A stretch of 64,000 nt of DNA, from positions 1 to 64,000 of the forward strand of contig JADFZT010000011.1 in NCBI GenBank assembly GCA_015232395.1, written 5' to 3'. The DNA is from Magnetococcales bacterium. GTDB lineage: Bacteria > Pseudomonadota > Magnetococcia > Magnetococcales > JADFZT01. The notes below the pieces were generated by a model. It worked only from the letters and a program-made list of their open reading frames with translations, was not told the origin of the DNA and searched no databases. Positions within the stretch are counted from its first letter, which is position 1; every line of letters begins with the position of its first letter. Shown in pieces: positions 1 through 64,000 of this stretch. The position numbers were made by a program, and so were the translations under genes.

Positions 1-2
1 CT

Positions 3-71
3 TCCGAAGCCCTGCAATTGCTGTTTGAAGGTCAGCGGCCCTCCTTCATGCAGTCTAACGAAGCTGAATAG
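3..71 (+). CDS. Possible C-terminal tail of a gene cut by the window edge
   Basis: An open frame runs in from the left edge and ends in TAG at 69-71. It encodes 22 residues beginning SEALQLLFEG. I cannot assign a family from so little. It lies just upstream of a STAS remnant in another frame, so it could belong to a partner of that gene or simply be chance reading. Confidence 0.2.
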   Translation, partial: SEALQLLFEGQRPSFMQSNEAE

Positions 72-286
72 TTACGCCAAACTTACAGTATGAAATTGAT
101 TTTGATCAGGTGAAGGTGGTTGATAGCGCACACTCAATCATCGGGATGTTACTTCTCCTGAGAGAACATAACGGTAGAAAAGAAGGGTCAATCAAGGCGA
201 TCAAATGTTCTGCGCAAGTTGCAAGAATCTTCCATATTCCAGAATTCCGTCACCTGTTTCCTTGTACTGAAAAGGGGTCGTCTTAA
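68..286 (+). pseudogene. STAS-domain (anti-sigma-factor antagonist) remnant
   Basis: The frame reads YEIDFDQVKVVDS, then GMLLLLREHNGR, then KCSAQVARIFHIPEFRHLF, ending TAA at 284-286. This is the back half of the small STAS fold of anti-anti-sigma factors, which usually read VDSSALGMLLLLREH followed by NCSPQVxxIFxISNFDxLF. The phosphorylatable Ser/Thr loop is disturbed (DSAHSIIGM, about one residue too long). In-frame stops just upstream remove the N-terminal strands, and no good start or ribosome site is visible. The family match is from memory; the loss of the N-terminus is seen directly. Confidence 0.5.
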
Positions 287-424
287 ATTTTGGAGAGCGT
301 TTAGCTGCATCAAGGCCAAAAGCGACCTATTGCACAGGCTCTTCGGATCCTGGAAGTTGGGGTCGCTTCGTCACTCCTGATGATATCCCACGATTTGCGT
401 TATAGCCGGATCCAGCCCGAAAGA

Positions 425-439
425 GGGGCCACAGGCCCC
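425..439 (-). terminator. Short GC hairpin after the oxidase-like gene
   Basis: GGGGCC-ACA-GGCCCC lies 15 bases beyond the stop of the minus-strand gene. The stem is only six pairs and no T-run follows, so it is at best a weak terminator. Confidence 0.2.
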
Positions 440-454
440 AACAATCGACGGGTA

Positions 455-1834
455 TCAGCCAGCTTTGGCCACCTCCAACCGCCTGTTTAGCGCCCGAAAC
501 GCCAGGAACAAAAACAGCAATCCCCCCACCACTGCCAAAATGCCTCCCAAACCCATGATCCACATGGGGATTTTTTCCTGAAGGGTGACGAGGCCTTGGG
601 CCGCTCCTGCGGTTTTCCTCTGCACCCCATGCCCGCCGGACCAGGCCAGGCCGAAGATGTGCAGAGAGGAACCCACCCCATAGAGGATGAGCTGGCGGGT
701 GGCCCATTTTTCCCCGGGACGTTCAAATCCCAGGCGGGGGAGCAGGTGATAGGTCAAGCCCATGAACGCCAGGGTGATGGAGACGATGGAGCCGTGATAG
801 TGGGCCGGAATGGTGACGTCGACCCCGGAGATCAAAAAGCCGATAAGCCCCCCCACCCCAAACAGAAAGATGGAGAGGAGCAGGGCTGCGCGTTCCGGTT
901 TTTTCTGCTCCTCAGCTGATCCGGTTGTAAACGATGACCACAGGAGCGCCAGCCCCAAGGGGAGGGCGGCCATGCCACCGCCAAACTGCATCTGCCAGGT
1001 GAAGGCCTCCCGATGGTCTGGGGAGTCCACATCAAAAGAAGCATGGATGACCGGCCCCAGAAGGGCGGGGAGAGCACCGATAACCAGCAGTATCATGGCC
1101 ACCCGTGGGGTCAGCCCACGCATCACCGCCCCCGAGGTCCACGCCAGCCACAGCCACGCCACCAGCATCAACTGGCCATGGGTAAACTGCAAAATGTGAC
1201 CACTGCCCCAAAAGAGCAGCTCAAACCAATATTCATCCCGCTCCAAGCCCGTGGGCATGTTGGCGTGGGTCCACCAGAAGGAGCCCGCCGCCATGAGGGC
1301 GATGAGCAGCGCCGTCACCACCCCAAAGCGCAACGCCCCCTCGCCGCTACCGGAGCCGGGATAGGGGCGGCTGTTGACCAGGCCGTGCACCGCCATCACC
1401 AGAAAACCGCCACAAAAGAGCCCCAGCCCCAAAAAAAACGCGCCGTTATCCAACACCGGCACATAGTTGTTCATATAAGGGAGATCTTCTCCCAGAAAGG
1501 GGGACAAGGTGATGATGATCGCCCCGGCCCAGGCGATCTGAAGGGAGGTTTTACCCACCCTGGCCATCTTTTCCGAAAGCCCCAAAGCGGCAAAAACACC
1601 GGCAAAGGAGAGGAACCATACCAGCACCGACAGGTCCACATGGATCACCAGTGCCGTGCGGAAGGAGCCCACCCAGGGAATAAAATCGTGAATCACCGGG
1701 GTGCGCGCCAGCACGATTAAAATCACCACCAACCCCGCTCCCACCAGGGAAGCCAGCGCCAGCATCAGCCAGCCCGCCACCAGAGAGCGGCCGGAATCAG
1801 TAGGAAGAGTCAGAGAAAAATCGTTTTGGTTCAT
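455..1834 (-). CDS. Divergent heme-copper oxidase subunit I-like membrane protein
   Basis: A 459-residue protein with about twelve hydrophobic segments. Several blocks follow the heme-copper oxidase subunit I pattern: a helix II His (H65), FWGSGHILQF for the helix VI copper-ligand region (H213), IHASFDVDSPDHR for helix VII (H264), and VDVTIPAHYHGS for helix X with the paired heme ligands H345 and H347. The helix VII pair HH is reduced to one His, and the helix VI Tyr that cross-links to His in ordinary oxidases is absent. No subunit II or III gene is adjacent. It is divergent from ctaA, which would supply heme A. Family membership is fairly sure; oxygen reduction is not. Confidence 0.7.
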   Translation of the reverse strand: MNQNDFSLTLPTDSGRSLVAGWLMLALASLVGAGLVVILIVLARTPVIHDFIPWVGSFRTALVIHVDLSVLVWFLSFAGVFAALGLSEKMARVGKTSLQIAWAGAIIITLSPFLGEDLPYMNNYVPVLDNGAFFLGLGLFCGGFLVMAVHGLVNSRPYPGSGSGEGALRFGVVTALLIALMAAGSFWWTHANMPTGLERDEYWFELLFWGSGHILQFTHGQLMLVAWLWLAWTSGAVMRGLTPRVAMILLVIGALPALLGPVIHASFDVDSPDHREAFTWQMQFGGGMAALPLGLALLWSSFTTGSAEEQKKPERAALLLSIFLFGVGGLIGFLISGVDVTIPAHYHGSIVSITLAFMGLTYHLLPRLGFERPGEKWATRQLILYGVGSSLHIFGLAWSGGHGVQRKTAGAAQGLVTLQEKIPMWIMGLGGILAVVGGLLFLFLAFRALNRRLEVAKAG

Positions 1835-2054
1835 GGTATTCGCTTAAAAGGGGTGGGGCTTCCAGAATATGCTGTTTGGGCAACTGTCCGATCAGCAAAA
1901 CAGCTCAAGGGGAAGAATAAACACGGTTTTTGGGGTAAAATGAAGGAAAAATCGGTGGGTGGATTGCGGGCTCGGGGTCATTCTCTTAAACTTCATAGCC
2001 ATATCCGCAAGAACCCAACCATCTTTTTCAGGCAACCATCGAAACAGGGGAAAT

Positions 2055-3095
2055 ATGTTGAACCAGGAGAATCATAGACACATCGCCATCTGGCTTTTCA
2101 TCAGCTGTGGGCTGGTCTTTGCCATGGTGGTTTTGGGGGGAGTCACCCGCTTGACCGGTTCCGGGCTCTCCATGGTCAACTGGGCGCCCATCATGGGTTG
2201 GCTCCCTCCCATGACTCATGAAGCGTGGATGGAAACCTTCGCCGCCTATCAGCTGAGCCCCGAATATCAAAAAATCAACACCGGGATGGATCTGGAAGGG
2301 TTCAAGGGAATCTTCTGGTTGGAGTTTCTCCATCGCCTGTTGGGCCGCACCATCGGCTTGGTCTTTTTGCTGCCGTTTCTTTTTTTCTGGCTCACCAAGC
2401 GCATCCCGGCAGGCTTGACCCCTCAACTCCTCATCATGTTCGTCCTGGGGGGGCTCCAGGGGGTGCTGGGTTGGTACATGGTCAAAAGCGGCTTGGTCCA
2501 CGACCCCCACGTCAGCCAATATCGCCTCACAGCCCACCTGGGAGCCGCATTGGTGATCCATGCCTACATGTTTTGGGTCGCTTTGGGGCTCTGGTTTCAG
2601 GGGGATGCCGCCAGCGAAGGAGAAGACAACGCCGGTGGTGGAATGCGGGTGGTGGCGATCTTCATGGCCCTGCTCATCTTCATCACAGCTCTATCCGGAG
2701 GCTTTGTCGCAGGGCTGGATGCGGGATTGGTCTACAATACCTTTCCTTTGATGGATGGCGACTGGATGCCCGCCGACTATCACGCCCTGGAACCGATGAT
2801 GCTCAATTTTTTTGAAAATCCCGCAGCCGTACAGTGGGATCATCGCGTGTTGGCCATGTTGACCGCACTGGGGGTGCTGGGGCTTTGGCTTATAGGATGG
2901 CTGTTGGAATTTGAGGGGCGGCTGCGTTTGGGGCTCAACCTCATGCTGGCAGTGGTGGGAATTCAGGTCATCCTGGGAATTACGACTCTGATCTTCTATG
3001 TCCCCATTCCCCTGGCTTCCGCCCACCAGGCCGGAGCCGTGGTGCTCTTTACCCTGGCCCTCTTCAATGCCCACCAGTGGCCAAAAGGGTTCTAA
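2055..3095 (+). CDS. ctaA: Heme A synthase (CtaA/COX15 family)
   Basis: A 346-residue inner-membrane protein with about eight helices that oxidises the C8 methyl of heme O to give heme A for aa3-type oxidases. The family signature is clear: LGGVTRLTGSGLSMVNW near the N-terminus, then His ligands in FLHRLLGR, TAHLGAALVIH, WDHRVLAM and SAHQAGAVVLF. The extracytoplasmic Cys pair of Bacillus CtaA is missing, as in alphaproteobacterial and mitochondrial COX15. The ATG at 2055 is preferred over upstream in-frame starts because AGGGGA lies just ahead and the product then starts MLNQENHRH before helix 1. The neighbour is a divergent oxidase-like gene; no ctaB is visible. Confidence 0.92.
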   Translation: MLNQENHRHIAIWLFISCGLVFAMVVLGGVTRLTGSGLSMVNWAPIMGWLPPMTHEAWMETFAAYQLSPEYQKINTGMDLEGFKGIFWLEFLHRLLGRTIGLVFLLPFLFFWLTKRIPAGLTPQLLIMFVLGGLQGVLGWYMVKSGLVHDPHVSQYRLTAHLGAALVIHAYMFWVALGLWFQGDAASEGEDNAGGGMRVVAIFMALLIFITALSGGFVAGLDAGLVYNTFPLMDGDWMPADYHALEPMMLNFFENPAAVQWDHRVLAMLTALGVLGLWLIGWLLEFEGRLRLGLNLMLAVVGIQVILGITTLIFYVPIPLASAHQAGAVVLFTLALFNAHQWPKGF

Positions 3096-3194
3096 GCCCC
3101 CTGGAACGCCAGCTTGATTCTGTCAGGTGAAATCTAAGGTCAAGATCTAAAGGTCAAGATCAAAGGAAAGAGCAAGAGCAAAATCAAGAGCAAA

Positions 3195-3348
3195 ATCAAA
3201 AGAAAGACCGTGGGGGCTCGCCCCCACACCCCCGGGGGGATGTAAATCAAAAGCAAAAAAGAAAATTCAAGATCAAAAGAAAGACCGTGGGGGCTCGCCC
3301 CCACACCCCCGGGGGGATGTAAATCAAAAGCAAAAAAGAAAATTCAAG
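3195..3348 (+). repeat. 77-bp tandem repeat with GTGGGGGC hairpin, two copies
   Basis: Two adjacent 77-bp units start at 3195 and 3272 and are nearly identical. Each carries GTGGGGGCTCGCCCCCAC, a perfect hairpin, followed by ACACCCCCGGGGGGATGTA and an A-rich tail. They follow ctaA and could stop transcription. The same unit occurs in reverse orientation around 23,010-23,060. Confidence 0.85.
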
Positions 3349-3400
3349 ATCAAAAGCAAAAAAGAAAATTCAAGATCAAAAGCAAAAAAGAAAATTCAAG
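3323..3400 (+). repeat. 26-bp A-rich tandem repeat, three copies
   Basis: Three units of 26 bp (3323, 3349, 3375) begin ATCAAAAGCAAAAAAG and end AAATTCAAG. They are the tail of the 77-bp unit amplified on its own, which suggests slippage. No coding potential is seen. Confidence 0.85.
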
Positions 3401-3410
3401 ATCAAAAGAA

Positions 3411-3469
3411 AGACCTTGGGGGGAAGGAATCCCCCCCAATCCCCCCCCGCTTTTTTTTAATAGTTAAAA
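3411..3469. repeat. G/C-run module repeated in inverse orientation at 22.9 kb
   Basis: The stretch from AGACCTTGGGGGG through runs of seven and eight C to CGCTTTTTTTTAATAGTTAAAAT is matched, with small differences, by the reverse complement of about 22,887-22,945. The rest of 3096-3525 holds only the repeats listed here and simple AT sequence before the next gene. Confidence 0.75.
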
Positions 3470-3525
3470 TCAAAACCACCAAAAATTATTGGAACTTAGC
3501 CCATCCAGAAAGATCTGAATTTTCA

Positions 3526-5730
<2,205 letters not shown>

Positions 5731-5859
5731 TCCCCCTCCCGGCCCTTGCCCGAATCCCTGGGGAAATGCCATTCTGTCAGCCGGTTATTATCAAGCCCGC
5801 CGGTTTTAGTGTGATATGGGTGGGTGTGGTGGCAAAAGTCTGGCTTTGAGGAGTGCGCC

Positions 5860-6378
5860 ATGGCAGACCCGATCATCGGTTTTTCGGTCAATGAGCCCCA
5901 GATCAACAGCTTCCTTCCCAAAATTTTGGCGGAGGGGGAAGAGGTGCTGGGAATTTTTCTCTGCCGCCTGCGGGAGCGGAGTGAGGCGTGGTTTGCCGAT
6001 TATCTGGTGTTGAGCGAAACACGCTTTATGATCGTCCACTCCCAGGAAAAAGGTTTCTCCTTCAAAAGCCTCCCCTACGACCAGATCACCGGCGTGGAGC
6101 CCTTCGAAATCCGCGAGGCCCTCAATACCGGCGCTCTGGAGCTGACCCTCAACAAGAAAAAAACCTTCACGTTAACCCGGATCAAACGCTCCAACCTTGA
6201 TTTTATCCTGAAAATCATCCAGGGCCGCGTAGCGGGTACCGAATATCTGCTACAGCAGGAAATCATCGAAAAATCGGGAGAGTCCGAGGGTGAGACGGAT
6301 CGGCATCGGCAAAAATATCGGGTGAAGGATAAAAAGGGTGGCGGTTTTTTGGATCGTTTCAAAAAAAAGAGCCAGTAA
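5860..6378 (+). CDS. PH-domain-like small protein
   Basis: 172 residues. The ATG at 5860 follows GAGGAG at good spacing. The middle has the pattern of bacterial PH (bPH) domains: DYLVLSETRFMIVHS, then SFKSLPYDQITGVEPFE, then ALELTLNKKKTFTLT and a helical end LDFILKIIQG. The C-terminal 40 residues are charged (GESEGETDRHRQKYRVKDKKGGG) and end in a basic tail. No membrane segment is seen. The role is unknown; PH-like proteins often sit at the inner membrane. It precedes the Bat genes with a 186-base gap. Confidence 0.6.
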   Translation: MADPIIGFSVNEPQINSFLPKILAEGEEVLGIFLCRLRERSEAWFADYLVLSETRFMIVHSQEKGFSFKSLPYDQITGVEPFEIREALNTGALELTLNKKKTFTLTRIKRSNLDFILKIIQGRVAGTEYLLQQEIIEKSGESEGETDRHRQKYRVKDKKGGGFLDRFKKKSQ

Positions 6379-6564
6379 TCCCACTACCTGATCTTGATTC
6401 GATGGTTGGCTATGCTTATGTAATCCCCTGAACACGTCGAGCCTGTTGCAATAGGTCGCTTTCAGGCCTGTTGTGGTGATTGATTGGGACGGTGTTGGCT
6501 TGGTTGTGGCCTGCTGGTCCATGCTGCTTGAAATCTGTCTGTCCAACCTTCAAATCCGGTTTGA

Positions 6565-8454
6565 ATGATCGAAACCTTCCATTTTATCCGGCCTGGGTGG
6601 CTGTGGGCTCTGATTCCCCTGACGCTGGTGGTTGTCTGGCTGTTTCGGCGTACCCGGGGGGGAGCTGAATGGCAGGCCTTTTGTGATGCCCATCTCCTGC
6701 CCCACCTGCTCCACGGTGAAGCGGGGGGGCGCTCCCAAGGGCCGTTGTGGCTGCTGGCCATGGGCTGGCTGGTGGGTGTTTTGGCCTTGGCCGGTCCCGC
6801 CTGGGAAAAAGTCCCCGAACCCATCTTTCGTCCCCAAAATCCCCTGATCATTCTTCTGGATCTTTCCACCTCCATGTTGGCTGGTGACATAAAGCCCTCC
6901 CGACTGGTGCGAGCCAAACAAAAAGTGCGGGATATTTTGGCTCGGGACCGGGGGGGGCAGACGGGGCTGGTGGTCTTTGCCGGGAATGCCTTTGTGGTCT
7001 CCCCACCCACCGATGATGCTGGGGCGATGATCGCGCTTTTGGATCCGCTCCATCCGGGGATTATGCCTGCCCAGGGGAGCCTGCCCCATACCGGTATGAG
7101 CAAAGCCCTGGAAATTCTCAAACGCTCCCAACTGGGGCGGGGCAGGGTGCTGGTCATTACCGACGGGGACGCCGCACCCTCCCAATCCCTGGAGGCGGTG
7201 GGACAGCTCACCGAAGGGGGACATCGGCTCTCGGTGCTGGGGGTGGGGAGCGCCGAGGGTGGGCCGATTCCGTTGGGGGATGGGCGGGGGTTTCTCAAGG
7301 ATGGTCGCGGGCAGATGGTGATTGCTCCCCTGGAGGCCGAATCTTTGGCGGCATTGGCTCGATTGGGGGGTGGGGCATACAGCGCCCTGACACCGGATGA
7401 GGGAGATCTGGATCGCCTGCTCTCCGGGGGGGAGGTGGTCATGGGCTCCGATGTGGTGGGGATGGATCGCGCCCGGGAGCGGTGGCGGGATGAGGGAATT
7501 TGGTTGCTGCTTCTGCTTTTGCCCATGGGGGTGTTGGCGTTTCGTAGAGGTTGGGTCTTTATCGTGGTGGGTGGCGTTGGCCTCGCCCTGACACCTCCGG
7601 CGGGGGCCTTCACCTGGGCGGATCTCTGGCAGCGGCCCGATCAACAGGGGGCCGCAGCCCTTGAGGCGGGGGATCCTCAATCGGCAGCCAAGCTCTTTCG
7701 TTCTCCCCAGTGGCAGGGGGTGGCCCAATATCGGGGAGAAAATTATGGCCAGGCTGCGGAAACTTTTAGTCAGCTGGCAAGCCCCGACGGCTATTTCAAC
7801 CAGGGTAACGCCCTGACCCGGGAGGGCCGGGTACCCGAGGCGATGGCCGCCTACGAATCCGCCTTGAAGGAAAATCCCGATCATGAGGATGCCCGCTTCA
7901 ATCTGGAGCTGCTGAAAAAATATCTCGAAGAGCAGCAGCAACCATCCCAGCAGGGCGGTGAGGGGGAAAAGTCCGACAGCCAGGAGGAGGGTCAAAAGGG
8001 GGAGCAGGGGGAGCAGGGAGAGCAAGGGGAGCAGGGGGACTCTTCTGATCAGGAGGGCTCTGAGGGGGATTCCCAGTCAGGTGAGCCGTCGGGGGATGAG
8101 CAGGAGGCCAACTCTTCCGGTGGTTCAGAGGAGAAGGATCCCCGGGAGGATGATCCGCGACTGGATCAGGAGCAGGGAAAAACGCCGGAAGCTGAGGAAG
8201 AAAGCCCGGAGGAAAAGTCCAGCGCTGCTCAATCCCAAGGTGATCCCGGGGAAGAGGAGCAAGAGGCAAAACCCCAGCAGGCCCAAGCCGAAAAAATGGA
8301 TCCGGAGGCCGCCGCCCGGGAGCAGGAGATGGAGCAGGCGATGGAGCAGCTGTTACAACGGGTGCCGGATGATCCGGGGGGGTTGTGGCGGAGAAAATTT
8401 CGCCGTCGCCATCTGCGCCAGGGGGGATCGGAATATGGAGGAGCACCATGGTAG
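6565..8454 (+). CDS. BatB/BatC-like fusion: vWA domain plus TPR
   Basis: 629 residues. N-terminal membrane segments (about 10-28 and 60-77) are followed by a von Willebrand A domain with an intact MIDAS motif D99-L-S-T-S103. A further hydrophobic stretch lies near 312-350, then TPR repeats (GYFNQGNALTREGRVPEAMAAYESALKENPDHEDARFNLELL), then a long acidic low-complexity tail with GEQGEQGEQGEQG. In Bacteroides and others BatA/BatB (vWA) and BatC (TPR) are separate; here BatB and BatC are fused. The Bat set is linked to oxidative-stress tolerance and envelope integrity. MoxR and BatA are not in the window. It overlaps batD by 7 bases. Confidence 0.85.
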   Translation: MIETFHFIRPGWLWALIPLTLVVVWLFRRTRGGAEWQAFCDAHLLPHLLHGEAGGRSQGPLWLLAMGWLVGVLALAGPAWEKVPEPIFRPQNPLIILLDLSTSMLAGDIKPSRLVRAKQKVRDILARDRGGQTGLVVFAGNAFVVSPPTDDAGAMIALLDPLHPGIMPAQGSLPHTGMSKALEILKRSQLGRGRVLVITDGDAAPSQSLEAVGQLTEGGHRLSVLGVGSAEGGPIPLGDGRGFLKDGRGQMVIAPLEAESLAALARLGGGAYSALTPDEGDLDRLLSGGEVVMGSDVVGMDRARERWRDEGIWLLLLLLPMGVLAFRRGWVFIVVGGVGLALTPPAGAFTWADLWQRPDQQGAAALEAGDPQSAAKLFRSPQWQGVAQYRGENYGQAAETFSQLASPDGYFNQGNALTREGRVPEAMAAYESALKENPDHEDARFNLELLKKYLEEQQQPSQQGGEGEKSDSQEEGQKGEQGEQGEQGEQGDSSDQEGSEGDSQSGEPSGDEQEANSSGGSEEKDPREDDPRLDQEQGKTPEAEEESPEEKSSAAQSQGDPGEEEQEAKPQQAQAEKMDPEAAAREQEMEQAMEQLLQRVPDDPGGLWRRKFRRRHLRQGGSEYGGAPW

Positions 8455-10346
8455 GTGAGGGCAGGTTGGATCGGCGGGTGGGATCGGGATCAGCAGCAGG
8501 ATCAGCAGCGGGGGTGTGGATGGGGATGATCAAGCCGTTGGGCTGGATCGGGCTGGTGGCGCTCCTGATCTGGATGCCTGCTCTCTCTTGGGCGGGGGAG
8601 ATCACCAGCCGGGTGGATCGCACTCTCATTCAAGAGGGGGATCGCTTTACCTTGACCCTGCAAAGTGATGATTCGGATCAGTTGGCCGACCTCGATCAAT
8701 CCCCCTTACAGCGGGATTTTGAGGTGTTGGGCAGCTCTACCGGCAGCTCCATCCAGATCATCAACGGCTCCATGACCTCCACCGCCTCCCTGACCATCAC
8801 CCTCCAACCCAAGCGCACCGGCAAGTTCCTCATACCGGCGCTCATTGCCGGAAGTGAAATCACCGATCCCATCGCCATCGAGGTGACTCCCCTGGGAGCC
8901 AGTGTGGGGCGTGCCAAAGAGCTTTTCATGGAGATGGTGGTGGATGAGGCAGACCCTTATGTTCAGGGTCAGGTGATTTTGACGGTGCGCCTCTATGCCA
9001 GTGTGCAGATTTTGGATGGTTCGATCATTTTGCCCGAGGTGGAAAACTTGCTCGCGGAGTCCCTGGGGGATGATCGTCAGGTCAAGACCCAGGTGGATGG
9101 CCGCAGCTATCGATTGCTGGAACGCCGCTATGCCCTTTTCCCCCAGATGAGTGGGCCGCTGACTCTGGACGGGGCGATGTTTGAAGGGGCGGTGGCGGCC
9201 AAGGGGCGCTCTCGTTCGCGCTTTTCGGGGCTCTTTGGCGGTGATCCTTTTCAGAGCTTGACCCAGAGAAAACAGGCGGTGCGTCTGAAGAGCAATTCTC
9301 TGACGCTCAATGTGCGCCCCCGCCCCCCGGAAGCCCGGGGTCGATGGTGGCTGCCCGCCCGGCAGGTGACCCTTTCTGAAAGTTGGGAGCCGGAGTTGGG
9401 GGAGGTGCGGGTAGGGGAGCCTGTCACCCGGGGGATTGTTCTCAATGCCACCGGCCTTGTAGCGACCCAGCTTCCGGAACTGGACGCCCCCAAGCTTGAC
9501 AACATCAAGATCTATCCCGACCGCTCGGCGGATCGCACTTGGCCGGTGGGGGATTGGATGGTGGGGGAGCGGATCTCCAAATGGGCGGTGGTGCCGGAAA
9601 CGCCTGGCGAGGTGACCCTGCCAGAAGTGCGGGTGGCTTGGTGGAATACCGAGTTGGATCGACAGGAAGAGGCTGTCCTGCCCTCCCGCACCCTGACTGT
9701 TTTGCCGAGTCTGAATGGCGCTGGATCCAAGGCCCAATCCACCCCCTTGCCGAGAACCCATCTACCCCAGCCCTCTCCTGCCGGGGAGGGATTGGATTCG
9801 GCTGGGGCGCTGGGGGATGGCACTTCGGAAAATGGGCTGGATGGTTCCGGGTCTGTGGCTTCCCCAGAGGGGCCATCGGGCTGGATCGAGGGGATCTCCC
9901 GGGCGGGGTATTGGCCGTGGTTGGCGGGATTTTTTGGTTTCGCCTGGATGGTCACCCTCTATTTGTGGCGTCGGGATCAATCGGGTCAGGCTGGGGCTCA
10001 GGCAGACAAACAGTCGGGCCGGCGCATGGCTTTGCAGCGGGCCCGTTCAGCCATCAAGGCGGCGGCTCTCAAGGGGGATGCCCGGCAGGTTCGGGATGAT
10101 CTGCTTCATTGGGGGCGGGTCGCCTGGCCGGATGATCCCCCCTTGAGCCTGGGGGAGCTGGCCCGGCGTCTTGGCGGGGAGGGGGGGGCGCTTTTCCAGA
10201 GCCTGGATCGCACCCTCTATGGCCGGGGAGAGGGGTGGGAGGGGCCGCATTTTTGGGCTGAAACGGCCCCCTTGCTAAAGAAAATCTCTGCCAAGCGTGA
10301 CAAGGTTCAACCGGGACTGGCACCGCTCCATCCGGAGCATTCGTGA
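8448..10346 (+). CDS. batD: BatD-like protein
   Basis: 632 residues from the ATG at 8448, which has GGAGGAG ahead and overlaps the stop of the vWA gene. A signal-like hydrophobic segment (LGWIGLVALLIWMPALSWA) precedes a beta-rich periplasmic region opening EITSRVDRTLIQEGDRFTL, typical of BatD. A second membrane segment near 500 (YWPWLAGFFGFAWMVTLYLW) leads to a cytoplasmic tail with helical repeats. The linker near 420-460 is low complexity and contains a hairpin-forming DNA insert (9765-9807). BatD partners the vWA proteins in the membrane. A start at 8520 would also keep the leader. Confidence 0.82.
   Translation: MVGEGRLDRRVGSGSAAGSAAGVWMGMIKPLGWIGLVALLIWMPALSWAGEITSRVDRTLIQEGDRFTLTLQSDDSDQLADLDQSPLQRDFEVLGSSTGSSIQIINGSMTSTASLTITLQPKRTGKFLIPALIAGSEITDPIAIEVTPLGASVGRAKELFMEMVVDEADPYVQGQVILTVRLYASVQILDGSIILPEVENLLAESLGDDRQVKTQVDGRSYRLLERRYALFPQMSGPLTLDGAMFEGAVAAKGRSRSRFSGLFGGDPFQSLTQRKQAVRLKSNSLTLNVRPRPPEARGRWWLPARQVTLSESWEPELGEVRVGEPVTRGIVLNATGLVATQLPELDAPKLDNIKIYPDRSADRTWPVGDWMVGERISKWAVVPETPGEVTLPEVRVAWWNTELDRQEEAVLPSRTLTVLPSLNGAGSKAQSTPLPRTHLPQPSPAGEGLDSAGALGDGTSENGLDGSGSVASPEGPSGWIEGISRAGYWPWLAGFFGFAWMVTLYLWRRDQSGQAGAQADKQSGRRMALQRARSAIKAAALKGDARQVRDDLLHWGRVAWPDDPPLSLGELARRLGGEGGALFQSLDRTLYGRGEGWEGPHFWAETAPLLKKISAKRDKVQPGLAPLHPEHS
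9765..9807. repeat. REP-like hairpin inside the batD linker
   Basis: CCCCAG ... CTGGGG arms enclose CCCTCTCC-TGCC-GGGGAGGG. This palindromic block lies in frame in the low-complexity periplasmic linker, as if a short intergenic repeat had been captured in the coding region. Confidence 0.4.
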
Positions 10347-11479
10347 CCAGTAGACCCCTTTCTCCAAAGCGTTTGGCCAAGGCTCTTTTAGCCTTCTACG
10401 ACCGGGAGGGGCGCTCCCTTCCCTGGCGGGAGATGGGGGTGGGAAATCTCTATCCCATCTGGCTTTCCGAGGTGATGTTGCAGCAGACCGGGGTGGAGAC
10501 GGTCATTCCCTATTTCCACCGTTTTTTGGACCGCTTTCCCGATCTGCAATCCCTGGCCCGAGCCGATACCGAGACGGTGCTCAGCCTCTGGCAGGGGTTG
10601 GGCTATTACCAGCGGGGGCGCAATCTTCACCGAGCCGCCCGCCTGGTGGTCGAGGAGATGGGGGGGCGGATTCCCCACACCCGGGAGGGGCTGCTCAAGC
10701 TGCCGGGGATCGGCCCCAACACTGCGGCTGCCATCCTGGCCATCGGCCTCAATCAACCGGAGGCCATACTCGACGGCAACGTCAAGCGGGTGGTGGCCCG
10801 CATGATTGCCTTGGATCAACCGGTCTCTTCCAAGGAGGGGCTGGCCAGGCTGTGGCAGGCGGCCAGAGCCTGGACCCCGGCCAACCGCCCGGGTGATTAT
10901 GCCCAGGGGATCATGGATCTGGGGGCGACCCTCTGCACCCCCCGGGATCCCCACTGCCCCCGCTGCCCCTGGCAAGCCGACTGCCTGGGTTATCGCCAGG
11001 GAAACCCCCAGGCCTATCCTGTGGCCAACCCCAAGAAAAAAGCCCAACCGAAAAAAATCCAGGTCACTCTGTTGGTTCGGCGGGGGGATGGCTGTTTGCT
11101 GTTGGTGGAGCGTCCGGCCAAGGGGCTGCTGGGGGGGATGTGGGAGCCTCCGGGGGGGGAGATGGGAGAGCCGTTGTCGGGCCGGTCATCGGACCCGCGA
11201 TCTGGCCAGTCATCGGTCTGGTTGCAGCAACAGGCCGAGGTTTTGGTTCAGGGGTTGGGCCTTCAAGTCGATAGGCTGGGGGCGTTGCCTTCGGTACGCC
11301 ATGTTTTTACCCATTTTCAGCTCACGGTCTATCCTTTCCAGAGCCTCTATCTTGGCGGCACACCCCGTTTCCAGGGGGAGCGCAACCACTGCTGGGCCGA
11401 CTCCGAAACCCTCACCTGCCTGCCCATCTCTACCCTGCATCGCAAGGTGTTGGCCCATTGGTCGGATGGATCCCCCTAA
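10343..11479 (+). CDS. mutY: A/G-specific adenine DNA glycosylase
   Basis: 378 residues. It removes A opposite 8-oxoguanine in base-excision repair. Seen: LSEVMLQQT with the catalytic Glu (E43), HhH motif LPGIGPNTAAAI (about 120-131), catalytic Asp in ILDGNVKRV (D144), and the four iron-sulfur Cys C198, C205, C208, C214 (C-x6-C-x2-C-x5-C). The C-terminal part is the NUDIX-like 8-oxoG recognition domain (ERPAKGLLGGMWEPPGGE). The GTG start at 10343 overlaps the batD stop as GTGA, so translation is probably coupled. The length is normal. Confidence 0.95.
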   Translation: MTSRPLSPKRLAKALLAFYDREGRSLPWREMGVGNLYPIWLSEVMLQQTGVETVIPYFHRFLDRFPDLQSLARADTETVLSLWQGLGYYQRGRNLHRAARLVVEEMGGRIPHTREGLLKLPGIGPNTAAAILAIGLNQPEAILDGNVKRVVARMIALDQPVSSKEGLARLWQAARAWTPANRPGDYAQGIMDLGATLCTPRDPHCPRCPWQADCLGYRQGNPQAYPVANPKKKAQPKKIQVTLLVRRGDGCLLLVERPAKGLLGGMWEPPGGEMGEPLSGRSSDPRSGQSSVWLQQQAEVLVQGLGLQVDRLGALPSVRHVFTHFQLTVYPFQSLYLGGTPRFQGERNHCWADSETLTCLPISTLHRKVLAHWSDGSP

Positions 11480-11825
11480 GTGTGATCTGATTTTTCCTCT
11501 CGACCCTGGCTATCGTTGTTGGGTCATCTTTTGTGATTCTCCGCTTGTTGGTGCTGGAGTGGAGGGATGGTAATTGATTCCGGGTTGCAAATTTGTCTCC
11601 TGTACTTTATTTATATTACAGAGATTATATATCATAAAGTTTAGTGTGGAATCACCCTGGGGCAGGCGTTGTCCCGTTGTCGATTTTGCCGGAAAAAGGT
11701 CACTTGTTCGGGCTCCTGTCAGACTATTGATTGGTTAACCGGCCAGGAGGGTTTGGGAAGAGGGATTGACCGGGATTGTTTTGCCAGGGGGCCTGCGTTT
11801 TTTTCAAAAAAAAGGGGAGAGGGAT
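11480..11825. other. Gene-free AT-richer stretch before the patatin gene
   Basis: About 345 bases without a convincing frame. The segment 11,585-11,645 is much richer in A and T than its surroundings and contains a promoter candidate. The last 100 bases hold purine-rich leader sequence ending in the patatin ribosome site. Confidence 0.6.
11585..11613 (+). promoter_or_regulatory. Sigma-70-like promoter candidate
   Basis: TTGCAA, then 17 bases, then TATTTA, in the only AT-rich patch of the gap. It would give a leader of about 200 bases for the patatin gene. Confidence 0.3.
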
Positions 11826-12746
11826 ATGCGTATTTTGTCGTTGGATGGTGGGGGTATCCGGGGTGTTTTGGAAGCGCGCTTTTTGGAGCGGCTGGAAGCT
11901 GACCTGGGGGGGAAGAGCCTTTACGACTGCTTTGATCTGGTCGCGGGAACCAGTACCGGGGGGTTGATTGCCTTGCATCTTGCCGGCAACAAGGCTTCGG
12001 GAGCGAGCTGTGCCCAACTCTACAGCCCGGAAAATGCCCAGACCATCATGGATAAATCGCTGGCTGATCGCCTGCTGCCGTTCGAGACGGAACCCAAATA
12101 TGATGGCGAGGGCAAAACCGAGGTGCTGGACCGGATTTTTGGAGAAAAGCGCCTTAACGATGTGGAAAAAAAGGTTTTGGTGACGGCTTACGATATTGTT
12201 GAGCGTAAGGCGGTTATCTTTAAAAGCTTCGGTGGATCCGATGCCGCCTACAATCCTGAACTGGCGGAGGTGGGGGATGCCACCAGTGCGGCTCCCACCT
12301 ATTTTCCCACCATCAGAACGGAAAACAACCGTTGGTTGGTGGATGGCGGGGTGGCTGCCAACGATCCGGGAATGTGTGCCTTGGTGGCGGCGATGAATGA
12401 AGGGGTTGCTCTGACCGATATTAAAATGCTCTCCATCGGCACCGGCAATCCGACTCGGAAAAAGGAAGATCCCAATAAGCTGGGGAAGGAATCCCAGGGG
12501 TGGGGTGGTATCGGTTGGCTCAAAAATGGCCTGATTGATCATCTCTTTGCAGGGAACTCCTCCACCGCCAGCTATCAATGCAGACAGCTTTTGGGTGATG
12601 ATCGTTATCTCCGTGTGAATGGTGATCTGATCGATGTGAGTGACGATCTGGACGAGGTGTCCAGAAAGAATATCAAGGCTCTTCGCAGGCTGGCTGACAA
12701 GTGGTATGAACAGTTTGGTGCGGCTGCCCGGGCACTTTGTGCTTAA
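11826..12746 (+). CDS. Patatin-like phospholipase
   Basis: 306 residues, start ATG 11826 after GGGGAGAGG. A Ser-Asp dyad lipid acyl hydrolase: oxyanion motif DGGGIRG (8-13), nucleophile G-T-S43-T-G-G, ATSAAPTYF, and the catalytic DGG (D173). There is no leader, so it is cytosolic. Relatives include housekeeping lipases and the CapV effector of CBASS, but no cyclase or other CBASS gene is nearby, so a defence role is not supported. It is transcribed alone, with its own terminator downstream. Confidence 0.9.
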   Translation: MRILSLDGGGIRGVLEARFLERLEADLGGKSLYDCFDLVAGTSTGGLIALHLAGNKASGASCAQLYSPENAQTIMDKSLADRLLPFETEPKYDGEGKTEVLDRIFGEKRLNDVEKKVLVTAYDIVERKAVIFKSFGGSDAAYNPELAEVGDATSAAPTYFPTIRTENNRWLVDGGVAANDPGMCALVAAMNEGVALTDIKMLSIGTGNPTRKKEDPNKLGKESQGWGGIGWLKNGLIDHLFAGNSSTASYQCRQLLGDDRYLRVNGDLIDVSDDLDEVSRKNIKALRRLADKWYEQFGAAARALCA

Positions 12747-12764
12747 GGTTTGATCTTGTTTATC

Positions 12765-12800
12765 TCCCCGCCCTCAGCTCTTGGGGGCGGGGATTTTTTT
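12765..12800 (+). terminator. Rho-independent terminator after patatin gene
   Basis: TCCCCGCCC pairs with GGGCGGGGA across an 11-base loop and is followed directly by seven T. It lies 18 bases after the patatin stop. Confidence 0.85.
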
Positions 12801-12966
12801 CCTTTCCCGACTATCTCCCCTCTCTCCAGCTGATTCTCACCCCACCCCCTTCCGGTTCCGGGTAAGACTCCCCGCGGTATTTCGTTTATATTCCATTCCA
12901 GATGGTTTCGGATGTGATGGATCCATCATTTGTCCGCCTCTGGTTCGGTGGATTTGGCGGGGTGGC

Positions 12967-13593
12967 TCATGGGGTTGGGGTGCCATTGAGTGGGGTAGCG
13001 TGGCGAATTTGATAGACGGCCCCTTGGGGGGTGAGGGTGGATTGGTAGAGTTCAATGCGGGTGATTGGCCAGGGGGATTGGGGGAGGGGGAGTGCCTGCC
13101 AGCTTTCTTTGGGAATTGGCGCCGGTTTGCGGATTTTCCCCAGGGTGAGGTGGGGGCGATAGCTTTTATGGCTGGCCATTTTTTCAGCAGGAAGTTTCAA
13201 GAGTCCATGATGGAGCCTTTCCAGGGCTTGCAGGTCATTCCCTCCCCACCCCAGCCAAAACACCCTGGGATGCCGGAAATCGGGGAAAACCCCCCAACCG
13301 GTGGGGCGCAAGGTGATGGGAGGGGTTTGATCGGCCACCTGGTTCATGCCTTCGATCACCTCTTGCAGATATGTTTTATCCAGATGACCCAAAAAATGCA
13401 GCGTCAGATGCCACCCCTTGGGATCCAGCCAGCGGCACATGGGCAGCTGTTTTTGCCATGTTTTACCCATGGCCTGAAGCTCCTGGCTTAAAGGCGTGGG
13501 GGGGGTGACCCCAATGAAGAGACGCAGCCGGTTGCTTGGATCATCACAGCGTGTTGGGGGGGAGGTGGGGGGATGACTGCTTTTGTTGGCCAT
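12967..13593 (-). CDS. thpR: RNA 2',3'-cyclic phosphodiesterase (2'-5' RNA ligase family)
   Basis: 208 residues with the two HxTx motifs of the 2H phosphoesterase fold: H62-L-T-L and H148-L-T-L, the latter in RPHLTLGKIRK. The opening RLRLFIGVTPP is typical of ThpR/LigT. It hydrolyses 2',3'-cyclic phosphates and can join tRNA halves in vitro. The N-terminal 20 residues (Ser/Pro-rich) are extra, so the true start may be internal. It is convergent with the patatin gene. Confidence 0.88.
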   Translation of the reverse strand: MANKSSHPPTSPPTRCDDPSNRLRLFIGVTPPTPLSQELQAMGKTWQKQLPMCRWLDPKGWHLTLHFLGHLDKTYLQEVIEGMNQVADQTPPITLRPTGWGVFPDFRHPRVFWLGWGGNDLQALERLHHGLLKLPAEKMASHKSYRPHLTLGKIRKPAPIPKESWQALPLPQSPWPITRIELYQSTLTPQGAVYQIRHATPLNGTPTP

Positions 13594-13784
13594 GGATTCC
13601 CAAACAATTCGGTTGGAAGATGGGGTGTTGTGGTCACTCTATGGTAGAGTAGCGCCATGGTTGATGGGAGGGCAGGTTTGATCCCCCCCGGGGCTTGAGT
13701 GAGCTGGTGGTGGATGTTGACGTTCCCGGGAGTGGGCTTGACGATCCTTGGGAATGGGATTTTTGCGATGGGACGGACCCTTAA

Positions 13785-14315
13785 ATGACACAATCGATTC
13801 GACAGATGCAGATCGCCTACGCCCCGGATGAAGACCGGCTGTTGCTGAAGGTGAACACTTCTGACCAAAGTGAATTTCGTTTTTGGCTGACCCGGCGTTT
13901 TTTGCGGGGCTTGTGGCCCGGTCTACAGCAGGCTCTCATCGCTGAAGAGGCGATCCGCAGCCATAACGACCCGGAAGCCAAGCGGGCGATTCTTGATTTT
14001 TTACACCGGGGAGCCATCGACAAGGGGGATTTTCAAACCCCCTACAAGGAAGAAGCCTTGCAGACCCCCCTGGGGGAAAAGCCGATCCTCGTCACCCGAA
14101 CCCGCATTTCCGAAGGCAAGGATGGCACCAGGGTGGTGGCCTTTTTGCCCAAATCCGGCCCCGGGATTGATATCGGCATGGGTCGGGAACTGCTCCACTC
14201 CTTCTACAACCTGTTGATCAAGGTATTGCCGAAAACCGGTTGGGATCTGAAGCTCTCTCCTCCCCGGGAACTCCTGGAGGAGAGGCCTGCCAAATCGGAG
14301 CGGCGACTGCATTGA
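13785..14315 (+). CDS. Conserved-looking protein of unknown function
   Basis: 176 residues, no leader or membrane segment. It opens with a beta-rich part, MQIAYAPDEDRLLLKVNTSDQSEFRFWLTRRFLRGLWPGLQQAL, which reads like a small sensor or adaptor domain. A central helical and charged region and FLPKSGPGIDIGMGRELLHSFYNLLIKVLPKTGWDL follow. Codon use matches the neighbours. I do not recognise the family. It precedes the parvulin gene by 80 bases in the same direction and may share its transcript. Confidence 0.65.
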   Translation: MTQSIRQMQIAYAPDEDRLLLKVNTSDQSEFRFWLTRRFLRGLWPGLQQALIAEEAIRSHNDPEAKRAILDFLHRGAIDKGDFQTPYKEEALQTPLGEKPILVTRTRISEGKDGTRVVAFLPKSGPGIDIGMGRELLHSFYNLLIKVLPKTGWDLKLSPPRELLEERPAKSERRLH

Positions 14316-14395
14316 TTCAACGACGCTGAACCCTTGGACTTTTATTGGATTTGGAGAGTGTGTTGATGGAAGCCTGGATGGGAAGGAGTGGCGCG

Positions 14396-15319
14396 ATGAT
14401 GATCCCCAGGATGCGAGCCTTGGCAGGCATTTTCCTGCTGGGGTGGTTGGTGACGATGCCGGCGGGCAAGGCTTGGGCTGGCTGGGATTTTTTGGGGGAT
14501 AACGATCAGGTGGTGGTGGCCACCATGGGTCGGGTGGAACTCACCCTGGCTGAGCTGCAACGGGTTTTGGACCATGCCCCTGCCCAGGTTAAGGCGCAAG
14601 TCGTCGGTGATCCCGAACAGCTGCGGCAGGTGATTGAGGAGGAGTTGCTCAAAAAAGTGCTGTTGAGCCAAGCCAAAGAGGCGGATTGGCAGCGGCGGGA
14701 CGAGGTGAAATATCTCATGGAGCGGGCGCAAAACCAGGTGCTCATGGATCACTATGTGGCCTCCCAAACCGAGCCAGCCCCGGGTTTTCCCGATGAGGCG
14801 CGGATCAAAAACAGCTACAAAAAAAATCTGGAGCGGTTTCGAGTCCCGGCCAAAGTGCACATTGCCCAAATTTATCTGGCGGTCAAACCGGGAGCGGATA
14901 AAAAAAACCGGCAAAAGGTCATCCAGGCGGCCCAAAAACTCCTCCGCCAAGCCCAGGCCCAGGGGGCTGACTTTGCCTCTCTGGCCAAAAGCCATTCCCA
15001 ACACCAGCCGAGCGCCGGGGAGGGGGGGGATATGGGCTGGGTGGCATTTCCCAATCTCCTGCCTGAGATCAAACGTTCCCTGGATGGTATGAAACCGGGA
15101 GAGATCAAGGGGCCGGTGGCCAGCTCCCAGGGGGTGCATATTATCAAGCTGTTGGGGGTCCAAAAAGCCACCTATCACCCCTATAAAGAGGTGCGAAGTA
15201 CCCTGGTCAAGCTGCTCAAACGCCAAAAGACCCGGGAAAACAAACGAAATTATTTAAAGAAAATGAAAAAAAACGATCCGGTAAGCGTTTTTCATGACCG
15301 CTTGGATGCTCTAAAATAA
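14396..15319 (+). CDS. Periplasmic parvulin-type peptidyl-prolyl isomerase
   Basis: 307 residues from the ATG at 14396, chosen because GGAAGGAG lies 8 bases upstream and the product then begins with a good signal peptide (MMIPRMRALAGIFLLGW to KAWA). A SurA/PpiC-like helical N-domain follows, then a parvulin domain at about 150-245: VHIAQIYLAVKPG, FASLAKSHSQHQPSAGEGGDMGWV, PGEIKGPVASSQGVHIIKL. The tail is basic. It likely assists folding of exported proteins. The GDMGWV and QGVHIIK blocks make the family secure; the substrate is unknown. Confidence 0.88.
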   Translation: MMIPRMRALAGIFLLGWLVTMPAGKAWAGWDFLGDNDQVVVATMGRVELTLAELQRVLDHAPAQVKAQVVGDPEQLRQVIEEELLKKVLLSQAKEADWQRRDEVKYLMERAQNQVLMDHYVASQTEPAPGFPDEARIKNSYKKNLERFRVPAKVHIAQIYLAVKPGADKKNRQKVIQAAQKLLRQAQAQGADFASLAKSHSQHQPSAGEGGDMGWVAFPNLLPEIKRSLDGMKPGEIKGPVASSQGVHIIKLLGVQKATYHPYKEVRSTLVKLLKRQKTRENKRNYLKKMKKNDPVSVFHDRLDALK

Positions 15320-15341
15320 GCCCGATATCATCAACACTTTG

Positions 15342-15358
15342 CCCGAAGTGACTTCGGG
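15342..15358 (+). terminator. Hairpin without T-run after the parvulin gene
   Basis: CCCGAAG-TGA-CTTCGGG lies 22 bases after the stop. There is no T-tract, so it may be a weak terminator or an RNA-stabilising hairpin. Confidence 0.35.
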
Positions 15359-15401
15359 TCCGGTGACTCAAACCATCTCCCGATAGAAAGGGTGCTTATA
15401 A

Positions 15402-16145
15402 ATGAAGCAGCTGCTTTTTTACAAAAAACCCGTGGCCATCAACAAAAAAACCCACGCCAACACCCTCGTCAAGCCGCCGGGGAGCGATTTTTCCTTTGCG
15501 CAAAAAACCAGCTTTGTCGCCCTCGCAGGCCACGAGTTTGCCCACGCTGCCAAGGAGTATGCCATCGTTTTTGCCAAGGCCGGCGGGGGGCAGGGGCAGA
15601 TCGCACCGGTGGTGCTTTTGGGGCTGCGCTCCAAGGAAAACCTGCTGGTGGATGAGGATGGCAGATGGCGGGGACGCTATATTCCCGGCTTTGTTCGACA
15701 ATACCCCTTCCTCTTGGGCAGGGGGATCGACTCCACCACCAAAATGGCGGTGTGTGTCGATTCCGACTATAAGGGGTTTGATGCCCAGGAGGGGGAGCGG
15801 CTTTTCAACGATGATGGGGAGTATGCCGCCTATCTCAAGCAGTCGGTGGATCAGCTACAGACCGCCCAGGGCCAGTTTACCCGCACCGGCACCTTTGCCG
15901 AGAAGCTTAAATCACTGGATCTATTGGTGGAGATAACCGCCCGTTCGGGTTTTACCGGGGATAAGCCCTTTACCATGAAGGGGCTTTATATGGTGGATGA
16001 AAAACGCCTGGTGGCTCTCAAGGACAAACAGGCTTTGGAGCTTTTCCGCACAGGTGAAATGGGCTGGATCTACAGCCATCTGATCTCCATTTCCAACATG
16101 CGTCGTCTGGTGGATCTCCTGGCGGTGCGGGTGGCTTCTGCTTGA
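15402..16145 (+). CDS. SapC family protein
   Basis: 247 residues. The body matches the SapC family, named after a gene of the Campylobacter fetus S-layer locus: FVALAGHEFAHAAKEYAIVFAK, VVLLGLRSKENLLVDEDGRWRGRYIPGFVRQYPFLLG, then FNDDGEYAAYLK. The ending GLYMVDEKRLVALKDKQALELFRTGEMGWIYSHLISISNMRRL is also family-like. There is no signal peptide and the biochemical role is unknown. It lies ahead of surface-sugar genes in the same direction, which fits a link with cell-surface assembly. Confidence 0.8.
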   Translation: MKQLLFYKKPVAINKKTHANTLVKPPGSDFSFAQKTSFVALAGHEFAHAAKEYAIVFAKAGGGQGQIAPVVLLGLRSKENLLVDEDGRWRGRYIPGFVRQYPFLLGRGIDSTTKMAVCVDSDYKGFDAQEGERLFNDDGEYAAYLKQSVDQLQTAQGQFTRTGTFAEKLKSLDLLVEITARSGFTGDKPFTMKGLYMVDEKRLVALKDKQALELFRTGEMGWIYSHLISISNMRRLVDLLAVRVASA

Positions 16146-16236
16146 TGGTTGCCGAAACGGGGGTTGATTTGGCTGCTCTGGGGGGAGCAACCCAGGGCTG
16201 GAAGCATCAGCGGTCAAGCTGAGATCGGGGAGGGAG

Positions 16237-16956
16237 ATGGCAGCCAAAAAAGTGGCCACTGTGACGGCTACCCTGGAGGGTTTCCAGCGGGCCAAGGCGC
16301 TTTTTGCGGCTATTGAGGCCGCTTCGGAGCTGGAGCTGTTTTTGATCGCAGCCGGGGAGGTGGTGGCCTCAACCCCTCTGGTCGAAGGTTCCGGTTTACC
16401 CATCACCGCTACGGTTATCAACCGCCTGCCGGGGGAGGATGGGGTCAGCCGATCCAAATCCCTGGGGCTTGGGGTGATGGCTTTTGCCGATCTTTGGGCC
16501 TCCCTCACCCCGGATCTTCTGCTCCTGACCGGTCATGAACCCGAAATGGTGGCCGCAGCCCAGGCCGCCCTGCCTGCCCGGATTCCCATCGTTCATCTCC
16601 ACCCGTCGGCACCTCCCCGGGGGCCGATCCGGTGGGCGGCCATGGATAGCCTCAGCAAAATGTCCCACTTGCACCTGATCCAAGGGGAGGGGGCTTGCCA
16701 ACGCCTGACCCGGATGGGTGAAGCCCCGGAGCGGCTTTTTGATCTGGGCCAGTGGGGTGAGGGTTGGCCCCAAGGGGTGGTCCGCACCCTGATTGAGGCG
16801 GATGTTGCAGGCTTGATCCAAAAAACCTTCCACGATCTGAACACTTCTGCCGATTTTCTGAATGCTGAAACCCTCCAAGCGTTGCGTCAAGCCCGCAAAG
16901 GTGAAAATCTCACGACCTGGGATTCGGTCGATGGGTTGATCAAGAGCGCTGAATGA
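16237..16956 (+). CDS. Degenerate, half-length NeuC-like UDP-GlcNAc 2-epimerase homologue
   Basis: 239 residues, start with GGGGAGGGAG ahead. It follows the N-terminal lobe of NeuC-type hydrolysing epimerases: SKSLGLGVMAFADLWASLTPDLLLLTGHEPEMVAAAQAALPARIPIVHLH, then SLSKMSHLHLIQGEGACQRLTRMGEAPERLFDLGQWG. Active-site blocks of the family are altered from memory of it: RAEYG is replaced by LEGFQ, GDRYE by GHEPE, and HGGE by HPSA. The C-terminal lobe is missing (relatives are about 370-390 residues). The frame is intact and well translated, so this is a re-purposed or dying paralogue rather than a working epimerase. Confidence 0.65.
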   Translation: MAAKKVATVTATLEGFQRAKALFAAIEAASELELFLIAAGEVVASTPLVEGSGLPITATVINRLPGEDGVSRSKSLGLGVMAFADLWASLTPDLLLLTGHEPEMVAAAQAALPARIPIVHLHPSAPPRGPIRWAAMDSLSKMSHLHLIQGEGACQRLTRMGEAPERLFDLGQWGEGWPQGVVRTLIEADVAGLIQKTFHDLNTSADFLNAETLQALRQARKGENLTTWDSVDGLIKSAE

Positions 16957-17068
16957 AAAGCAGCCGGGTTCATTCCATTTCTGAAGTTTTTTGCTGATTG
17001 TGCCGATAGGGAGGCATGGGGATGTGGATGCCCCGCTCCGTACTCCTTTTTGATCGGAATGTCAGCCC

Positions 17069-18193
17069 ATGTCGGAACCGTCTCCCCCGGGGAAGGGGGT
17101 CTATCTCATCGCCGAAGCCGGGGTCAACCACAACGGCTGCCTCGATACCGCTCTGGCTCTGGTGGATGCCGCCCAACAAGCCGGGGCGGATGCTGTCAAA
17201 TTTCAGACATTCAAAGCCGAAAATCTGGTCACCACCACCGCCCCCAAAGCCCGTTATCAAACAGAAACCACCGATCCCGGTGAATCCCAACTGGCGATGC
17301 TGAAGGCCCTGGAGCTGGACCATGGGGCGCACCTGAAGCTGGCTACTCACTGTTGGGAGTTGGGGATTGCATTTCTCTCCACCCCTTTTGATGTTTCAAG
17401 CCTGGGATTTTTGGTGGATGATCTGAAACTGGAGAGCCTGAAACTCTCCTCCGGGGCCATCACCCATGGGCCATTGTTGCTGGCAGCCGGGCAAAGCGGC
17501 AAAAAAATCATCCTCTCCACCGGTATGTCTACTCTGGAAGAGGTGGAAAAAGCCTTGGATCTGCTCGGGGTTGGGATGATTGACCAGGAAATGGCAGGAA
17601 AATTGCAAAAAGGTGCTCTTGACGACAGGTGGGGGGAATATTTGTCCGCTATCCGCCACTCCCCGGAAGCGGCAGCGGTGTTGCAGAGGCAGGTGACTCT
17701 CCTCCATTGCACCACCGCCTACCCCACCCCACCGGTCGAGGTAAACCTGAGAGCCATGGATACCCTGAGGACCCGTTTTGGGCTTGAAGTGGGCTTTTCC
17801 GATCACTCCCAGGGCATCGCCATTCCCATGGCCGCTGTGGCTCGGGGGGCGGTGATGGTGGAAAAACATTTTACCCTGGATTGCAGCCAGCCGGGTCCGG
17901 ACCACCGGGCCTCTTTGGAGCCAGCGGCTTTCAAGGCCATGGCCCAGGGGATTCGGGAAATTGAGGCGGCTTTGGGAGATGGCGAAAAAATCCCCACCGC
18001 CACGGAGATGCAAAACCGTTCGGTGGTGCGTGCCAGTCTGGTGGCGCTTGAGGATATCGCCCAGGGGGAGACCCTGACCCGTCAAAATTTGGGGGTCAAA
18101 CGCCCTGGAACCGGCCTCTCTCCCATGGAGTATTGGCACCATTTGGGCAAGGCCGCCAAGCAGGATTATCGCAAAAACCAGCCCTTGGCCTGA
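17069..18193 (+). CDS. neuB: N-acetylneuraminate/legionaminate synthase family (NeuB-type)
   Basis: 374 residues. It condenses phosphoenolpyruvate with a 6-carbon N-acyl amino sugar to form a nine-carbon nonulosonic acid. Seen: IAEAGVNHNG near the start, DAVKFQTFKAENLVT, KIILSTGMSTLEEVEKAL, CTTAYPTPPVEVNLRAM, GFSDHSQGIAIPMAAVARGAVMVEKHFTLD, and a C-terminal SAF (antifreeze-like) domain VVRASLVALEDIAQGETLTRQNLGVKRPGTG. Whether the product is sialic, legionaminic or pseudaminic acid cannot be told. The amidotransferase next door favours legionaminic- or pseudaminic-type sugars. Confidence 0.88.
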   Translation: MSEPSPPGKGVYLIAEAGVNHNGCLDTALALVDAAQQAGADAVKFQTFKAENLVTTTAPKARYQTETTDPGESQLAMLKALELDHGAHLKLATHCWELGIAFLSTPFDVSSLGFLVDDLKLESLKLSSGAITHGPLLLAAGQSGKKIILSTGMSTLEEVEKALDLLGVGMIDQEMAGKLQKGALDDRWGEYLSAIRHSPEAAAVLQRQVTLLHCTTAYPTPPVEVNLRAMDTLRTRFGLEVGFSDHSQGIAIPMAAVARGAVMVEKHFTLDCSQPGPDHRASLEPAAFKAMAQGIREIEAALGDGEKIPTATEMQNRSVVRASLVALEDIAQGETLTRQNLGVKRPGTGLSPMEYWHHLGKAAKQDYRKNQPLA

Positions 18194-18320
18194 GTCGGGG
18201 ATGGTTGTTGGAAATCCCCCCTGGACATTGAGACCCGGGGGGGATGCATGGAAAAAGCCTTTGGAATGATCTGGCGGAAGCCGGATCGGGATTGCCTAAT
18301 AGATAGAGTCGAGGGGTCTT

Positions 18321-19529
18321 ATGAGCGAGCGTATCAAGGTGGAAAAGCGGGATATCATCTCCCAATACAATCTCCCCCGGGAGGTTCGGTTTTGCAAAAA
18401 GTGCACGATCTCCAATCAGCGGCCCCGGATTACCTTCGATGAACACGGGGTGTGCAGCGCCTGTAATTTTGCGGCGTTTAAGCAGAGCCTGGATTGGAAA
18501 AAACGGGAGGAGGAGCTGGCCCGGTTGTGTGACCGTCATCGCCGAAGCGATGGCTCCCACGATGTGATTGTGCCGGTCTCCGGGGGCAAGGATGGCGGGT
18601 TTGTCGCCCATCAGCTGAAGTTTAAATATGGCATGAACCCCCTCACCGTGACCTGGGCTCCCCACCTGACCACTGAAATCGGTCGTCTCAACCTGGAAGC
18701 CTTTATCGATTCCGGGTTCGATAACATCTATGGCCGCCCCAATGGGGAGGTGCATCGCCTGATGACCAAGCTTTCGTTCCAATATTTGGGCGATCCCTTC
18801 CAGCCCTTCATCTATGGCCAGGCCAACCTGCCTTTGCAGGAGTCGATCACCCGGGGCATTCCCCTGATCATGTATGGTGAAAACGGCGAGGTGGAGTATG
18901 GCGGCGACATGAAAAATGCCTTCCGCCCCACCCGGGAGATCAGCGATCACGACAAGCACTATTTTTCCGGCATTCCCCCGGAAGCGTGGCAAAAGCACGG
19001 CATCAGCGCCAAGGATCTCCACTACTATCTGGCTCCCCCGATAGAGAAGATCAAGGCCAATCAGACCGAGATTCACTTTCTCGGCTACTATAAAAACTGG
19101 GATCCCCAGGAAAACTTTTACTACTGCACCGAAAACACCAACTTTACCCCCAATCCGGAACGTACCGAGGGGACCTATTCCAAATATGCCAGCCTGGACG
19201 ACAAGCTGGATGGTTTCCACTACTATCTCGCCTTCATCAAGTTCGGCATTGGTCGTGCTGTCTCTGACACCGCTCACGAAATCCGTGACGGCAAGATCAC
19301 CCGGGAAGAGGGGGTGGCCCTGGTGCGTAAATATGACGGAGAGTTCCCGGCCCGCTATTTTGAGACCTTCCTGGATTACTGCAACATCAGTGAGGAGGAG
19401 TTCCGGGCGGTGATCGATAGCTGGCGTTCGGACCATCTCTGGCAAAAACGGGGAGATAACTGGCGCCTACGCCATGCGGTGTGGCACGCCTCCGAGACCA
19501 GTCAGCGGTTTCAGGGGGTGGCGGCTTGA
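18321..19529 (+). CDS. N-acetyl sugar amidotransferase (PseA/WbpG family)
   Basis: 402 residues. An ATP-dependent PP-loop enzyme (SGGKDGG near 92-98) with two N-terminal Cys pairs, CKKC and CSAC, probably holding zinc. HYFSGIPPEAW and the C-terminal block IGRAVSDTAHEIRDGKITREEGVALVRKYDGEFP are typical of the N-acetyl sugar amidotransferase family used to make amidino sugars in LPS and in pseudaminic or legionaminic flagellin glycans. It follows neuB by 127 bases and ends the surface-sugar set at a strong terminator. Confidence 0.88.
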   Translation: MSERIKVEKRDIISQYNLPREVRFCKKCTISNQRPRITFDEHGVCSACNFAAFKQSLDWKKREEELARLCDRHRRSDGSHDVIVPVSGGKDGGFVAHQLKFKYGMNPLTVTWAPHLTTEIGRLNLEAFIDSGFDNIYGRPNGEVHRLMTKLSFQYLGDPFQPFIYGQANLPLQESITRGIPLIMYGENGEVEYGGDMKNAFRPTREISDHDKHYFSGIPPEAWQKHGISAKDLHYYLAPPIEKIKANQTEIHFLGYYKNWDPQENFYYCTENTNFTPNPERTEGTYSKYASLDDKLDGFHYYLAFIKFGIGRAVSDTAHEIRDGKITREEGVALVRKYDGEFPARYFETFLDYCNISEEEFRAVIDSWRSDHLWQKRGDNWRLRHAVWHASETSQRFQGVAA

Positions 19530-19569
19530 TGGTTTGTGGTTGAGGCTGCTTGTTACACAGAAAGAATTC

Positions 19570-19612
19570 CAAAGAGCCCGTAGCGTTTTCAGCGTTGCGG
19601 GCTCTTTGTGTT
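19570..19612. terminator. Rho-independent terminator
   Basis: CAAAGAGCCCG pairs perfectly with CGGGCTCTTTG across 17 bases and is followed by TGTTTT. It sits 40 bases after the amidotransferase stop and can also serve the opposing minus-strand genes. Confidence 0.8.
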
Positions 19613-19670
19613 TTACGGTGAGTGGGTCTGTTATTCAGGGAATGAATCGATTGGCGTCATGGATGAGTGG

Positions 19671-19946
19671 CTAGGAGTTGGATTTGGTGTGGCTTTTTCC
19701 CCATTGGGCGAGGAGTTCACCCAAAGCGGCCTGGCGATCCTGACCTTCCTTCAGGCTGTGCTGGAATTGATCCAACTTTGATTTCATTTCGTCCAGGGCC
19801 TGCTGATTTTTTCCTTGCAGGGTTTGGAGCTGCTCGGTATTGCGCTGATCCAAAAATCGCAGCTGACCCATGAGATCCCCCTGGATGCGTTTGGTTTCCC
19901 GGGTGATGCGCTTGATGATTTTTTTCTTGAGCTTCTTTTTTTTCAT
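19671..19946 (-). CDS. Small basic coiled-coil protein
   Basis: 91 residues beginning MKKKKLKKKIIKRITRE, then a heptad-rich stretch (GDLMGQLRFLDQRNTEQLQTLQGKNQQALDEMKSKLDQF). No known domain. Its ATG overlaps the stop of the upstream gene as ATGA, so the two are translationally coupled. It is likely a small partner of the membrane protein encoded upstream. Confidence 0.65.
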   Translation of the reverse strand: MKKKKLKKKIIKRITRETKRIQGDLMGQLRFLDQRNTEQLQTLQGKNQQALDEMKSKLDQFQHSLKEGQDRQAALGELLAQWGKSHTKSNS

Positions 19947-21406
19947 GGGGTCTCGATCCCTTTGGAAACCTGGGGATCCCGGCTTGGTTTGAGGGGTCTA
20001 TGGGGGGGTGGACGCAGTAGAAAGGTGGGTGGTCCTCTGGTTTTCATGAGGTAGTCGATATTGATATGGCGCACCCCTGGCAGTAACTCTTTTTTTTCCA
20101 CGGCGCGTTCCACCCAGGTAAGGGGGGCGTGGCCAGTGAGAATGAGATTATTTTCATCCAGCTGCATCCGAACGGTATCGGGGGGGCTCAAGAGTCCTGT
20201 GATGCGTTTGAGTTGAATGGCTTCATCCAGAGAGAGATATTCCCGCCACTGCCAATGGATCCTTTCGGGGGGTTGGGTGAGGCCTGCCAGAACCATCCGG
20301 GGAGGGCGGGCGAGGGGATCCCGCAATCCACTGACTTGGTAGCCGGTGGGGCTTTTGTGCCAATCGAGAATGGCATAGCCGGGCTCGGTGGAGATGCGAT
20401 CCAGATTGGTCTGCCACAGGGCTTGGGCGCGCTTTTGTGTGAGATGCTGTTGATAGGAAAACCATCCGCCAATGGCTCCGACGATCAATATCAACAGGAT
20501 AGCGAGCCAAGGCATTTTTCGCTTTTGGTTTTCCCTGCGATCCTTGCGTTTCAGACACCCTGCCAAGATCGACTGCACCGGGGTCAGGTGGGTGATGTTG
20601 CCGTCAAAGGTTTGCAGCGCCTGCCCATAGAGTATGTGAATCGACTTCATGGCGTCGGCCATGAGGGTGGTGAGGTCTTTGGGATAGCGCCCCCTTACTG
20701 CGAGGGCGAGGACGGCATGGGGGCCGCTTTGGATCAAGAGTGTCAGATCCCCCATTTTCATCGTTTTGAGCTGATCTCCCTCGGCCAGCTGAAAGGAGTC
20801 CCGGACAATCCCCTGAATGGTTGAGAGCATGCCGGAGAGCCCGTCCGGACCCTGGGTGACGGCGCTTTCTGATGCCACATGTCCCACCAGGAGGCTGGTT
20901 TCCTTGTGGATCAGGAAAACCTGCTCGACCTGATAGATCAGATTTTGGCGCAATATATATTGGGCGTAGGGTTGTCCGGCGCGCCAGGCTTTGAAGCGCT
21001 GGGTGATAAAGCGAAAGGAGAGGCTCTGCTCCAATAGATCGTTGAGGGTGTGGAGCATCTCCGTCATGGCTTGGACGATGGATTTGTGCAGCGCTTGACC
21101 GATGATGGGGGAGAAGATGTCGGCGATGAGTGTTGGTTTTTCCCGGACGGTGTGTTGGATGGAATCAGTGATGGTTTCTCCCAGGGCCTTGGGAATCGAC
21201 TGATCCTTGCCACTGCGCAGGATGATCGCCTCGGAGATGATTTCCGCCACCTTGTGGGCGTGCTGACCGGGATCGTTCCAGCTGTCGGAGAGGTTTTTGA
21301 TCTGCTTCCGATCCACTCCCATCAACAGCTCGCGCAGCCGATCCAGCTCTGCCGAGGGAGGCGTGCTGTCAGCTTGGGGTTGCTTGTTTGGGGGCGTGGT
21401 GCTCAT
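19943..21406 (-). CDS. Membrane protein with roadblock-like and BON-like parts (OmpA-type relative lacking OmpA)
   Basis: 487 residues from ATG 21406 (a TTG at 21421 is also possible). It opens with a short motif, ELDRLRELLMGVDRKQI. A helical region (PKALGETITDSIQHTVREKP, PIIGQALHKSI) and a roadblock-like block follow: YQVEQVFLIHKETSLLVGHVAS, GMLSTIQGIVRDSF, MGDLTLLIQSGPHAVLALAVRG. One membrane helix (about 300-318) leads to a periplasmic part ending in a BON-like stretch, LTGHAPLTWVERAVEKKELLPGVRHINIDYL. Similar proteins in cyanobacteria and sulfur bacteria carry a C-terminal OmpA peptidoglycan-binding domain, as I recall them; none is present here. The function is unknown. Confidence 0.65.
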   Translation of the reverse strand: MSTTPPNKQPQADSTPPSAELDRLRELLMGVDRKQIKNLSDSWNDPGQHAHKVAEIISEAIILRSGKDQSIPKALGETITDSIQHTVREKPTLIADIFSPIIGQALHKSIVQAMTEMLHTLNDLLEQSLSFRFITQRFKAWRAGQPYAQYILRQNLIYQVEQVFLIHKETSLLVGHVASESAVTQGPDGLSGMLSTIQGIVRDSFQLAEGDQLKTMKMGDLTLLIQSGPHAVLALAVRGRYPKDLTTLMADAMKSIHILYGQALQTFDGNITHLTPVQSILAGCLKRKDRRENQKRKMPWLAILLILIVGAIGGWFSYQQHLTQKRAQALWQTNLDRISTEPGYAILDWHKSPTGYQVSGLRDPLARPPRMVLAGLTQPPERIHWQWREYLSLDEAIQLKRITGLLSPPDTVRMQLDENNLILTGHAPLTWVERAVEKKELLPGVRHINIDYLMKTRGPPTFLLRPPPHRPLKPSRDPQVSKGIETP

Positions 21407-21537
21407 GAAAGGTAGAGGCAATCCTTGGGCTGCTGGGTCGATTGGTCAAAGGCTGTTTGATATCGGGTGAGGCCAACTGTTTCAGGCCTTATGAGGCATC
21501 ATGGGGAATCACAGGGGATCATCGGCTGCTGGTCCCC

Positions 21538-22116
21538 CTATTTTTCCCCCCCTTTCAGAATATCCGCACCTCGAACCATCATTTCCGCCATGGCTTCTCG
21601 TTCTGCCTGCTGGCGGGTTTGGGCGGTGGTGAGTTCTTTTAGCAGCGCCATCGCTGTTTGGTGTTGTTCGTCGCTGCGGTTGGCCTGGGTGTCGATGGCT
21701 TCTCGAATGCTTTTGGAGAGGGCTTTGAAGTTGGACTTCATATCCTGTTCCAGGGCGTCGAGTTTGGCTGTCATATCCTGGTGCAGGGTATCGACGACGG
21801 CCCCTATCTCTTGTTGCAGGGCGTTTTGATTGGATTTTAGTGCCTTTTGCAGGGTGTCGTTGTTGCTTTTTATCTCCTGCTGAAGGGTGTTGATTTGGTT
21901 GCGGGTTCGTTTTTGGATTTTGACGGCGCTTTGTTCGATCTGTTTGGTGAGATTGTTGTATTGGCGGTTGGTGGTTTCCTTTTGGGGGCCCACCAGAATA
22001 TCCCGGATTTGATCCAGGCTGGGATCGGTTGGGGCTGGGGTTGGGTCTGGATCAGGGGTGGGGGTGGCGTCAGCGGGTTTGGCGGGGGTGATGTCGGTTT
22101 CCTGGGGGTTGCTCAT
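21538..22116 (-). CDS. Coiled-coil protein sharing the N-terminal LDxIRxxLxG motif
   Basis: 192 residues. A Pro/Asp/Thr-rich N-terminus (TPTPDPDPTPAPTDPS) is followed by LDQIRDILVGPQKE, a motif shared in form with the next gene downstream. A long predicted coiled coil comes next, with repeating LQQEIKSN and LQKALKSN units, and the end is GADILKGGEK. No enzyme domain is seen. The 131-base gap and shared motif suggest it acts with the membrane protein and small coiled-coil protein encoded downstream. Confidence 0.65.
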   Translation of the reverse strand: MSNPQETDITPAKPADATPTPDPDPTPAPTDPSLDQIRDILVGPQKETTNRQYNNLTKQIEQSAVKIQKRTRNQINTLQQEIKSNNDTLQKALKSNQNALQQEIGAVVDTLHQDMTAKLDALEQDMKSNFKALSKSIREAIDTQANRSDEQHQTAMALLKELTTAQTRQQAEREAMAEMMVRGADILKGGEK

Positions 22117-22205
22117 GGGGAGTGGCTCCTGATGGTGTAAGGTTCGGCCTGATGATAGCAGATTCTTGTTTTTAGAAAAGAATCAACAGAAGGGGGAGCC
22201 GCTCT

Positions 22206-22868
22206 CTATTCAAAAAAGATGTAGTCGTAGTCGCCGGTGTAGCCACATTTTTCATACCACCAGAGCCACTCTTCGGGGGTGAGGAAGGCTTCACAGGTGA
22301 GTTGCCAGTAGAGCAGGTTGGCTTTTTCCGTTTCGTTGCGATAGGACTCGACGACGATGAGTTTTTTATCTCGTCCCACGCGTTCTATTTCCCGGATGGC
22401 TCGGTCGAGGTCGAAGCAGTGGAGGTTGTGGAGGGTGGTGATGGAAAAGACGAAGTCGAAGCTGTTGTCTTCAAAGGGGAGTTGGATGGCGTTGCCTTGA
22501 TGCAGGAAGGGTTGCACTTCTTTTTTGGCGTGTTGGATGGCGTAGGGGGAGATATCGAGTCCGGATACTTCGATGCCGGGGATGGCTTGGGTGAATTCGT
22601 GGAGGAGGAAGGCTTTGCCGCAGCCTACGTCGAGGATTCGGTCTCCGGCTTTGAGTTTGTAGTGTTTGGCCATTTCCTGTGCGACTGGCAGCCATCGTCC
22701 GTCGTAGTGGTAGCCGCCGTAGCCGTAGTGGCGTTCGCCATCCCAGTATTCTTTGTCCCATTTTTTAGCGATGGTGGCGCAGTGGGCTTTGTCGTGATCC
22801 AGCACCCGTTGGCGGTAGTTTCGTTTGGTTCGGGTATGGAGTTTACCGATAAAGTCTACGCGTTCCAT
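22206..22868 (-). CDS. Class I SAM-dependent methyltransferase
   Basis: 220 residues. Motif I is ILDVGCGKAFLLHEF, motif II SGLDISPYAI, then GNAIQLPFEDNSFDFVFSITTLHNL. These define a Rossmann-type methyltransferase. The N-terminal 70 residues are rich in Tyr, His and Trp (KEYWDGERHYGYGGYHYDG). The substrate is unknown; it is separated from the sugar cluster by repeat DNA but lies in the same orientation, so a sugar or lipid substrate is plausible. Confidence 0.8.
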   Translation of the reverse strand: MERVDFIGKLHTRTKRNYRQRVLDHDKAHCATIAKKWDKEYWDGERHYGYGGYHYDGRWLPVAQEMAKHYKLKAGDRILDVGCGKAFLLHEFTQAIPGIEVSGLDISPYAIQHAKKEVQPFLHQGNAIQLPFEDNSFDFVFSITTLHNLHCFDLDRAIREIERVGRDKKLIVVESYRNETEKANLLYWQLTCEAFLTPEEWLWWYEKCGYTGDYDYIFFE

Positions 22869-22886
22869 GTTGTTCTTCCTTTGACT

Positions 22887-23060
22887 TTAACTATTAAAAA
22901 AAAAGCGGGGGGGGATTGGGGGGGATTCTTCCTCCCCAAGGTCTTTCCTTTGATCTTGATTTTGTTTCTCATCCTTTGATCTTGATTTTGTTTCTTATCC
23001 TTTGATTTACAACCCCCCGGGGGTGTGGGGGCGAGCCCCCACGGTCTTTCTTTTGATTTT
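22887..23060. repeat. Inverted copy of the 3.2-3.5 kb repeat block
   Basis: The run AAAAAAAAAGCGGGGGGGG, the CCTCCCCAAGGTCTTTCC module, two TTTGATCTTGATTTTGTTTC units and the GTGGGGGCGAGCCCCCAC hairpin are the reverse complement of the modules at 3195-3469. The two blocks face each other across about 19 kb. Confidence 0.8.
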
Positions 23061-23094
23061 GATCTTGATTTTGTTTGTCATTTTTTGATCTTGT

Positions 23095-23333
23095 TATAGC
23101 AGTTCCATTTGGAAATGATGCATCGTGGTCTCTTCGATAAAAAACCTAAAAACAAAATCAAGACCTTGGGGCTGCGCCCCAAACCCGCTGGATATGGAAA
23201 ATCAAAAGATTAAGTCAAAAGATTAAGTCAAAAGACAAACCGTGGGCTCTGCCCACACCCGGAAGGGAGATAATCCCCCTTCACCCCTAATAGTAAAATC
23301 AAAAGCAAAATCGACAGAGGATCTTTACACTCT
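23095..23333. repeat. Partial MITE end and two further hairpin modules
   Basis: TATAGCAGTTCCATTTGG at 23,095 matches the outer end of the MITE-like element at 24,257. Hairpins TTGGGGC-TGC-GCCCCAA (23,166-23,182) and GTGGGC-TCT-GCCCAC (23,242-23,256) follow, each preceded by GACCTT- or AACCG-like sequence, so they are shorter relatives of the GTGGGGGC module. No gene is seen between 22,869 and 23,333. Confidence 0.6.
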
Positions 23334-24233
23334 TTATTCATCCCCCAGAAGCGAAACAAACCGTTTGCAGGCACTCTCCACATCCAGAGGCATCAATCTG
23401 GTTGCACGGATCCATTTGACCGGGTTCATGGAAATATTCAACGGACGCTCTTCCAAAAAATCAAAATCATTGATTCGACAGTAGGTCACCTTCGGTTCCG
23501 GAAAGACGATCCCCCCCTCTCGCAGATGTGCCAGCAGCCGCCGGAACATGCCTGCCCGACTGATAGCCATGGGTCCGCAAAGGTGAAAGAGGCCGGAAAG
23601 ATCATCCGCCACCAAACGCATCAACCCCGTCGTCACATCTTCCATCAGGACAGGTGAAAACAGTTCATCTTCCGCCAGCCGCTGATGTTCTTCCCGGCGG
23701 AGAGCATCGAACCAGTTGGCCAGCAGCATGCCATCATGGGGCTCAGTACCATAAACTTTGGAAAGCCGGATGATGGCGTGATCCTCCCCTGTTTCCTGAA
23801 GAAACTTTTCCACCGCCACCTTTTGTCGGCCATAGGTGCTTAAAGGATTGGGAACGTCGGATTCGTTATAGTTGCTGCCACAACCATCAAACACCTGATC
23901 GGTGGAGGTGAAAAGGGGTTTGATACCGAGGCTGAGCAACCCTTCAATCAGCTTTTGAATGCCAACGACGTTGATCTCATGGGAGCGGATTTTATCCCGG
24001 GCGCAGGCATCCAGGCGGGTGAGGCCGTGGAGGATCAGAGCGTGGCTGAAGGGGCCGTGCTCCTGGATAAAAGGGGTGAGGGGAGTGGTGGCCGGGTCAA
24101 AGTGAACCATCCCGGGCTGCTCACGGGAATGCCAGGTAGCCACCGCCCGCTCAGGGCCAGCCTGGGCAAAAAGATGCCGACCGATGATGCCGGAGCCACC
24201 GATGATCAAAAAGCGGGAGGGTTGGTTCGACAT
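23334..24233 (-). CDS. Sugar-nucleotide reductase/epimerase of the RfbD-like extended SDR family
   Basis: 299 residues. An NAD(P) Rossmann motif IIGGSGIIGRHLF at the N-terminus, then LFTSTDQVFDG, and the catalytic Y-x3-K in STYGRQKVAVE. The pattern STDQVFDG plus YGRQK is that of dTDP-4-dehydrorhamnose reductase-like enzymes. The C-terminal half (LFHLCGPMAISRAGMFRRLL, then PLDVESACKRF) is also family-like. The substrate is not known. It is probably a late step in the sugar pathway encoded upstream on the same strand, though a MITE-like insertion separates it from that cluster. Confidence 0.82.
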   Translation of the reverse strand: MSNQPSRFLIIGGSGIIGRHLFAQAGPERAVATWHSREQPGMVHFDPATTPLTPFIQEHGPFSHALILHGLTRLDACARDKIRSHEINVVGIQKLIEGLLSLGIKPLFTSTDQVFDGCGSNYNESDVPNPLSTYGRQKVAVEKFLQETGEDHAIIRLSKVYGTEPHDGMLLANWFDALRREEHQRLAEDELFSPVLMEDVTTGLMRLVADDLSGLFHLCGPMAISRAGMFRRLLAHLREGGIVFPEPKVTYCRINDFDFLEERPLNISMNPVKWIRATRLMPLDVESACKRFVSLLGDE

Positions 24234-24256
24234 GTTGCCAAATCCTTGAAGAGGTT

Positions 24257-24494
24257 TATAGCCGTTCCATTTAAAAATTGGAGATGCTTTTCTGACTCGT
24301 CATCCCCGCGAAGGCGGGGATCCAGAAAGTCCAGCGCGCATGTTTCCAAATTTGGCGATACTTTTAGCCCACACCAAGGATCTTGAAAGGTTAAAGTTTT
24401 CTTTGAGTGCGAACCTTGCCTCCCCTGGATTCCCGCTTTCGCGGGAATGACACCTCAAGGGAGGGGTGTCTCATTTTCAGTTGGAATTGCTGTA
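24257..24494. mobile_element. MITE-like element, copy A (238 bp)
   Basis: Outer ends are TATAGCCGTTCCATT and, inverted, TTGGAATTGCTGTA. Inner inverted repeats are CGTCATCCCCGCGAAGGCGG (from 24,298) and CGCTTTCGCGGGAATGACA (to 24,451). No transposase is encoded. The same plan and almost the same length occur at 60,801-61,041, so this is a non-autonomous mobile repeat. The CGTCATYCCCGCGAA palindrome is a widespread proteobacterial repeat. Confidence 0.75.
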
Positions 24495-24505
24495 CTCATT
24501 GCCCA

Positions 24506-25267
24506 TCAGGGTTTGACCAGATATCCCGCCGGGGTGTTGGTCCAGGGGAGTGTTTTGATGATGACCTCGGGCTTGTCGGCAAAAAATTCATCCACCGCCC
24601 GGGTCTCTCCGGGCCAATCCTTGATGGCATATTCATCAAACAACAAAATGCCCCCCCGGGAGAGCCGGGGCCAGAACCCTTCCAGAGCGACCCGGGTGGG
24701 CTGATAGAGATCGCAGTCGAAGTGGATGAGGGAAAAGCGCACCCCAGGGTTTTCGTCGAGAAATTTGGGCACACTCTGCTCGATCTGGCCATCCACCAGT
24801 TTGACCCGTGGCTTCCAGGGGATAAAACGGTCGTCGTCGAAAATATCGATGGCTTCCCGCAGCTCCTGAAGATATTGAGCCGGAGAAAATCCGCCCACCA
24901 CCTTGTTGGCATCCTTTTCGGTATCGCCATCCTCCGGGGAAAAATGGGTAAAGCCCTGCCAGTTGTCAAAGCCGTAGACTGTTTTGGTGCGATCACCAAT
25001 GGCATAGGCCTCCAGCAGGTTGGCCCAGGTCATGAGCCCCAACCCCCGAAAAACCCCCAGCTCCGCAATATCCCCCGGCACCTCCAGGGTTTCCTTGAAG
25101 AGATCGGTATGGGCCAGAAATCGCTTCAACCATTGGCGGCGGCCCAGTACCGGAAAATGCTGGGCCGCTTCCATGGGCGTGATCTGGTGCTTGGCGCAAT
25201 GATCCCGCAGTCGTGCTTCGATTTCAGCGTCGATACCGGTTTTTTTAAAACCATCAAACCTGGCCAT
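24506..25267 (-). CDS. TylF/MycF-like O-methyltransferase
   Basis: 253 residues. The TylF/MycF macrocin O-methyltransferase pattern is clear: GDIAELGVFRGLGLMTWANLLEAY, VYGFDNWQGF, SLIHFDCDLYQPTRVALEGFWPRLSRGGILLFDEYAIKDWPGETRAVDEFF. Members methylate sugar hydroxyls in a metal-dependent way, and many sit in O-antigen loci. It lies 4 bases after a radical SAM gene, so it is likely co-translated. The acceptor is unknown. Confidence 0.87.
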   Translation of the reverse strand: MARFDGFKKTGIDAEIEARLRDHCAKHQITPMEAAQHFPVLGRRQWLKRFLAHTDLFKETLEVPGDIAELGVFRGLGLMTWANLLEAYAIGDRTKTVYGFDNWQGFTHFSPEDGDTEKDANKVVGGFSPAQYLQELREAIDIFDDDRFIPWKPRVKLVDGQIEQSVPKFLDENPGVRFSLIHFDCDLYQPTRVALEGFWPRLSRGGILLFDEYAIKDWPGETRAVDEFFADKPEVIIKTLPWTNTPAGYLVKP

Positions 25268-25271
25268 GGCG

Positions 25272-26279
25272 TTAGGATTCCGTCGAAATAAGGTTGAACG
25301 TTTGATAGGCGTTGAGAGGCTTGGGCTTGCCTACGTGGGGGCTGACAAAGCGGTCGAAAAATTCGGGATCCTCGCCGATGATACAGCGGGGGTGGTCGCC
25401 ACTGAACCAGGCGTTGGTCAACAGATCGGCCCGCATTTTTTGGAGACTTTTGTCCCGAACATTGCCCAGGGAATATTGCAAAAAATTGCAGGGGAGCACT
25501 TCGCCATCCGCCGTAATGCCGATAAAGCGGGTGCCTGCCGGGCAGTTGTCCTCCCCCCCGGTATAGAGATCCCGTTTGACCATCTCCTGGCCGTTGGGAA
25601 GCCTGGGGCTTTTTTCCCGGAGTTTTTGGATATATTGGGCATCCTCCGGGGTGATGAGGAGATCCTTGCGGCCATCCCAGTTGCCCACGGGTTCGGCGAT
25701 CTGCACATCCAGACGAATGCGCTTATTCAGGGCAAAGTCGTAGACCCGCTGGAACCCCTCCTGGTAGAGCGATTGATGGGTAACGACGATGGAGACGCCG
25801 GTGAGGAGCCCTTCGGCCAAAACATGATCGATGGCTTTAAGCACCCGCTGGTAGGAGCCCGGTGCCCGGTCGGCGTCGTGTTCGGCTTCGATGCCGGAAT
25901 CGAGGCTGAAGGTGATTTTGTCCACCTGCCGGGCTTTCAACCAGGCGATGGTTTCCTGATCCATGCGCCAGCCGTTGCTGATGACGTTGATGTAGGTCGC
26001 TTCCGGATGGCAATTTTCCAGAAAAAAGGCCAATCGCTCCTTGTCCTCAATGGGCTCCCCGCCTTGAAAGACATAGTGCATGCAGCCCATCTCGTAGGCT
26101 TCATCAAGCACTCGGGCAACGATGGGCAGCTCCAGAGGGGTTACCTTGGCAAAGGTTTCGGCATAGCACTTGGTGCAGCGCATGGTGCAGCGGGGGGTGG
26201 TGTCAAAGGCGATGGTGCGCAGATCCTCTGGGCGTGCGCTTTTTTCCCGAGCATGGAGCAGTGGTTTTTCGCTGTACAT
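25272..26279 (-). CDS. Radical SAM/SPASM-type enzyme
   Basis: 335 residues from ATG 26279, the first start that gives a normal radical SAM N-terminus (FDTTPRCTMRCTKCYA). The cluster ligands are C31, C35 and C38. FQGGEPIEDKERL and TFSLDSGIEAEHD follow as expected for the barrel. The C-terminus has CPAGTRFIGITADGEVLPCNFLQYSLGNVRD, a SPASM-like auxiliary cluster region. Such enzymes modify peptides, proteins or sugars by radical chemistry. No precursor peptide is seen. Context points to glycan work. Confidence 0.85.
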   Translation of the reverse strand: MYSEKPLLHAREKSARPEDLRTIAFDTTPRCTMRCTKCYAETFAKVTPLELPIVARVLDEAYEMGCMHYVFQGGEPIEDKERLAFFLENCHPEATYINVISNGWRMDQETIAWLKARQVDKITFSLDSGIEAEHDADRAPGSYQRVLKAIDHVLAEGLLTGVSIVVTHQSLYQEGFQRVYDFALNKRIRLDVQIAEPVGNWDGRKDLLITPEDAQYIQKLREKSPRLPNGQEMVKRDLYTGGEDNCPAGTRFIGITADGEVLPCNFLQYSLGNVRDKSLQKMRADLLTNAWFSGDHPRCIIGEDPEFFDRFVSPHVGKPKPLNAYQTFNLISTES

Positions 26280-26334
26280 GGTTAAAAAAATCCCCAAACG
26301 GGTTTGGTTCTGACGGGGCTGTTCATGGGCGCTA

Positions 26335-27453
26335 TCACCTCCGGATAAAACTGAGATATTGCTGTCCCCGGCCAAAAAAAGGGGCAAACCGCGTTAAGGT
26401 TGGAAAACGCTCTTCTCCGAGGGCCGCCTGGAACTCCCTGAGGGCGGCGGCGGTTTCGGTGGCAAAGGGATCAACCAACCCGGCAACCTCCCCCACCAGC
26501 CCCGCTATCCCCTCTCGATTTCCGGTATTCAACTCCCCATAGAGAGCCTCCCCCAGGGGAATAAGGGGTTGGTTGAGTTCAGGGCTTCTGGGAGGATGGA
26601 GAAAGCGATGATCCAGGAGATTGTGGAGGTTTTCGAGATAGCTCTGTCTGACGATCTCATTAAATCCCGGATCCGGATTGTGGATCGACTTATACCAGCG
26701 CCAGTCGGTAAAAAACCGGGGGGAGGCTCCCTGGACATCAAACTGGAGATCATCCCCATCCCGGCTTAAGGCGTCGATGGCGTCCGGTATGGGCAGGAGC
26801 TGGCCGGTGAGGGGTTGCAGAACGTTATCCAGAATCCAATCCCGGATGGGGCGGCTCATGGCGGGCAGAGTGGCCAGATGGGGCTCGAAAAAGGGGATCA
26901 GCTGCGCGACCTTTTGATCGATGGGGGCCTCTTTCGGCAGCCATAAATCAGCGGCAATGCGCCGCAAAATTTCGCTCAGAAAGGAGACGTTATCCATGCA
27001 GGTGATGACCAGGATACCGCCGGGTTTGACATGCCCCGCCACCCGGCGCAAAAACGCCTCGGGGTGGGTCTGCCCGGAGATCACCCCTTCGCAAAAGACC
27101 CCATCATAAAGCCCATCGCTTTGGTAGGATTCAATCAATCCCAGCTCGGTCTGCCAGTTGTCGGCTTTTGGAAAATAGTCCGAGAGGCGCTTGCGGGTCT
27201 CTTGCAGCCCGGTGGGATTACCATCCACCAGTCGATAGTGGCCCGGCGCCAGGCTCAGGGTAAAAAGGGCGTTGTGGCCGCTGCCCGGACCAAACTCCAG
27301 CAGCCGTTTGCCCTGGAGGAGCCCCGGGGGCAGCCCCAGGAGCCGATAGAGGGCGGCCCGGCGGCGGAAGTGGTTGTTTAAATCGGAAATCTCCTGGGCG
27401 ACGGGAGAGATCCGGTTTTCCCGATAATAATCGAGAAAGGGTTGGGGGCTCAT
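26335..27453 (-). CDS. SAM-dependent methyltransferase of the sugar cluster
   Basis: 372 residues from ATG 27453, whose ATGA overlaps the stop of the upstream gene. Motif I is LLEFGPGSGHNALF, with YRLVDGNPTGL next and GVFCEGVISGQTHPEAFLRRVAGHVKPGGILVITCMDNV as the later strands. The N-terminus FLDYYRENRISPVAQEI and a long helical C-terminus (about 200-370) are specific to this subfamily, which I cannot name. The acceptor is unknown. Confidence 0.78.
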   Translation of the reverse strand: MSPQPFLDYYRENRISPVAQEISDLNNHFRRRAALYRLLGLPPGLLQGKRLLEFGPGSGHNALFTLSLAPGHYRLVDGNPTGLQETRKRLSDYFPKADNWQTELGLIESYQSDGLYDGVFCEGVISGQTHPEAFLRRVAGHVKPGGILVITCMDNVSFLSEILRRIAADLWLPKEAPIDQKVAQLIPFFEPHLATLPAMSRPIRDWILDNVLQPLTGQLLPIPDAIDALSRDGDDLQFDVQGASPRFFTDWRWYKSIHNPDPGFNEIVRQSYLENLHNLLDHRFLHPPRSPELNQPLIPLGEALYGELNTGNREGIAGLVGEVAGLVDPFATETAAALREFQAALGEERFPTLTRFAPFFGRGQQYLSFIRR

Positions 27454-28724
27454 GGAGCCGGGTCCAGGGGGATAGGCAGATGGAAGGTAACCCCCGGACG
27501 TTGCAGGCGCTGGACGATGGGCTGGGCCAGGTGGGGAGAGAAGGCCATGAATACCGCGCTGCCCTCGGGAATCCGGTCCGGGGGAAGGATGGGGCGGCCC
27601 AGGTGGGTACGGCCCCATTGATGGGGATCCTCATCCACAAAAAAGGGCGCTTGGCTGCCCCCTTCCTGAAAGAGCCAGGTGGCGGCGATGGAGGTGCCGA
27701 AAATGGCGGGTGCCTGGTCGGCGGTTCCCAGTTTTTTCAGGGCACGGGCACTCTCCTGAAGCCAGGTGAGTCGTGCTTGGAGATCCTGCTTTATCCCGGC
27801 TAACTCGATGCTGGATGGGGTCGGGGGAGGGGGGGCGTTGTTGTCGCAGCCGGAATCGCCGACACGCGGGCTGTTACGGAGGCCATTACGGTGGCCGATG
27901 CCGGGCTTTTTGCCGCCACGCTTGGCCGTCCAGTTGGGCGTGCGCACCTCCGCCCGTTTTCGAGGGCGCGCCACCACCGAAAGCTCCTTGGAGACCCAAT
28001 CCCGGGTGACATGAAAACATTGAAACCCGGCGCGGCGTAAAATCCACACCAGGGTGGCCGGGGTAAAATGGCTGCAATGATCCGCCACCAACAGATCAAA
28101 GGGGCTCTCCTGCCAGTAGGGCACCTGAATGAGCACCAGGCCATCAGCGGTGAGCTTGGTGGTGATGCGCTTTAAAAAGGTGACCGGGTCGGGCAGATGC
28201 TCGAAAAGGTGGACCAGGGTGATGAGGTCGAAGCGTCCCGGGAGCTGATAGGGCTCCGGGGTGACGAAGAGCTTGGCACCCGGTATCGCCTCAACGCTTT
28301 TTTGATGGCGTCCGCTCCATTCGGTGCCGTGGAGTTCCCAGTCCGGTTTGCGGCTGGAGAGGGTTTTGAGCAGGGCACCGTTGCCACAGCCGATATCGAG
28401 GAGTCGTCCCTTTTCCGGCAGACCGAACATGCCGCACAGCCCTTCCATGATGCGCTCCGAGCGGCTTTGGGAGCTGCCGGAGTCCTGAAAAATGGCCTGT
28501 TCGTGGCTGTCACTCTGGGCATAGATTTCATAGCCCTGGTAAATTTGGCGCACCTCTTTGTGCCACTTTTCATCGGGCCTTTTTTGCACGGTACCGCAGT
28601 TGGAGCAGAGATAGAGCCTTCCTCCCCGGCTCCAGGGGCGGCAGTCGGAGGTGACCTGATGAAAAGCGTGGGGATAGGCTGTGAGGGATTGTCCCTGGCA
28701 CACATGGCAGATGGGAGGGCTCAT
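27450..28724 (-). CDS. C-methyltransferase-like protein with N-terminal zinc site
   Basis: 424 residues. The N-terminus has CHVC and later CSNC, a zinc-binding pair seen in sugar C-methyltransferases. Motif I is LLDIGCGNGALLKTL, followed by LVHLFEHLPDPVTFLKRI and LIQVPYWQESPFDLLVADHCSHFTPATL. The C-terminal third has a second Rossmann-like region (APAIFGTSIAATWLF). That order (zinc, methyltransferase, C-terminal domain) is that of NDP-sugar C-methyltransferases such as TylC3-type enzymes. A Pro/Lys/Arg-rich insert near 255-305 separates the halves. Start and stop overlap the neighbours by 4 bases. Confidence 0.75.
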   Translation of the reverse strand: MSPPICHVCQGQSLTAYPHAFHQVTSDCRPWSRGGRLYLCSNCGTVQKRPDEKWHKEVRQIYQGYEIYAQSDSHEQAIFQDSGSSQSRSERIMEGLCGMFGLPEKGRLLDIGCGNGALLKTLSSRKPDWELHGTEWSGRHQKSVEAIPGAKLFVTPEPYQLPGRFDLITLVHLFEHLPDPVTFLKRITTKLTADGLVLIQVPYWQESPFDLLVADHCSHFTPATLVWILRRAGFQCFHVTRDWVSKELSVVARPRKRAEVRTPNWTAKRGGKKPGIGHRNGLRNSPRVGDSGCDNNAPPPPTPSSIELAGIKQDLQARLTWLQESARALKKLGTADQAPAIFGTSIAATWLFQEGGSQAPFFVDEDPHQWGRTHLGRPILPPDRIPEGSAVFMAFSPHLAQPIVQRLQRPGVTFHLPIPLDPAP

Positions 28725-30634
28725 GTCCGTTTGGCTCCGCTGTTGACCATATTGGAATAAAAATGCTTGAAGAGCAGCCCGCTGAGGCCAAAGCCGGTGG
28801 CTTCGGCTTTTTCGATAAATTCATCGTGGAGAACGTGATAACGGGGTAAAAAATCCCCATAGGCTCCGACAAAAAAATGCTGGGCCCGGCGGTGCAACTC
28901 CTCATCGGAACAGTCGGCTGAAATGCGATCAACAATCTCCCGAAAATAGCCGTCGTTGGCGCTGCCCAGCTCTTCCTTCAGAGTGGCATATTGCTCTTTC
29001 AGCTGGGCAAAATCATCTTTCAGGGCATGGAGGATATCGCTGTTCATGGGGTTGGTCATGCGGGCGATGAGGTTTTCCAGCTGAATCTGATAGGAATTTA
29101 ATTTCAGCGTCATGGGAAAACGTCCGAAGAGGCCGTCCCAATGGCGGGCTACCCGCTCGGCGGTGGGATCCTTGAAGGTATATTTGGGCAGCTGCCAATA
29201 GTGCTCCGGCTCCCGCACCCGCCCCTCTTCCCGGAGCACATGATACATTTTTGAATCCCGAATCAGCATCAGCACGTTGGAAAGATTGTTGGGATTGTCG
29301 GTGAGCCCCAGGGAGCGGACAAAATCGATGTTTTGGCGGATGGTCTCCAGGGTGGAGTTGGGGCCAAACATGATGAAGCCGATCATGACGAAAAAGCCGT
29401 CGATCCCCTGAAGCCGTTTGACCGTGCGCAGATTTTGTTCCAGGTTGGCCCGCTTTTCAAAGAACGCCAGCTCCTGATCCGATCCCGACTCGGCACCGAC
29501 GATGATGATGTCGATGCCCGCCTGCTTCCAGAGTTTCAATAACGCTTCATCCTCTTCTTCGAGCAGGGTGTCGCAGCGCATATAGATTTTGGCGGAGAGG
29601 GGGATCTGGCGCTGGATGATATCGGTGCAGATTTTTCGGGTGCGCTCCTTGCCCTTTTTGCCCGGATCCTCGAAGGAGGAGTCGGCAAAGTTGAAGATGC
29701 GGGCGTGATGGTTTTTGGAAAGATGTTCCAGCTCATCCACCACCTTGGTCGCAGAGCGGCCCCGCCAGAGTTTGCCCTTTTGCAGGCGGGTGTAAAAATT
29801 GACCGAGCAAAAGCTGCACCGGGCGATGCAGCCCCGGGAAGTGGAGATGCGCACACTCTCCATCAGCCCGCCATCCTTGGGATCCCGCTGGGCCTGACCC
29901 AAAAAATCCCGGGCGGGAAAAGGCAGGATATCGAGATCCGGAATCAAGGGCCGGGGAGGGTTGTGGACAATGGTGCCGTCGGGTTTCCGCCAGACCAGTC
30001 CCGCGATGGCGGCAAAATCGATGGCTTGGGGGGAGCGCTCCGGCACTATCGGGATCGCTGTCGAAGCAGAATCGGCTGAGGGATTTTTTTGTTGGTGCAG
30101 GGCCTGCATCAACAGGCGCACCGTCTCTTCCCCTTCCCCCACCACGATGCAGTCGAAGAGGGGTTCGCTTGCCAGGATCGATTCGGATTGGGCCGCGAGA
30201 AAAGGCCCCCCCAGCACGATCAACGCCTGGGGCCGCCGGGCTTTGATTCCCTCAGCCACCGCCCGCACACTGAGATAGTTGACCATGTTGAGCTGAAAGC
30301 CGTAGAGATCCGCTTCCACTTCGATGGCCGCTTCCAGCTCCTCCGGCTTGCCGTCGGGCTGGCACTGGTGGATCGTGACGGGAAAATTTTGCTCCCGCAG
30401 ATAGGCGGCAATAGCCCCCACCCCCATGGGAATTTCCTGATCGAACTGGCTGTCACCCTGCATCACCACGTTGATCATCGCCAGTGTCGGCAGTGCCCCT
30501 CCCGATTGGGTTTGGGGGCTTTGGGAGGCAGCCGTACCATCCCCCACCAGAGAGAGCCTGCTGCCCTTGGATGGGGGGGGGTGCCCGGTGTGGGCTGCCG
30601 GATGGATTTTGGTTTTGAGGATGGGAGTCGCCAT
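28721..30634 (-). CDS. B12-binding-domain radical SAM protein
   Basis: 637 residues. A low-complexity N-terminal 50 residues is followed by a cobalamin-binding-like domain (VVMQGDSQFDQEIPMGVGAIAAYLRE, ALIVLGGPFLAAQSE, CIVVGEGEETVRLL). The radical SAM core has SRGCIARCSFCSVNFYTR with the CxxxCxxC ligands and SGSDQELAFFEKRANLEQN. The long C-terminus is helical. B12 radical SAM enzymes often methylate unreactive carbons or rearrange rings. It is 9 bases downstream of the glycosyltransferase gene and overlaps the next methyltransferase. The substrate is unknown. Confidence 0.85.
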   Translation of the reverse strand: MATPILKTKIHPAAHTGHPPPSKGSRLSLVGDGTAASQSPQTQSGGALPTLAMINVVMQGDSQFDQEIPMGVGAIAAYLREQNFPVTIHQCQPDGKPEELEAAIEVEADLYGFQLNMVNYLSVRAVAEGIKARRPQALIVLGGPFLAAQSESILASEPLFDCIVVGEGEETVRLLMQALHQQKNPSADSASTAIPIVPERSPQAIDFAAIAGLVWRKPDGTIVHNPPRPLIPDLDILPFPARDFLGQAQRDPKDGGLMESVRISTSRGCIARCSFCSVNFYTRLQKGKLWRGRSATKVVDELEHLSKNHHARIFNFADSSFEDPGKKGKERTRKICTDIIQRQIPLSAKIYMRCDTLLEEEDEALLKLWKQAGIDIIIVGAESGSDQELAFFEKRANLEQNLRTVKRLQGIDGFFVMIGFIMFGPNSTLETIRQNIDFVRSLGLTDNPNNLSNVLMLIRDSKMYHVLREEGRVREPEHYWQLPKYTFKDPTAERVARHWDGLFGRFPMTLKLNSYQIQLENLIARMTNPMNSDILHALKDDFAQLKEQYATLKEELGSANDGYFREIVDRISADCSDEELHRRAQHFFVGAYGDFLPRYHVLHDEFIEKAEATGFGLSGLLFKHFYSNMVNSGAKRT

Positions 30635-30643
30635 GGACTGGTT

Positions 30644-32620
30644 TTACCCGTCGTTTATTTTCGAAACCATCGCCAAAATCCGTTCGGCGAAAAGATCGAA
30701 TGAGTGGTGTGGAGGGATATCCAGGGGGTTGCCTTCGGGAATGCGGGTGAGGCACTTTTTCAGCTCTTTCCGGGTGTTGAAAAAGAGACATTCATCGTCC
30801 CAGTTGGGGGGCTCGGTATAGGCTCTGGCATCGTAGACCACCGGAATCGCGCCACACGCCGCCACCTCCACCAGCCGCTGTGAGTTGACCAGACGGGGGT
30901 TGGCACACAGGGCGTAGCGGGCTTCGTTGTAGACTTTGGCCACCTCGGGTCCGTGGCTCAACTCCCCCTTGTAAAAGGGCAGGATTTCCGGGGTTTTTTG
31001 CCAGCTCCAGCCATACACCTCCACCTCATAACCCAACTCTGATCCCACCTGACACCACCAGACCACGGTGGTGGTGCGCAACACCTTGGAAAAGTGCCAT
31101 AAACGGACGGCTTCAAAGGAAAGGTCGAACCGTTCAGCTTCGCTCTTTAAAAATTCATCCGTGACCTCACCATTCTCTTCCAGCTTGTCATGGATCGCCC
31201 GTTCGATTCCTATATAGGTATGGGGGGCCTCATAGCCGGAGCCGACAAAGACAATTTTTTTGCGCCCTTCAAGGGGCTGGGTGAGGCGAAAATGATCGAG
31301 ATCCACACAAAAGCTTTGTCGGTGAATTTCCGGTGCCTGACAATCTTTCAGCATGTCGTCAAACTGGGGATAGGAGGAAAAAACGATATCCCGCTCCCGC
31401 CAGGGGAGAGGCTCCCGATTATAGATTTCCGGCATGGGATCCTGCCACCAGATCACGTTGAAGACATCCTCGTGGAGCATCTGGTTGTTCAGGTGATTGA
31501 TGCTGACCGTGATGTGGGGATTGAATTCAATCTGTGCCTTCAGAGCCTGGACGGCATCCAGAGCCTCCATATCGTTTTTTTCCAGGACCACATGGGTCTG
31601 GCACCCCAGCTTTTCGAACGCCTTGGCCAGATTTTTGGAGCTGAACTGCATGACGGTGGTCAGGCGGGAAGCGCGGAAATAGATTCGTAAGGGTTCATCC
31701 GGTTTAAACTCAGGACGGTTGCAGATGGATTCGTTGGCCAACACCTGGACTTTGCGTTTGCGGGTGACCTCGATGCCATCCAACTGCCAGGCGATACGGA
31801 TGGCCTGGCTGATGGCAGAGGCGTTTTCCAGATCAAAGGCGACCTCTTTGGGGATGCGTAGCCGGGTGTTCAAAAGAACAGGATACATGTCGTCGAAAGG
31901 GATGCTGACCAGGTTGGCCGGGTCATCCGCCAAGGCTTCCCCGGGGTGGTAACAGACTTGCAGTCCATCGACAGCCGTGGTGAGTTCTATCCGGTTTTGT
32001 TTCAGCGCCTCCCTGCGGGCCACCTGGGAATCAACGAAAAAAGTGTCTGACAGCGGTCGGGGATTTTCCGGCTGGCTGTTGTTGTAGTGATGGTAGAGCT
32101 GTTGATGCACCCCGGCAGAGGCTGGACACTCCAACCCGGCAAAACTGTTGGTAAGCCCCAAGTGCAGCACATCCCAGTTGAAACGGATTTTCAGCGCCTG
32201 CTGATAGGTGACCGCCGCCTGGGAATACTCCTTCTTGATCAGGTAGGCCATTCCCAGATTGCTCATCGCCTCGATATGTTCGGGATTGATCTTCAACACA
32301 TCCTTGTAGCGCGCCATGGCGGCATCCACCTGCTCCCGAGCCAGAAGGGTGTTGCCCAGGCTGTTGAGATAGGTGGTATTTTGGGGTTCCTGAAGGATGG
32401 CGCGGCTGATGAGGTTCAGGGCCTTGGCATAATCTTCCTGCTTGTGGGCCACCAATCCCAGGAGATAGAGGAGCAGGGAGTTGTTGGGCTGTTGCTCCAG
32501 GAGCTGTAGATAGATCTCCTTGGCCTGATCATACGCCTCGGCCTTGTGGCACTGGGTGGCCCGGATGAGTTCCTCCTGGTAGTGGCGCTGGGCTGCGGAC
32601 ATGGACTCGTCTTCCTTCAT
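30644..32620 (-). CDS. TPR protein with CgeB-like glycosyltransferase domain
   Basis: 658 residues. Residues about 10-165 are TPR repeats (QAKEIYLQLLEQQPNNSLLLYLLGLVA; NTTYLNSLGNTLLAREQVDAAMARYKDVLKINPEHIEAMSNLGMAYL). The C-terminal half is a CgeB/YkvP-like glycosyltransferase: LRIYFRASRLTTVMQFSSKNLAKAF, FNVIWWQDPMPE, then RLVEVAACGAIPVVYDARAY near the end. TPRs may hold the acceptor protein or carrier. An alternative start at 32602 has a better ribosome site (GAAGGAAG). Confidence 0.83.
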   Translation of the reverse strand: MKEDESMSAAQRHYQEELIRATQCHKAEAYDQAKEIYLQLLEQQPNNSLLLYLLGLVAHKQEDYAKALNLISRAILQEPQNTTYLNSLGNTLLAREQVDAAMARYKDVLKINPEHIEAMSNLGMAYLIKKEYSQAAVTYQQALKIRFNWDVLHLGLTNSFAGLECPASAGVHQQLYHHYNNSQPENPRPLSDTFFVDSQVARREALKQNRIELTTAVDGLQVCYHPGEALADDPANLVSIPFDDMYPVLLNTRLRIPKEVAFDLENASAISQAIRIAWQLDGIEVTRKRKVQVLANESICNRPEFKPDEPLRIYFRASRLTTVMQFSSKNLAKAFEKLGCQTHVVLEKNDMEALDAVQALKAQIEFNPHITVSINHLNNQMLHEDVFNVIWWQDPMPEIYNREPLPWRERDIVFSSYPQFDDMLKDCQAPEIHRQSFCVDLDHFRLTQPLEGRKKIVFVGSGYEAPHTYIGIERAIHDKLEENGEVTDEFLKSEAERFDLSFEAVRLWHFSKVLRTTTVVWWCQVGSELGYEVEVYGWSWQKTPEILPFYKGELSHGPEVAKVYNEARYALCANPRLVNSQRLVEVAACGAIPVVYDARAYTEPPNWDDECLFFNTRKELKKCLTRIPEGNPLDIPPHHSFDLFAERILAMVSKINDG

Positions 32621-32689
32621 GGGGCGCTTCTTGTCTGGATATGGGGCATGGCGGTGGATTGTCAGCTCTCAACCATCAGCTTTCAGACG

Positions 32690-33571
32690 TCAGGCTGCCT
32701 GTTGCAACTCATTCAAAATGGGATAGTCGAACCGTTCAGCCACCTCTGCCATTTTGGGCATGATTTTCAGGCAGAAGAGGAACATCATCTGATGGTTGTC
32801 CGGCCAGGTGAGAAAGGTGGAGCGGGGATCCTTGGGGGCTTTTTTCCGGCGGTGGGCATTGATCTTTCCCTGGGAAAAGACCGATTCCAGATAACCATCG
32901 TCACAGGGCAGAGCCCCTTGGGTCATGGTGCTGAAAAGCTGCCCAAAAGTGCCGGGATCCCGGGTAAAATCCTCCATGCGGAAGATATGATCCTTTTCGA
33001 GGGTGAGCATGTGAATATCGTTGGCCATGGTTTCCAGAGCCACCCACAAGAAGGTCATGTCGTCGATAAAGGCCTTGATATCGCCAGTGCCGTTCAACGG
33101 GGCGATAAATTTGGCCTCCATGAAGCGATCGACAATGGATTTATAGCGTTTGGCATAGTGAAAAAAGAACTCCACCAGCGCCATGCATTCAGTGCCGGAG
33201 GCGGTGTGGGCCGCCTTGTCCAGGTGGTGGGTGGTGAGTGAGGTGACCCGCATGATGGGATCCCGGGCAATCATGCCGAAGCGACCCTGACGGGCGTTGG
33301 CGGCCTGTTGCATGGAGAGGCCGTGATAGCCGTGAACCGCCCCGGCAAAATGGTCATCCCCCCCCAAAGAGGCCAGATCTTCGGCAAATTGTGCAGGGGT
33401 TCTTTCAGTGGAGCCGGGATTGGATTGGGGCTCATGCTCCTGGGATGCGGGAATCTGGGGCCAGAAGCGGCCGCCATGAAAGCAGGTGACGTTGGGGTGG
33501 AGATCCAGTGAGCGGGCCAGCCAAGCGGTGGCAGAGCCTCCCCAGGAGGAGAGATAAAATATTTTCGACAT
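32690..33571 (-). CDS. Sulfotransferase-like protein
   Basis: 293 residues from ATG 33571 (GAAGGTAG ahead). The opening KIFYLSSWGGSATAWLARSL resembles the 5'-phosphosulfate loop of PAPS sulfotransferases, and MIARDPIMRVTSL resembles the 3'-phosphate-binding strand. FRMEDFTRDPGTFGQLF is the usual late block. The spacing is typical, but overall similarity is low, so I call it sulfotransferase-like. It would sulfate a hydroxyl of the cluster's glycan. No PAPS synthesis genes are near. Confidence 0.65.
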   Translation of the reverse strand: MSKIFYLSSWGGSATAWLARSLDLHPNVTCFHGGRFWPQIPASQEHEPQSNPGSTERTPAQFAEDLASLGGDDHFAGAVHGYHGLSMQQAANARQGRFGMIARDPIMRVTSLTTHHLDKAAHTASGTECMALVEFFFHYAKRYKSIVDRFMEAKFIAPLNGTGDIKAFIDDMTFLWVALETMANDIHMLTLEKDHIFRMEDFTRDPGTFGQLFSTMTQGALPCDDGYLESVFSQGKINAHRRKKAPKDPRSTFLTWPDNHQMMFLFCLKIMPKMAEVAERFDYPILNELQQAA

Positions 33572-33891
33572 GTCTACCTTCTTTCGTTGCACATCCCGTT
33601 GGGTGTGATCCCAAGTCCACTATAGGGTCAAATTGGGGCGTATCCGGATCCGGAGGATCCAGGGGATCCAGAAATAGGATGCAATTTTCCTGCCGTTGTT
33701 TGGGAGGGCTTGGCACTGGCCTGGGAGAGGAGCGGGAGTGAGGTTGGGGGTGGGGGAAAGGGGGCGTGGTATCGCTGTTTTTCCGGAACTGGCTGGGGAT
33801 ATATCCCCGTGTGGGAAAATAGCCGGATCCCAGGGTCAGGCCCTGGAGCGGGCGTAACCGGGGGGGGATTTTTTTGCCTCTGTCCCCCAGA
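33572..33891. other. 320-base gap with GGATCC repeats
   Basis: The largest gap in the minus-strand sugar cluster. It shows a short cluster of GGATCC-containing repeats near 33,645-33,670 (GGATCCGGAGGATCCAGGGG) and no convincing frame. It must carry any separate promoter for the sulfotransferase and genes after it. Confidence 0.5.
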
Positions 33892-34956
33892 TCAGACGAA
33901 GACGCCGTGGTCGGGATCAATCGCCAGATAGTCGAGGATGGCGAGATTTTTGGTGTGGGAAACACAGTGGTGGGGGCAGCTTTGGGAGGGGTCGAAGGTG
34001 AGGAGACGCTGGCGGTTTTCTTCGGAAAACCAATAATCCTTGAAAGAGCGCTCCCGGATGGAACCTAACAGCCCGCTGGTGGTATAGGCCTTGTCCTGAC
34101 AGGTGTAGACATTTTGATCCGCCCCGATCACGGTGAGAAATTGTAAAAAGGGGCAGCGGGTATAGTGCTTGTCGAACCGTTCCTCCAGCTCGTGGACATG
34201 GTTGATGAGCTGGAAGCGATCATCGGTGAGGGCTTGGGCTCGCTGGATTTCAGCTTGAACAGCTGGAGCGATCTCCTGATGGTAGCGGTTGTTTTCGCCG
34301 CCACTGTTGGCCACCACCACGCCTGAGAGTTTGACATGGCTGGCCCCTGCTTCTTTGAATTGGGTACATGCTTCCAGCAGATGGGGATGATTTTCCCGGG
34401 TGACGATAAAGCTGACCCCCAACACGCAGTCGCTCTGCTGTTTGGCAAAGGCGGTCATGTTATCCAAGAGATCCGTGAAAGGTTTGCCCTGGATACCCCT
34501 CGCTTTGCGGTAGCTCTCATCATCCCAGCCATCCACTGAGATACGCACCCAGGTGGCGTGGCTTGCCAGGGCTTGGGCCACCCGGCCCTTGAGGTTGGAG
34601 CCGTTGGTGATGGCTGCGACCCCCACACCCCCCTCTGCCAGACGGGTGATGATTTCAGGCAGGGGTTTATAGAGCAGAGGCTCCCCGCCACCGGTAAAGG
34701 TGACCGCCTTGACCCCCATGGCCACCAGGTCGTCGGCAATCTCGTGCATTTTGTCCTCGGGGATGGCGTCCTCCTCCACCATCTTCTCACCCAGATTCAG
34801 GTGGCTCACCTTGTAGCAGCAATACCAGCAGTCGTGGTTGCAGCGGTTGGTGGGCTTGATGCGGATGTGCACGGGTGCGGCCACGGTACCTTTTTCGAGG
34901 GCCTGCAATCGATCCCCAAAGCGCAAAAATTTAAGAGAGCTGTAGAGCACGCTCAT
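33892..34956 (-). CDS. Radical SAM/SPASM enzyme
   Basis: 354 residues. RIKPTNRCNHDCWYCCYK carries the cluster Cys C39, C43 and C46. FTGGGEPLLYKPL and WVRISVDGWDDESYRKARG are standard barrel motifs. The C-terminal half keeps a SPASM-like set of Cys (CPFLQFLTVIGADQNVYTCQDKAY ... SCPHHCVSHTKN). It is 5 bases after the transketolase C-subunit gene, so it is co-translated with the ThDP enzyme. The substrate is unknown; the context is sugar modification. Confidence 0.85.
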   Translation of the reverse strand: MSVLYSSLKFLRFGDRLQALEKGTVAAPVHIRIKPTNRCNHDCWYCCYKVSHLNLGEKMVEEDAIPEDKMHEIADDLVAMGVKAVTFTGGGEPLLYKPLPEIITRLAEGGVGVAAITNGSNLKGRVAQALASHATWVRISVDGWDDESYRKARGIQGKPFTDLLDNMTAFAKQQSDCVLGVSFIVTRENHPHLLEACTQFKEAGASHVKLSGVVVANSGGENNRYHQEIAPAVQAEIQRAQALTDDRFQLINHVHELEERFDKHYTRCPFLQFLTVIGADQNVYTCQDKAYTTSGLLGSIRERSFKDYWFSEENRQRLLTFDPSQSCPHHCVSHTKNLAILDYLAIDPDHGVFV

Positions 34957-34961
34957 GGCAT

Positions 34962-35888
34962 CTACTCCGGCATGGAGAGGCGGATCCGTTGGGCCATCGC
35001 TTCGGGGGTGAGATCCAGCGCCTGAAGTTGGGCATTTTGGGAGCCGTAGGTTTCGGTAAAGGCGTCGGGGAGGGCAAAGCGCAAAATCGGTGGATGGTTG
35101 GCGCGCATGCCGTGATTGATGGCATCGGTGACCGCCGAGCCCAATCCCCCGATGCGGGAGTGCTCCTCCAGGGTGACCACCATTTTGGCTTGGGCGGTGA
35201 GAAAGAGAACCGCCGTCTTATCCAGGGGCTTGACCGTGTGGAGATTCAACACCGAGCAGACAATCCCTTCCTCAGCCAAAATATCCGCCACCTGGAGCGC
35301 CCGATGCACCATCACTCCACACGCCATGAGAGCCACCTGGCCCCACTGACGCAGGAGGGTGCCCTGACCGATGACACATGGATCCTCGGGACGGGAGACG
35401 ATGGGATCGTTGCCCTTAGCAAGCCGGATATAGATCGGTCCGGGCCAATCGAGGGTTTGTGTCATGAGCCGGGCCATCTCATGGGCATCTGCCGGGGCCA
35501 GCACCGTCATGTTGGGCAGTGCCCGCATCAGGGCCATATCCTCAATGGCGATGTGGGTCGGTCCCAGGGGGGCATAGACCAGGCCGCCGCCGTTACCGAT
35601 CAGTCGCACCGGCAGGTTGTGCAGGCAGAGGTCGATGGCGACTTGCTCGTAGCAGCGGCGGGTGAGAAAGGTGGCGATGGTGTTGACGTAGGGAATAAAC
35701 CCCTCCATGGCGAGTCCGGCAGCCATGCCGATGACATTCTGTTCGCTTACCCCCTCCATGAAAAACCGCTCCGGAAATTCGGCCTTGAAAGCATCCAGGG
35801 TACCCGCCCCCAGATCCGAGCCGATGAAGAGCACCCGGGGATCCTGCTTGGCCAGGGTGTGAACCGCATTGAGACAGGTTTTGCGCAT
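34962..35888 (-). CDS. Transketolase-like C-terminal subunit
   Basis: 308 residues. Pyrimidine-binding and C-terminal domains of the transketolase/DXS superfamily: FFMEGVSEQNVIGMAAGLAMEGFIPYVNTIATFLTRRCYEQV contains the conserved Glu for cofactor activation, then LPVRLIGNGGGLVYAPLGPTHIAIEDMALMRALPNM. The C-terminal domain follows (CGVMVHRALQVADIL, VVTLEEHSRIGGLGSAV). It works only with the N-subunit encoded 3 bases upstream. Split transketolases outside central metabolism commonly act on special sugars. Confidence 0.9.
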   Translation of the reverse strand: MRKTCLNAVHTLAKQDPRVLFIGSDLGAGTLDAFKAEFPERFFMEGVSEQNVIGMAAGLAMEGFIPYVNTIATFLTRRCYEQVAIDLCLHNLPVRLIGNGGGLVYAPLGPTHIAIEDMALMRALPNMTVLAPADAHEMARLMTQTLDWPGPIYIRLAKGNDPIVSRPEDPCVIGQGTLLRQWGQVALMACGVMVHRALQVADILAEEGIVCSVLNLHTVKPLDKTAVLFLTAQAKMVVTLEEHSRIGGLGSAVTDAINHGMRANHPPILRFALPDAFTETYGSQNAQLQALDLTPEAMAQRIRLSMPE

Positions 35889-35891
35889 GGA

Positions 35892-36737
35892 TCAAGCTCC
35901 CTCCAGGCTATCGTAGAGGCTCTGGATGGCGGTAGCGTCGAGATAGGATTTATGGTGCCAGGTGGGGTTGTTTTCAGCGATGGCGAGCCCCTTGCCCTTG
36001 ACCGTATGACAGATCAGCGCCGAGGGTTTGCCGGGGGTGAAGGGTAGCTCTGAAAGGGTTGATTTCAGCGCTTCCACATCGTGGCCATCCACCTCCCGGG
36101 TTTCAAAGCCGAAGGCCCGCCATTTGTCGGCCAGAGGCTCCAGATCCATCACCTCCCGGGTGGGGCCGTAGGATTGCAGTTTGTTATAGTCGATGAGGGC
36201 GGTGAGGTTTTCAAGCCGATGCTTGGCGGCACTCATCGCCCCCTCCCACACCGCCCCTTCGTTGATCTCCCCATCCCCCAACACCACCACCACCCGGTTG
36301 GATTTTTGTTTCAGACGCTGGGCGAGGGCGAGGCCGATACCGATGGCGAGGCCATGACCCAGCGCCCCGGTGGAGGCCTCCACCCCGGGAATTTTTCCCC
36401 GCTCCGGATGGCCCCCCAGGAAAGAGTCGATCTTGCAGAAGCGCTCCAGCTCCTGGATATCAAAATAACCGTGATCCGCCAGCAGGGCGTAGAGACCCAG
36501 GCAGCCGTGGCCTTTGCTGAGCACCAAAAAATCCCGCCCACTCCAGTCGGGTTCATCGGGCTTGTGGTGGAGGATATCGTCGTAGAGCACCCGGAGAATT
36601 TCGATCAAGGAGAGCGCTGAGCCGGGATGACCTCTGCCTCCCTTGTCCAAAGCGCTCACCACCAGCCGCCGCAGCTCTCGGGAGCGCGTGTCCAGTGGGG
36701 GTGTGGCGGTGGCGTTTACCGGCTGAGGATCAGTCAT
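35892..36737 (-). CDS. Transketolase-like N-terminal (ThDP-binding) subunit
   Basis: 281 residues. The pyrophosphate/Mg motif is seen as LGDGEINEGAVWEGAMSAAKHRLENLTALIDYNK. The SALDKGGRGHPGSALSLIEI opening and LSKGHGCLGLYALL are typical. This is the first half of a two-subunit transketolase; the partner follows by 3 bases. It overlaps the upstream kinase gene by 8 bases. A transfer of a two-carbon ketol unit to make or branch an unusual sugar is the likely reaction, inferred from context. Confidence 0.9.
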   Translation of the reverse strand: MTDPQPVNATATPPLDTRSRELRRLVVSALDKGGRGHPGSALSLIEILRVLYDDILHHKPDEPDWSGRDFLVLSKGHGCLGLYALLADHGYFDIQELERFCKIDSFLGGHPERGKIPGVEASTGALGHGLAIGIGLALAQRLKQKSNRVVVVLGDGEINEGAVWEGAMSAAKHRLENLTALIDYNKLQSYGPTREVMDLEPLADKWRAFGFETREVDGHDVEALKSTLSELPFTPGKPSALICHTVKGKGLAIAENNPTWHHKSYLDATAIQSLYDSLEGA

Positions 36738-37752
36738 GGCTTGACTCCGTGAGCTGCTGGAAACGTTTTTTGACCCGGTGCAACTGTTGTTTGCTCGCCT
36801 GCTGTTGATGCTTCACCCCTTGGGCTTTGGCCCGTCTGGCCCAAACATCCGGGAGAAATTCATTGAGCATGATCAACATCCAGCAGAGTTCCAAGAGAGG
36901 GTGGAGGGCTTGCAGGCGGATGGCAAAATGATCGTCCGTTGCAAACATTTCCTGCATCTGGCGACGATAATGGTTCTGCAAGGCCGGGGCCAGTTCCATG
37001 CCGGGGTGGCTGGAAAAATCACAGGTCAATTTAACCGGATCGTCCCAGCCGAAATATTCAAAATCAAGAAAAACAATGCGGCCGTCCCTCTGGCGCAGGG
37101 CGTTGTGAAAGCCAAAGTCGGAAGGGCTCAGGAGGCGTTGGGAAGGAGTGATTTCCGAGCTGATGTCGAGCCCGGCCTGCTGATAGATCTGGCGTGCCCT
37201 CTGGGAAAATTGGTTGAGGGCGGGGGAAAAATCATTCTCCAGAAAATCGGTCAGTGAGGGGGGTGGATCAGGGAGGTCGGCCAGTCGATCATAACGCCGA
37301 TGGAGCTGATCCAATAGATCCTGCCCGGACAAAACCGCATCAGATGCTGGGGGGAGGGGGGATGAATCAGGGGCAAGGGTGAGATCCCGCAGCGCCTGGA
37401 TGAACACCAATGCCTGATCGATATCCCCAGCTGTCGGGTGGGGGATGGTTTGGCCGTCGATCCAGCTGAACAGGGCGCAGTGGTTGTGCCGATCCACCCC
37501 GATCAGCTTGGGGGTGGCGGTGAGGCCGGATCGATTCAAAAGAGCCAGCGCAGCGGTTTCCCTTCCCAACCGGTCTCGGGGATCAGAGGCTTGGGGGGGG
37601 TAAAATTTGAGCGCAAAGGTTTTTTCAGCCGTCTCGACCCGATAGAGGGGATTGTTGCCTCCTGCCTGCATTGGGGAGAGGGTCTGTATGGGGGCTTGGG
37701 CCAGCTCCTGGGCGATGGCGGTGAGGGGGAGCAGGGGAGCGGAGGGGGACAA
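36730..37752 (-). CDS. APH-family small-molecule kinase
   Basis: 340 residues. Kinase-like fold of the aminoglycoside/choline phosphotransferase family: an N-lobe with TFALKFYPP (ATP Lys), a catalytic loop S-D-F-G-F-H-N-A-L, then FLDFEYFGWDDPVKLTCDF with the metal-binding Asp. The family also includes sugar and choline kinases. Adjacent to a transketolase, it most likely phosphorylates a sugar. It begins 5 bases after hicB, which is unusual. No resistance role is suggested by the context. Confidence 0.82.
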   Translation of the reverse strand: MSPSAPLLPLTAIAQELAQAPIQTLSPMQAGGNNPLYRVETAEKTFALKFYPPQASDPRDRLGRETAALALLNRSGLTATPKLIGVDRHNHCALFSWIDGQTIPHPTAGDIDQALVFIQALRDLTLAPDSSPLPPASDAVLSGQDLLDQLHRRYDRLADLPDPPPSLTDFLENDFSPALNQFSQRARQIYQQAGLDISSEITPSQRLLSPSDFGFHNALRQRDGRIVFLDFEYFGWDDPVKLTCDFSSHPGMELAPALQNHYRRQMQEMFATDDHFAIRLQALHPLLELCWMLIMLNEFLPDVWARRAKAQGVKHQQQASKQQLHRVKKRFQQLTESSHD

Positions 37753-37757
37753 GTGGT

Positions 37758-38159
37758 TCAGCCCGTTTCCTTGATCATGCGTCGGGCCGCTTCAGCCAAA
37801 AAGCCGGAGCGGCTCATCCCCAACCCCTTGGCCAAGCCATCCACCCTGGAGAGGAGCGCCTCTTCCAGGGTGATGTTGAGTCGTACCGAGCGTTTGGGCA
37901 GATCGGCCCGCACTAGAATTCGGGCAGCCTCCCTGACTTCTGGATCCGTGGGAATCTGGTCAAGGGGTGTGGGCTCTGGAATGGCCTCCCGGTCCCGCAC
38001 CATGAGGGAAAGATGTCCGGACAAGGCCTCCTCGGCGTTGGCGGCAGCCTCCTGAATGCTCGCCCCAAAGCTGACACAACCGGGAAAGTCCGGGAAAATA
38101 ATCCCAAAACCGGAAGATCCCTGTTCAATGATGGCTGGAAAATGTCGAGTGGACATCAT
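37758..38159 (-). CDS. hicB: HicB-family antitoxin
   Basis: 133 residues. The N-terminal partial RNase-H-like fold reads FPAIIEQGSSGFGIIFPDFPGCVSFGASIQEAAANAEEAL, and the C-terminus is a ribbon-helix-helix DNA-binding domain (RSVRLNITLEEALLSRVDGLAKGLGMSRSGFLAEAARRM). It lies 6 bases after hicA. It would neutralise the HicA mRNA interferase and repress the operon. An alternative ATG 3 bases later is possible. Confidence 0.9.
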   Translation of the reverse strand: MMSTRHFPAIIEQGSSGFGIIFPDFPGCVSFGASIQEAAANAEEALSGHLSLMVRDREAIPEPTPLDQIPTDPEVREAARILVRADLPKRSVRLNITLEEALLSRVDGLAKGLGMSRSGFLAEAARRMIKETG

Positions 38160-38165
38160 CTCCTC

Positions 38166-38360
38166 CTATCGCAGTTTAAGGCCAGACTGCCGTTCAATGC
38201 TTTTCAGGGTGCCGATAGGCATCTCTTTGACAGGATGGGGAACGGTGACTTTCCCGGATTTTTCCGGATGAACAAAATGGTGATGGCTCCCTGTCACCCC
38301 TGCAAGTTGCCAGGATCCCTTCTTCAAAATTTGGATGATTTCCCGACTGCTCTTGCTCAC
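38166..38360 (-). CDS. hicA: HicA-family toxin (mRNA interferase)
   Basis: 64 residues, the usual size. It has a dsRBD-like fold with the active His in GVTGSHHHFVHP (H26-H28) and the ending VTVPHPVKEMPIGTLKSIERQSGL. It cuts mRNA when unopposed by HicB. It is the first gene of a run that continues into the sugar cluster. Confidence 0.9.
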   Translation of the reverse strand: MSKSSREIIQILKKGSWQLAGVTGSHHHFVHPEKSGKVTVPHPVKEMPIGTLKSIERQSGLKLR

Positions 38361-38419
38361 CTGTTTCTCCCTGGTTGAGATTTCAGAATACCTGAGTCGG
38401 GGGAATTGGCAATGAAAAT

Positions 38420-38614
38420 GTGTATTGGGTATGTATTAGTCCCGATGATTGTTGTCCCAGCGCCCCCTACCTGCTTCAGGAAAATGAAAATAAGCGCGCC
38501 CGCTTTGACGCCATGCTGGATGGGGTCAGGGAAGAGGGGGAAAGAGAAGGTGTTTATGGTATCGATCAGGTTTTATCCGAAATGGATGAGATCATCGGGG
38601 GGGCGTTGGGCTGA
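38420..38614 (+). pseudogene. Possible antitoxin C-terminal remnant
   Basis: 64 residues, opposite in strand to hicAB. Only the last 45 look structured: LLQENENKRARFDAMLDGVREEGEREGVYGIDQVLSEMDEIIGG. This resembles the tail of ParD/CopG-type antitoxins. There is no ribbon-helix-helix part and no toxin gene follows; the next gene runs the other way 3 bases later. Probably a broken toxin-antitoxin unit; it could be spurious. Confidence 0.3.
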
Positions 38615-38617
38615 GAT

Positions 38618-41077
38618 TTATTCCCCCTGCTCTTTTTTCAGCAGCTCGGAAAAAATATCGGATTTGACCGGGGGGCTGAAGATGTAGCCCTGGAAGGAGT
38701 CGCACCCCTGGGATTCCAGATAGGTCAGCTGCTCCGGCTCTTCCACCCCTTCGGCAACGACCTTGAGTTCCAGACTGCGGGCCAGGGAGATCACCGCCGA
38801 AACGATGGCTTTGTCGTCGGTATCCTGGACGATATCCCGGACAAAGGAGCGGTCGATCTTCAAGGCGTGGATGGGGAAGCGCTTGAGATAGCTCAGGGAG
38901 GAATAACCGGTGCCAAAGTCATCCACCGAAATCATTATCCCCATCTCCCGCACCCGGCTCATGGTATCGATGGCCTTTTCCACATCCTTCATCACCATGG
39001 ATTCGGTGATTTCCAGCTCCAGGTTTTCCGGGGGCAGGCCCGTCTCCTGAAGGATGCGCTCCATGGTGGGGAGGAGCTTTTTATCCAAAAATTGAATGGC
39101 CGACAGGTTGACCGCCATGGTGAAGGGGTTGCCGGTTTGATCCATCAACGTCTTGGCATCCCGACAGGCGGTCTCCAAAATCCACTCCCCCAGGGGAATG
39201 ATCAGACCGCTCTCTTCGGCGATGGGGATAAAATCCAGAGGGGAGACGATGCCGTGTTCGGGACGGATCCAGCGAATCAACGCCTCCGCTCCGATAATCT
39301 GCCCGCCACTGACCGCCACCTTGGGCTGATAGTTGAGCTGAAACTCCCCCTCTTCCAGCGCCGTGCGCATGCAGGATTCCAGGGTCAGACGGTGGAGATT
39401 GGCGGCATTCATCGCGGCTTCGAAAAAGCGATAGGCCTTGCGACCATCCGCCTTGGCTTGATACATGGCGGTATCAGCGTGTTTGGTCAGGGTGTCGTGA
39501 TCCTGGCCGTCGGAAGGGGCCATGGCGATACCGATGGAGACGGTGATGCTGATGATGTGGCCGTCGATGGTGAAGGGGTGCTCAAACACTTCCAGCACCT
39601 TGCGCACCACATGGGCCACAGCCTGCTCATCTTTGACATCCATCAACACCAGGGTAAATTCATCCCCCCCCATGCGGGCAACGGTATCCACCTCCCGCAC
39701 CGCGCCCCGCAGCCTGCGTGCACACTCCTGCAATAGTTTATCACCCGTCGCATGGCCCAGAGAGTCGTTGACTTTTTTAAAATGGTCGAGATCCAAAAAC
39801 ATCAGAGCGGTTTTGCGTCCCACCCGCCGGGAGGCTTTGAGTTCCCGCTCCAGGCGATCCTTGAACAGCAAGCGGTTGGGCAGGCCCGTCAGATAGTCCC
39901 GATAGGCCATACGGGTCAGGCGCGCTTCCATGCGTTTTTTTTCAGTGGTGTCGCTGAAAATACCGATACAGTGGAGAATGTTGCCGTCGGCGGTGCGGGC
40001 GGTGTTGATGGTGAGCCAGCTGGGGAAAAGTTCACCATCCTTGCGGCGATTCCACACTTCCCCCTGCCACTGGCCGGTCTTGAGGAGGGTATGCCAGATC
40101 TGGGCGTAAAAGTTGATGTCGTGGCGGCCTGATTTAAGATAGCCGGGATCCTTGCCCAGCACCTCTTCCCGGGAATATTGGGTGGTCTGACAATAGGCCT
40201 GGTTGACGTCGATGATCTTGTTGGCAGAATTGGTGATGAGGATCCCTTCGGTGGTGTTGTCAAACACCTTGGCGGTGAGCCGCAGGCGATCTTCGGTCCG
40301 CTTTTGATCGGTGAGATCTTCGTGGATACAGACGATCTCGCCGCTGTCCAGGCGATAGACGTCGTTTTCAAACCAGGTGGTCAGCACTTCCTCTTCATAG
40401 ATGGAGACCGGAAAATGCTCCCGCTCACCACTAAAATGGACCCGTTTGAAGGCTTCTGCCAAGCCTGAGGTTTTCGCACTGGGGAAGAGTTCCGTGAGGG
40501 GCTTGCCGATGACCTTTTGCCGTCGGATATCGTTGATGCGCTCCGCTGCCCGGTTGAGATCGGTGAGGATGAACACTTCGCCGTTGTTGACCGGCTCAAA
40601 AACCGCAACCCCGGTGGGCATGGTGTTAAAGAGCGTTTTGAACCGCTCCTCACTTTTGACCAGCTCCGCCTCGGAGTGCTTACGGGCCCGGATGTGATCC
40701 CACTGCCGCAAGGCCCGCTCCGCCACCCGGTGCATCTCCATCAAGGCGTCACCGGACTTGACGACATATTCCAGCACCCCTGATTTGAGCAGATCCACTG
40801 CGGTCTGTTCATCCCCGTGGCTGGTCATGACGATGACGGGATAGGGGAGGGTGCTGGTATCCTCAGGCAGAAGCTCCGAGCCCTGGCCATCAGGCAGCGC
40901 CAGGTCGGTGATCAACAGGTTGGGCTCAATCAGTGACAGCTTTTCCCGGGCTTCGGCCAGGGTGGCAGCGACGGTCAACAGGCAGCCGTTTCCCCAGGCG
41001 TCAAAGGCATAGCGGATCAGGTCCACATGGGCCTTTTCGTCTTCTACCAGGAGTATTTGGACTGATTCAGGGTTCAC
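38618..41077 (-). CDS. REC-PAS-PAS-GGDEF-EAL cyclic-di-GMP enzyme
   Basis: 819 residues. A receiver domain (LLVEDEKAHVDL, phospho-acceptor D58 in LLITDLALPDG), then two PAS domains (about 145-265 and 270-390, with WNRRKDGELFPSWL). Next come GGDEF with intact MGGDEF and an RxxD inhibitory site (REVD five residues ahead), then EAL with GAEALIRW and [17 protein letters not shown]. Both enzyme halves look competent. It can make or break cyclic-di-GMP under phosphorelay control. The upstream gap holds a Fur-box-like site. The cognate kinase is not next to it. Confidence 0.93.
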   Translation of the reverse strand: MNPESVQILLVEDEKAHVDLIRYAFDAWGNGCLLTVAATLAEAREKLSLIEPNLLITDLALPDGQGSELLPEDTSTLPYPVIVMTSHGDEQTAVDLLKSGVLEYVVKSGDALMEMHRVAERALRQWDHIRARKHSEAELVKSEERFKTLFNTMPTGVAVFEPVNNGEVFILTDLNRAAERINDIRRQKVIGKPLTELFPSAKTSGLAEAFKRVHFSGEREHFPVSIYEEEVLTTWFENDVYRLDSGEIVCIHEDLTDQKRTEDRLRLTAKVFDNTTEGILITNSANKIIDVNQAYCQTTQYSREEVLGKDPGYLKSGRHDINFYAQIWHTLLKTGQWQGEVWNRRKDGELFPSWLTINTARTADGNILHCIGIFSDTTEKKRMEARLTRMAYRDYLTGLPNRLLFKDRLERELKASRRVGRKTALMFLDLDHFKKVNDSLGHATGDKLLQECARRLRGAVREVDTVARMGGDEFTLVLMDVKDEQAVAHVVRKVLEVFEHPFTIDGHIISITVSIGIAMAPSDGQDHDTLTKHADTAMYQAKADGRKAYRFFEAAMNAANLHRLTLESCMRTALEEGEFQLNYQPKVAVSGGQIIGAEALIRWIRPEHGIVSPLDFIPIAEESGLIIPLGEWILETACRDAKTLMDQTGNPFTMAVNLSAIQFLDKKLLPTMERILQETGLPPENLELEITESMVMKDVEKAIDTMSRVREMGIMISVDDFGTGYSSLSYLKRFPIHALKIDRSFVRDIVQDTDDKAIVSAVISLARSLELKVVAEGVEEPEQLTYLESQGCDSFQGYIFSPPVKSDIFSELLKKEQGE

Positions 41078-41199
41078 GGCAACTCACATTACGGCCAAGT
41101 ATGGTTTTTCGAAGGCGGTATCCCTTCGAGTCTTCAGGAATTTGTTGAATTGTTTTTAAATGGATAGAGGAAAGGTTTGGAAAAACACCCATAAGAATT

Positions 41200-41218
41200 G
41201 TTAATGATAATCAATTGT
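41200..41218. promoter_or_regulatory. Fur-box-like sequence
   Basis: GTTAATGATAATCAATTGT matches 14 of the 19 positions of the classical Fur box and contains TGATAATCA, in a 270-base gap about 125 bases before the GGDEF-EAL gene on the minus strand. One site only; no in-frame gene in 41,078-41,348. Confidence 0.35.
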
Positions 41219-41348
41219 ACGTCAGCAATCCAGGTGTCATGCCCATTTTCTCACCTAAACACGCCATTAAAAGGCTTGGGGCAGCAAAATTCAAGCCGGG
41301 AAATGAAGAAAATGAAAGGTAGAGAGTGAAAAATACCGGGTGCGGGGA

Positions 41349-42089
41349 TTATTTGATCAGCCGTTGTTGAATGCGCTCGATAAAGGCGAAATGAATGTTG
41401 TCCATGCCGGTGCCGAAAGGGGCTTCGATCATATCCTGAATGGTGAGTAGAGCCAGTATCATGCCGGTGGCCAGCACGGAGGCGAGAACCCCCAGCCAGC
41501 CCATACCGGCAAACTCCGGGGAGAGAAAAAAAATGGCGGTGATCAGAGCGGTCTGGATGTAATAGCGTAAAATAACCGGGGTGTAGTGTTCTTTGATGGA
41601 GAGGAGTCTTTCAAAGGAGTATTGCATTCCCTGATACCAGTGGAGCAGCCGGGCGATCTCTGGTGGGGAGAGGCCATCCTGGCGGATCTTGAATATTTCC
41701 CCCAACAAAAAGGCAAAAAAATCGTCTATCTGGCGTAAATCTTCCCCATCCACCTTGCGTTCTTCGCGGATCAATACCGAACGGGCAATGGGAAAAAAGG
41801 TGCGGAAGGCATCCATCACCAAGGGCAGGCGCTCCTTGGGGTGCTGATGGGCGAAAACGCCGGAGAGACTGAGAATGTGGGATTTCAGGGCGGCGATTTC
41901 ATCCAGGGCCTCAAAGCGGCGGCGGTTGGCGGTGCCGATGGTGATGGCAAAGGTAAAAAAAATCCCCGCAAAGGCCACTTGCGCCAAAACCCGCATCTGT
42001 AGGACATAGTCGATGTGGTGGCAATACCAGGTCAAAAGGCCTGAGCAGAGGGGGATGAGCAGGAGCTTCGGTTGTATCAGAGTCTGCAT
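41349..42089 (-). CDS. Bestrophin-like membrane protein
   Basis: 246 residues from ATG 42089 (AGGGAAACCCC ahead). Two membrane hairpins: LLLIPLCSGLLTWYC with VLAQVAFAGIFFTFAITIG near the start, and ILRYYIQTALITAIFFLS with LGVLASVLATGMILALLTI near the end. A helical cytoplasmic region lies between. The last hydrophobic block followed by DMIEAPFGTGMDNI resembles bestrophin/YneE-like channels (xxIEDPFGxDxNDL). The match is partial and I do not claim channel activity. No operon partner. Confidence 0.5.
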   Translation of the reverse strand: MQTLIQPKLLLIPLCSGLLTWYCHHIDYVLQMRVLAQVAFAGIFFTFAITIGTANRRRFEALDEIAALKSHILSLSGVFAHQHPKERLPLVMDAFRTFFPIARSVLIREERKVDGEDLRQIDDFFAFLLGEIFKIRQDGLSPPEIARLLHWYQGMQYSFERLLSIKEHYTPVILRYYIQTALITAIFFLSPEFAGMGWLGVLASVLATGMILALLTIQDMIEAPFGTGMDNIHFAFIERIQQRLIK

Positions 42090-42241
42090 GGGGTTTCCCT
42101 GTTGCGATGGCCATGGGATGGGAATCAGCCTGTATGCTACGGCCACGCTGGATTCCGGGCAACCCGCGCCGTATGATGATCCGAGCTGTCAATGCTGGCA
42201 TGAAAGTGGAACCGCTGAATCAGGAACCAAGGGGAAAAAGC

Positions 42242-42568
42242 ATGGCGAATGTATCCGGATCTGCCAAAAAAGGGATCGAAAATCGGCTTTCACAGCGTCT
42301 GTCGGCTCTGGAGCCGGTGAAGGTTTTCCAGGGCGGCCAGGAGTTTGAGGCGCGGATTCAAAATGTCGGCCTCCAGGGGTTTGGCATCCTCTCTCCCAAA
42401 TCGATGGCCCCGGGGGATAAGCTCCAGCTGGAGGTTTCCGGTGATGGTGGGGTCCAGCTCTATGAGTGCCAGGTGGTCTCCCGGAAGGAGCAGCAGGGGG
42501 AATTTTTGTTGGGGCTGCATATTCAGGATCAGGCGGAAGAGGAGCTGCTGCAATATTTGCGGTCTTAG
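42242..42568 (+). CDS. PilZ-domain protein
   Basis: 108 residues, start ATG 42242 after AAGGGG. A stand-alone PilZ-type cyclic-di-GMP receptor: RLSQR supplies the RxxxR motif, then EARIQNVGLQGFGIL for the (D/N)xSxxG strand, with Gly in place of Ser, and ECQVVSRKEQQGEFLLGLHI. The changed Ser weakens but does not exclude ligand binding. It sits between two genes of the opposite strand, not far from a GGDEF-EAL enzyme. Confidence 0.75.
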   Translation: MANVSGSAKKGIENRLSQRLSALEPVKVFQGGQEFEARIQNVGLQGFGILSPKSMAPGDKLQLEVSGDGGVQLYECQVVSRKEQQGEFLLGLHIQDQAEEELLQYLRS

Positions 42569-42730
42569 GTGGGGGGCAATCCCGGTAGGATAATCGTGAG
42601 CCGTGGGAGCCGTATCAATCAAGATACGCATCGTATCATCCAAGTCACTTCCCCCCCCATCAACCACCATTGGGTTCATGCAACCAATCCGAAGGAGAGG
42701 GGCTTTGGTTTAACTCTATAGTGTGGAAGC

Positions 42731-42887
42731 CATCGAACGATGGGGTTTGCGTGGCTCGCTACATCCTGCGCATCTTTAACTGTAAAGCCATCGACCGATG
42801 CGGTTCGCGCAGCTCACCACATCCTACGCAATTCTCTGTAAAATCACATCGACCGATGCAGTTCGCGCAGCTCGCTACATTCTACGC
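42731..42887 (-). repeat. Three REP elements at a 58-bp period
   Basis: Copies at 42731-42771, 42789-42829 and 42847-42887 lie exactly 58 bases apart. Read on the minus strand they carry GTAGGATGTGGTGAGC then CGAACCGCATCGG and end in a CATCG-x-CGATG palindrome. Copy 1 differs at several positions (CTGCGC, TTTGCG). The 5' GTAGG lead is typical of REP elements tied to RAYT transposases; none is visible here. No gene is seen in 42,569-42,973. Confidence 0.75.
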
Positions 42888-42973
42888 AATCCTATACAGC
42901 TAGGTTCAAGATGACTCCCATGACCCGTCAATCCGGTCGTGGGCTTTGCACCATCCTGCCCAACCCGTAAATA

Positions 42974-43702
42974 TCACTTCAAATTGAACTTGAAGCGGAA
43001 ATTGCGGATTTCCAATAGATCTCCGTGGGAGAGCATTTCGATGCGGGTTAGTTTGGCGCCGTTTAAGCGGGGTTTGAACCAGCCCCCCATGGGTCTCACC
43101 CGAAAGCCATCCGCCTTTTGAGTGATGACGGCTGCGATACCCGGGGTAAAAAAGCCGCTCAGGCGAACATCAGCCCCACTGCTTTTGCCCAGGGTCATCG
43201 TTTCGCTCAGGTCAAAGCGGGTACGCCCCCCTGGCACGGAATCACCACTGGAGAGCAGAGAGAGGAAGGCTGCGGCCCCGGGAGTGCCGACATTGGCGGG
43301 CATGGGGGGCGGTTCCTTGCCGGCGGAGATGAACACGGTGCCGTCAAAATCAGCGGAACTGTCGGCGCTTTGTGCGGCGGCAGGGGATTGCTTTTGAGGG
43401 GCAGCCTGGCGACCACCAGCTACAAATTGGAGATGGTGTTTGCCGATGCCGATCACATCCCCATCCTTCAGGGGGGTGATGGCGTTGATACGATTGCCGT
43501 TGAGCCAGGTACCGTTGTTGCTGCCCAGATCCTCCACCAAAAAATGGTTTCCCTGCTGCACAATACGGCAATGCTTGCGGGAAACCCCCAGATTATCGAT
43601 GTGGATGTCGTTGTCAGCACTGCGACCAACGGTGCTGGAAGGGTTTGGCAGACCAAACTCTCCACGGACTTTTTCTTTAAACAAAAGAATGACTTTGGCC
43701 AT
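42974..43702 (-). CDS. Double FHA-domain protein
   Basis: About 242 residues (a start at 43708 is also possible). The first FHA domain is complete: STVGRSADNDIHIDNLGVSRKHCRIV, then DLGSNNGTWLNGNRI. A Pro/Ala/Ser linker (about 105-150) follows. A second, weaker FHA-like domain reads MTLGKSSGADVRLSGFF ... GGWFKPRLNGAKLTRIEMLSHGDLLEI. FHA domains bind phosphothreonine. No kinase gene is near. The last base of the gene is close to the REP array. Confidence 0.85.
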   Translation of the reverse strand: MAKVILLFKEKVRGEFGLPNPSSTVGRSADNDIHIDNLGVSRKHCRIVQQGNHFLVEDLGSNNGTWLNGNRINAITPLKDGDVIGIGKHHLQFVAGGRQAAPQKQSPAAAQSADSSADFDGTVFISAGKEPPPMPANVGTPGAAAFLSLLSSGDSVPGGRTRFDLSETMTLGKSSGADVRLSGFFTPGIAAVITQKADGFRVRPMGGWFKPRLNGAKLTRIEMLSHGDLLEIRNFRFKFNLK

Positions 43703-44102
43703 TGGCATTTTCCAGGAAAAAGGGGCAGATCAACCATTGTCACGGATTATGCCATGCTCGGGGAAAAATGGGAAGAAGTGGGAAAAGAGCTGTTGGGAGC
43801 AGTAGGGATGTGGGGTGGGGGTGGGCTGAAAAGAGAATAAGGGATCTCTTATTGTGATTTCATGGGGCCAAATCATCATATGGATATTTGTATTCAGGTT
43901 TTTCCCTGAAAATATTTAGATGACAGTGGCAAAAAATCATTCGGTTGGGGCGAGCATCGATGATTTCTCCCTTCCAGAGGAGGTTTCTGGTTGGTTGGAT
44001 TTTTCAGATCGGGTTGTGGTGTTATCAAATGGAGCTGAAATGATCACATGGAATTCCTTATTGTGATTTTGGCCGCAAAAATCACAATAAGGAATTCCAT
44101 GT
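43703..44102. repeat. Gap with CTTATTGTGATTT boxes and a perfect palindrome
   Basis: A 400-base gap between the FHA and Fic genes with no coding frame. CTTATTGTGATTT occurs at 43,848 and again as part of both arms of a perfect inverted repeat, 44,046-44,070 and 44,078-44,102 (25-bp arms, 7-base loop GGCCGCA). The palindrome abuts the Fic stop codon. Neither side has a T-run, so it is not an ordinary terminator. AATAAG-GGATCT-CTTATT is a second small palindrome at 43,836. Confidence 0.8.
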
Positions 44103-45242
44103 TCAAGTTTCCCCGCTAAAAATTTTCAGATAACGGTGGAAGACGAAAATTCGGTTACGTTGATAGCCGGTAATTTCTGCCAATACCCCTTTTTCCACCA
44201 GGGTGTTCACCAGTTGGTTTGCCGACTGATAGGTTGTTTGTAGCTGGTTTGCGACCGTCCCGACATTAACCGCAGGTTGCTCGTAAAGATAATGGAGGAG
44301 TTTGTGGCCATTTTCAGCGCGACGCCCCAGGGTGGCAATGACGCTGTCCAGTTCCTGCCGCAGAGCGAGAATATTTTGGAAAGTCTGCTTGCCATTTTCT
44401 GCTGTTTCCAAAACCGCTTGGAGGAAAAATCGGCACCAATGGCCAATATCGTTGGATTCCCTAACACGGGTCAACGCATCAAAATAGGCCCCTCGATTTT
44501 TTTCCAGATGAGTTGAAAGGTAGAGGGAGGGGTTGGTCAAAAGACCGTTGCTGACCAGATAGAGGGTGATGAGTAGTCGCCCGATACGTCCGTTGCCACC
44601 CAGAAAAGGGTGAATGGTTTCAAACTGATAATGGCTGATGGCGCAACGGATGAGGTGGGGAACCTGAATTTCGTCATTGTGCCAAAAGGCCTCCAGATCT
44701 CCCAGCAGTTCCGGTAGATCGTTGTGATGGGGGGGAATGAAAGCCGCGTCAGCCAGAGAAGCCCCACCGATCCAATTTTGACTACGCCGAAATTCTCCCG
44801 GGGTTTTGCGTTCCCCTCGGACACCTGACAAAAGCGTGGCGTGGGTATCTTTGAGGAGGCGCAGGGAGAGGGGAAGGGCTGGCAAAGTGGCAACAGCTTC
44901 ATTCATGGCCCGAATATAATTTTGAACTTCCCGCCAATCATTCCGGCGTTCAGGAGGGATTTCATTCTCTTCCAGAACAGCTTCATCCATCTGGGTTCGG
45001 GTGCCTTCGATTTGGCAGGAGAGGCGGGCCTCCTTGATGACATGCATGCGGATAAACATTTCCACATTGGGAACAATCGAGGTAAAGGCGTTGAGTTCTC
45101 CCAGCGCCCGGCTGGCTTTTTCCAGGAGTTGGTTGATGCGGGGGTCTTCCCAGCGCCATTCCAGGTTGACCAGAGCTGGCTGAAAGCTTTTGTACTGGTA
45201 TTGTTGGCGATTCGTTCCGGAAATGAAGGATTCGAATTTCAT
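44103..45242 (-). CDS. Fic-family protein with altered Fic motif
   Basis: 379 residues from ATG 45242. The N-terminal part is the Fic/DOC-N region with the inhibitory S75-CQI-E79-G80 motif, RLSCQIEGTRTQ. The Fic core follows (about 110-235). Its active-site loop is H211-P-F-L-G-G-N-G-R-I-G-R: the acidic residue of HxFx(D/E)GN is Gly. A winged helix lies at the C-terminus (AVNVGTVANQLQTTYQSANQLVNTLVEKGVLAEITGYQRNRIFVF). Fic enzymes usually transfer AMP to proteins; the loss of the metal-binding acid makes normal AMPylation doubtful. The gene stands alone in accessory DNA. Confidence 0.88.
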   Translation of the reverse strand: MKFESFISGTNRQQYQYKSFQPALVNLEWRWEDPRINQLLEKASRALGELNAFTSIVPNVEMFIRMHVIKEARLSCQIEGTRTQMDEAVLEENEIPPERRNDWREVQNYIRAMNEAVATLPALPLSLRLLKDTHATLLSGVRGERKTPGEFRRSQNWIGGASLADAAFIPPHHNDLPELLGDLEAFWHNDEIQVPHLIRCAISHYQFETIHPFLGGNGRIGRLLITLYLVSNGLLTNPSLYLSTHLEKNRGAYFDALTRVRESNDIGHWCRFFLQAVLETAENGKQTFQNILALRQELDSVIATLGRRAENGHKLLHYLYEQPAVNVGTVANQLQTTYQSANQLVNTLVEKGVLAEITGYQRNRIFVFHRYLKIFSGET

Positions 45243-46135
45243 AGGTAACCGTACTGTTTGGTGCAACGGAAATTTGGCTGAATACAGGGGGGCTGCTTAT
45301 CCTGGGAAACGTCCTGAAAAAATATATTCCCATTCTGTCAGCCTGCTATTGCCGATGATTTTTGTCAATGGATTCGGGAGAATCGGATTACGCTGATTAT
45401 CTTTGCGTAAGGTTCAAACTACCGGTTTTAGCTGGCCAGCTTCCAGCACCTGTTTTCGAACCAACCGGCTTTAGTCGGTAGTTGTTCAGTTTGATCCATT
45501 TCTGGCAAAACATCAAAAATGTGGATCACCTATTGTAAATTAGGCATGGTATATGACCATTTTCGGCAGTTTGTATCGATAAATGGACCATTTTTGCCTG
45601 AATTCTACATATGTATATGTGTATAAGTGGCTGTTATGCGCTGTTGTTTTATGGAGGTATTCTGTTGAAAAACAGGGCTTAGCATCGAATATTAGCTGGA
45701 GATTATTCAGTAATGGCACCAAGTATGCAGGTAGATTGGCAGGAATCTGTTTGAAAATGGGTGAAATGTAAAAATAATTTTACTCTGTTTGGGGTGGGGA
45801 AAGCCGCTGTTGGCTGAATATGGCGGCGACTGTTTCCTGGTGAGTGGCCAGGTAACTCTTTTGATTCATTCAACAATTTTTTGTTTGTTTCCGAAATTGC
45901 TCCATTTTTGGAGATTGTTACATTGTTTTACTTGACATCCAGTTCGACAAGATCGGGCTACGGTCCTGAAACTTAAAGGGAGATTGGACTATCCAAGTAG
46001 TACAAGCAGTGGACCGTTCGCGCTTTACGCATGACTCCTGAAACAAGGGAGGCATGGGCCCAAAGGGTTGTATCCAAGGGGGTCGGATCCGATGGCTGAA
46101 AGTGGCTCGGCTCCTAAGCTTACGTGGAGGGTTCC
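45243..46135. other. Gene-free 890-base stretch, AT-rich in the middle
   Basis: From 45,490 to 45,780 the sequence is far richer in A and T than the neighbours (ATATGTATATGTGTATAAG), and the only frame there (62 residues) has no recognisable domain. The end near 46,100 is the leader of the YiiX-like gene. It could be the remains of foreign DNA. TTGACA at 45,932 lacks a fitting -10. Confidence 0.5.
45417..45483. repeat. Nested inverted repeats of IS200/IS605-end type
   Basis: AACTACCG pairs with CGGTAGTT 52 bases on. Inside lie the perfect palindrome GCTGGCCAGC and a small CCG...CGG stem around GCTTTAGT. Subterminal hairpins with GGCTxxAGCC-like cores mark ends of IS200/IS605 elements; no transposase is present. 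Resemblance only. Confidence 0.3.
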
Positions 46136-47191
46136 ATGGGTGAACACATCACGACTTGGATGGGAGATCGTATCGTTGGCTGGTTGACCTCGGAAGCACA
46201 ACCCAGCGGCATGCCCCTTTGCAACTTCCAGCGCCTCACAGCCGAAGTGCGGCCTTGTGATGTGATCCTGGTGGAAGGGCGCAGCCGGGTGAGCGAGGTG
46301 ATCAAGACCATCACCCAGTCCCCCTGGTCCCACTCGGTGCTCTATATCGGTCGTTTGAGCCAGATTGATGACCTGAACCTCCGACGCCTGTTGGATCAGC
46401 ACTATCAGGGGGATTCCGAAGAGCCTTTGGTGGTGGAGGCGATGATGGGTGAGGGGACGGTGGTCACGCCCCTCTCCAACTACCGGACCCACCATTTGCG
46501 CATCTGCCGCCCCAAGGCGATCTCCCAGTGGGACGCCCTGAAGGTGATCGAATATGCCATTCACCGTATCGGCACCCGCTACGACGTTCGCCAGATCATT
46601 GATCTTGCCCGCTTTTTGCTACCTTACAGCATCCTGCCCCGGCGCTTTCGCTCCAGCCTCTTTTCCCACCAGGCCGGGGATACCACCCGCACGGTTTGTT
46701 CTTCCATGTTGGCCCAGGCCTTCATGTCGGTGCACTTTCCGATTTTGCCGGTGGTGCAGCGCAATGATGCGGGGGAGCTGAAGCTCTACCGGCGCAATTT
46801 CCGGCTCTTCACCCCCCGGGATTTTGATCACTCTCCCTATTTCGAAATCATCAAATATCCCCTGGTGGGCCATGAAGATCTGGCCAACTACCGCAACCTG
46901 CCCTGGGATTGCGAAGGGTTGGTCTGCAACGCCGAGGGGGATTGTTATCTGCCTGGCCCTGGCAAGAGCACCAAAAACGCCTGGGTGGTGTCGCCCAAGG
47001 GGGCGCTCCATACCTTCCTCAAAAAAACCAGGCGACTTATCTCCTGGCCGTTTTCCCTCCCCTCCTGGGGTTTGGGTGGGCCGTTCCATTTTGCTTCCCG
47101 CCTGAATGTGCCGGGGTTACCGGCTGATGACCATGAGGGGAAGAGCCGGGAGAAGCGACAACAGGCAACTGTGGAAAGGGGATCGTCATGA
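46136..47191 (+). CDS. YiiX/YebB-like NlpC/P60-fold hydrolase
   Basis: 351 residues; ATG 46136 follows GGAGGG. It has the permuted papain-like fold of YiiX/YebB: RPCDVILVEG, WSHSVLYIGR with the active His, LVVEAMMGEGTVVTPLSNY, and TRTVCSSMLAQAF with the likely active Cys. No membrane helix is obvious. Members cleave amide or ester bonds, substrates mostly unknown. It is the first gene of the beta-oxidation run (ATGA overlap with fadE), so a lipid or acyl-amide substrate is a reasonable guess. Confidence 0.72.
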   Translation: MGEHITTWMGDRIVGWLTSEAQPSGMPLCNFQRLTAEVRPCDVILVEGRSRVSEVIKTITQSPWSHSVLYIGRLSQIDDLNLRRLLDQHYQGDSEEPLVVEAMMGEGTVVTPLSNYRTHHLRICRPKAISQWDALKVIEYAIHRIGTRYDVRQIIDLARFLLPYSILPRRFRSSLFSHQAGDTTRTVCSSMLAQAFMSVHFPILPVVQRNDAGELKLYRRNFRLFTPRDFDHSPYFEIIKYPLVGHEDLANYRNLPWDCEGLVCNAEGDCYLPGPGKSTKNAWVVSPKGALHTFLKKTRRLISWPFSLPSWGLGGPFHFASRLNVPGLPADDHEGKSREKRQQATVERGSS

Positions 47192-49626
47192 ATACCTATT
47201 ATTGGCTGGTTCCGGGATTGTTGGCTCTCTTTTGGATGTTGGCCTTTTACGGCGCTTCCCGGGGAGCTTGGAGTGGATGGGTGGGGTTGGTGGTCTTGGC
47301 GGCCGGTTGGCCCTGGACACCTCTCACCGGGTTCCACTGGCTTGGGGCCGGGAGCTTTTTGGCCCTGGCTGCGGTGGTCAATATCTCTTCCCTGCGGCTC
47401 AAGCTTTTGACCTCTCCTCTGATGGGGCTCTTCCGCAAGGCCTTGCCCCCGCTCTCCCGCACCGAAAAGGAAGCCCTGGAAGCGGGGACGGTGTGGTGGG
47501 ATCGGGAAATATTCAGTGGCGATCCCAACTGGGAAAAGCTCCTGAATGAGCCCCCCTCGGTGTTGAGCCGGGAGGAGCAGGCTTTTTTGGATGGGCCGGT
47601 GGCCGAGCTGTGTCGGATGATCGACGATTGGCAGATCACCGCTACCACCCAGGATTTGACCCCGCAAGTGTGGCGCTTCATGAAGGAAAAGCGCTTTTTC
47701 GGCCTGGTGATTCCCAAAGAGTATGGCGGGCTGGGTTTTTCTCCCAGCGGCCACTCGGCTGTGGTGACCAAAGTCGCCAGCCGCTCCATCACCGCAGCGG
47801 TGACGGTGATGGTGCCCAACTCCCTGGGGCCTGCGGAGCTGCTGCGCCATTACGGCACCGAGGCGCAAAAGGACCACTATCTCCCCCGATTGGCCGATGG
47901 CCGGGAGATTCCCTGCTTTGCCCTGACCTCGCCCGAAGCGGGCAGTGATGCGGGATCGATGCCCGATACCGGGGTGGTGTGCCGGGGGGATTGGCAGGGA
48001 CGGAAAAATGTCCTGGGCATCCGGGTCAACTGGGACAAACGCTACATCACCCTGGCCCCGGTGGCGACGGTGTTGGGGCTGGCTTTTCGCCTCCACGATC
48101 CCGACGGGCTTTTGGGGATGGAAAAAAATGTCGGGATCACCCTGGCGTTGATTCCGGTGCCCCTGCCGGGGATGGAGATCGGCAGCCGCCACAATCCATT
48201 GGATATTCCCTTCCAAAACGGCCCCACCCGGGGGCGGGATGTGTTCATTCCCATGGAGATGGTCATCGGTGGTGCCCCCCGGGCTGGGCAGGGGTGGCGG
48301 ATGTTGATGGATTGTCTGGCTGAGGGACGCTCCATTTCCCTGCCGGCACTCAGTGTCGGTGCAGGCAAGACCGCCTGTCGGGTGGTGGGGGATTATGCCC
48401 GGGTGCGGCGGCAATTCAAGTTGCCCATCGGTCGCTTCGAAGGGGTACAGGAGGCGATGGGGCGCATGGCCGGGGAGACCTGGCTGATGGAAGCGGCCCG
48501 ACGCTTTACCGTCTCTGCCGTGGATCAGGGCCACAAACCTTCGGTGATTTCAGCTCTCACCAAATATCAGCTCACCGAGCGGATGCGCCGGGTGGTGAAT
48601 GATGCCATGGATGTGGTGGGAGGCGCTGGCATCTGTGTGGGGCCTCGCAACCTTATCGCCGGGATGTATCGGGCGATTCCCGTGGGTATCACGGTGGAGG
48701 GGGCCAATATTCTCACCCGCACCCTGATTGTCTTCGGCCAGGGGGCGATCCGGGCCCATCCCCATATTCTCCATGAACTACAGGCGTTGGAAGAGCCCGA
48801 TCCGGCCAAGAGTGCCCGGGCTTTTGATCAGGCTTTTTTCAATCATGTCTCCTTCACCCTGCAAAATGGTGCCCGGGCAGTGTGGTATGGCCTGAGTGGC
48901 GCGCGCACGGTGAAAACCCCGGTCCATGGGGCGGAAAAACGCTACTACCAGCAGCTCACCCGGCTGGCGGCGGTTTTCGCCCTGGTGACCGATGTGGCCC
49001 TGCTCACCCTGGGGGGCTCCCTCAAGCGGCGGGAATCCCTCTCCGGGCGGATGGCGGACATGCTTTCCCATCTCTATCTGGGAGCGGCGGCCCTGAAGCA
49101 GTTCCATGAGCGGGGTCGTCCCGAAAGCGATCTGCCCCTGCTCCAGTGGGCCATGCACCATAATCTTCATGGGGCCGAGCAATCCCTGGCGGGATTTTTG
49201 GAAAACTTTCCCTTCCGCCCCCTGGCCTGGCTGCTCTCTCTGGTGGCAGCCCCCCTGGGACGCTCTCACACCCCTCCCAGCGACCGTTTGACCCACCAGT
49301 GCGCCGCCCTGCTCCAGGAGCCGGCCCCGGTACGGGATCGCCTGACTGCCGGGATCTTTATTCCTGCCGGAGATCGGGAACCTTTCGCCCGGCTGGAAGC
49401 GGCCTTCACCAGCACCATCGCCGCCGAGCCGGTGGAGCGGAAGCTGAAAGTGTTTGGCAAATTGCATATCGGTAGCAACGACACCTTGCTGGAAGCGGCT
49501 GTGGGGCAGGGGGTGATCAACTCTCTGGAAGCCCAAACCCTTCGCAACGCCGATCGACTGCGCCGGGAAGTGATCCAGGTGGATGAATTTCCAGCCCCCT
49601 CCAAACAATGGGAGAATGCGGCATGA
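47188..49626 (+). CDS. fadE: Acyl-CoA dehydrogenase FadE
   Basis: 812 residues, the size of E. coli FadE (about 814). It oxidises acyl-CoA to trans-2-enoyl-CoA with FAD. Two N-terminal membrane segments (about 5-23 and 30-64), then KEKRFFGLVIPKEYGGLGFSPSGHSAVVTKVASRS, FALTSPEAGSDAGSMPDTG, RFEGVQEAMGRMAG, and DAMDVVGGAGICVGPRN. The long C-terminal domain of this subclass is present. The start overlaps the previous stop and the stop overlaps the thiolase start, both as ATGA, so translation is coupled. Confidence 0.93.
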   Translation: MNTYYWLVPGLLALFWMLAFYGASRGAWSGWVGLVVLAAGWPWTPLTGFHWLGAGSFLALAAVVNISSLRLKLLTSPLMGLFRKALPPLSRTEKEALEAGTVWWDREIFSGDPNWEKLLNEPPSVLSREEQAFLDGPVAELCRMIDDWQITATTQDLTPQVWRFMKEKRFFGLVIPKEYGGLGFSPSGHSAVVTKVASRSITAAVTVMVPNSLGPAELLRHYGTEAQKDHYLPRLADGREIPCFALTSPEAGSDAGSMPDTGVVCRGDWQGRKNVLGIRVNWDKRYITLAPVATVLGLAFRLHDPDGLLGMEKNVGITLALIPVPLPGMEIGSRHNPLDIPFQNGPTRGRDVFIPMEMVIGGAPRAGQGWRMLMDCLAEGRSISLPALSVGAGKTACRVVGDYARVRRQFKLPIGRFEGVQEAMGRMAGETWLMEAARRFTVSAVDQGHKPSVISALTKYQLTERMRRVVNDAMDVVGGAGICVGPRNLIAGMYRAIPVGITVEGANILTRTLIVFGQGAIRAHPHILHELQALEEPDPAKSARAFDQAFFNHVSFTLQNGARAVWYGLSGARTVKTPVHGAEKRYYQQLTRLAAVFALVTDVALLTLGGSLKRRESLSGRMADMLSHLYLGAAALKQFHERGRPESDLPLLQWAMHHNLHGAEQSLAGFLENFPFRPLAWLLSLVAAPLGRSHTPPSDRLTHQCAALLQEPAPVRDRLTAGIFIPAGDREPFARLEAAFTSTIAAEPVERKLKVFGKLHIGSNDTLLEAAVGQGVINSLEAQTLRNADRLRREVIQVDEFPAPSKQWENAA

Positions 49627-50933
49627 ACGTAAGCCCAGTGGTGGGAAAAGCTCTGGAGCCGGTCTATGTGGTGGATGGCACCCGGACGCCGTTTTTAAAA
49701 GCCCTGGGGCGACCCAATTCCATGTCGGCTGCGGACTTGGCGGTGGCGGCCGGGCGCCATTTGCTCCTGCGGCAACCCTTTGAGCCCCAGAGCATCGACG
49801 AGGTGATTTTGGGGTGTGTGTTGCCCGCCCCGGATGAAGCCAATATCGCCCGGGTGGTCTCCCTGCGTTTGGGGTGTGGCCATGAAACCCCGGCCTGGAC
49901 CGTTCAGCGCAACTGCGCTTCCGGCATGCAGGCGATTGATACAGCCATTCGCAACATTCAAAACGGCTCCTCCCGGATGGTGCTGGCGGGGGGGGTGGAG
50001 GCGATGAGTCGGGCCCCTCTCCAGTGGCGCCCGGAGCTGGTCTCCTGGTTTGCCAACTGGCGCAAGGCCCGGGGCGTGCCTGCCAAGATGAAGCTTTTGG
50101 GGGCGCTCAGCCTGAAACAATTGCGCCCGGTGGTGGCTCTGCTCAAGGGGCTCACCGATCCGGTGGTGGGGCTCTCCATGGGCCAGACCGGGGAAATTTT
50201 GGCCCATCGTTTCGGGATCACCCGGGAGGAGATGGACGCTTTCGCCCTGGAAAGCCATCAACGTCTGAACCAAGCCCAGGAGGAGGGGCTTTTCAAAAAG
50301 GAGGTCACCCCTCTGTTTGAGGTGGGGGGAGGTATCGAAGGGGCGGATCAGGGGCTCAGGAAGGATTCGACCCTGGAAGCCCTGGGCCGCTTGAAACCGG
50401 TCTTCGACCGCCACCACGGCCAGCTGACGGCGGGTAACTCCGCCCAGGTGAGCGATGGGGCGGCGCTGCTGCTTTTGGCTGACGAACAGTCGGTGATGAA
50501 ACACAACCTGCGGGTGCTGGGTCGGGTGACACCAGCGGCCTGGGCAGGTTTGGATCCGGCCCAGATGGGTTTGGGGCCGGTCCACGCCATCGCCCAGCTT
50601 TTAAAGCGCGAAAAACAGTCCATGTCGGGGATCGACTATTGGGAGATCAACGAAGCCTTCGCAGCCCAGGTGCTGGCGTGTGATCGGGCGGCCCGGGATG
50701 CCGATTATGGCCGGAAGGCGTTGGGGCTTGATGGCGCTCTTGGAGGGTTTCCCCGGGAGCGGCTGAATGTCGATGGCGGGGCGATCTCCATCGGTCACCC
50801 GGTGGGGGCCAGTGGTGCGCGCATTGTGTTGCATCTGTTGAACCTGTTGCAGTCCAAAAACGCCCGCCGGGGGATAGCCGCCCTCTGTATCGGTGGTGGC
50901 CAGGGTGGGGCGATGTTGGCGGAAGCGGTTTAG
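49623..50933 (+). CDS. fadA: Acetyl-CoA acyltransferase (FadA/FadI-type thiolase)
   Basis: 436 residues, the length of E. coli FadI. It does the last, thiolytic step of beta-oxidation. Catalytic Cys in QRNCASGMQAIDTAI, GGVEAMSRAPL, MGQTGEILAHRFGITREEMDAFALESHQR, NEAFAAQ, HPVGASGAR, and the second Cys in ALCIGGGQGGAML. It is encoded with a FadJ-like partner, 12 bases apart. The ATG at 49623 overlaps the fadE stop. Confidence 0.93.
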   Translation: MNVSPVVGKALEPVYVVDGTRTPFLKALGRPNSMSAADLAVAAGRHLLLRQPFEPQSIDEVILGCVLPAPDEANIARVVSLRLGCGHETPAWTVQRNCASGMQAIDTAIRNIQNGSSRMVLAGGVEAMSRAPLQWRPELVSWFANWRKARGVPAKMKLLGALSLKQLRPVVALLKGLTDPVVGLSMGQTGEILAHRFGITREEMDAFALESHQRLNQAQEEGLFKKEVTPLFEVGGGIEGADQGLRKDSTLEALGRLKPVFDRHHGQLTAGNSAQVSDGAALLLLADEQSVMKHNLRVLGRVTPAAWAGLDPAQMGLGPVHAIAQLLKREKQSMSGIDYWEINEAFAAQVLACDRAARDADYGRKALGLDGALGGFPRERLNVDGGAISIGHPVGASGARIVLHLLNLLQSKNARRGIAALCIGGGQGGAMLAEAV

Positions 50934-50945
50934 GGAGGTGTGATC

Positions 50946-53114
50946 ATGGACAATAATAAGACCGATCGTAAAATCGGAACCGGTCATCACTGGCAGCTTG
51001 AGCAGGATGAGACCGGAATAGCCTGGCTGACCCTGGATGTGGTGGGCAGCGGGGCCAATGTGCTTTCCACCGAGGTGCTTTTGGAGCTGGATCGGGTGTT
51101 GGATCCCCTGGTGGGGGCGCCTCCCCGGGGGTTGGTGATCCTCTCCGCCAAGAAGAGCGGCTTTATCGCCGGGGCGGATGTGACGGAGTTTACCGATTTT
51201 CAGGGGGAAGCCCAGGCCCGTGAGCATATCCGCAAGGCAGGCCCCATTTTCAACAAGCTGGAAAACCTCTCCTGCCCGACGGTGGCGATGATCCATGGCT
51301 TTTGCCTGGGGGGTGGCTTGGAGCTGGCTTTGAGTTGCCGCTATCGACTGGCGGAGGAAGCCCCCTGCACCCGCTTGGGATTGCCGGAAGTGAAGCTGGG
51401 GATCCATCCCGGTTTTGGCGGCACGGTGCGTCTTAACCGATTGATTGGTCATTTGCAGGGGCTCGGCATGATGTTGACGGGCCGCACCCTGAACGCCAAA
51501 GCCGCCCGGAAGCTGGGGTTGGTGGACCGCACCGCCCCCCGCCGCCATCTGAAACGGGCGGCGGTGAGCTTGATTGAACATCCTCCTCTCCTGCAGCGGG
51601 CCGGTTTTTGGCAGCGGGTGGCAGGCTTTCCCGGAGTGCGCGCCCTGGTGGCTTCCTACCTCCATCGTCAGGTGGCGGTGCGCGCCCCGGTGGATCACTA
51701 TCCAGCCCCCCACGCCCTGATCGACCTGTGGCAGCGCTGGGCGGGTGATCCCCAAGAGATGTTCAGCCAGGAGGCCAACTCCGTCGCCCGACTCTTCAAT
51801 GGGGAGAGCGCCCGAAGCCTGATTCGCCTTTTCACCCTGCGGGAGCAGATGAAGGGGGTGGGCAAGGGGAGCGATTTTCGTCCCAAGCGGCTCCATGTGA
51901 TCGGGGCCGGGGTGATGGGGGGGGATATCGCCGCCTGGGCAGCACTCAACGGCATGGTGGTGACGCTTCACGATCAGAGCCAGGAAAACATTTCCCGGGC
52001 CCTGGTGCGGGCCAACAAGCTCTACCGGAAAAAATTGAAGGATCCCTATCTGGTGCGGGATGCCCTGGATCGCTTGATCCCCGATACCCAAGGGGTGGGG
52101 GTGGGGAAGGCGGATGTGGTGATCGAGGCGATTTTTGAAAACCTGATCGCCAAGCAGTCCCTCTTTCGGGAGGTGGAAAAGCGCCTGAAACCGGGGGCGC
52201 TCCTCGCCACCAACACCTCTTCCATTCCTCTGGAGGAGATCGCCTCGGTGCTGGAACATCCCCGGCGCCTGGTGGGGCTGCACTTTTTCAACCCGGTGGC
52301 CAAAATGCCTCTCCTGGAGGTGGTGACCTGCCGGAAAGAGCAGACCGACCCGGCAGCGGTGGCGGCGGCGTGCGGTTTTGCCGTTACCGTGGATCGCTTG
52401 CCCTTGGTGGTGAAAAGCGGTCCGGGATTTTTGATCAACCGGATCCTGCTCCCCTATCTCCTGGAGGCGGTTACCCTGGTGGCGGAGGGGGTGGATCCCA
52501 GGGCAGTGGACCGAGCGGCACTGCGCTTTGGCATGCCCATGGGGCCGATTGCCCTGGCAGACCAGGTGGGGCTCGATATTTCCCTCTCCGTGGCTGAAAT
52601 TCTCGCCACCCACCTGGGCCGTCCCGTGCCCACCCTGCTTCGGGAACGGGTGGAGCTGGGGTGCCGGGGCAAGAAGAGCGATTGCGGTTTTTATCGCTAC
52701 AAAAAAGGCAAAGCCATTGCCACCGAATTCAAGGGCAAACGCCCACCGCCGGAAGATCTGATGGATCGCTTGATTCTACCGATGATCAACGAGGCGGTAG
52801 CCTGCCTGCGGGAAGGGGTGGTGGCGGATCCGGACGGATTGGATGGTGGCATTGTTTTCGGCACCGGTTTCGCCCCCTTCCGGGGAGGCCCCATGGCCTG
52901 GGTCGCTACCAGAGGGGTGGATAATCTGCTCAAACGTCTCAAGGTGTTGGAGATGCGCCACGGCCATCGCTTTAAAGCGGATGCCGGATGGAACGATCCC
53001 AAGCTGCTGGCGTGGATCGGTCAGAGGGAGAAAAATCATGAAAAAACGCACACCTCAACTGACCCCACCCTGGAAGGTGGATACCCTGTCCGACTTGTTT
53101 CGGGTGCGGGTTGA
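50946..53114 (+). CDS. fadJ: FadJ/FadB-like enoyl-CoA hydratase/3-hydroxyacyl-CoA dehydrogenase
   Basis: 722 residues (E. coli FadJ 714, FadB 729). The hydratase part has both Glu blocks, GGGLELAL and LGLPEVKLGIHPGFGGT. The dehydrogenase part has GAGVMGGDIAAWAA for NAD and VGLHFFNPVAKMPLLEVV with the catalytic His, followed by a C-terminal 3HCDH repeat. The ATG at 50946 follows GGGAGGTG. The last 25 residues overlap the start of fadD by 77 bases in another frame, suggesting that an ancestral stop was lost. Confidence 0.93.
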   Translation: MDNNKTDRKIGTGHHWQLEQDETGIAWLTLDVVGSGANVLSTEVLLELDRVLDPLVGAPPRGLVILSAKKSGFIAGADVTEFTDFQGEAQAREHIRKAGPIFNKLENLSCPTVAMIHGFCLGGGLELALSCRYRLAEEAPCTRLGLPEVKLGIHPGFGGTVRLNRLIGHLQGLGMMLTGRTLNAKAARKLGLVDRTAPRRHLKRAAVSLIEHPPLLQRAGFWQRVAGFPGVRALVASYLHRQVAVRAPVDHYPAPHALIDLWQRWAGDPQEMFSQEANSVARLFNGESARSLIRLFTLREQMKGVGKGSDFRPKRLHVIGAGVMGGDIAAWAALNGMVVTLHDQSQENISRALVRANKLYRKKLKDPYLVRDALDRLIPDTQGVGVGKADVVIEAIFENLIAKQSLFREVEKRLKPGALLATNTSSIPLEEIASVLEHPRRLVGLHFFNPVAKMPLLEVVTCRKEQTDPAAVAAACGFAVTVDRLPLVVKSGPGFLINRILLPYLLEAVTLVAEGVDPRAVDRAALRFGMPMGPIALADQVGLDISLSVAEILATHLGRPVPTLLRERVELGCRGKKSDCGFYRYKKGKAIATEFKGKRPPPEDLMDRLILPMINEAVACLREGVVADPDGLDGGIVFGTGFAPFRGGPMAWVATRGVDNLLKRLKVLEMRHGHRFKADAGWNDPKLLAWIGQREKNHEKTHTSTDPTLEGGYPVRLVSGAG

Positions 53115-54915
53115 AGAGTCCCCGGAGGATGAGGCGTATCGTTTTTATGATGGGGAGGCTGAGAGCTGGCACTCCATCACCTGGCAGGGTATGGCCGAAG
53201 TGGTGGGGCGCTGGCAGAAGGCCCTGCTTCGGGAAGCCCTGCCCCCCGGCTCCCGGGTGGGGATCCTGCTGGAAAACCGCCTGGAGTGGGTCGCCCTGGA
53301 TCAGGCCGCTTTGGGCTTGGGGCTGGTGGTGGTGCCCCTCTATCCCGGGGATCGACCGGAAAATATCGCCTACATCCTGAACGATTGCGGGGTGCGTCTG
53401 CTGCTGGTGGGAGAGGGGCGTGAATGGATGCCCATTGCCGAACATCTGGCTGCGACGAGTGTTCTGGGGCGGGTGATCTCCCTCAGGGGTGGGTTTGGAG
53501 ATGGGGTTGGAGATGGGGTTGCTGACGGCGTTGGAGCCGGAGCCGGAATGGGTGCGGCCAACGACCACGATCCGCTGTTGATTCCGGCGGAGCAATGGCT
53601 GGCTGAAGAGGGAATGCCCCTGCACCGGGGGGAGGGCTCTGGCTGGGATCTGGCCACGATCATCTACACCTCCGGCACCACCGGGCGGCCCAAGGGGGTG
53701 ATGCTCTCCCATCGCAATATTTTGTCCGACGTCTATAACGCCCTGACGGTGGTGCCGACTTATCGGGAGGATCTGTTTCTCTCCTTTTTGCCCCTCTCCC
53801 ACGCCTTGGAGCGCACGGCTGGTTTGTATCTGCCCATGATGGCGGGGGCGCGGGTGGCTTTTGCCCGCTCCATTCCCCTGCTTTCGGAGGATCTGCAACA
53901 GCTGCGTCCCACGGCGATGATTTCAGTGCCTCGGATCTATGAGCGGCTCTATCTTAAAATCCAGGCGGGTTTGGAGCAGGGGTCGTGGCTGAAACAGGGA
54001 CTTTTTCGCCTGGCGGTGCATGTGGGCTGGCAGCGATTTTTAACCTCCCAAAAGCGCAGGGGGTGGGGAATCGATCTGCTCCTGTGGCCACTCCTGCAAC
54101 GGCTGGTGGCGCAAAAACTCCTCAGCCGCCTGGGGGGGCGTCTGCGGGTGGCGGTGTGTGGGGGGGCGCCTTTGGGCCAACAGGTGGCGCGCTTTCTTTT
54201 GGGGTTGGGGGTGCCGGTGATTCAGGGGTATGGCTTGACCGAAGCCTCCCCGGTGATCAGCGTCAATCCGCTGGAGGATAACGATCCCCAAAGCGTGGGT
54301 GTGCCCTTGCCGGGTACGTTGGTGCGGATTGACGAGGCCGGGGAGTTGCTGGTCAAGGGGCCTACGGTGATGATGGGCTATTGGAACAATCCGGAGGCGA
54401 GCCGGGAGGTGTTGGATAAGTGGGGTTGGCTCCACACCGGGGATCTGGCCAAGCTCGAAAACGGCCACATTCGCATTACCGGTCGACGTAAGGAGATGAT
54501 CGTGCTGGCCAATGGTCGCAAGGTGCCGCCGTCGGATCTGGAAAGCGCCATCACCCTGGATCCCCTCTTTACCCAGGTGATGGTGGTGGGGGAGGGGGCT
54601 CCCTATCTGTCAGCATTGGTGGTGCTGGATCGCCAGCGTTTTCGGCAGATGGCGGTTTCCCTGGGGTTGGACCCCGATGATTGTCATCTATTGCAGACCG
54701 AGGTTTTGCGGGAGCAGCTTTTGCAGCGGATAGCCCATCATCTGGGGGCTTTTCCGGGACATGCCAAGATCCGGGTGGTGACCCCTCTGATCGACCCGTG
54801 GACGGTGGAAAACGGTCTGATCACGCCGACTCTCAAGTTGCGCCGCAATCAGATTCAGAACCGCTTTTCCCACCAGGTGGCCGAGATGTATGCAGGACAT
54901 CTGGTGACGTCATAA
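53038..54915 (+). CDS. fadD: Long-chain acyl-CoA synthetase (AMP-forming)
   Basis: 625 residues; ATG 53038 has GAGGGAG ahead. It activates fatty acids to acyl-CoA. ATP-binding motif IIYTSGTTGRPKGVMLSH, GYGLTEASPVISVN, TGDLAKLENGHIRITGRRKEMIVLANGRKVPPSDLE. It belongs to the FAA1/long-chain branch. A Gly/Asp/Val/Ala-rich insert near 155-180 (from a DNA tandem repeat GGAGATGGGGTT) replaces a surface loop. It shares the operon with fadE-fadA-fadJ. Confidence 0.92.
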   Translation: MKKRTPQLTPPWKVDTLSDLFRVRVEESPEDEAYRFYDGEAESWHSITWQGMAEVVGRWQKALLREALPPGSRVGILLENRLEWVALDQAALGLGLVVVPLYPGDRPENIAYILNDCGVRLLLVGEGREWMPIAEHLAATSVLGRVISLRGGFGDGVGDGVADGVGAGAGMGAANDHDPLLIPAEQWLAEEGMPLHRGEGSGWDLATIIYTSGTTGRPKGVMLSHRNILSDVYNALTVVPTYREDLFLSFLPLSHALERTAGLYLPMMAGARVAFARSIPLLSEDLQQLRPTAMISVPRIYERLYLKIQAGLEQGSWLKQGLFRLAVHVGWQRFLTSQKRRGWGIDLLLWPLLQRLVAQKLLSRLGGRLRVAVCGGAPLGQQVARFLLGLGVPVIQGYGLTEASPVISVNPLEDNDPQSVGVPLPGTLVRIDEAGELLVKGPTVMMGYWNNPEASREVLDKWGWLHTGDLAKLENGHIRITGRRKEMIVLANGRKVPPSDLESAITLDPLFTQVMVVGEGAPYLSALVVLDRQRFRQMAVSLGLDPDDCHLLQTEVLREQLLQRIAHHLGAFPGHAKIRVVTPLIDPWTVENGLITPTLKLRRNQIQNRFSHQVAEMYAGHLVTS

Positions 54916-54930
54916 TCTGTGGCTGGGGGA

Positions 54931-55542
54931 TCAGTTTTGGCGCTGGGGGGTGGTTTTTCGCCGTTGATAGCGCCCCCAGCGGGGCACGATCATGAGATAA
55001 ATGCCAGAGAGGGAAAAGAGAACCAGGCAGATCGCGGTGATATCCGACAGCCACTCCCCCACCTCCCCGGCCACCTTTCCGGTGTGTAGATCTTCCATAA
55101 ATTCATCCCAGTCAAAGCGGGATTCCAGCCACTCGCCGTTGGGGGCATAGGTGCGCTGCCAGTAGGATTCCTGCACAAAAAAATGGCCATAGGGGATGGT
55201 GACGATCAGGCGGTGATCTTGGGTTCGGATGTGATAGCTCTGAATGCCCTTGAATTTTTTGCGTTTGACCTGACGGATTTTTTCTTGGGGCCAGAGCTGT
55301 TTGGCCAGGGCCATGGCTTGGTTTTTGTGGACGGGTCGGCGGTTTTTTTCAAACGTATCCGTGATCTCCACTTCCGTCTCAAAAAGGGGCTTAAACCAGC
55401 TCTCATGGTTGAGATAGTAGCCGGTCACCCCAACGATCAGCAGCAAGGGAAAAACCACGAGCCCGGTCCAGGAGTGAATCGACCGAATGACGGCTTGGAG
55501 GGAGGTTCGGCCCTTGGTGGGGCGGTTTTCGCTTGGCTTCAC
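54931..55542 (-). CDS. PepSY-domain membrane protein
   Basis: 203 residues with a GTG start. Two membrane helices (about 18-42 and 165-188) flank a PepSY-like periplasmic region: KNQAMALAKQLWPQEKIRQVKRKKFKGIQSYHI. The first helix SIHSWTGLVVFPLLLIVGVTGYYLN and WLSDITAICLVLFSLSGIYLMI are typical of the PepSY-TM family, often tied to metal-siderophore uptake. It ends 15 bases from fadD on the other strand. No transporter gene is near. Confidence 0.8.
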   Translation of the reverse strand: MKPSENRPTKGRTSLQAVIRSIHSWTGLVVFPLLLIVGVTGYYLNHESWFKPLFETEVEITDTFEKNRRPVHKNQAMALAKQLWPQEKIRQVKRKKFKGIQSYHIRTQDHRLIVTIPYGHFFVQESYWQRTYAPNGEWLESRFDWDEFMEDLHTGKVAGEVGEWLSDITAICLVLFSLSGIYLMIVPRWGRYQRRKTTPQRQN

Positions 55543-56547
55543 GGCAGGTTATAACCCTATTGGGGGGGGCGGGTGATCGGTTGTGTTCCCGGGGGTGGAT
55601 GCATCCGGGAGATCCGGACCACTCTTGGGTGCATGGGGCGTTATCTCCAACAACGCCCACATTCGACCGGCATTATCCCCCGTTGGTTCCCGGGAGGAAA
55701 GAGGGGGCGTGGTCCCGGGGGGAAACAGCCTCCCCGAAGGGCTCCCATTTTCCCGTAACCATGAAAATGGCCGGGAGCCATTCCTGAGACCGGCTTGGGA
55801 CGATTAACAGCGATGGCGTGCGGAACGGACTGAAAACAACGGGATTTTTTTGGGTTTATCGGTGCATTTGCTGCTTCTATCACAAATAATCCGTGTTCTA
55901 AGCAAAATAAATGCTTGAAATTATTCTTATATTTGGCTTAGTGTATATATTGGAGTGTTTAGAAAGGCTTCTTTTTGGGTGGGGAAGCCTCTCCTTCCGA
56001 CACTCCATGACGAGCCCCCTGCTCACTCATTTGGGTGTGAGAGGGGAGGGGGTAGGGGGCTCGTCCAGCTTTTTTTTCGGGATCTTCTCCCACACCATCT
56101 CCATCGCTTAAGTTGTTTTCGTCATTTTGTTGGATGTCATCTTGAGGGTGTGAACATTTTTCACAGACGCCACACCCTGCCGCGTTTTTTCCGCTTCGTG
56201 TTTTTATTCAAAAAAAGCCTCAATAAAACAGCCTTTTATCTATAAATTCCACGCCTCACCAAGGGGCCTCTGCGGGGGTTCTTCGTCTTGGGGGTGAAGG
56301 GGAATTTAATATTTTTCCACCTTCAGGTGGGGGAAACTTCCCCATAAGGATCGGTGATGTCCCTATGGAAGGGATGCGTTTTTGGCTGGAGGCTGTCCAT
56401 GAACGGACAAGACATCAGATATCTTTCAAGAGTAACGGCTGGGGGGTGGGCTTTGGGGTCCAGTTCGGGATGGGGTGCCCCGGGTGAAACAGGCCATGAC
56501 CTTATGGTCAGGATCTGTTTTGCTATCGCTACGCCAGGGGAGTTGCC
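55543..56547. other. 1-kb gap with several hairpins and no gene
   Basis: No frame here has a recognisable domain. Seen: an imperfect stem near 55,740-55,780 (CCATTTTC/GAAAATGG and GGCTCCC/GGGAGCC), AGGGTGTG/CACACCCT at 56,145 and 56,171, and CCACCT-TC-AGGTGG and GGGGAA-AC-TTCCCC just before the histidine kinase gene. It is likely a long leader and spacer. Confidence 0.5.
56009..56065. repeat. Inverted repeat with GACGAGCCCCCT arms
   Basis: GACGAGCCCCCT (56,009-56,020) and AGGGGGCTCGTC (56,054-56,065) are perfect 12-base arms. CTCAC/GTGAG inside adds to the stem. It is probably an intergenic repeat; no T-run follows. Confidence 0.55.
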
Positions 56548-58140
56548 GTGAATGTGACCACCTCCTGGCGGCGTGGGCCGCTATTGTGGACCATTTTGAT
56601 TTTGTTGATCGGTTTTTCAGTGGTGGCCAGTGGTTTTTTGGTCTCCGGACAGCGCCGTCAGCTGAGTCGGCAGGATGACTTCCACCATCAGCTGGAAATG
56701 GCGTTGATCAGCTCCTTTTTGGCGGAAAGTCTGGCTCTGGGAGATTTTTCCCAAGTGGTTGATCATCTGCGGGGATTGTTTGAAAAACATCCAAATATCA
56801 TTGTGTTGAAGGCGATCAGCAAAAATGGTTTTGTGCTGAGCGATCTTTCCCGGTCCCCATCGGAACACGGGGTGGTCCAACTGCAAAGAGAGCTGCCCTT
56901 TGGTAGGGACAATCATCTGACGGTGACTCTGGATATGGATCAATCGGCCATGGAGTCGGCCTTGACGGATCTTTATCACGGGCTGTTGGGGATTTTTGGG
57001 CTGTTTATTCTGCTGCTTTGGGGGGCGTTGTGGGTCACGATCAAAAAGCTGGCCCTGGATCCCATGGCTTTGGAGCGGGAGCGGGAAAATGCCCGGCAGG
57101 CCCATGAGCTGAACCGTACCCTGGAGGAGCAGGTGGCCAAGCGTACGGCAGACCTCAAGTGGGCCAACCACAAGCTGGGTCAGGCCAACCAGGAGCTGGA
57201 ATCCTTCTCTTATACCGTCTCCCATGATCTCCGGGCTCCCTTGCGCAGTCTGAGCGGTTTTTCCGAGGCGCTTTTGGAGGATTATGGCGAGCGCCTGGAC
57301 CATCAGGGTCGCTCCTTTCTGGGTTTCATCCAGGAGGGGAGTCGGGAGATGAACAGCATGATCGAAGGGCTGTTGCATCTTTCCCGGATGACCCGGGGCA
57401 CTCTCACCATGGGACGGATCAACCTGTCGGAAATCATGGCGGAGACCGCCCGCAGCCAAGCCATTCTGGAGCCCAATCGGCGGGTGGAAGTGGAGGTGGC
57501 CCAGGGTCATTGGGTGTGGGGGGATCTGAGACTGTTGAAGGTGCTGTCGGTCAATCTCCTGGGCAATGCCTGGAAATTTACCGCTGAAGGGGATTCAGCC
57601 CTGATTCAGTTTGGTTCCACCACCCGGGAGGGCAGCCCCTGCTATTTCGTTCGGGATAACGGCGTCGGGTTTGACATGAAGGATGCCGACCGGCTTTTTG
57701 CCCCCTTCCAGCGGCTCCACACGTCGGGTCGTTTTGAAGGCACCGGGATTGGTCTGGCTACCGTCAAGCGGATTATCAAACGACATGGGGGTAAGCTGTG
57801 GGCTGAAAGCCAGCCGGGGGAGGGGGCGGTTTTCTTTTTTACCCTGCCTCTCGGGAGCGGGATGGATGGGGAGGGTGAGGAAGTGCTTGCCGAGGGGGAT
57901 GATGTTTCGAAGGAGGATGACCTCTTGATCAAGGGCGATGGTGTTGCGGAGGCGACTGTCGGTAGGGGCGATGGGGGGGACGTTGTCAAAGGTTTGATGT
58001 TTCCGGGCGCCCGGGTGATTAAAAATGGTGACGAGCTGCCGTTGGGGAGGCGTTTGCCCGGGGAGAGGCCGTTGGGGGAGCGGTTGCCGGGGCTGAAAGG
58101 ATTGTGGGAGCGGTTGCCGGTGGAGGAGGAGTCTTCTTGA
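56548..58140 (+). CDS. Membrane-bound sensor histidine kinase
   Basis: 530 residues with a GTG start after AGGGGAG. Two membrane helices (about 12-33 and 145-166) flank a small periplasmic sensor. A coiled linker and HisKA follow with SYTVSHDLRAPLRSL (H226). The ATPase domain has NLLGNAWKF, DNGVGFDM and GTGIGLATVKRII. The last 80 residues are odd: GDD/GDG-rich, then repeats of LPxGxRLPG and ERLPxxxG. The next gene encodes a receiver-GGDEF-EAL protein, a likely partner. Confidence 0.88.
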   Translation: MNVTTSWRRGPLLWTILILLIGFSVVASGFLVSGQRRQLSRQDDFHHQLEMALISSFLAESLALGDFSQVVDHLRGLFEKHPNIIVLKAISKNGFVLSDLSRSPSEHGVVQLQRELPFGRDNHLTVTLDMDQSAMESALTDLYHGLLGIFGLFILLLWGALWVTIKKLALDPMALERERENARQAHELNRTLEEQVAKRTADLKWANHKLGQANQELESFSYTVSHDLRAPLRSLSGFSEALLEDYGERLDHQGRSFLGFIQEGSREMNSMIEGLLHLSRMTRGTLTMGRINLSEIMAETARSQAILEPNRRVEVEVAQGHWVWGDLRLLKVLSVNLLGNAWKFTAEGDSALIQFGSTTREGSPCYFVRDNGVGFDMKDADRLFAPFQRLHTSGRFEGTGIGLATVKRIIKRHGGKLWAESQPGEGAVFFFTLPLGSGMDGEGEEVLAEGDDVSKEDDLLIKGDGVAEATVGRGDGGDVVKGLMFPGARVIKNGDELPLGRRLPGERPLGERLPGLKGLWERLPVEEESS

Positions 58141-58342
58141 ATATCGTATTGTTCCCAAGGTGATGGGTATCTCATGAGGGGATCCCGGGTGGCGATTGTG
58201 GGGGGAGTGGCGTAATCTGGTCGGCAATAAACAGGGTGTTGGGGGCGAAGGGGGAGCACTTATCAGGGGGGAGGGGTTTTTATAGCAAACAGGAGAGAGA
58301 ACGATTGGGCGAGAGCATCCGTCCGGATCGACCGAACAGGCC

Positions 58343-60805
58343 ATGGGCAAGGGATTGCATATATTGGTGGTGGAGAATCTGGAAAGTGATTTTCAGCTAC
58401 TCCTGCGTGCCCTGAAAAAAGGCGGGCTTGATTGTCACGCCCGGCGGGTGGAACACCCGGCAGCGATGCAGGCTGCCCTGGAAGAGCAGGTCTGGGATGT
58501 GGCCTTGGCGGACTATCACCTGCCGGAATTTGGTGCTGAGGAGGCGTTGGCGATCTGGCAAACCCGGGAGAGCAGCCGCCCCTTCATCGTGGTCTCCGGG
58601 GCCATCAGCGATGAAGCCGCTGTCCAACTCATGAAAGCTGGAGCCCATGATTTTTTGCGCAAGGAGCACCTGGTACGTCTGGTGCCCGCCATCCAACGGG
58701 AGCTGGAAAAATTCCGGGAGCGTCACCTGCGTAAGCGCACCGAAGAGGCGTTGATCAAATCCCAGGAGATCGCCCACCTGGGAAGCCTTGATTGGGATCT
58801 GGAAGCTGGAACCCACATTTGGACCTGTGAGGCGTTGCGGATTTTGGGGCTCGGCCCCAACGAGCGGGAGTGGCCTTTCCAGGCCTATCTGGTGGCCATC
58901 CATCATGAAGATCGAAAGCGGATAGAGGGGCAGATCGAGGACTATTTGCACGGCTGTGAAAGTAGCCTGGAGCTGGAACATCGCCTGGTGCGAACCGATG
59001 GCGAGGTGCGCACTGTCAGATGTCTGGGAGAGCTGACCCGTCATGATAATGGTACCCCCAGACGGCTTCTCCTCACCCTCCACGACGTCACCCATCGACG
59101 CCAGATCGAAAGCGCTCTGCAAGTCGCCACCAAAGCCTTTGAAAATGCCACCGAAGGGGTGTTGGTGACCGACGGCGATGGATACATTCAATCGGTCAAC
59201 CCGGCCTTTACCGCCATGACCGGCTATGAGGCCTGGGAGGTCAAGGGCAAAGGCCCCGATCTGCTCAACTCCAAACGCCATCCGCCGGAATTTTTTCAGG
59301 AGATGTGGCAAACCCTCCTCAGCCAGGGGCGCTGGGATGGCGAGATCTGGAACCGACGCAAAAATGGTGAGGCTTTTCCCGCCAGGCTCTCCATCATCGC
59401 TGTCCACAGCTCCCAGGGAGCACTCAGCCACTATGTGGGGGTGCTGACTGATCTCACCGACATTGTCCGCTCTCGGGAGGCCCTCCGTCACCAGAGCTAT
59501 CACGATAGCTTGACCGAACTCCCCAACCGAAGCCTCTTCCATGATCGCCTGGCCCAGTCTCTGCGTCAGGCCAAGCGCCATCAATGCCGTCTGGCGGTGG
59601 TGCGTTTCGACCTGGATCATTTTAAAAATATCAACGATAGCCTGGGACACGCCTGGGGGGATGCCCTGCTTCAGGAGGTGGCCAAGCGGATGCGCAGTAC
59701 CATCCGTCAGGGGGATACCGCCAGTCGTTTGGGTGGGGATGATTTTGCCCTGGTGCTGCCGGATCTGGAGGGGGTGCCCGAGACGGTCCGGGTGGTGCGT
59801 AAGGTGGCTGGGGTGCTTTTTAAGCCTTATCACATTGAGGAGCGGGAATTTTTTCTGACAGCGAGCATTGGTGTGGCCCTCTTTCCGGACGATGGCACCG
59901 ATCCCGATATTTTGGCTCAAAATGCCGGACTCGCCATGACCCGGGCCAAAAAGGGGGGGGGAGATGATCTGCAGTTTTATACCCCGGCCATGGGAGAGGC
60001 GGCCTTGCGTCGGCAGGCTTTGGAGGAAAATCTGCGAGGGGCGCTCAAGCGGGGAGAGTTTTTGCTCCATTATCAGCCCAAGGTGGATTTGGTCTCTGGA
60101 CGCATCATCGGCATGGAGGCTTTGGTGCGTTGGGACCACCCCGATGTGGGCTTGATTCCCCCCGATGAATTTATCCCCTTGGCCGAGGAGACCGGCCTGA
60201 TTGTGCCTCTGGGAGAGTGGGTGCTCAGGAGCGCCTGTCACCAGACCCGGAAGTGGCTTGATCTTGAGCTGGGGCCCTTGCGGGTGGCGGTCAATCTTTC
60301 CGGTCGGCAGTTTCGCCAGCAGGATCTGGTGGCGTTGGTCCAGGAAACCCTGGCCACGAGCGGTTTGCCTGCGGAATCCTTGGAGCTGGAAATTACCGAA
60401 AGCACCATGATGGACGATGTGGAGCAGGCCCGTAACACCCTGGAGGAGTTGAGCCGCTTGGGGTTGCATATCGCCTTGGATGACTTTGGCACCGGTTATT
60501 CCTCTCTTTCCCACATCAAGCGTTTTCCCCTGCAAACCCTCAAGATCGACCGCTCTTTTATCGGTGATCTCAAGGTTGATCCGGATGGCGAGGCGATTAT
60601 TTCTGCGGTGATCTCCTTGGGCAACAAGCTCACCCTGACTGTGGTGGCTGAAGGGGTGGAGACGGAGGATCAGTGGCAATTTTTATCCCAAAACGGCTGT
60701 AGTGAGATGCAGGGTTTTCTGTTCAGCCGCCCCTTGCCGGTGGTACAGTTTGAATCCCTGCTGCGTGAGGAAGGCATCAAAATGGGTGGATCCCGGGAGG
60801 TATAG
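58343..60805 (+). CDS. REC-PAS-PAS-GGDEF-EAL protein with GGDDF site
   Basis: 820 residues, the same plan as the 38.6 kb protein. Receiver with D57 in [14 protein letters not shown] domains (about 130-260, 265-385; [14 protein letters not shown]), GGDEF written [13 protein letters not shown] (Glu to Asp) with RQGD as RxxD site, and EAL with [26 protein letters not shown] and [17 protein letters not shown]. The EAL half looks intact; cyclase activity is uncertain. It lies 200 bases after the histidine kinase. Its TAG stop is formed by the first bases of a MITE-like element. Confidence 0.92.
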
Positions 60806-61041
60806 TAGGTCTACCTCAGAATTGGATACTCTTCTCTGGCTCGTCATCCCCGCGAAGGCGGGGATCCAGAGAGATAATCATGGCCCTCAAGGAAAAACCA
60901 ACTCTTCAGCAAGATCGGTATTTTGTTGAAAGTGAAGCAAAATTTGGAAGGTTTCGTGCCAGACGCCCTGGATTCCCGCATTCGCGGGAATGACGAAAAA
61001 ATACAACGGCATATGTTCAATTTTTGATTCGAATGGCTATA
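60801..61041. mobile_element. MITE-like element, copy B (241 bp)
   Basis: It begins TATAGTAGG at 60,801 and ends GAATGGCTATA at 61,041. Inner inverted repeats are CGTCATCCCCGCGAAGGCGG (from 60,843) and CGCATTCGCGGGAATGACG. It is organised like copy A at 24,257-24,494 and almost as long, though the centres differ. It overlaps the stop codon of the GGDEF-EAL gene. Confidence 0.75.
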
Positions 61042-61446
61042 TCAGACTCTGCTTCATCCCAGGAGAGCGGAGATGCCTTCCAGATAAATGAGATTTGAAT
61101 GCCTGGTTCCACCGGGGTGGCAGCGCTTCTTCTTCAGCCCTCTCTTCGAATTCCAGTCTTCTCTGGAAACTTTTCTTCATTTCCCTGTTTTTTTCAATCA
61201 GTTGCCAACCATCTCTACGCTTTTCCCTTAACTGGGGCATGGTTTTTGCGGCTTATGGTTCCTGATTGGGACAGATTCACAATGAGGGGGGGAGGGGTTG
61301 CCTGGATGTTTGAAGCGGTTGCCGTGGTTGGTGGCAGTATGGGATAACGGTGGCTATTATCGATAGTTAATAGATAACTGTCTGAATTTGGAACACATTG
61401 CCCCTTTGGTGTTGTCTGGGGTGGAGGAATTCGAAAAGGAGGTCGG
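61042..61446. other. 400-base gap before the epimerase gene
   Basis: No coding frame with a recognisable domain and no clear hairpin. The last 60 bases lead into the epimerase ribosome site (AAAAGGAGGTCGG, directly before the ATG). Confidence 0.5.
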
Positions 61447-62436
61447 ATGATCACCCTGGTGACGGGCGGGGCCGGTTTTATTGGCAGCCACTTGGTGGAG
61501 TTGCTTTTGAATGCGGGACATCGGGTCCGTGTGGTGGATGATTTTTCCACGGGTCGTGGGGAAAATCTGGCCACCCTGGCAGATCATGCCCAGCTGAGCG
61601 TCCATCGGGTGGATATCCGCGACAAGGAAAAGCTCACCCCCTGTTTTGAAGGGGTGGAGTGGGTTTTTCACCTGGCGGGTCTGGCGGATATCGTACCTTC
61701 CATCGAAGAGCCCGAGCGCTATTACAGCGTTAACGTGACGGGCACTCTGAACACCTTGGAGGCGGCCAAAAATGCTGGCGTCAAGCGTTTTGTCTATGCC
61801 GCTTCCTCCTCTTGCTACGGCATCCCGGACCACTTTCCCACCCCTGAGAGTGCCGAAATTCGCTGCCAATACCCTTATGCCCTGACCAAACATATGGGGG
61901 AGGAGTTGGTGTTGCATTGGGCCAACACTTACCAGCTGCCAGCACTTTCCCTGCGTCTTTTCAACATCTACGGTCCCCGCTCCCGCACCACTGGGGCTTA
62001 TGGCGCGGTGTTCGGGGTGTTTTTGGCTCAAAAGCTGGCCAACAAGCCTTTTACCGTGGTGGGGGATGGGGCTCAAACCCGGGATTTTACCTATGTCACT
62101 GATGTGGCGGAGGCTTTCCATGCGGCGGCCCGATCCCATATTTCCGGGCGCACCTTTAATGTCGGCAGTGGCGCTCATCAATCCATCAACCGCCTGGTGG
62201 AACTTTTAGGGGGGCCGGTGACCTATCTTCCCAAGCGTCCTGGAGAGCCGGATTGTACCTTCGCTGATATCCGCCTGATCGAGGCTTTTTTGGGTTGGCA
62301 GGCTCAGGTCCCTTTTGAAGAGGGGGTTAAGCGCATGCTGGGTCAGATTGAGGCTTGGGGGGATGCGCCGGTTTGGGATACCGAATCCATAGCACAGGCT
62401 ACTTCGGCTTGGTTCCGTTATTTGGGAAAAGAGTAG
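61447..62436 (+). CDS. NAD-dependent sugar-nucleotide epimerase/dehydratase
   Basis: 329 residues. Extended SDR: VTGGAGFIGSHLVELLL, VVDDFSTGRGENL, YAASSSCYG, and catalytic YPYALTKHMGEEL, then RLFNIYGPRSR and QTRDFTYVTDVAEAFHAA. This resembles GalE/WbpP-type UDP-hexose 4-epimerases, but 4,6-dehydratase or decarboxylase relatives share most of these blocks. AAGGAGG lies ahead of the start. It is followed closely by a cytidylyltransferase/kinase, so the two likely act in one surface-sugar route. Confidence 0.87.
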   Translation: MITLVTGGAGFIGSHLVELLLNAGHRVRVVDDFSTGRGENLATLADHAQLSVHRVDIRDKEKLTPCFEGVEWVFHLAGLADIVPSIEEPERYYSVNVTGTLNTLEAAKNAGVKRFVYAASSSCYGIPDHFPTPESAEIRCQYPYALTKHMGEELVLHWANTYQLPALSLRLFNIYGPRSRTTGAYGAVFGVFLAQKLANKPFTVVGDGAQTRDFTYVTDVAEAFHAAARSHISGRTFNVGSGAHQSINRLVELLGGPVTYLPKRPGEPDCTFADIRLIEAFLGWQAQVPFEEGVKRMLGQIEAWGDAPVWDTESIAQATSAWFRYLGKE

Positions 62437-62460
62437 ACCCTTTTTGGGGGGGTGGGAAAA

Positions 62461-63987
62461 ATGATGTCGTCCAAACAGCTTTCATTTGAACAACTGGCTG
62501 AAAAAGCCCGGCAGCTGCGTAAGCAGGGTAAGCAGGTGGTGCTTTGCCATGGGGCGTTCGATTTGCTCCATCCGGGCCATATCCGGCATTTGGCTCGGGC
62601 GCGCAAGGAGGGGGATATTCTTTTGGTCACCCTCACCGGGGATCGTTTTATCAACAAGGGTCCCAGCCGTCCGGTTTTTCAGGAAAGCCTGCGGGCGGAG
62701 AGCATTGCAGCCTTGGCCAGTGTGGATCATGTGGCGATTCATCATGATGCCACGGCGGTTTCCGCCATCCAGGGAATCAAGCCTCATGTTTACGTCAAGG
62801 GGAGTGATTATCAGGATCCGGAGCAGGATATTACCGGCAACATCATGTTGGAAAAAAATGCGGTGGAGGCTGTTGGGGGTCGGATTTTTTTTACTGACGA
62901 AATTCAATTCAGCTCTTCCAGTCTTATCAACGAGCATTTCGATGTTTTTTCGCCTTTGGCCCGGCGTTATCTGGCTGGGTTTCGCCAAAAGCATGATGCC
63001 ACCAGTATTATTGAGCAGGTGCAACGTTTGAGTTCCCTCAAGGTGTTGGTGGTGGGGGAGGCGATTGTCGATGAATATTGTTGGGCTACGCCTATGGGGC
63101 AGACTGGCAAGAGCGGTCATATTTTATCGGCCAAGTTTGATTCCATCGAGCAGTTTGCTGGGGGTGCGTTGGCCATTGCCAACCATTTGGCCGGGTTTGC
63201 TGGTGAGGTGACTCTTTTGACTGGTCTTGGTCGTGGGGGGCGTCACGAGCCATTCATTCGTTCCAAGTTGGATCCCAAAATTATCACGCATTTTCATTAT
63301 TTTGAGGATGCTCCGACTTTGGTCAAGCGTCGTTTTGTTGATCCTTTCATGAACAAGTTGTTTGAGGTTTATTATTACGACGAAGATCCCATGACGCCTG
63401 AGGTGGAGAGTCCCATACGTCAGTGGATTCGTGCTCATGCGGCTGAGTATGATTTGGTATTGGTGCCTGATTATGGCAATGGGTTTATTTCTGTGGATAT
63501 GGCCAGGGATTTGAGTGAGACGGCGAGGTTTTTGGCTGTTAACACTCAGATCAACAGTGGCAATCGGGGTTATCATGTTATTACGCGTTATCCCAGGGTT
63601 GATTTTACGGCTTTGAATGAGCCTGAGGTGCGTTTGGCGGCTCATAATCGTCAGGATTCGGTGGAAAAGGTGGGTGCGGCTTTGGCGGCGCGGGTTGGGG
63701 CTAAAAATCTGGCGGTGACTTTGGGTATGGATGGGGCGTTATTTTTGGAGCAGGAGAGTGAGCGGATTCATCATGTTCCTGCGCTTTCCACCAAGGTGGT
63801 GGATCGTATTGGTGCGGGGGATGCTTTTTTATGTTTGGCGGGTTTGGCTTTGGCTGGTGGGCTTGAGCCTGAGGTTGCGGCTTTTTTGGGTTCTTCTGCC
63901 GCTGCTTTGGATGTTCAGATTGTTTGCAATCGGGAGCCGGTATTGCCGGTCAATTTATTTAAGTATATCAATACTCTTCTCAAGTAA
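62461..63987 (+). CDS. HldE-like cytidylyltransferase-kinase with swapped domain order
   Basis: 508 residues (ATG 62461, with a second ATG next to it). An N-terminal nucleotidyltransferase (about 25-160: CHGAFDLLHPGHIRHLARARK, VKGSDYQDPEQDITG) is followed by a PfkB-type kinase (about 190-508: LVVGEAIVDEYCW, AGGALAIANHLAGF, VDRIGAGDAFLCLAG with the catalytic Asp). E. coli HldE has the kinase first and the nucleotidyltransferase second. Here the order is reversed. It probably makes an ADP- or CDP-activated heptose or related sugar. The codons become T-richer toward the 3' end. Confidence 0.85.
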   Translation: MMSSKQLSFEQLAEKARQLRKQGKQVVLCHGAFDLLHPGHIRHLARARKEGDILLVTLTGDRFINKGPSRPVFQESLRAESIAALASVDHVAIHHDATAVSAIQGIKPHVYVKGSDYQDPEQDITGNIMLEKNAVEAVGGRIFFTDEIQFSSSSLINEHFDVFSPLARRYLAGFRQKHDATSIIEQVQRLSSLKVLVVGEAIVDEYCWATPMGQTGKSGHILSAKFDSIEQFAGGALAIANHLAGFAGEVTLLTGLGRGGRHEPFIRSKLDPKIITHFHYFEDAPTLVKRRFVDPFMNKLFEVYYYDEDPMTPEVESPIRQWIRAHAAEYDLVLVPDYGNGFISVDMARDLSETARFLAVNTQINSGNRGYHVITRYPRVDFTALNEPEVRLAAHNRQDSVEKVGAALAARVGAKNLAVTLGMDGALFLEQESERIHHVPALSTKVVDRIGAGDAFLCLAGLALAGGLEPEVAAFLGSSAAALDVQIVCNREPVLPVNLFKYINTLLK

Positions 63988-64000
63988 GGCTTTTGATTTT

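Follow-up and report, generated by a model that had tools for sequence, protein, structure and literature searches.

The open reading frame at positions 16237 to 16956 (+) of the 64,000-nucleotide stretch of Magnetococcales contig JADFZT010000011.1 analyzed here (the window) is, judged by its sequence, a real and unusual gene, encoding a NeuC pseudoenzyme with a single lobe and an antitoxin tail at its C terminus. We refer to its product as half-NeuC. Our first choice among the explanations, to which we give a probability of about 0.45, is that half-NeuC has been retained as a dimerization or regulatory pseudoenzyme; decay into a relic comes close behind.

Gene structure and locus

As the initial annotation stated, the frame is complete (239 amino acids [aa], ATG start, no internal stop in the ORF reading) and lies beside neuB. 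Its left neighbor is a SapC-like gene, and an intact neuB of the N-acetylneuraminate/legionaminate synthase type (17069 to 18193, +) follows 112 bp downstream. This neuB clears the NCBIfam cutoff for NnaB (TIGR03569, 450.5 bits versus 399.65) and is the only close synthase of its type in the genome, other matches being 32 to 36% identical. NeuB has an insertion at about aa 167 to 207 that three other synthases (L102, L038, and L039) lack; all 8 aligned synthases of families f5 and f9 have it in a form shorter by 10 residues. A WbuX-type N-acetyl sugar amidotransferase gene comes next (18321 to 19529, +; TIGR03573, E value 1.8e-100), followed by a strong terminator-like stem-loop at 19570 to 19608 (+), identified by pattern match alone. 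Pattern searches returned no sigma-70-like promoter in 15900 to 19700 and no forward terminator-like site between half-NeuC and neuB. Given this spacing of signals, with a terminator-like stem only after wbuX, the half-NeuC gene, neuB, and wbuX may form one transcript.

A NeuC lobe without its catalytic site

The initial annotation's proposal of homology to the first lobe of NeuC was confirmed far above chance. Half-NeuC belongs to the Epimerase_2 superfamily (Pfam PF02350; E value 2.2e-15, 56.8 bits against a gathering threshold of 30.6), aligns to positions 1 to 175 of 365 in the NCBIfam NeuC profile (TIGR03568; E value 3e-25), and matches the Protein Data Bank entries 5xvs and 5zlr (E value 6.4e-18). 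Its TIGR03568 score of 88.9 bits lies under the equivalog cutoff of 235.9. The lobe occupies aa 1 to 174 (16237 to 16758, +) and is recognizable from profile matches and from an AlphaFold2 (AF2) fold match as a Rossmann lobe without catalytic side chains. A structure prediction compared with NeuC, the check originally suggested, bears this out: the AF2 model (mean pLDDT, 80.9; 83 to 98 by block up to aa 170, 73 to 78 at aa 171 to 190, and below 60 beyond) matches 5xvs with a Z score of 25.8 and an rmsd of 2.2 over 194 aligned residues. Residues 3 to 197 of the model fall on residues 1 to 375 of the chain, the range expected if the predicted helix after aa 178 occupies the place of NeuC's last helix.

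The first annotation had also described active-site motifs as lost, and they are. In our own alignment-based mapping onto human GNE, whose numbering is in part provisional, the equivalents of Arg19, Asp112, Arg113, Asp143, and Arg147 are all changed in half-NeuC. More broadly, among 52 sites at least 95% constant in 21 NeuC proteins (two further columns, gaps in half-NeuC, were dropped), 24 are kept and 28 (54%) are changed. Losses took 13 of 15 such sites in active-site loops, as we delimited them, versus 15 of 37 elsewhere (Fisher P = 0.005). In the GNE study, the five residues named above are catalytic acids and UDP-contacting arginines, the D143A and E134A mutants are inactive, D112A retains about 2% activity, and most UDP contacts carry second-lobe residue numbers (PMC4793188). 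Since the key side chains are changed and most UDP contacts of GNE lie in the second lobe, half-NeuC is expected neither to bind the nucleotide nor to turn over sugar.

An internal deletion that spares the C-terminal helix

We built a NeuC profile of 399 positions from 21 intact proteins of the order, the source genome's own and 20 encoded by relatives. Half-NeuC matches it twice, with aa 2 to 174 on positions 9 to 186 (109.5 bits) and aa 179 to 203 on positions 371 to 395 (2.9 bits). Against a profile of the 32 C-terminal positions, aa 172 to 207 score 15.2 bits, a value reached by 0 of 2,000 shuffles (best, 6.7). The ends of relatives' NeuC proteins, such as ...LINKKFHDL and ...ILKKQFHDFNPGDF, resemble the ...GLIQKTFHDLNTSADF of half-NeuC. 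Four residues (aa 175 to 178; 16759 to 16770, +) thus stand in place of profile positions 187 to 370, the 184 positions that make up the entire second lobe, and the two-lobe GT-B fold is lacking. The natural NeuC end is kept as a C-terminal helix and end at aa 179 to 206 (16771 to 16854, +). Because aa 179 to 203 match the NeuC C terminus, the deletion is internal rather than a truncation of the end: on the alignments, lobe 2 is excised and the C-terminal helix, which in the predicted arrangement packs against lobe 1, is kept. The initial description of a lost second lobe therefore stands as to lobe 2, although the residues that follow it in NeuC survive. A continuation into lobe 2, in which a "TFH" of half-NeuC was at first aligned to a "TYH" at the start of that lobe, was set aside in favor of the NeuC C terminus, which fits better.

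Pattern of divergence

We asked whether the divergence of the NeuC part looks like decay or like constraint. Identity relative to that among intact enzymes is high in helix alpha4 (aa 104 to 114; 1.25), strand beta4 (0.97), and helix alpha3 (aa 69 to 90; 0.85) and low in two catalytic loops (0.22 and 0.37), alpha5 (0.44), and alpha6 (0.36). The GNE dimer is formed by alpha3, alpha4, and alpha5. Two of these three helices are thus conserved in half-NeuC to about the degree seen in intact enzymes, and alpha5 is not. Outside the invariant sites, identity is 0.28 for half-NeuC versus mostly 0.34 to 0.43 among intact enzymes.

For comparison, real NeuC genes of living relatives were evolved neutrally in silico until 54% of constant sites were lost, assuming even neutral change, no insertions or deletions, and one or few equilibrium GC values (0.52 to 0.66). 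Between 1.7 and 4.8% of runs stayed free of stops, depending on GC (840 runs each), as did 57 of 1,260 in a second set. At nonconstant sites, 504 of 525 neutral runs ended less NeuC-like than half-NeuC. The observed contrast was reached by 16 of 1,260 runs for alpha3 to alpha5, by 1 of 1,260 for alpha3 plus alpha4, and by 0 of 1,260 both for the block from alpha3 to beta5 and for the catalytic loops; that block, the loops, and the dropping of alpha5 were all chosen post hoc; the choice of dimer helices follows the GNE paper. Since the catalytic loops are hit hardest and alpha3 and alpha4 are spared, evenly spread neutral decay of the NeuC part as a whole appears unlikely. The pattern speaks for a long past period as a folded, noncatalytic protein, a period that may since have ended. 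The "fresh decay" offered initially as one possibility fits badly with a terminal branch of 3.08 (median, 0.093) in the NeuC tree, 28 of 52 constant sites changed, a stop-free frame, and patterned loss. As for the other possibility offered, a regulator or scaffold for NeuB, a noncatalytic role is compatible with the kept alpha3, alpha4, and C-terminal helix, but dimerization with full-length NeuC seems at least as likely as partnership with NeuB.

A foreign antitoxin tail

The last 32 residues of half-NeuC (about aa 208 to 239; 16858 to 16956, +) derive not from NeuC but from a DinJ/RelB-type antitoxin, whose C-terminal, toxin-binding tail is fused here in frame and ends at the antitoxin's own stop. 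Small frames in three other genomes matched the end of half-NeuC. When aa 189 to 239 were used as the query (E value ≤ 0.01), 4 of 60 relatives, the source genome apart, gave matches. In three of them (L033, L034, and L035) the matching segment is the C-terminal portion of an antitoxin with a YafQ-like toxin downstream, the toxin being matched in pieces or incompletely in L033 and L035; in the fourth (G005), a short tail alone lies ahead of the toxin. That last locus (L057, contig C312, about positions 7340 to 7690) is thus a second instance of a bare tail, with 24 matched aa before the YafQ-like toxin and no recognizable antitoxin N terminus. At the DNA level, 16861 to 16960 is 77% identical over 101 bp to the intact dinJ-yafQ pair of L034, spanning the stop and the toxin start. 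In intact pairs the toxin gene starts in a stop/start overlap, which here corresponds to 16954 to 16960 (+), and no significant toxin remnant, and hence no adjacent cognate toxin, was found downstream of half-NeuC (86 and 264 of 500 shuffles reached the score). Only antitoxin codons 55 onward match, so the ribbon-helix-helix N-terminal domain is missing. No Pfam family, PF04221 included, is found in aa 189 to 239 alone, and the homology of the tail rests on the relatives' proteins.

Tail and intact antitoxins differ by a dN of 0.11 to 0.17, versus 0.15 to 0.24 between intact antitoxins, rough values from 29 codons and three relatives; differences between tail and antitoxins lie mostly at third codon positions. 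Among 19 sites identical in the three antitoxins, counted by eye, 2 are changed in the tail, versus the 28 of 52 changed in the NeuC part (Fisher P = 0.001). Two glutamates constant in the other antitoxins are changed. Tail sites are kept far more often than NeuC sites, which means either that catalysis was lost long before the fusion or that selection maintains the tail.

Relatives and the source genome

Matches to half-NeuC occur in 44 of 61 genomes (E value ≤ 1e-5; three of them tail only) and in 71 of 398 (E value ≤ 1e-8), the source genome being included in both counts. Among the matches listed, tail-only ones apart, all but the window's lie in open frames of at least 246 aa. The 246-aa frame (L102), a candidate second single-lobe form, merely runs off a contig end, and the next shortest is 350 aa. 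No second single-lobe NeuC was seen among the matches in the 61 and 398 genomes, nor was the half-length form beside neuB for which a search of related genomes had been suggested. The initial annotation took full-length orthologues as a sign of local decay, and in a sense they are what was found: every relative detected is full length, so that only one genome of the set has the single-lobe form. A scan of proteins from genome contigs for the chimera gave 45 pattern stretches, none of them a relative; an exact-match scan for the junction, from which the source genome was possibly left out, gave 0 records; and 9 matches in plasmid records were all annotated neuC and covered aa 16 to 174 at most.

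The end branch of half-NeuC is the longest in the tree, and owing to this long branch the tree gives it no placement among the NeuC families. The five proteins closest to it by substitution score all belong to family f9. Each of the five f9 genomes fetched carries a full-length neuC immediately upstream of neuB, the position that half-NeuC occupies. In three f5 genomes fetched, neuC lies 1 to 6 kb from neuB, and in the fetched loci of G009 and G005 no neuB was seen near neuC.

At 4.94 Mb, the draft source genome comprises 170 contigs. Contig C17 carries at its left edge a gene for a full-length NeuC (open over 382 aa; 40% identity over half-NeuC aa 46 to 174), and one further Epimerase_2 protein is encoded on C96. 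C17 begins inside the NeuC gene (L002), which is followed by formyltransferase-like and PIG-L-like genes, named by eye, and not by neuB. On contig C21 (L042, about positions 1490 to 2001), the source genome has its own dinJ-yafQ pair, whose toxin frame is without the usual C-terminal end; from its sequence, this toxin may be inactive.

Origin and possible role of half-NeuC

Going beyond the observed anatomy, lost side chains, fold prediction, foreign tail, and patterned divergence, we infer the present function, the partner, and the order of events. An old neuC beside neuB would have lost its enzyme role, with a full-length NeuC encoded elsewhere in the genome. A deletion would have removed the second lobe but spared the C-terminal helix that folds against lobe 1, leaving one predicted Rossmann lobe with no nucleotide binding or turnover expected and with two of the three dimer helices. 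Half-NeuC would have been kept as a noncatalytic dimer partner, most likely of itself or of full-length NeuC, and this pairing would tune flux into NeuB. Later, the 3′ end would have been joined in frame to a dinJ-like antitoxin tail and the toxin gene lost. Against retention as a pseudoenzyme partner stand the lack of any single-lobe orthologue in the 61 or 398 genomes, the poor conservation of alpha5, and the low identity outside the invariant sites; a gene that was long constrained and lost lobe 2 only recently would look alike. The same lack of orthologues in 398 genomes sustains a somewhat less probable reading, in which a diverged neuC paralogue, once constrained, is now a pseudogene in which deletions eroded lobe 2 and then dinJ-yafQ, its frame open by chance and youth. 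Occurrence in a single genome, the missing toxin gene, and the longest end branch by far all fit such a relic; a deletion could yield the foreign tail, and long open frames, many antisense ones among them, abound in this GC-rich window. Less easily reconciled with it are an open frame despite 54% change at invariant sites (the outcome of 57 of 1,260 or 0.017 to 0.048 of neutral runs), losses not evenly spread as under neutrality, a deletion that stops at natural fold boundaries, and a tail without clear relaxation of constraint (2 of 19 sites changed).

Antitoxin tails of this kind may suffice for toxin neutralization. Half-NeuC could be a stand-alone antidote in which the tail still blocks YafQ-type toxins and the NeuC lobe replaces the ribbon-helix-helix domain as a stable, dimeric carrier. 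The low dN with its mostly third-position differences and the keeping of 17 of 19 tail sites, against 24 of 52 NeuC sites, agree with this. So does the general binding of toxin by the C-terminal part of type II antitoxins (PMC4803016). We nevertheless regard it as improbable: no intact cognate toxin was found, the genome's one good YafQ match has its own antitoxin and an incomplete C-terminal end, two otherwise constant glutamates are changed, and recent fusion equally explains the conservation of the tail. Still more doubtful, on the sequence, is a two-ended adaptor whose dimerization lobe would pair with NeuC while its tail would bind RNase toxins of the YafQ kind. There is only a slim chance that two stretches were misjoined within the gene during assembly. 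The draft assembly is split into 170 contigs, the junction is in no independent record (exact match, the source genome possibly left out), and GC drops from 0.63 in aa 1 to 174 to 0.53 to 0.55 beyond, both within the range of the window's other genes; yet NeuC parts flank the internal deletion on both sides, and the antitoxin join is in frame, beside neuB where relatives have neuC. Split GT-B enzymes are known, Alg13/Alg14 being an example, and a single Rossmann lobe of a two-lobe fold recalls them. That half-NeuC works with a second lobe encoded elsewhere is nonetheless scarcely credible, as the source genome has no separate lobe-2 gene, its full-length NeuC being the only good match, and the catalytic side chains of lobe 1 are gone.

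Comparison with known systems

Half-NeuC resembles NeuC and the hydrolyzing UDP-GlcNAc (or diNAcBac) 2-epimerases (5xvs and 5zlr) in the sequence and fold of lobe 1 and in its C-terminal helix and end, and it resembles NeuC of f9 genomes in lying directly upstream of neuB. It departs from NeuC in its length (239 versus about 390 aa), in its foreign tail, and in lacking the second lobe as well as catalytic and nucleotide-binding side chains. With DinJ/RelB-type antitoxins (PF04221) that accompany YafQ it shares the last 32 residues and the stop/start overlap, but it has neither the ribbon-helix-helix domain nor an adjacent toxin. Pseudoenzyme partners of metabolic enzymes are a known general class, which half-NeuC recalls as a dead paralogue beside a live enzyme in the genome, its dimer surface partly kept; it differs in missing a whole lobe and in its added antitoxin tail. 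Narrow literature searches, which do not prove absence, turned up no report of a truncated epimerase serving as a pseudoenzyme in the synthesis of sialic acid and none of domesticated or solitary antitoxin fusions.

If functional, half-NeuC would be an enzyme turned into a one-lobe regulator by deletion along the natural seam of its fold, and an antitoxin tail would have been recruited into an unrelated protein; lobe deletion and tail gain are two separable events. If the adaptor reading were true, surface-sugar synthesis would be tied to toxin-antitoxin signaling. If a relic, the gene would show a toxin-antitoxin module eroding into its neighbor. In the phage collection, one record matches half-NeuC, FPLJ01000048.1 (Moritella viscosa), annotated as a 2-epimerase and 25% identical over 87% of the query.

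Follow-up and report, generated by a model that had tools for sequence, protein, structure and literature searches.

What does a run of genes that joins a split transketolase to radical SAM enzymes, methyltransferases and a sulfotransferase-like gene make, and how much of the run belongs together? The run lies in the window, the whole 64,000-nucleotide stretch from the order Magnetococcales that we analysed, and the initial annotation had read it as one cluster extending from hicA to a TylF-like gene. ORF coordinates and comparison of the gene models with Pfam, NCBIfam and PDB sequences placed every gene it had named at 24506-38360 on the minus strand, with the domains it had given. It had omitted MT0, the RmlD-type gene and the HldE-like and SDR genes at 61-64 kb. 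The features are as follows.

22206..22868, minus strand: MT0, class I SAM methyltransferase (Pfam methyltransferase); core marker, outside the range first annotated
23334..24233, minus strand: RmlD-type SDR reductase (PF04321, 2.3e-27); usual companion
24506..25267, minus strand: TylF-type O-methyltransferase (PF05711, 1.7e-15); local, singleton among compared loci
25272..26315, minus strand: rS3, radical SAM/SPASM enzyme (PF04055, PF13186); local, singleton among compared loci
26335..27453, minus strand: MT2, methyltransferase (PF13489, 5.1e-9); local
27450..28724, minus strand: MT1, methyltransferase with N-terminal Cys motif (PF13489, 9.5e-21); optional
28721..30634, minus strand: B12-binding radical SAM enzyme (PF02310/PF04055); frequent optional member
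30644..32620, minus strand: TPR and CgeB-type glycosyltransferase (TPR, PF13524); optional
32690..33571, minus strand: sulfotransferase-like protein (motifs by eye)
33892..34956, minus strand: rS1, radical SAM enzyme with weak SPASM-like C-terminus (PF04055, 1.1e-22); core
34962..35888, minus strand: tktC, transketolase pyrimidine-binding/C-terminal subunit (PF02779/PF02780); core
35892..36737, minus strand: tktN, transketolase N-terminal (ThDP-binding) subunit (PF00456, 3.7e-49; module clade 98/95); core
36730..37752, minus strand: APH-type kinase (PF01636, 1.9e-10); usual companion
37758-38159, minus strand: hicB, toxin-antitoxin neighbour (PF15919); outside the pathway
38166-38360, minus strand: hicA, toxin-antitoxin neighbour; outside the pathway
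61447..62436, plus strand: SDR, epimerase/dehydratase type (PF01370); companion displaced in the window genome
62461..63987, plus strand: HldE-like protein (PF01467, PF00294); companion displaced in the window genome

The run does keep to one strand. Gaps are mostly 3-19 bases, overlaps are of 4-8 bases, a non-coding stretch of 320 bases (33572-33891) directly follows rS1, and 69 bases follow the sulfotransferase-like gene; because of these two longer gaps, the 24.5-38.4 kb run may be split into two or more transcription units. Nor does it end at the TylF-like gene at 24506, since the RmlD-type gene and MT0, both conserved module members, continue it on the same strand.

Conservation shows which genes belong together. 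A contig scan with the B12 radical SAM enzyme returned two loci only, and whole-genome searches replaced it for locus comparison. In 18 other Magnetococcales genomes, tktN, tktC, rS1 and MT0 fit into 8.1 kb or less, as they also do in G169 (Pseudomonadota) and on the Solidesulfovibrio plasmid pDCAR1; the set is kept across these genomes while gene order varies. Among 48 Magnetococcia genomes, rS1 is present in 29 and MT0 in 28, with 64-71% and 65-70% identity in relatives, respectively. The module is usually accompanied by the APH-type kinase, whose motifs SDFGxHNALR and DFEYFGWDDPVK are conserved in relatives, a HAD-like hydrolase and the RmlD-type reductase, which several genomes have beside MT0 or close to it. 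An HldE-like kinase/nucleotidyltransferase and a sugar-nucleotide SDR are further usual companions; at least three relatives carry these two directly next to the module, but in the window genome they, like MT0, stand apart from the transketolase pair. The module is incomplete in G041 and G110. A rhizobial-type version lacks rS1, which is therefore not obligatory. We found no MT0 relatives in viral contigs and no HAD-like protein in phages, and phage matches to the transketolase were distant only.

A check of gene order in other genomes had been proposed at the outset, and its outcome divides the run. The core is kept together, but no equivalent of hicAB, MT2, rS3 or the TylF gene stands at the module in those related Magnetococcales loci that were compared; for MT2, the module region of G466 has no more than a relative at 30%. 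The hicAB pair, initially counted as part of the cluster, is better regarded as a local neighbour, related loci carrying the HAD-like gene in its place. The TPR/CgeB glycosyltransferase family occurs in five of the compared loci and the MT1 family in two, and the B12 radical SAM enzyme, whose true start is probably near 30478-30502, is 51-59% identical in relatives and 46.5% on the Solidesulfovibrio plasmid. The boundaries first drawn thus cut across a real conserved unit, and conservation covers part of the cluster alone.

The sulfotransferase-like gene is also separate. Six other Magnetococcales genomes have relatives of it on contigs other than the module's, and in G039 and G016 these come after TPR protein, DegT and SDR genes. 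By eye, in a check for PAPS-binding loops, SSWGGSATxWL and RxPxxR..S motifs are conserved and loop-like, and on these the putative label still stands, but the protein matched nothing in Pfam, NCBIfam or PDB sequences. A structure model from the single sequence (pLDDT 35) was unusable.

At the centre of the module is the transketolase pair. The ThDP/Mg motif GDGEINEG...DYNK is intact in tktN and conserved in relatives, and tktC has the catalytic Glu (SEQN), with EQN and GPTH conserved in relatives; by these motifs the pair would be a ThDP carboligase of the transketolase type, with C2 ketol transfer as its predicted reaction. We rejected the idea that it is the single-chain housekeeping enzyme of the pentose phosphate pathway, since the window genome has a separate 675-residue transketolase on contig C70 and module tktN forms a single clade (98/95) apart from housekeeping transketolase. 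The ThDP enzyme is, moreover, exchanged between loci. Near MT0, G028, G033, G040 and G466 carry another split-transketolase clade instead, and Nitrospirota G543 and Pseudomonadota G279 carry an E1-alpha/beta ThDP enzyme and no transketolase. Enzymes of the E1 type (alphaKADH2) attach an acetyl branch to keto-sugars, and a proposal for miharamycin and amipurimycin biosynthesis has hydroxyacetyl added by split transketolases, none of these having been characterised in vitro (PMC12247030); the split-transketolase precedent should itself be read as a proposal only.

The CxxxCxxC motif and PF04055 place rS1, rS3 and the B12 enzyme among the radical SAM proteins, and in rS1 the motif is invariant among relatives. 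Its description as a SPASM enzyme fared less well, the Pfam SPASM model scoring 19.2 bits against a cut-off of 21.5. The C-methyltransferase first suggested did not appear either: MT1 and MT2 gave no match at E<=10 to PF08421/PF08484 (TylCIII/NovU type), only generic methyltransferase matches.

Several companions resemble sugar-activating enzymes. The HldE-like protein matches both HldE domains and is 60% identical to an operon gene of G018, where the SDR has a 69% identical counterpart sharing an operon with APH-tktN-tktC; together, these two genes at 61-64 kb point to a putative nucleotide-sugar activation. We do not consider the former a genuine HldE (heptose kinase/adenylyltransferase), since its nucleotidyltransferase domain precedes the PfkB kinase, the reverse of HldE, and its NCBIfam scores are below the cut-offs (161.1 against 521, 110.9 against 181.5 and 103.4 against 345 bits). 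The HAD-like protein has an invariant DxDNT motif, HAD-model matches below threshold (17.8 against 27 bits) and no match among NCBIfam models. SIS_2 genes are found next to the module in G169, G466, rhizobial-type genomes and pDCAR1, a plasmid that also carries HldE-like, SPASM and B12 radical SAM relatives.

The surroundings of the module are of a glycan type. On pDCAR1 it lies among pseB/pseC, NeuB-type and PseF-type genes; four Magnetococcales genomes have NeuB and PseF-like genes upstream of it, either adjacent or two genes away, and in G021 and G029 Wzz, HldE, SDR and a GT9 heptosyltransferase follow it. A predicted function in a surface glycan is well supported by this context. That the product goes to flagellin, and not to LPS or O-antigen, seems to us unlikely, even though G169 has four flagellin genes some 8 kb from the module, G110 has one some 14 kb from MT0, and pDCAR1 encodes an MptE-like protein, a member of the Maf flagellin glycosyltransferase family. 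The flagellin clusters of G011, G018 and G000 are distant from the module or sit on separate contigs, and in G021 and G029 the module adjoins LPS-core genes.

We suggest, at roughly even chances, that the core (HAD-like protein, APH kinase, tktN/tktC, rS1, MT0 and RmlD, with SDR and HldE-like protein) builds and activates an unusual sugar of a surface glycan, the ThDP enzyme adding a C2 unit. This reading is based on the linkage kept between genomes, the types of domain, the intact motifs, the transketolase clade of its own, the glycan genes around the module and the exchange of ThDP enzymes. The HldE-like enzyme would phosphorylate a sugar and couple it to a nucleotide, alongside the APH kinase, a HAD-like phosphatase and, where a genome has one, a SIS isomerase; the SDR would introduce a keto function, and the split transketolase, distinct from the housekeeping enzyme, would attach a hydroxyacetyl unit of two carbons. 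The ketone so formed might then be reduced by the RmlD-type enzyme, and the sugar modified by rS1 through radical chemistry and methylated by MT0, while the B12 radical SAM enzyme, the extra methyltransferases and the glycosyltransferase would be exchangeable tailoring or transfer steps. We infer the substrates, the order of steps and that the unit is added as a branch, not in line. A role in ThDP chemistry on a sugar together with methylation, as first proposed, is the one we grade most likely; the core is linked and lies among surface-glycan genes. More tentatively, a surface-glycan pathway may use a ThDP enzyme that can be exchanged, either a split transketolase or E1-alpha/beta, to branch a nucleotide keto-sugar with hydroxyacetyl or acetyl before a dedicated radical SAM enzyme and a methyltransferase act; the outcome would be an undescribed class of branched sugar common to Magnetococcales, Nitrospirota, Desulfovibrionaceae and rhizobial-type bacteria.

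The HldE-like, SIS and HAD-like companions would fit a linear heptose or octose route equally well, in which the transketolase would produce an uncommon ketose phosphate of the heptulose or octulose type. SIS, HldE-like, HAD-like and SDR enzymes would convert this into an NDP-heptose-like sugar, with methylation and radical modification coming afterwards. The known heptose pathway draws on sedoheptulose-7-phosphate, which transketolase forms; however, the housekeeping transketolase already supplies it, the HldE-like scores are far under the HldE cut-offs, and the E1-alpha/beta enzymes that replace the transketolase in G543 and G279 are of a kind not known to produce linear ketose phosphates. 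We regard linear extension as rather doubtful. It is improbable that the entire 24.5-38.4 kb run is one pathway to a C-methylated, sulfated and O-methylated sugar, as initially envisaged: the single strand, short gaps and enzyme types fit, but the 320-base gap interrupts the run, four of its components are singletons or local, the B12 radical SAM enzyme and TPR glycosyltransferase are optional, the sulfotransferase-like gene is elsewhere in relatives, and the C-methyltransferase match is absent. A product that is small and diffusible, resembling a nucleoside or an aminoglycoside as in the case of miharamycin, would agree with the occurrence of split transketolases in nucleoside-antibiotic clusters and with OxsB and AprD4 as the PDB entries nearest to the B12 enzyme; given the glycan-type context (NeuB/PseF, Wzz, GT9, TPR-glycosyltransferase) and a conservation so wide in one order, which is unusual for secondary metabolites, we think it very improbable. 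For the rhizobial-type genomes we also weighed a connection with bradyrhizose and dropped it, nothing in the literature search supporting it.

Literature searches on transketolase and radical SAM with glycosylation or O-antigen found no description of this gene set, and known systems resemble it only in part. Miharamycin and amipurimycin biosynthesis (PMC12247030) shares the split-gene arrangement of the transketolase but makes Streptomyces nucleoside antibiotics, whereas the module has a surface-glycan context and HldE-like activation. The YerE/ErwE branched-sugar LPS pathways and alphaKADH2 likewise place a ThDP enzyme inside a surface-sugar pathway, and in G543 and G279 an E1-type enzyme takes the place of the transketolase. 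A YerE-type pathway was nevertheless rejected: YerE is of the decarboxylase family, and the module has transketolase domains, with radical SAM and a conserved methyltransferase. The NDP-heptose pathway (GmhA, HldE, GmhB, HldD) has the same classes of SIS, kinase/nucleotidyltransferase, HAD-like and SDR enzymes, but not the reversed, sub-cut-off HldE-like protein or a HAD-like protein outside the NCBIfam models. Clusters for pseudaminic and other nonulosonic acids contribute flanking NeuB, PseF and PseB/C genes in some genomes, while the module proper contains no nonulosonic acid enzymes.

The module is conserved across three phyla, including the cultivated Solidesulfovibrio carbinolicus, which makes it directly testable. 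It may lead to an undescribed surface sugar, and it bears on the role of split transketolases in sugar branching (PMC12247030).

The core of the module consists of the split transketolase genes tktN and tktC, the radical SAM gene rS1 and the small methyltransferase gene MT0, which lie as follows in the window:

22206-22868, minus strand, small methyltransferase (MT0)
33892-34956, minus strand, radical SAM enzyme (rS1)
34962-35888, minus strand, transketolase subunit (tktC)
35892-36737, minus strand, transketolase subunit (tktN)

Relatives of the B12-binding radical SAM enzyme served as the starting point for our first neighbour maps, and MT0, rS1 and tktN were then queried against 48 Magnetococcia genomes. 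Neighbouring genes were called with a simple codon score. MT0 was found in 28 of these and rS1 in 29; tktN was found in 42 at E<=1e-40, about 27 of them of the module type as judged by score. Neighbour maps and coordinates placed all four core genes within 8.1 kb of one another in 18 Magnetococcales genomes besides that of the window. In the closed genome G011 (4,719,581 bp), probably Magnetococcus marinus MC-1, the four together take up about 3.6 kb out of 4.72 Mb, a clustering far beyond chance. Some loci carry additional genes: a chemoreceptor gene is inserted between rS1 and tktC in genome G018 (locus L031, 2490-5063), and in genome G004 the module is adjoined by a large gene with, by eye, a SIR2-like N-terminus (locus L024, 14174-18043), possibly an inserted defence gene.

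The window comprises the first 64 kb of an 82.5-kb contig from a 4.94-Mb genome that searches assign to the Magnetococcales, and here tktN, tktC and rS1 are contiguous while MT0 lies 11 kb off. The initial annotation treated everything from hicA at 38360 to the TylF O-methyltransferase gene (24506-25267) as one cluster. Domain searches recovered every gene it had listed, with the domains claimed, the sulfotransferase label being based on motifs. The genes do run in one direction, but the tight spacing is broken by 320 bases between rS1 and the sulfotransferase-like gene. A consensus scan of this gap found neither promoter-like nor terminator-like sites, and in the region promoter-like sites were fewer than in shuffled sequence. 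Nor does the run stop at 24506, as same-strand genes carry on to RmlD and MT0; between these two, at 22934-23171, lie imperfect direct and inverted repeats (TTTGATCTTGATTTTGTTT). Upstream of the cluster are a response regulator-PAS-GGDEF-EAL protein (38618-41077) and a Fic protein (44103-45266).

Conservation in other genomes, which had been proposed as the check on this cluster, was borne out for tktN, tktC, rS1 and MT0 but not for hicAB, the methyltransferase MT2, the radical SAM/SPASM gene rS3 or TylF. Each of the latter was a singleton among the 25 loci compared, with the reservation that absences are uncertain where loci stop at contig edges, as several do. The B12-binding radical SAM gene was present in seven of the 25 loci, the TPR glycosyltransferase in five and the methyltransferase MT1 in two. 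Other companions recur in characteristic positions. A HAD-like gene (so labelled on motifs) and an APH kinase gene usually lie upstream of the transketolase, their families being present in 11 of the 25 loci, and RmlD follows MT0 directly or almost directly in several genomes. In the window, the spot taken in other genomes by the HAD-like gene is occupied by the HicA/HicB toxin-antitoxin pair (37758-38360), with a gap of 5 bases to the APH kinase gene downstream.

In both G018 and G011, a SPASM radical SAM gene, an SDR gene and an HldE-like gene precede the HAD-like and APH genes. Orthologues of the SPASM radical SAM, SDR, HldE-like and HAD-like genes are found at 61447-66592 of the contig in the window genome, and therefore a single pathway appears to have been split into two places there. 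This second locus (L035) has an N stretch between short tandem AT-rich repeats directly after the HldE-like gene (about 2100-2400; contig 64.1-64.4 kb) and, at about 3640-3950, a small frame that by eye resembles an MNT-type nucleotidyltransferase and has the SPASM radical SAM gene on one side and the HAD-like gene on the other.

The module is also found outside the Magnetococcia. Among 399 sampled Pseudomonadota genomes, MT0 was present in 35 and the HAD-like gene in 31, of which eight and seven, respectively, lay outside that class. Genome G169 carries SIS, SDR, HldE-like, SDR, HAD-like, APH, tktN, tktC, rS1 and MT0 genes. A Pseudomonadota genus with genomes of 6-8 Mb, probably Bradyrhizobium, shares the first eight of these together with MT0, two DegT aminotransferases and a weakly PhyH-like gene, without rS1. 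Plasmid pDCAR1 of Solidesulfovibrio carbinolicus has HAD-like, APH, tktN, tktC, MT0, rS1, methyltransferase and RmlD-type genes in a row, with relatives of the HldE-like, SIS, SPASM and B12-binding radical SAM genes nearby, and the Nitrospirota genome G466 combines HldE-like, SIS and SPASM genes with tktN, tktC, MT0 and rS1. rS1 also turns up in other Nitrospirota, among them a Candidatus Magnetominusculus genome, with neither MT0 nor a transketolase close by, and thus it has further partners. A Candidatus Magnetominusculus locus (L023, 9962-11746) also encodes a relative of the B12-binding radical SAM enzyme, at 48-51% identity, with no transketolase close by.

Surface-glycan genes flank the module in its various settings: NeuB and PseF-like genes; Wzz, HldE, SDR and GT9; pseB/pseC; and TPR-glycosyltransferases. 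Flagellin genes are close to it in G169, MT0 and a flagellin share a contig in genome G110, and elsewhere flagellins are distant. At 16237-18193 of the window, a match to the UDP-GlcNAc 2-epimerase model is confined to the model's N-terminal part; a NeuB-family gene comes next, and the two may be what is left of a nonulosonic acid locus that has degraded.

The module tktN sequences form a single clade apart from the housekeeping transketolase, in a tree where long branches meet in parts and the placement of the non-module clades is uncertain. MT0 also lies near other split transketolases in four genomes (G028, G033, G040 and G466) and adjoins E1-alpha/E1-beta genes in two more, G543 and G279; in G279, SIS, SDR and HldE-like genes are also close by. 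E1-type enzymes are known to attach acetyl branches to keto-sugars, and hydroxyacetyl addition has been proposed for split transketolases (PMC12247030). The transketolase pair could instead supply a linear ketose phosphate; however, the exchange of ThDP enzymes beside MT0, taken with these precedents, favours C2 branching as its likelier role in the proposed surface-sugar pathway.
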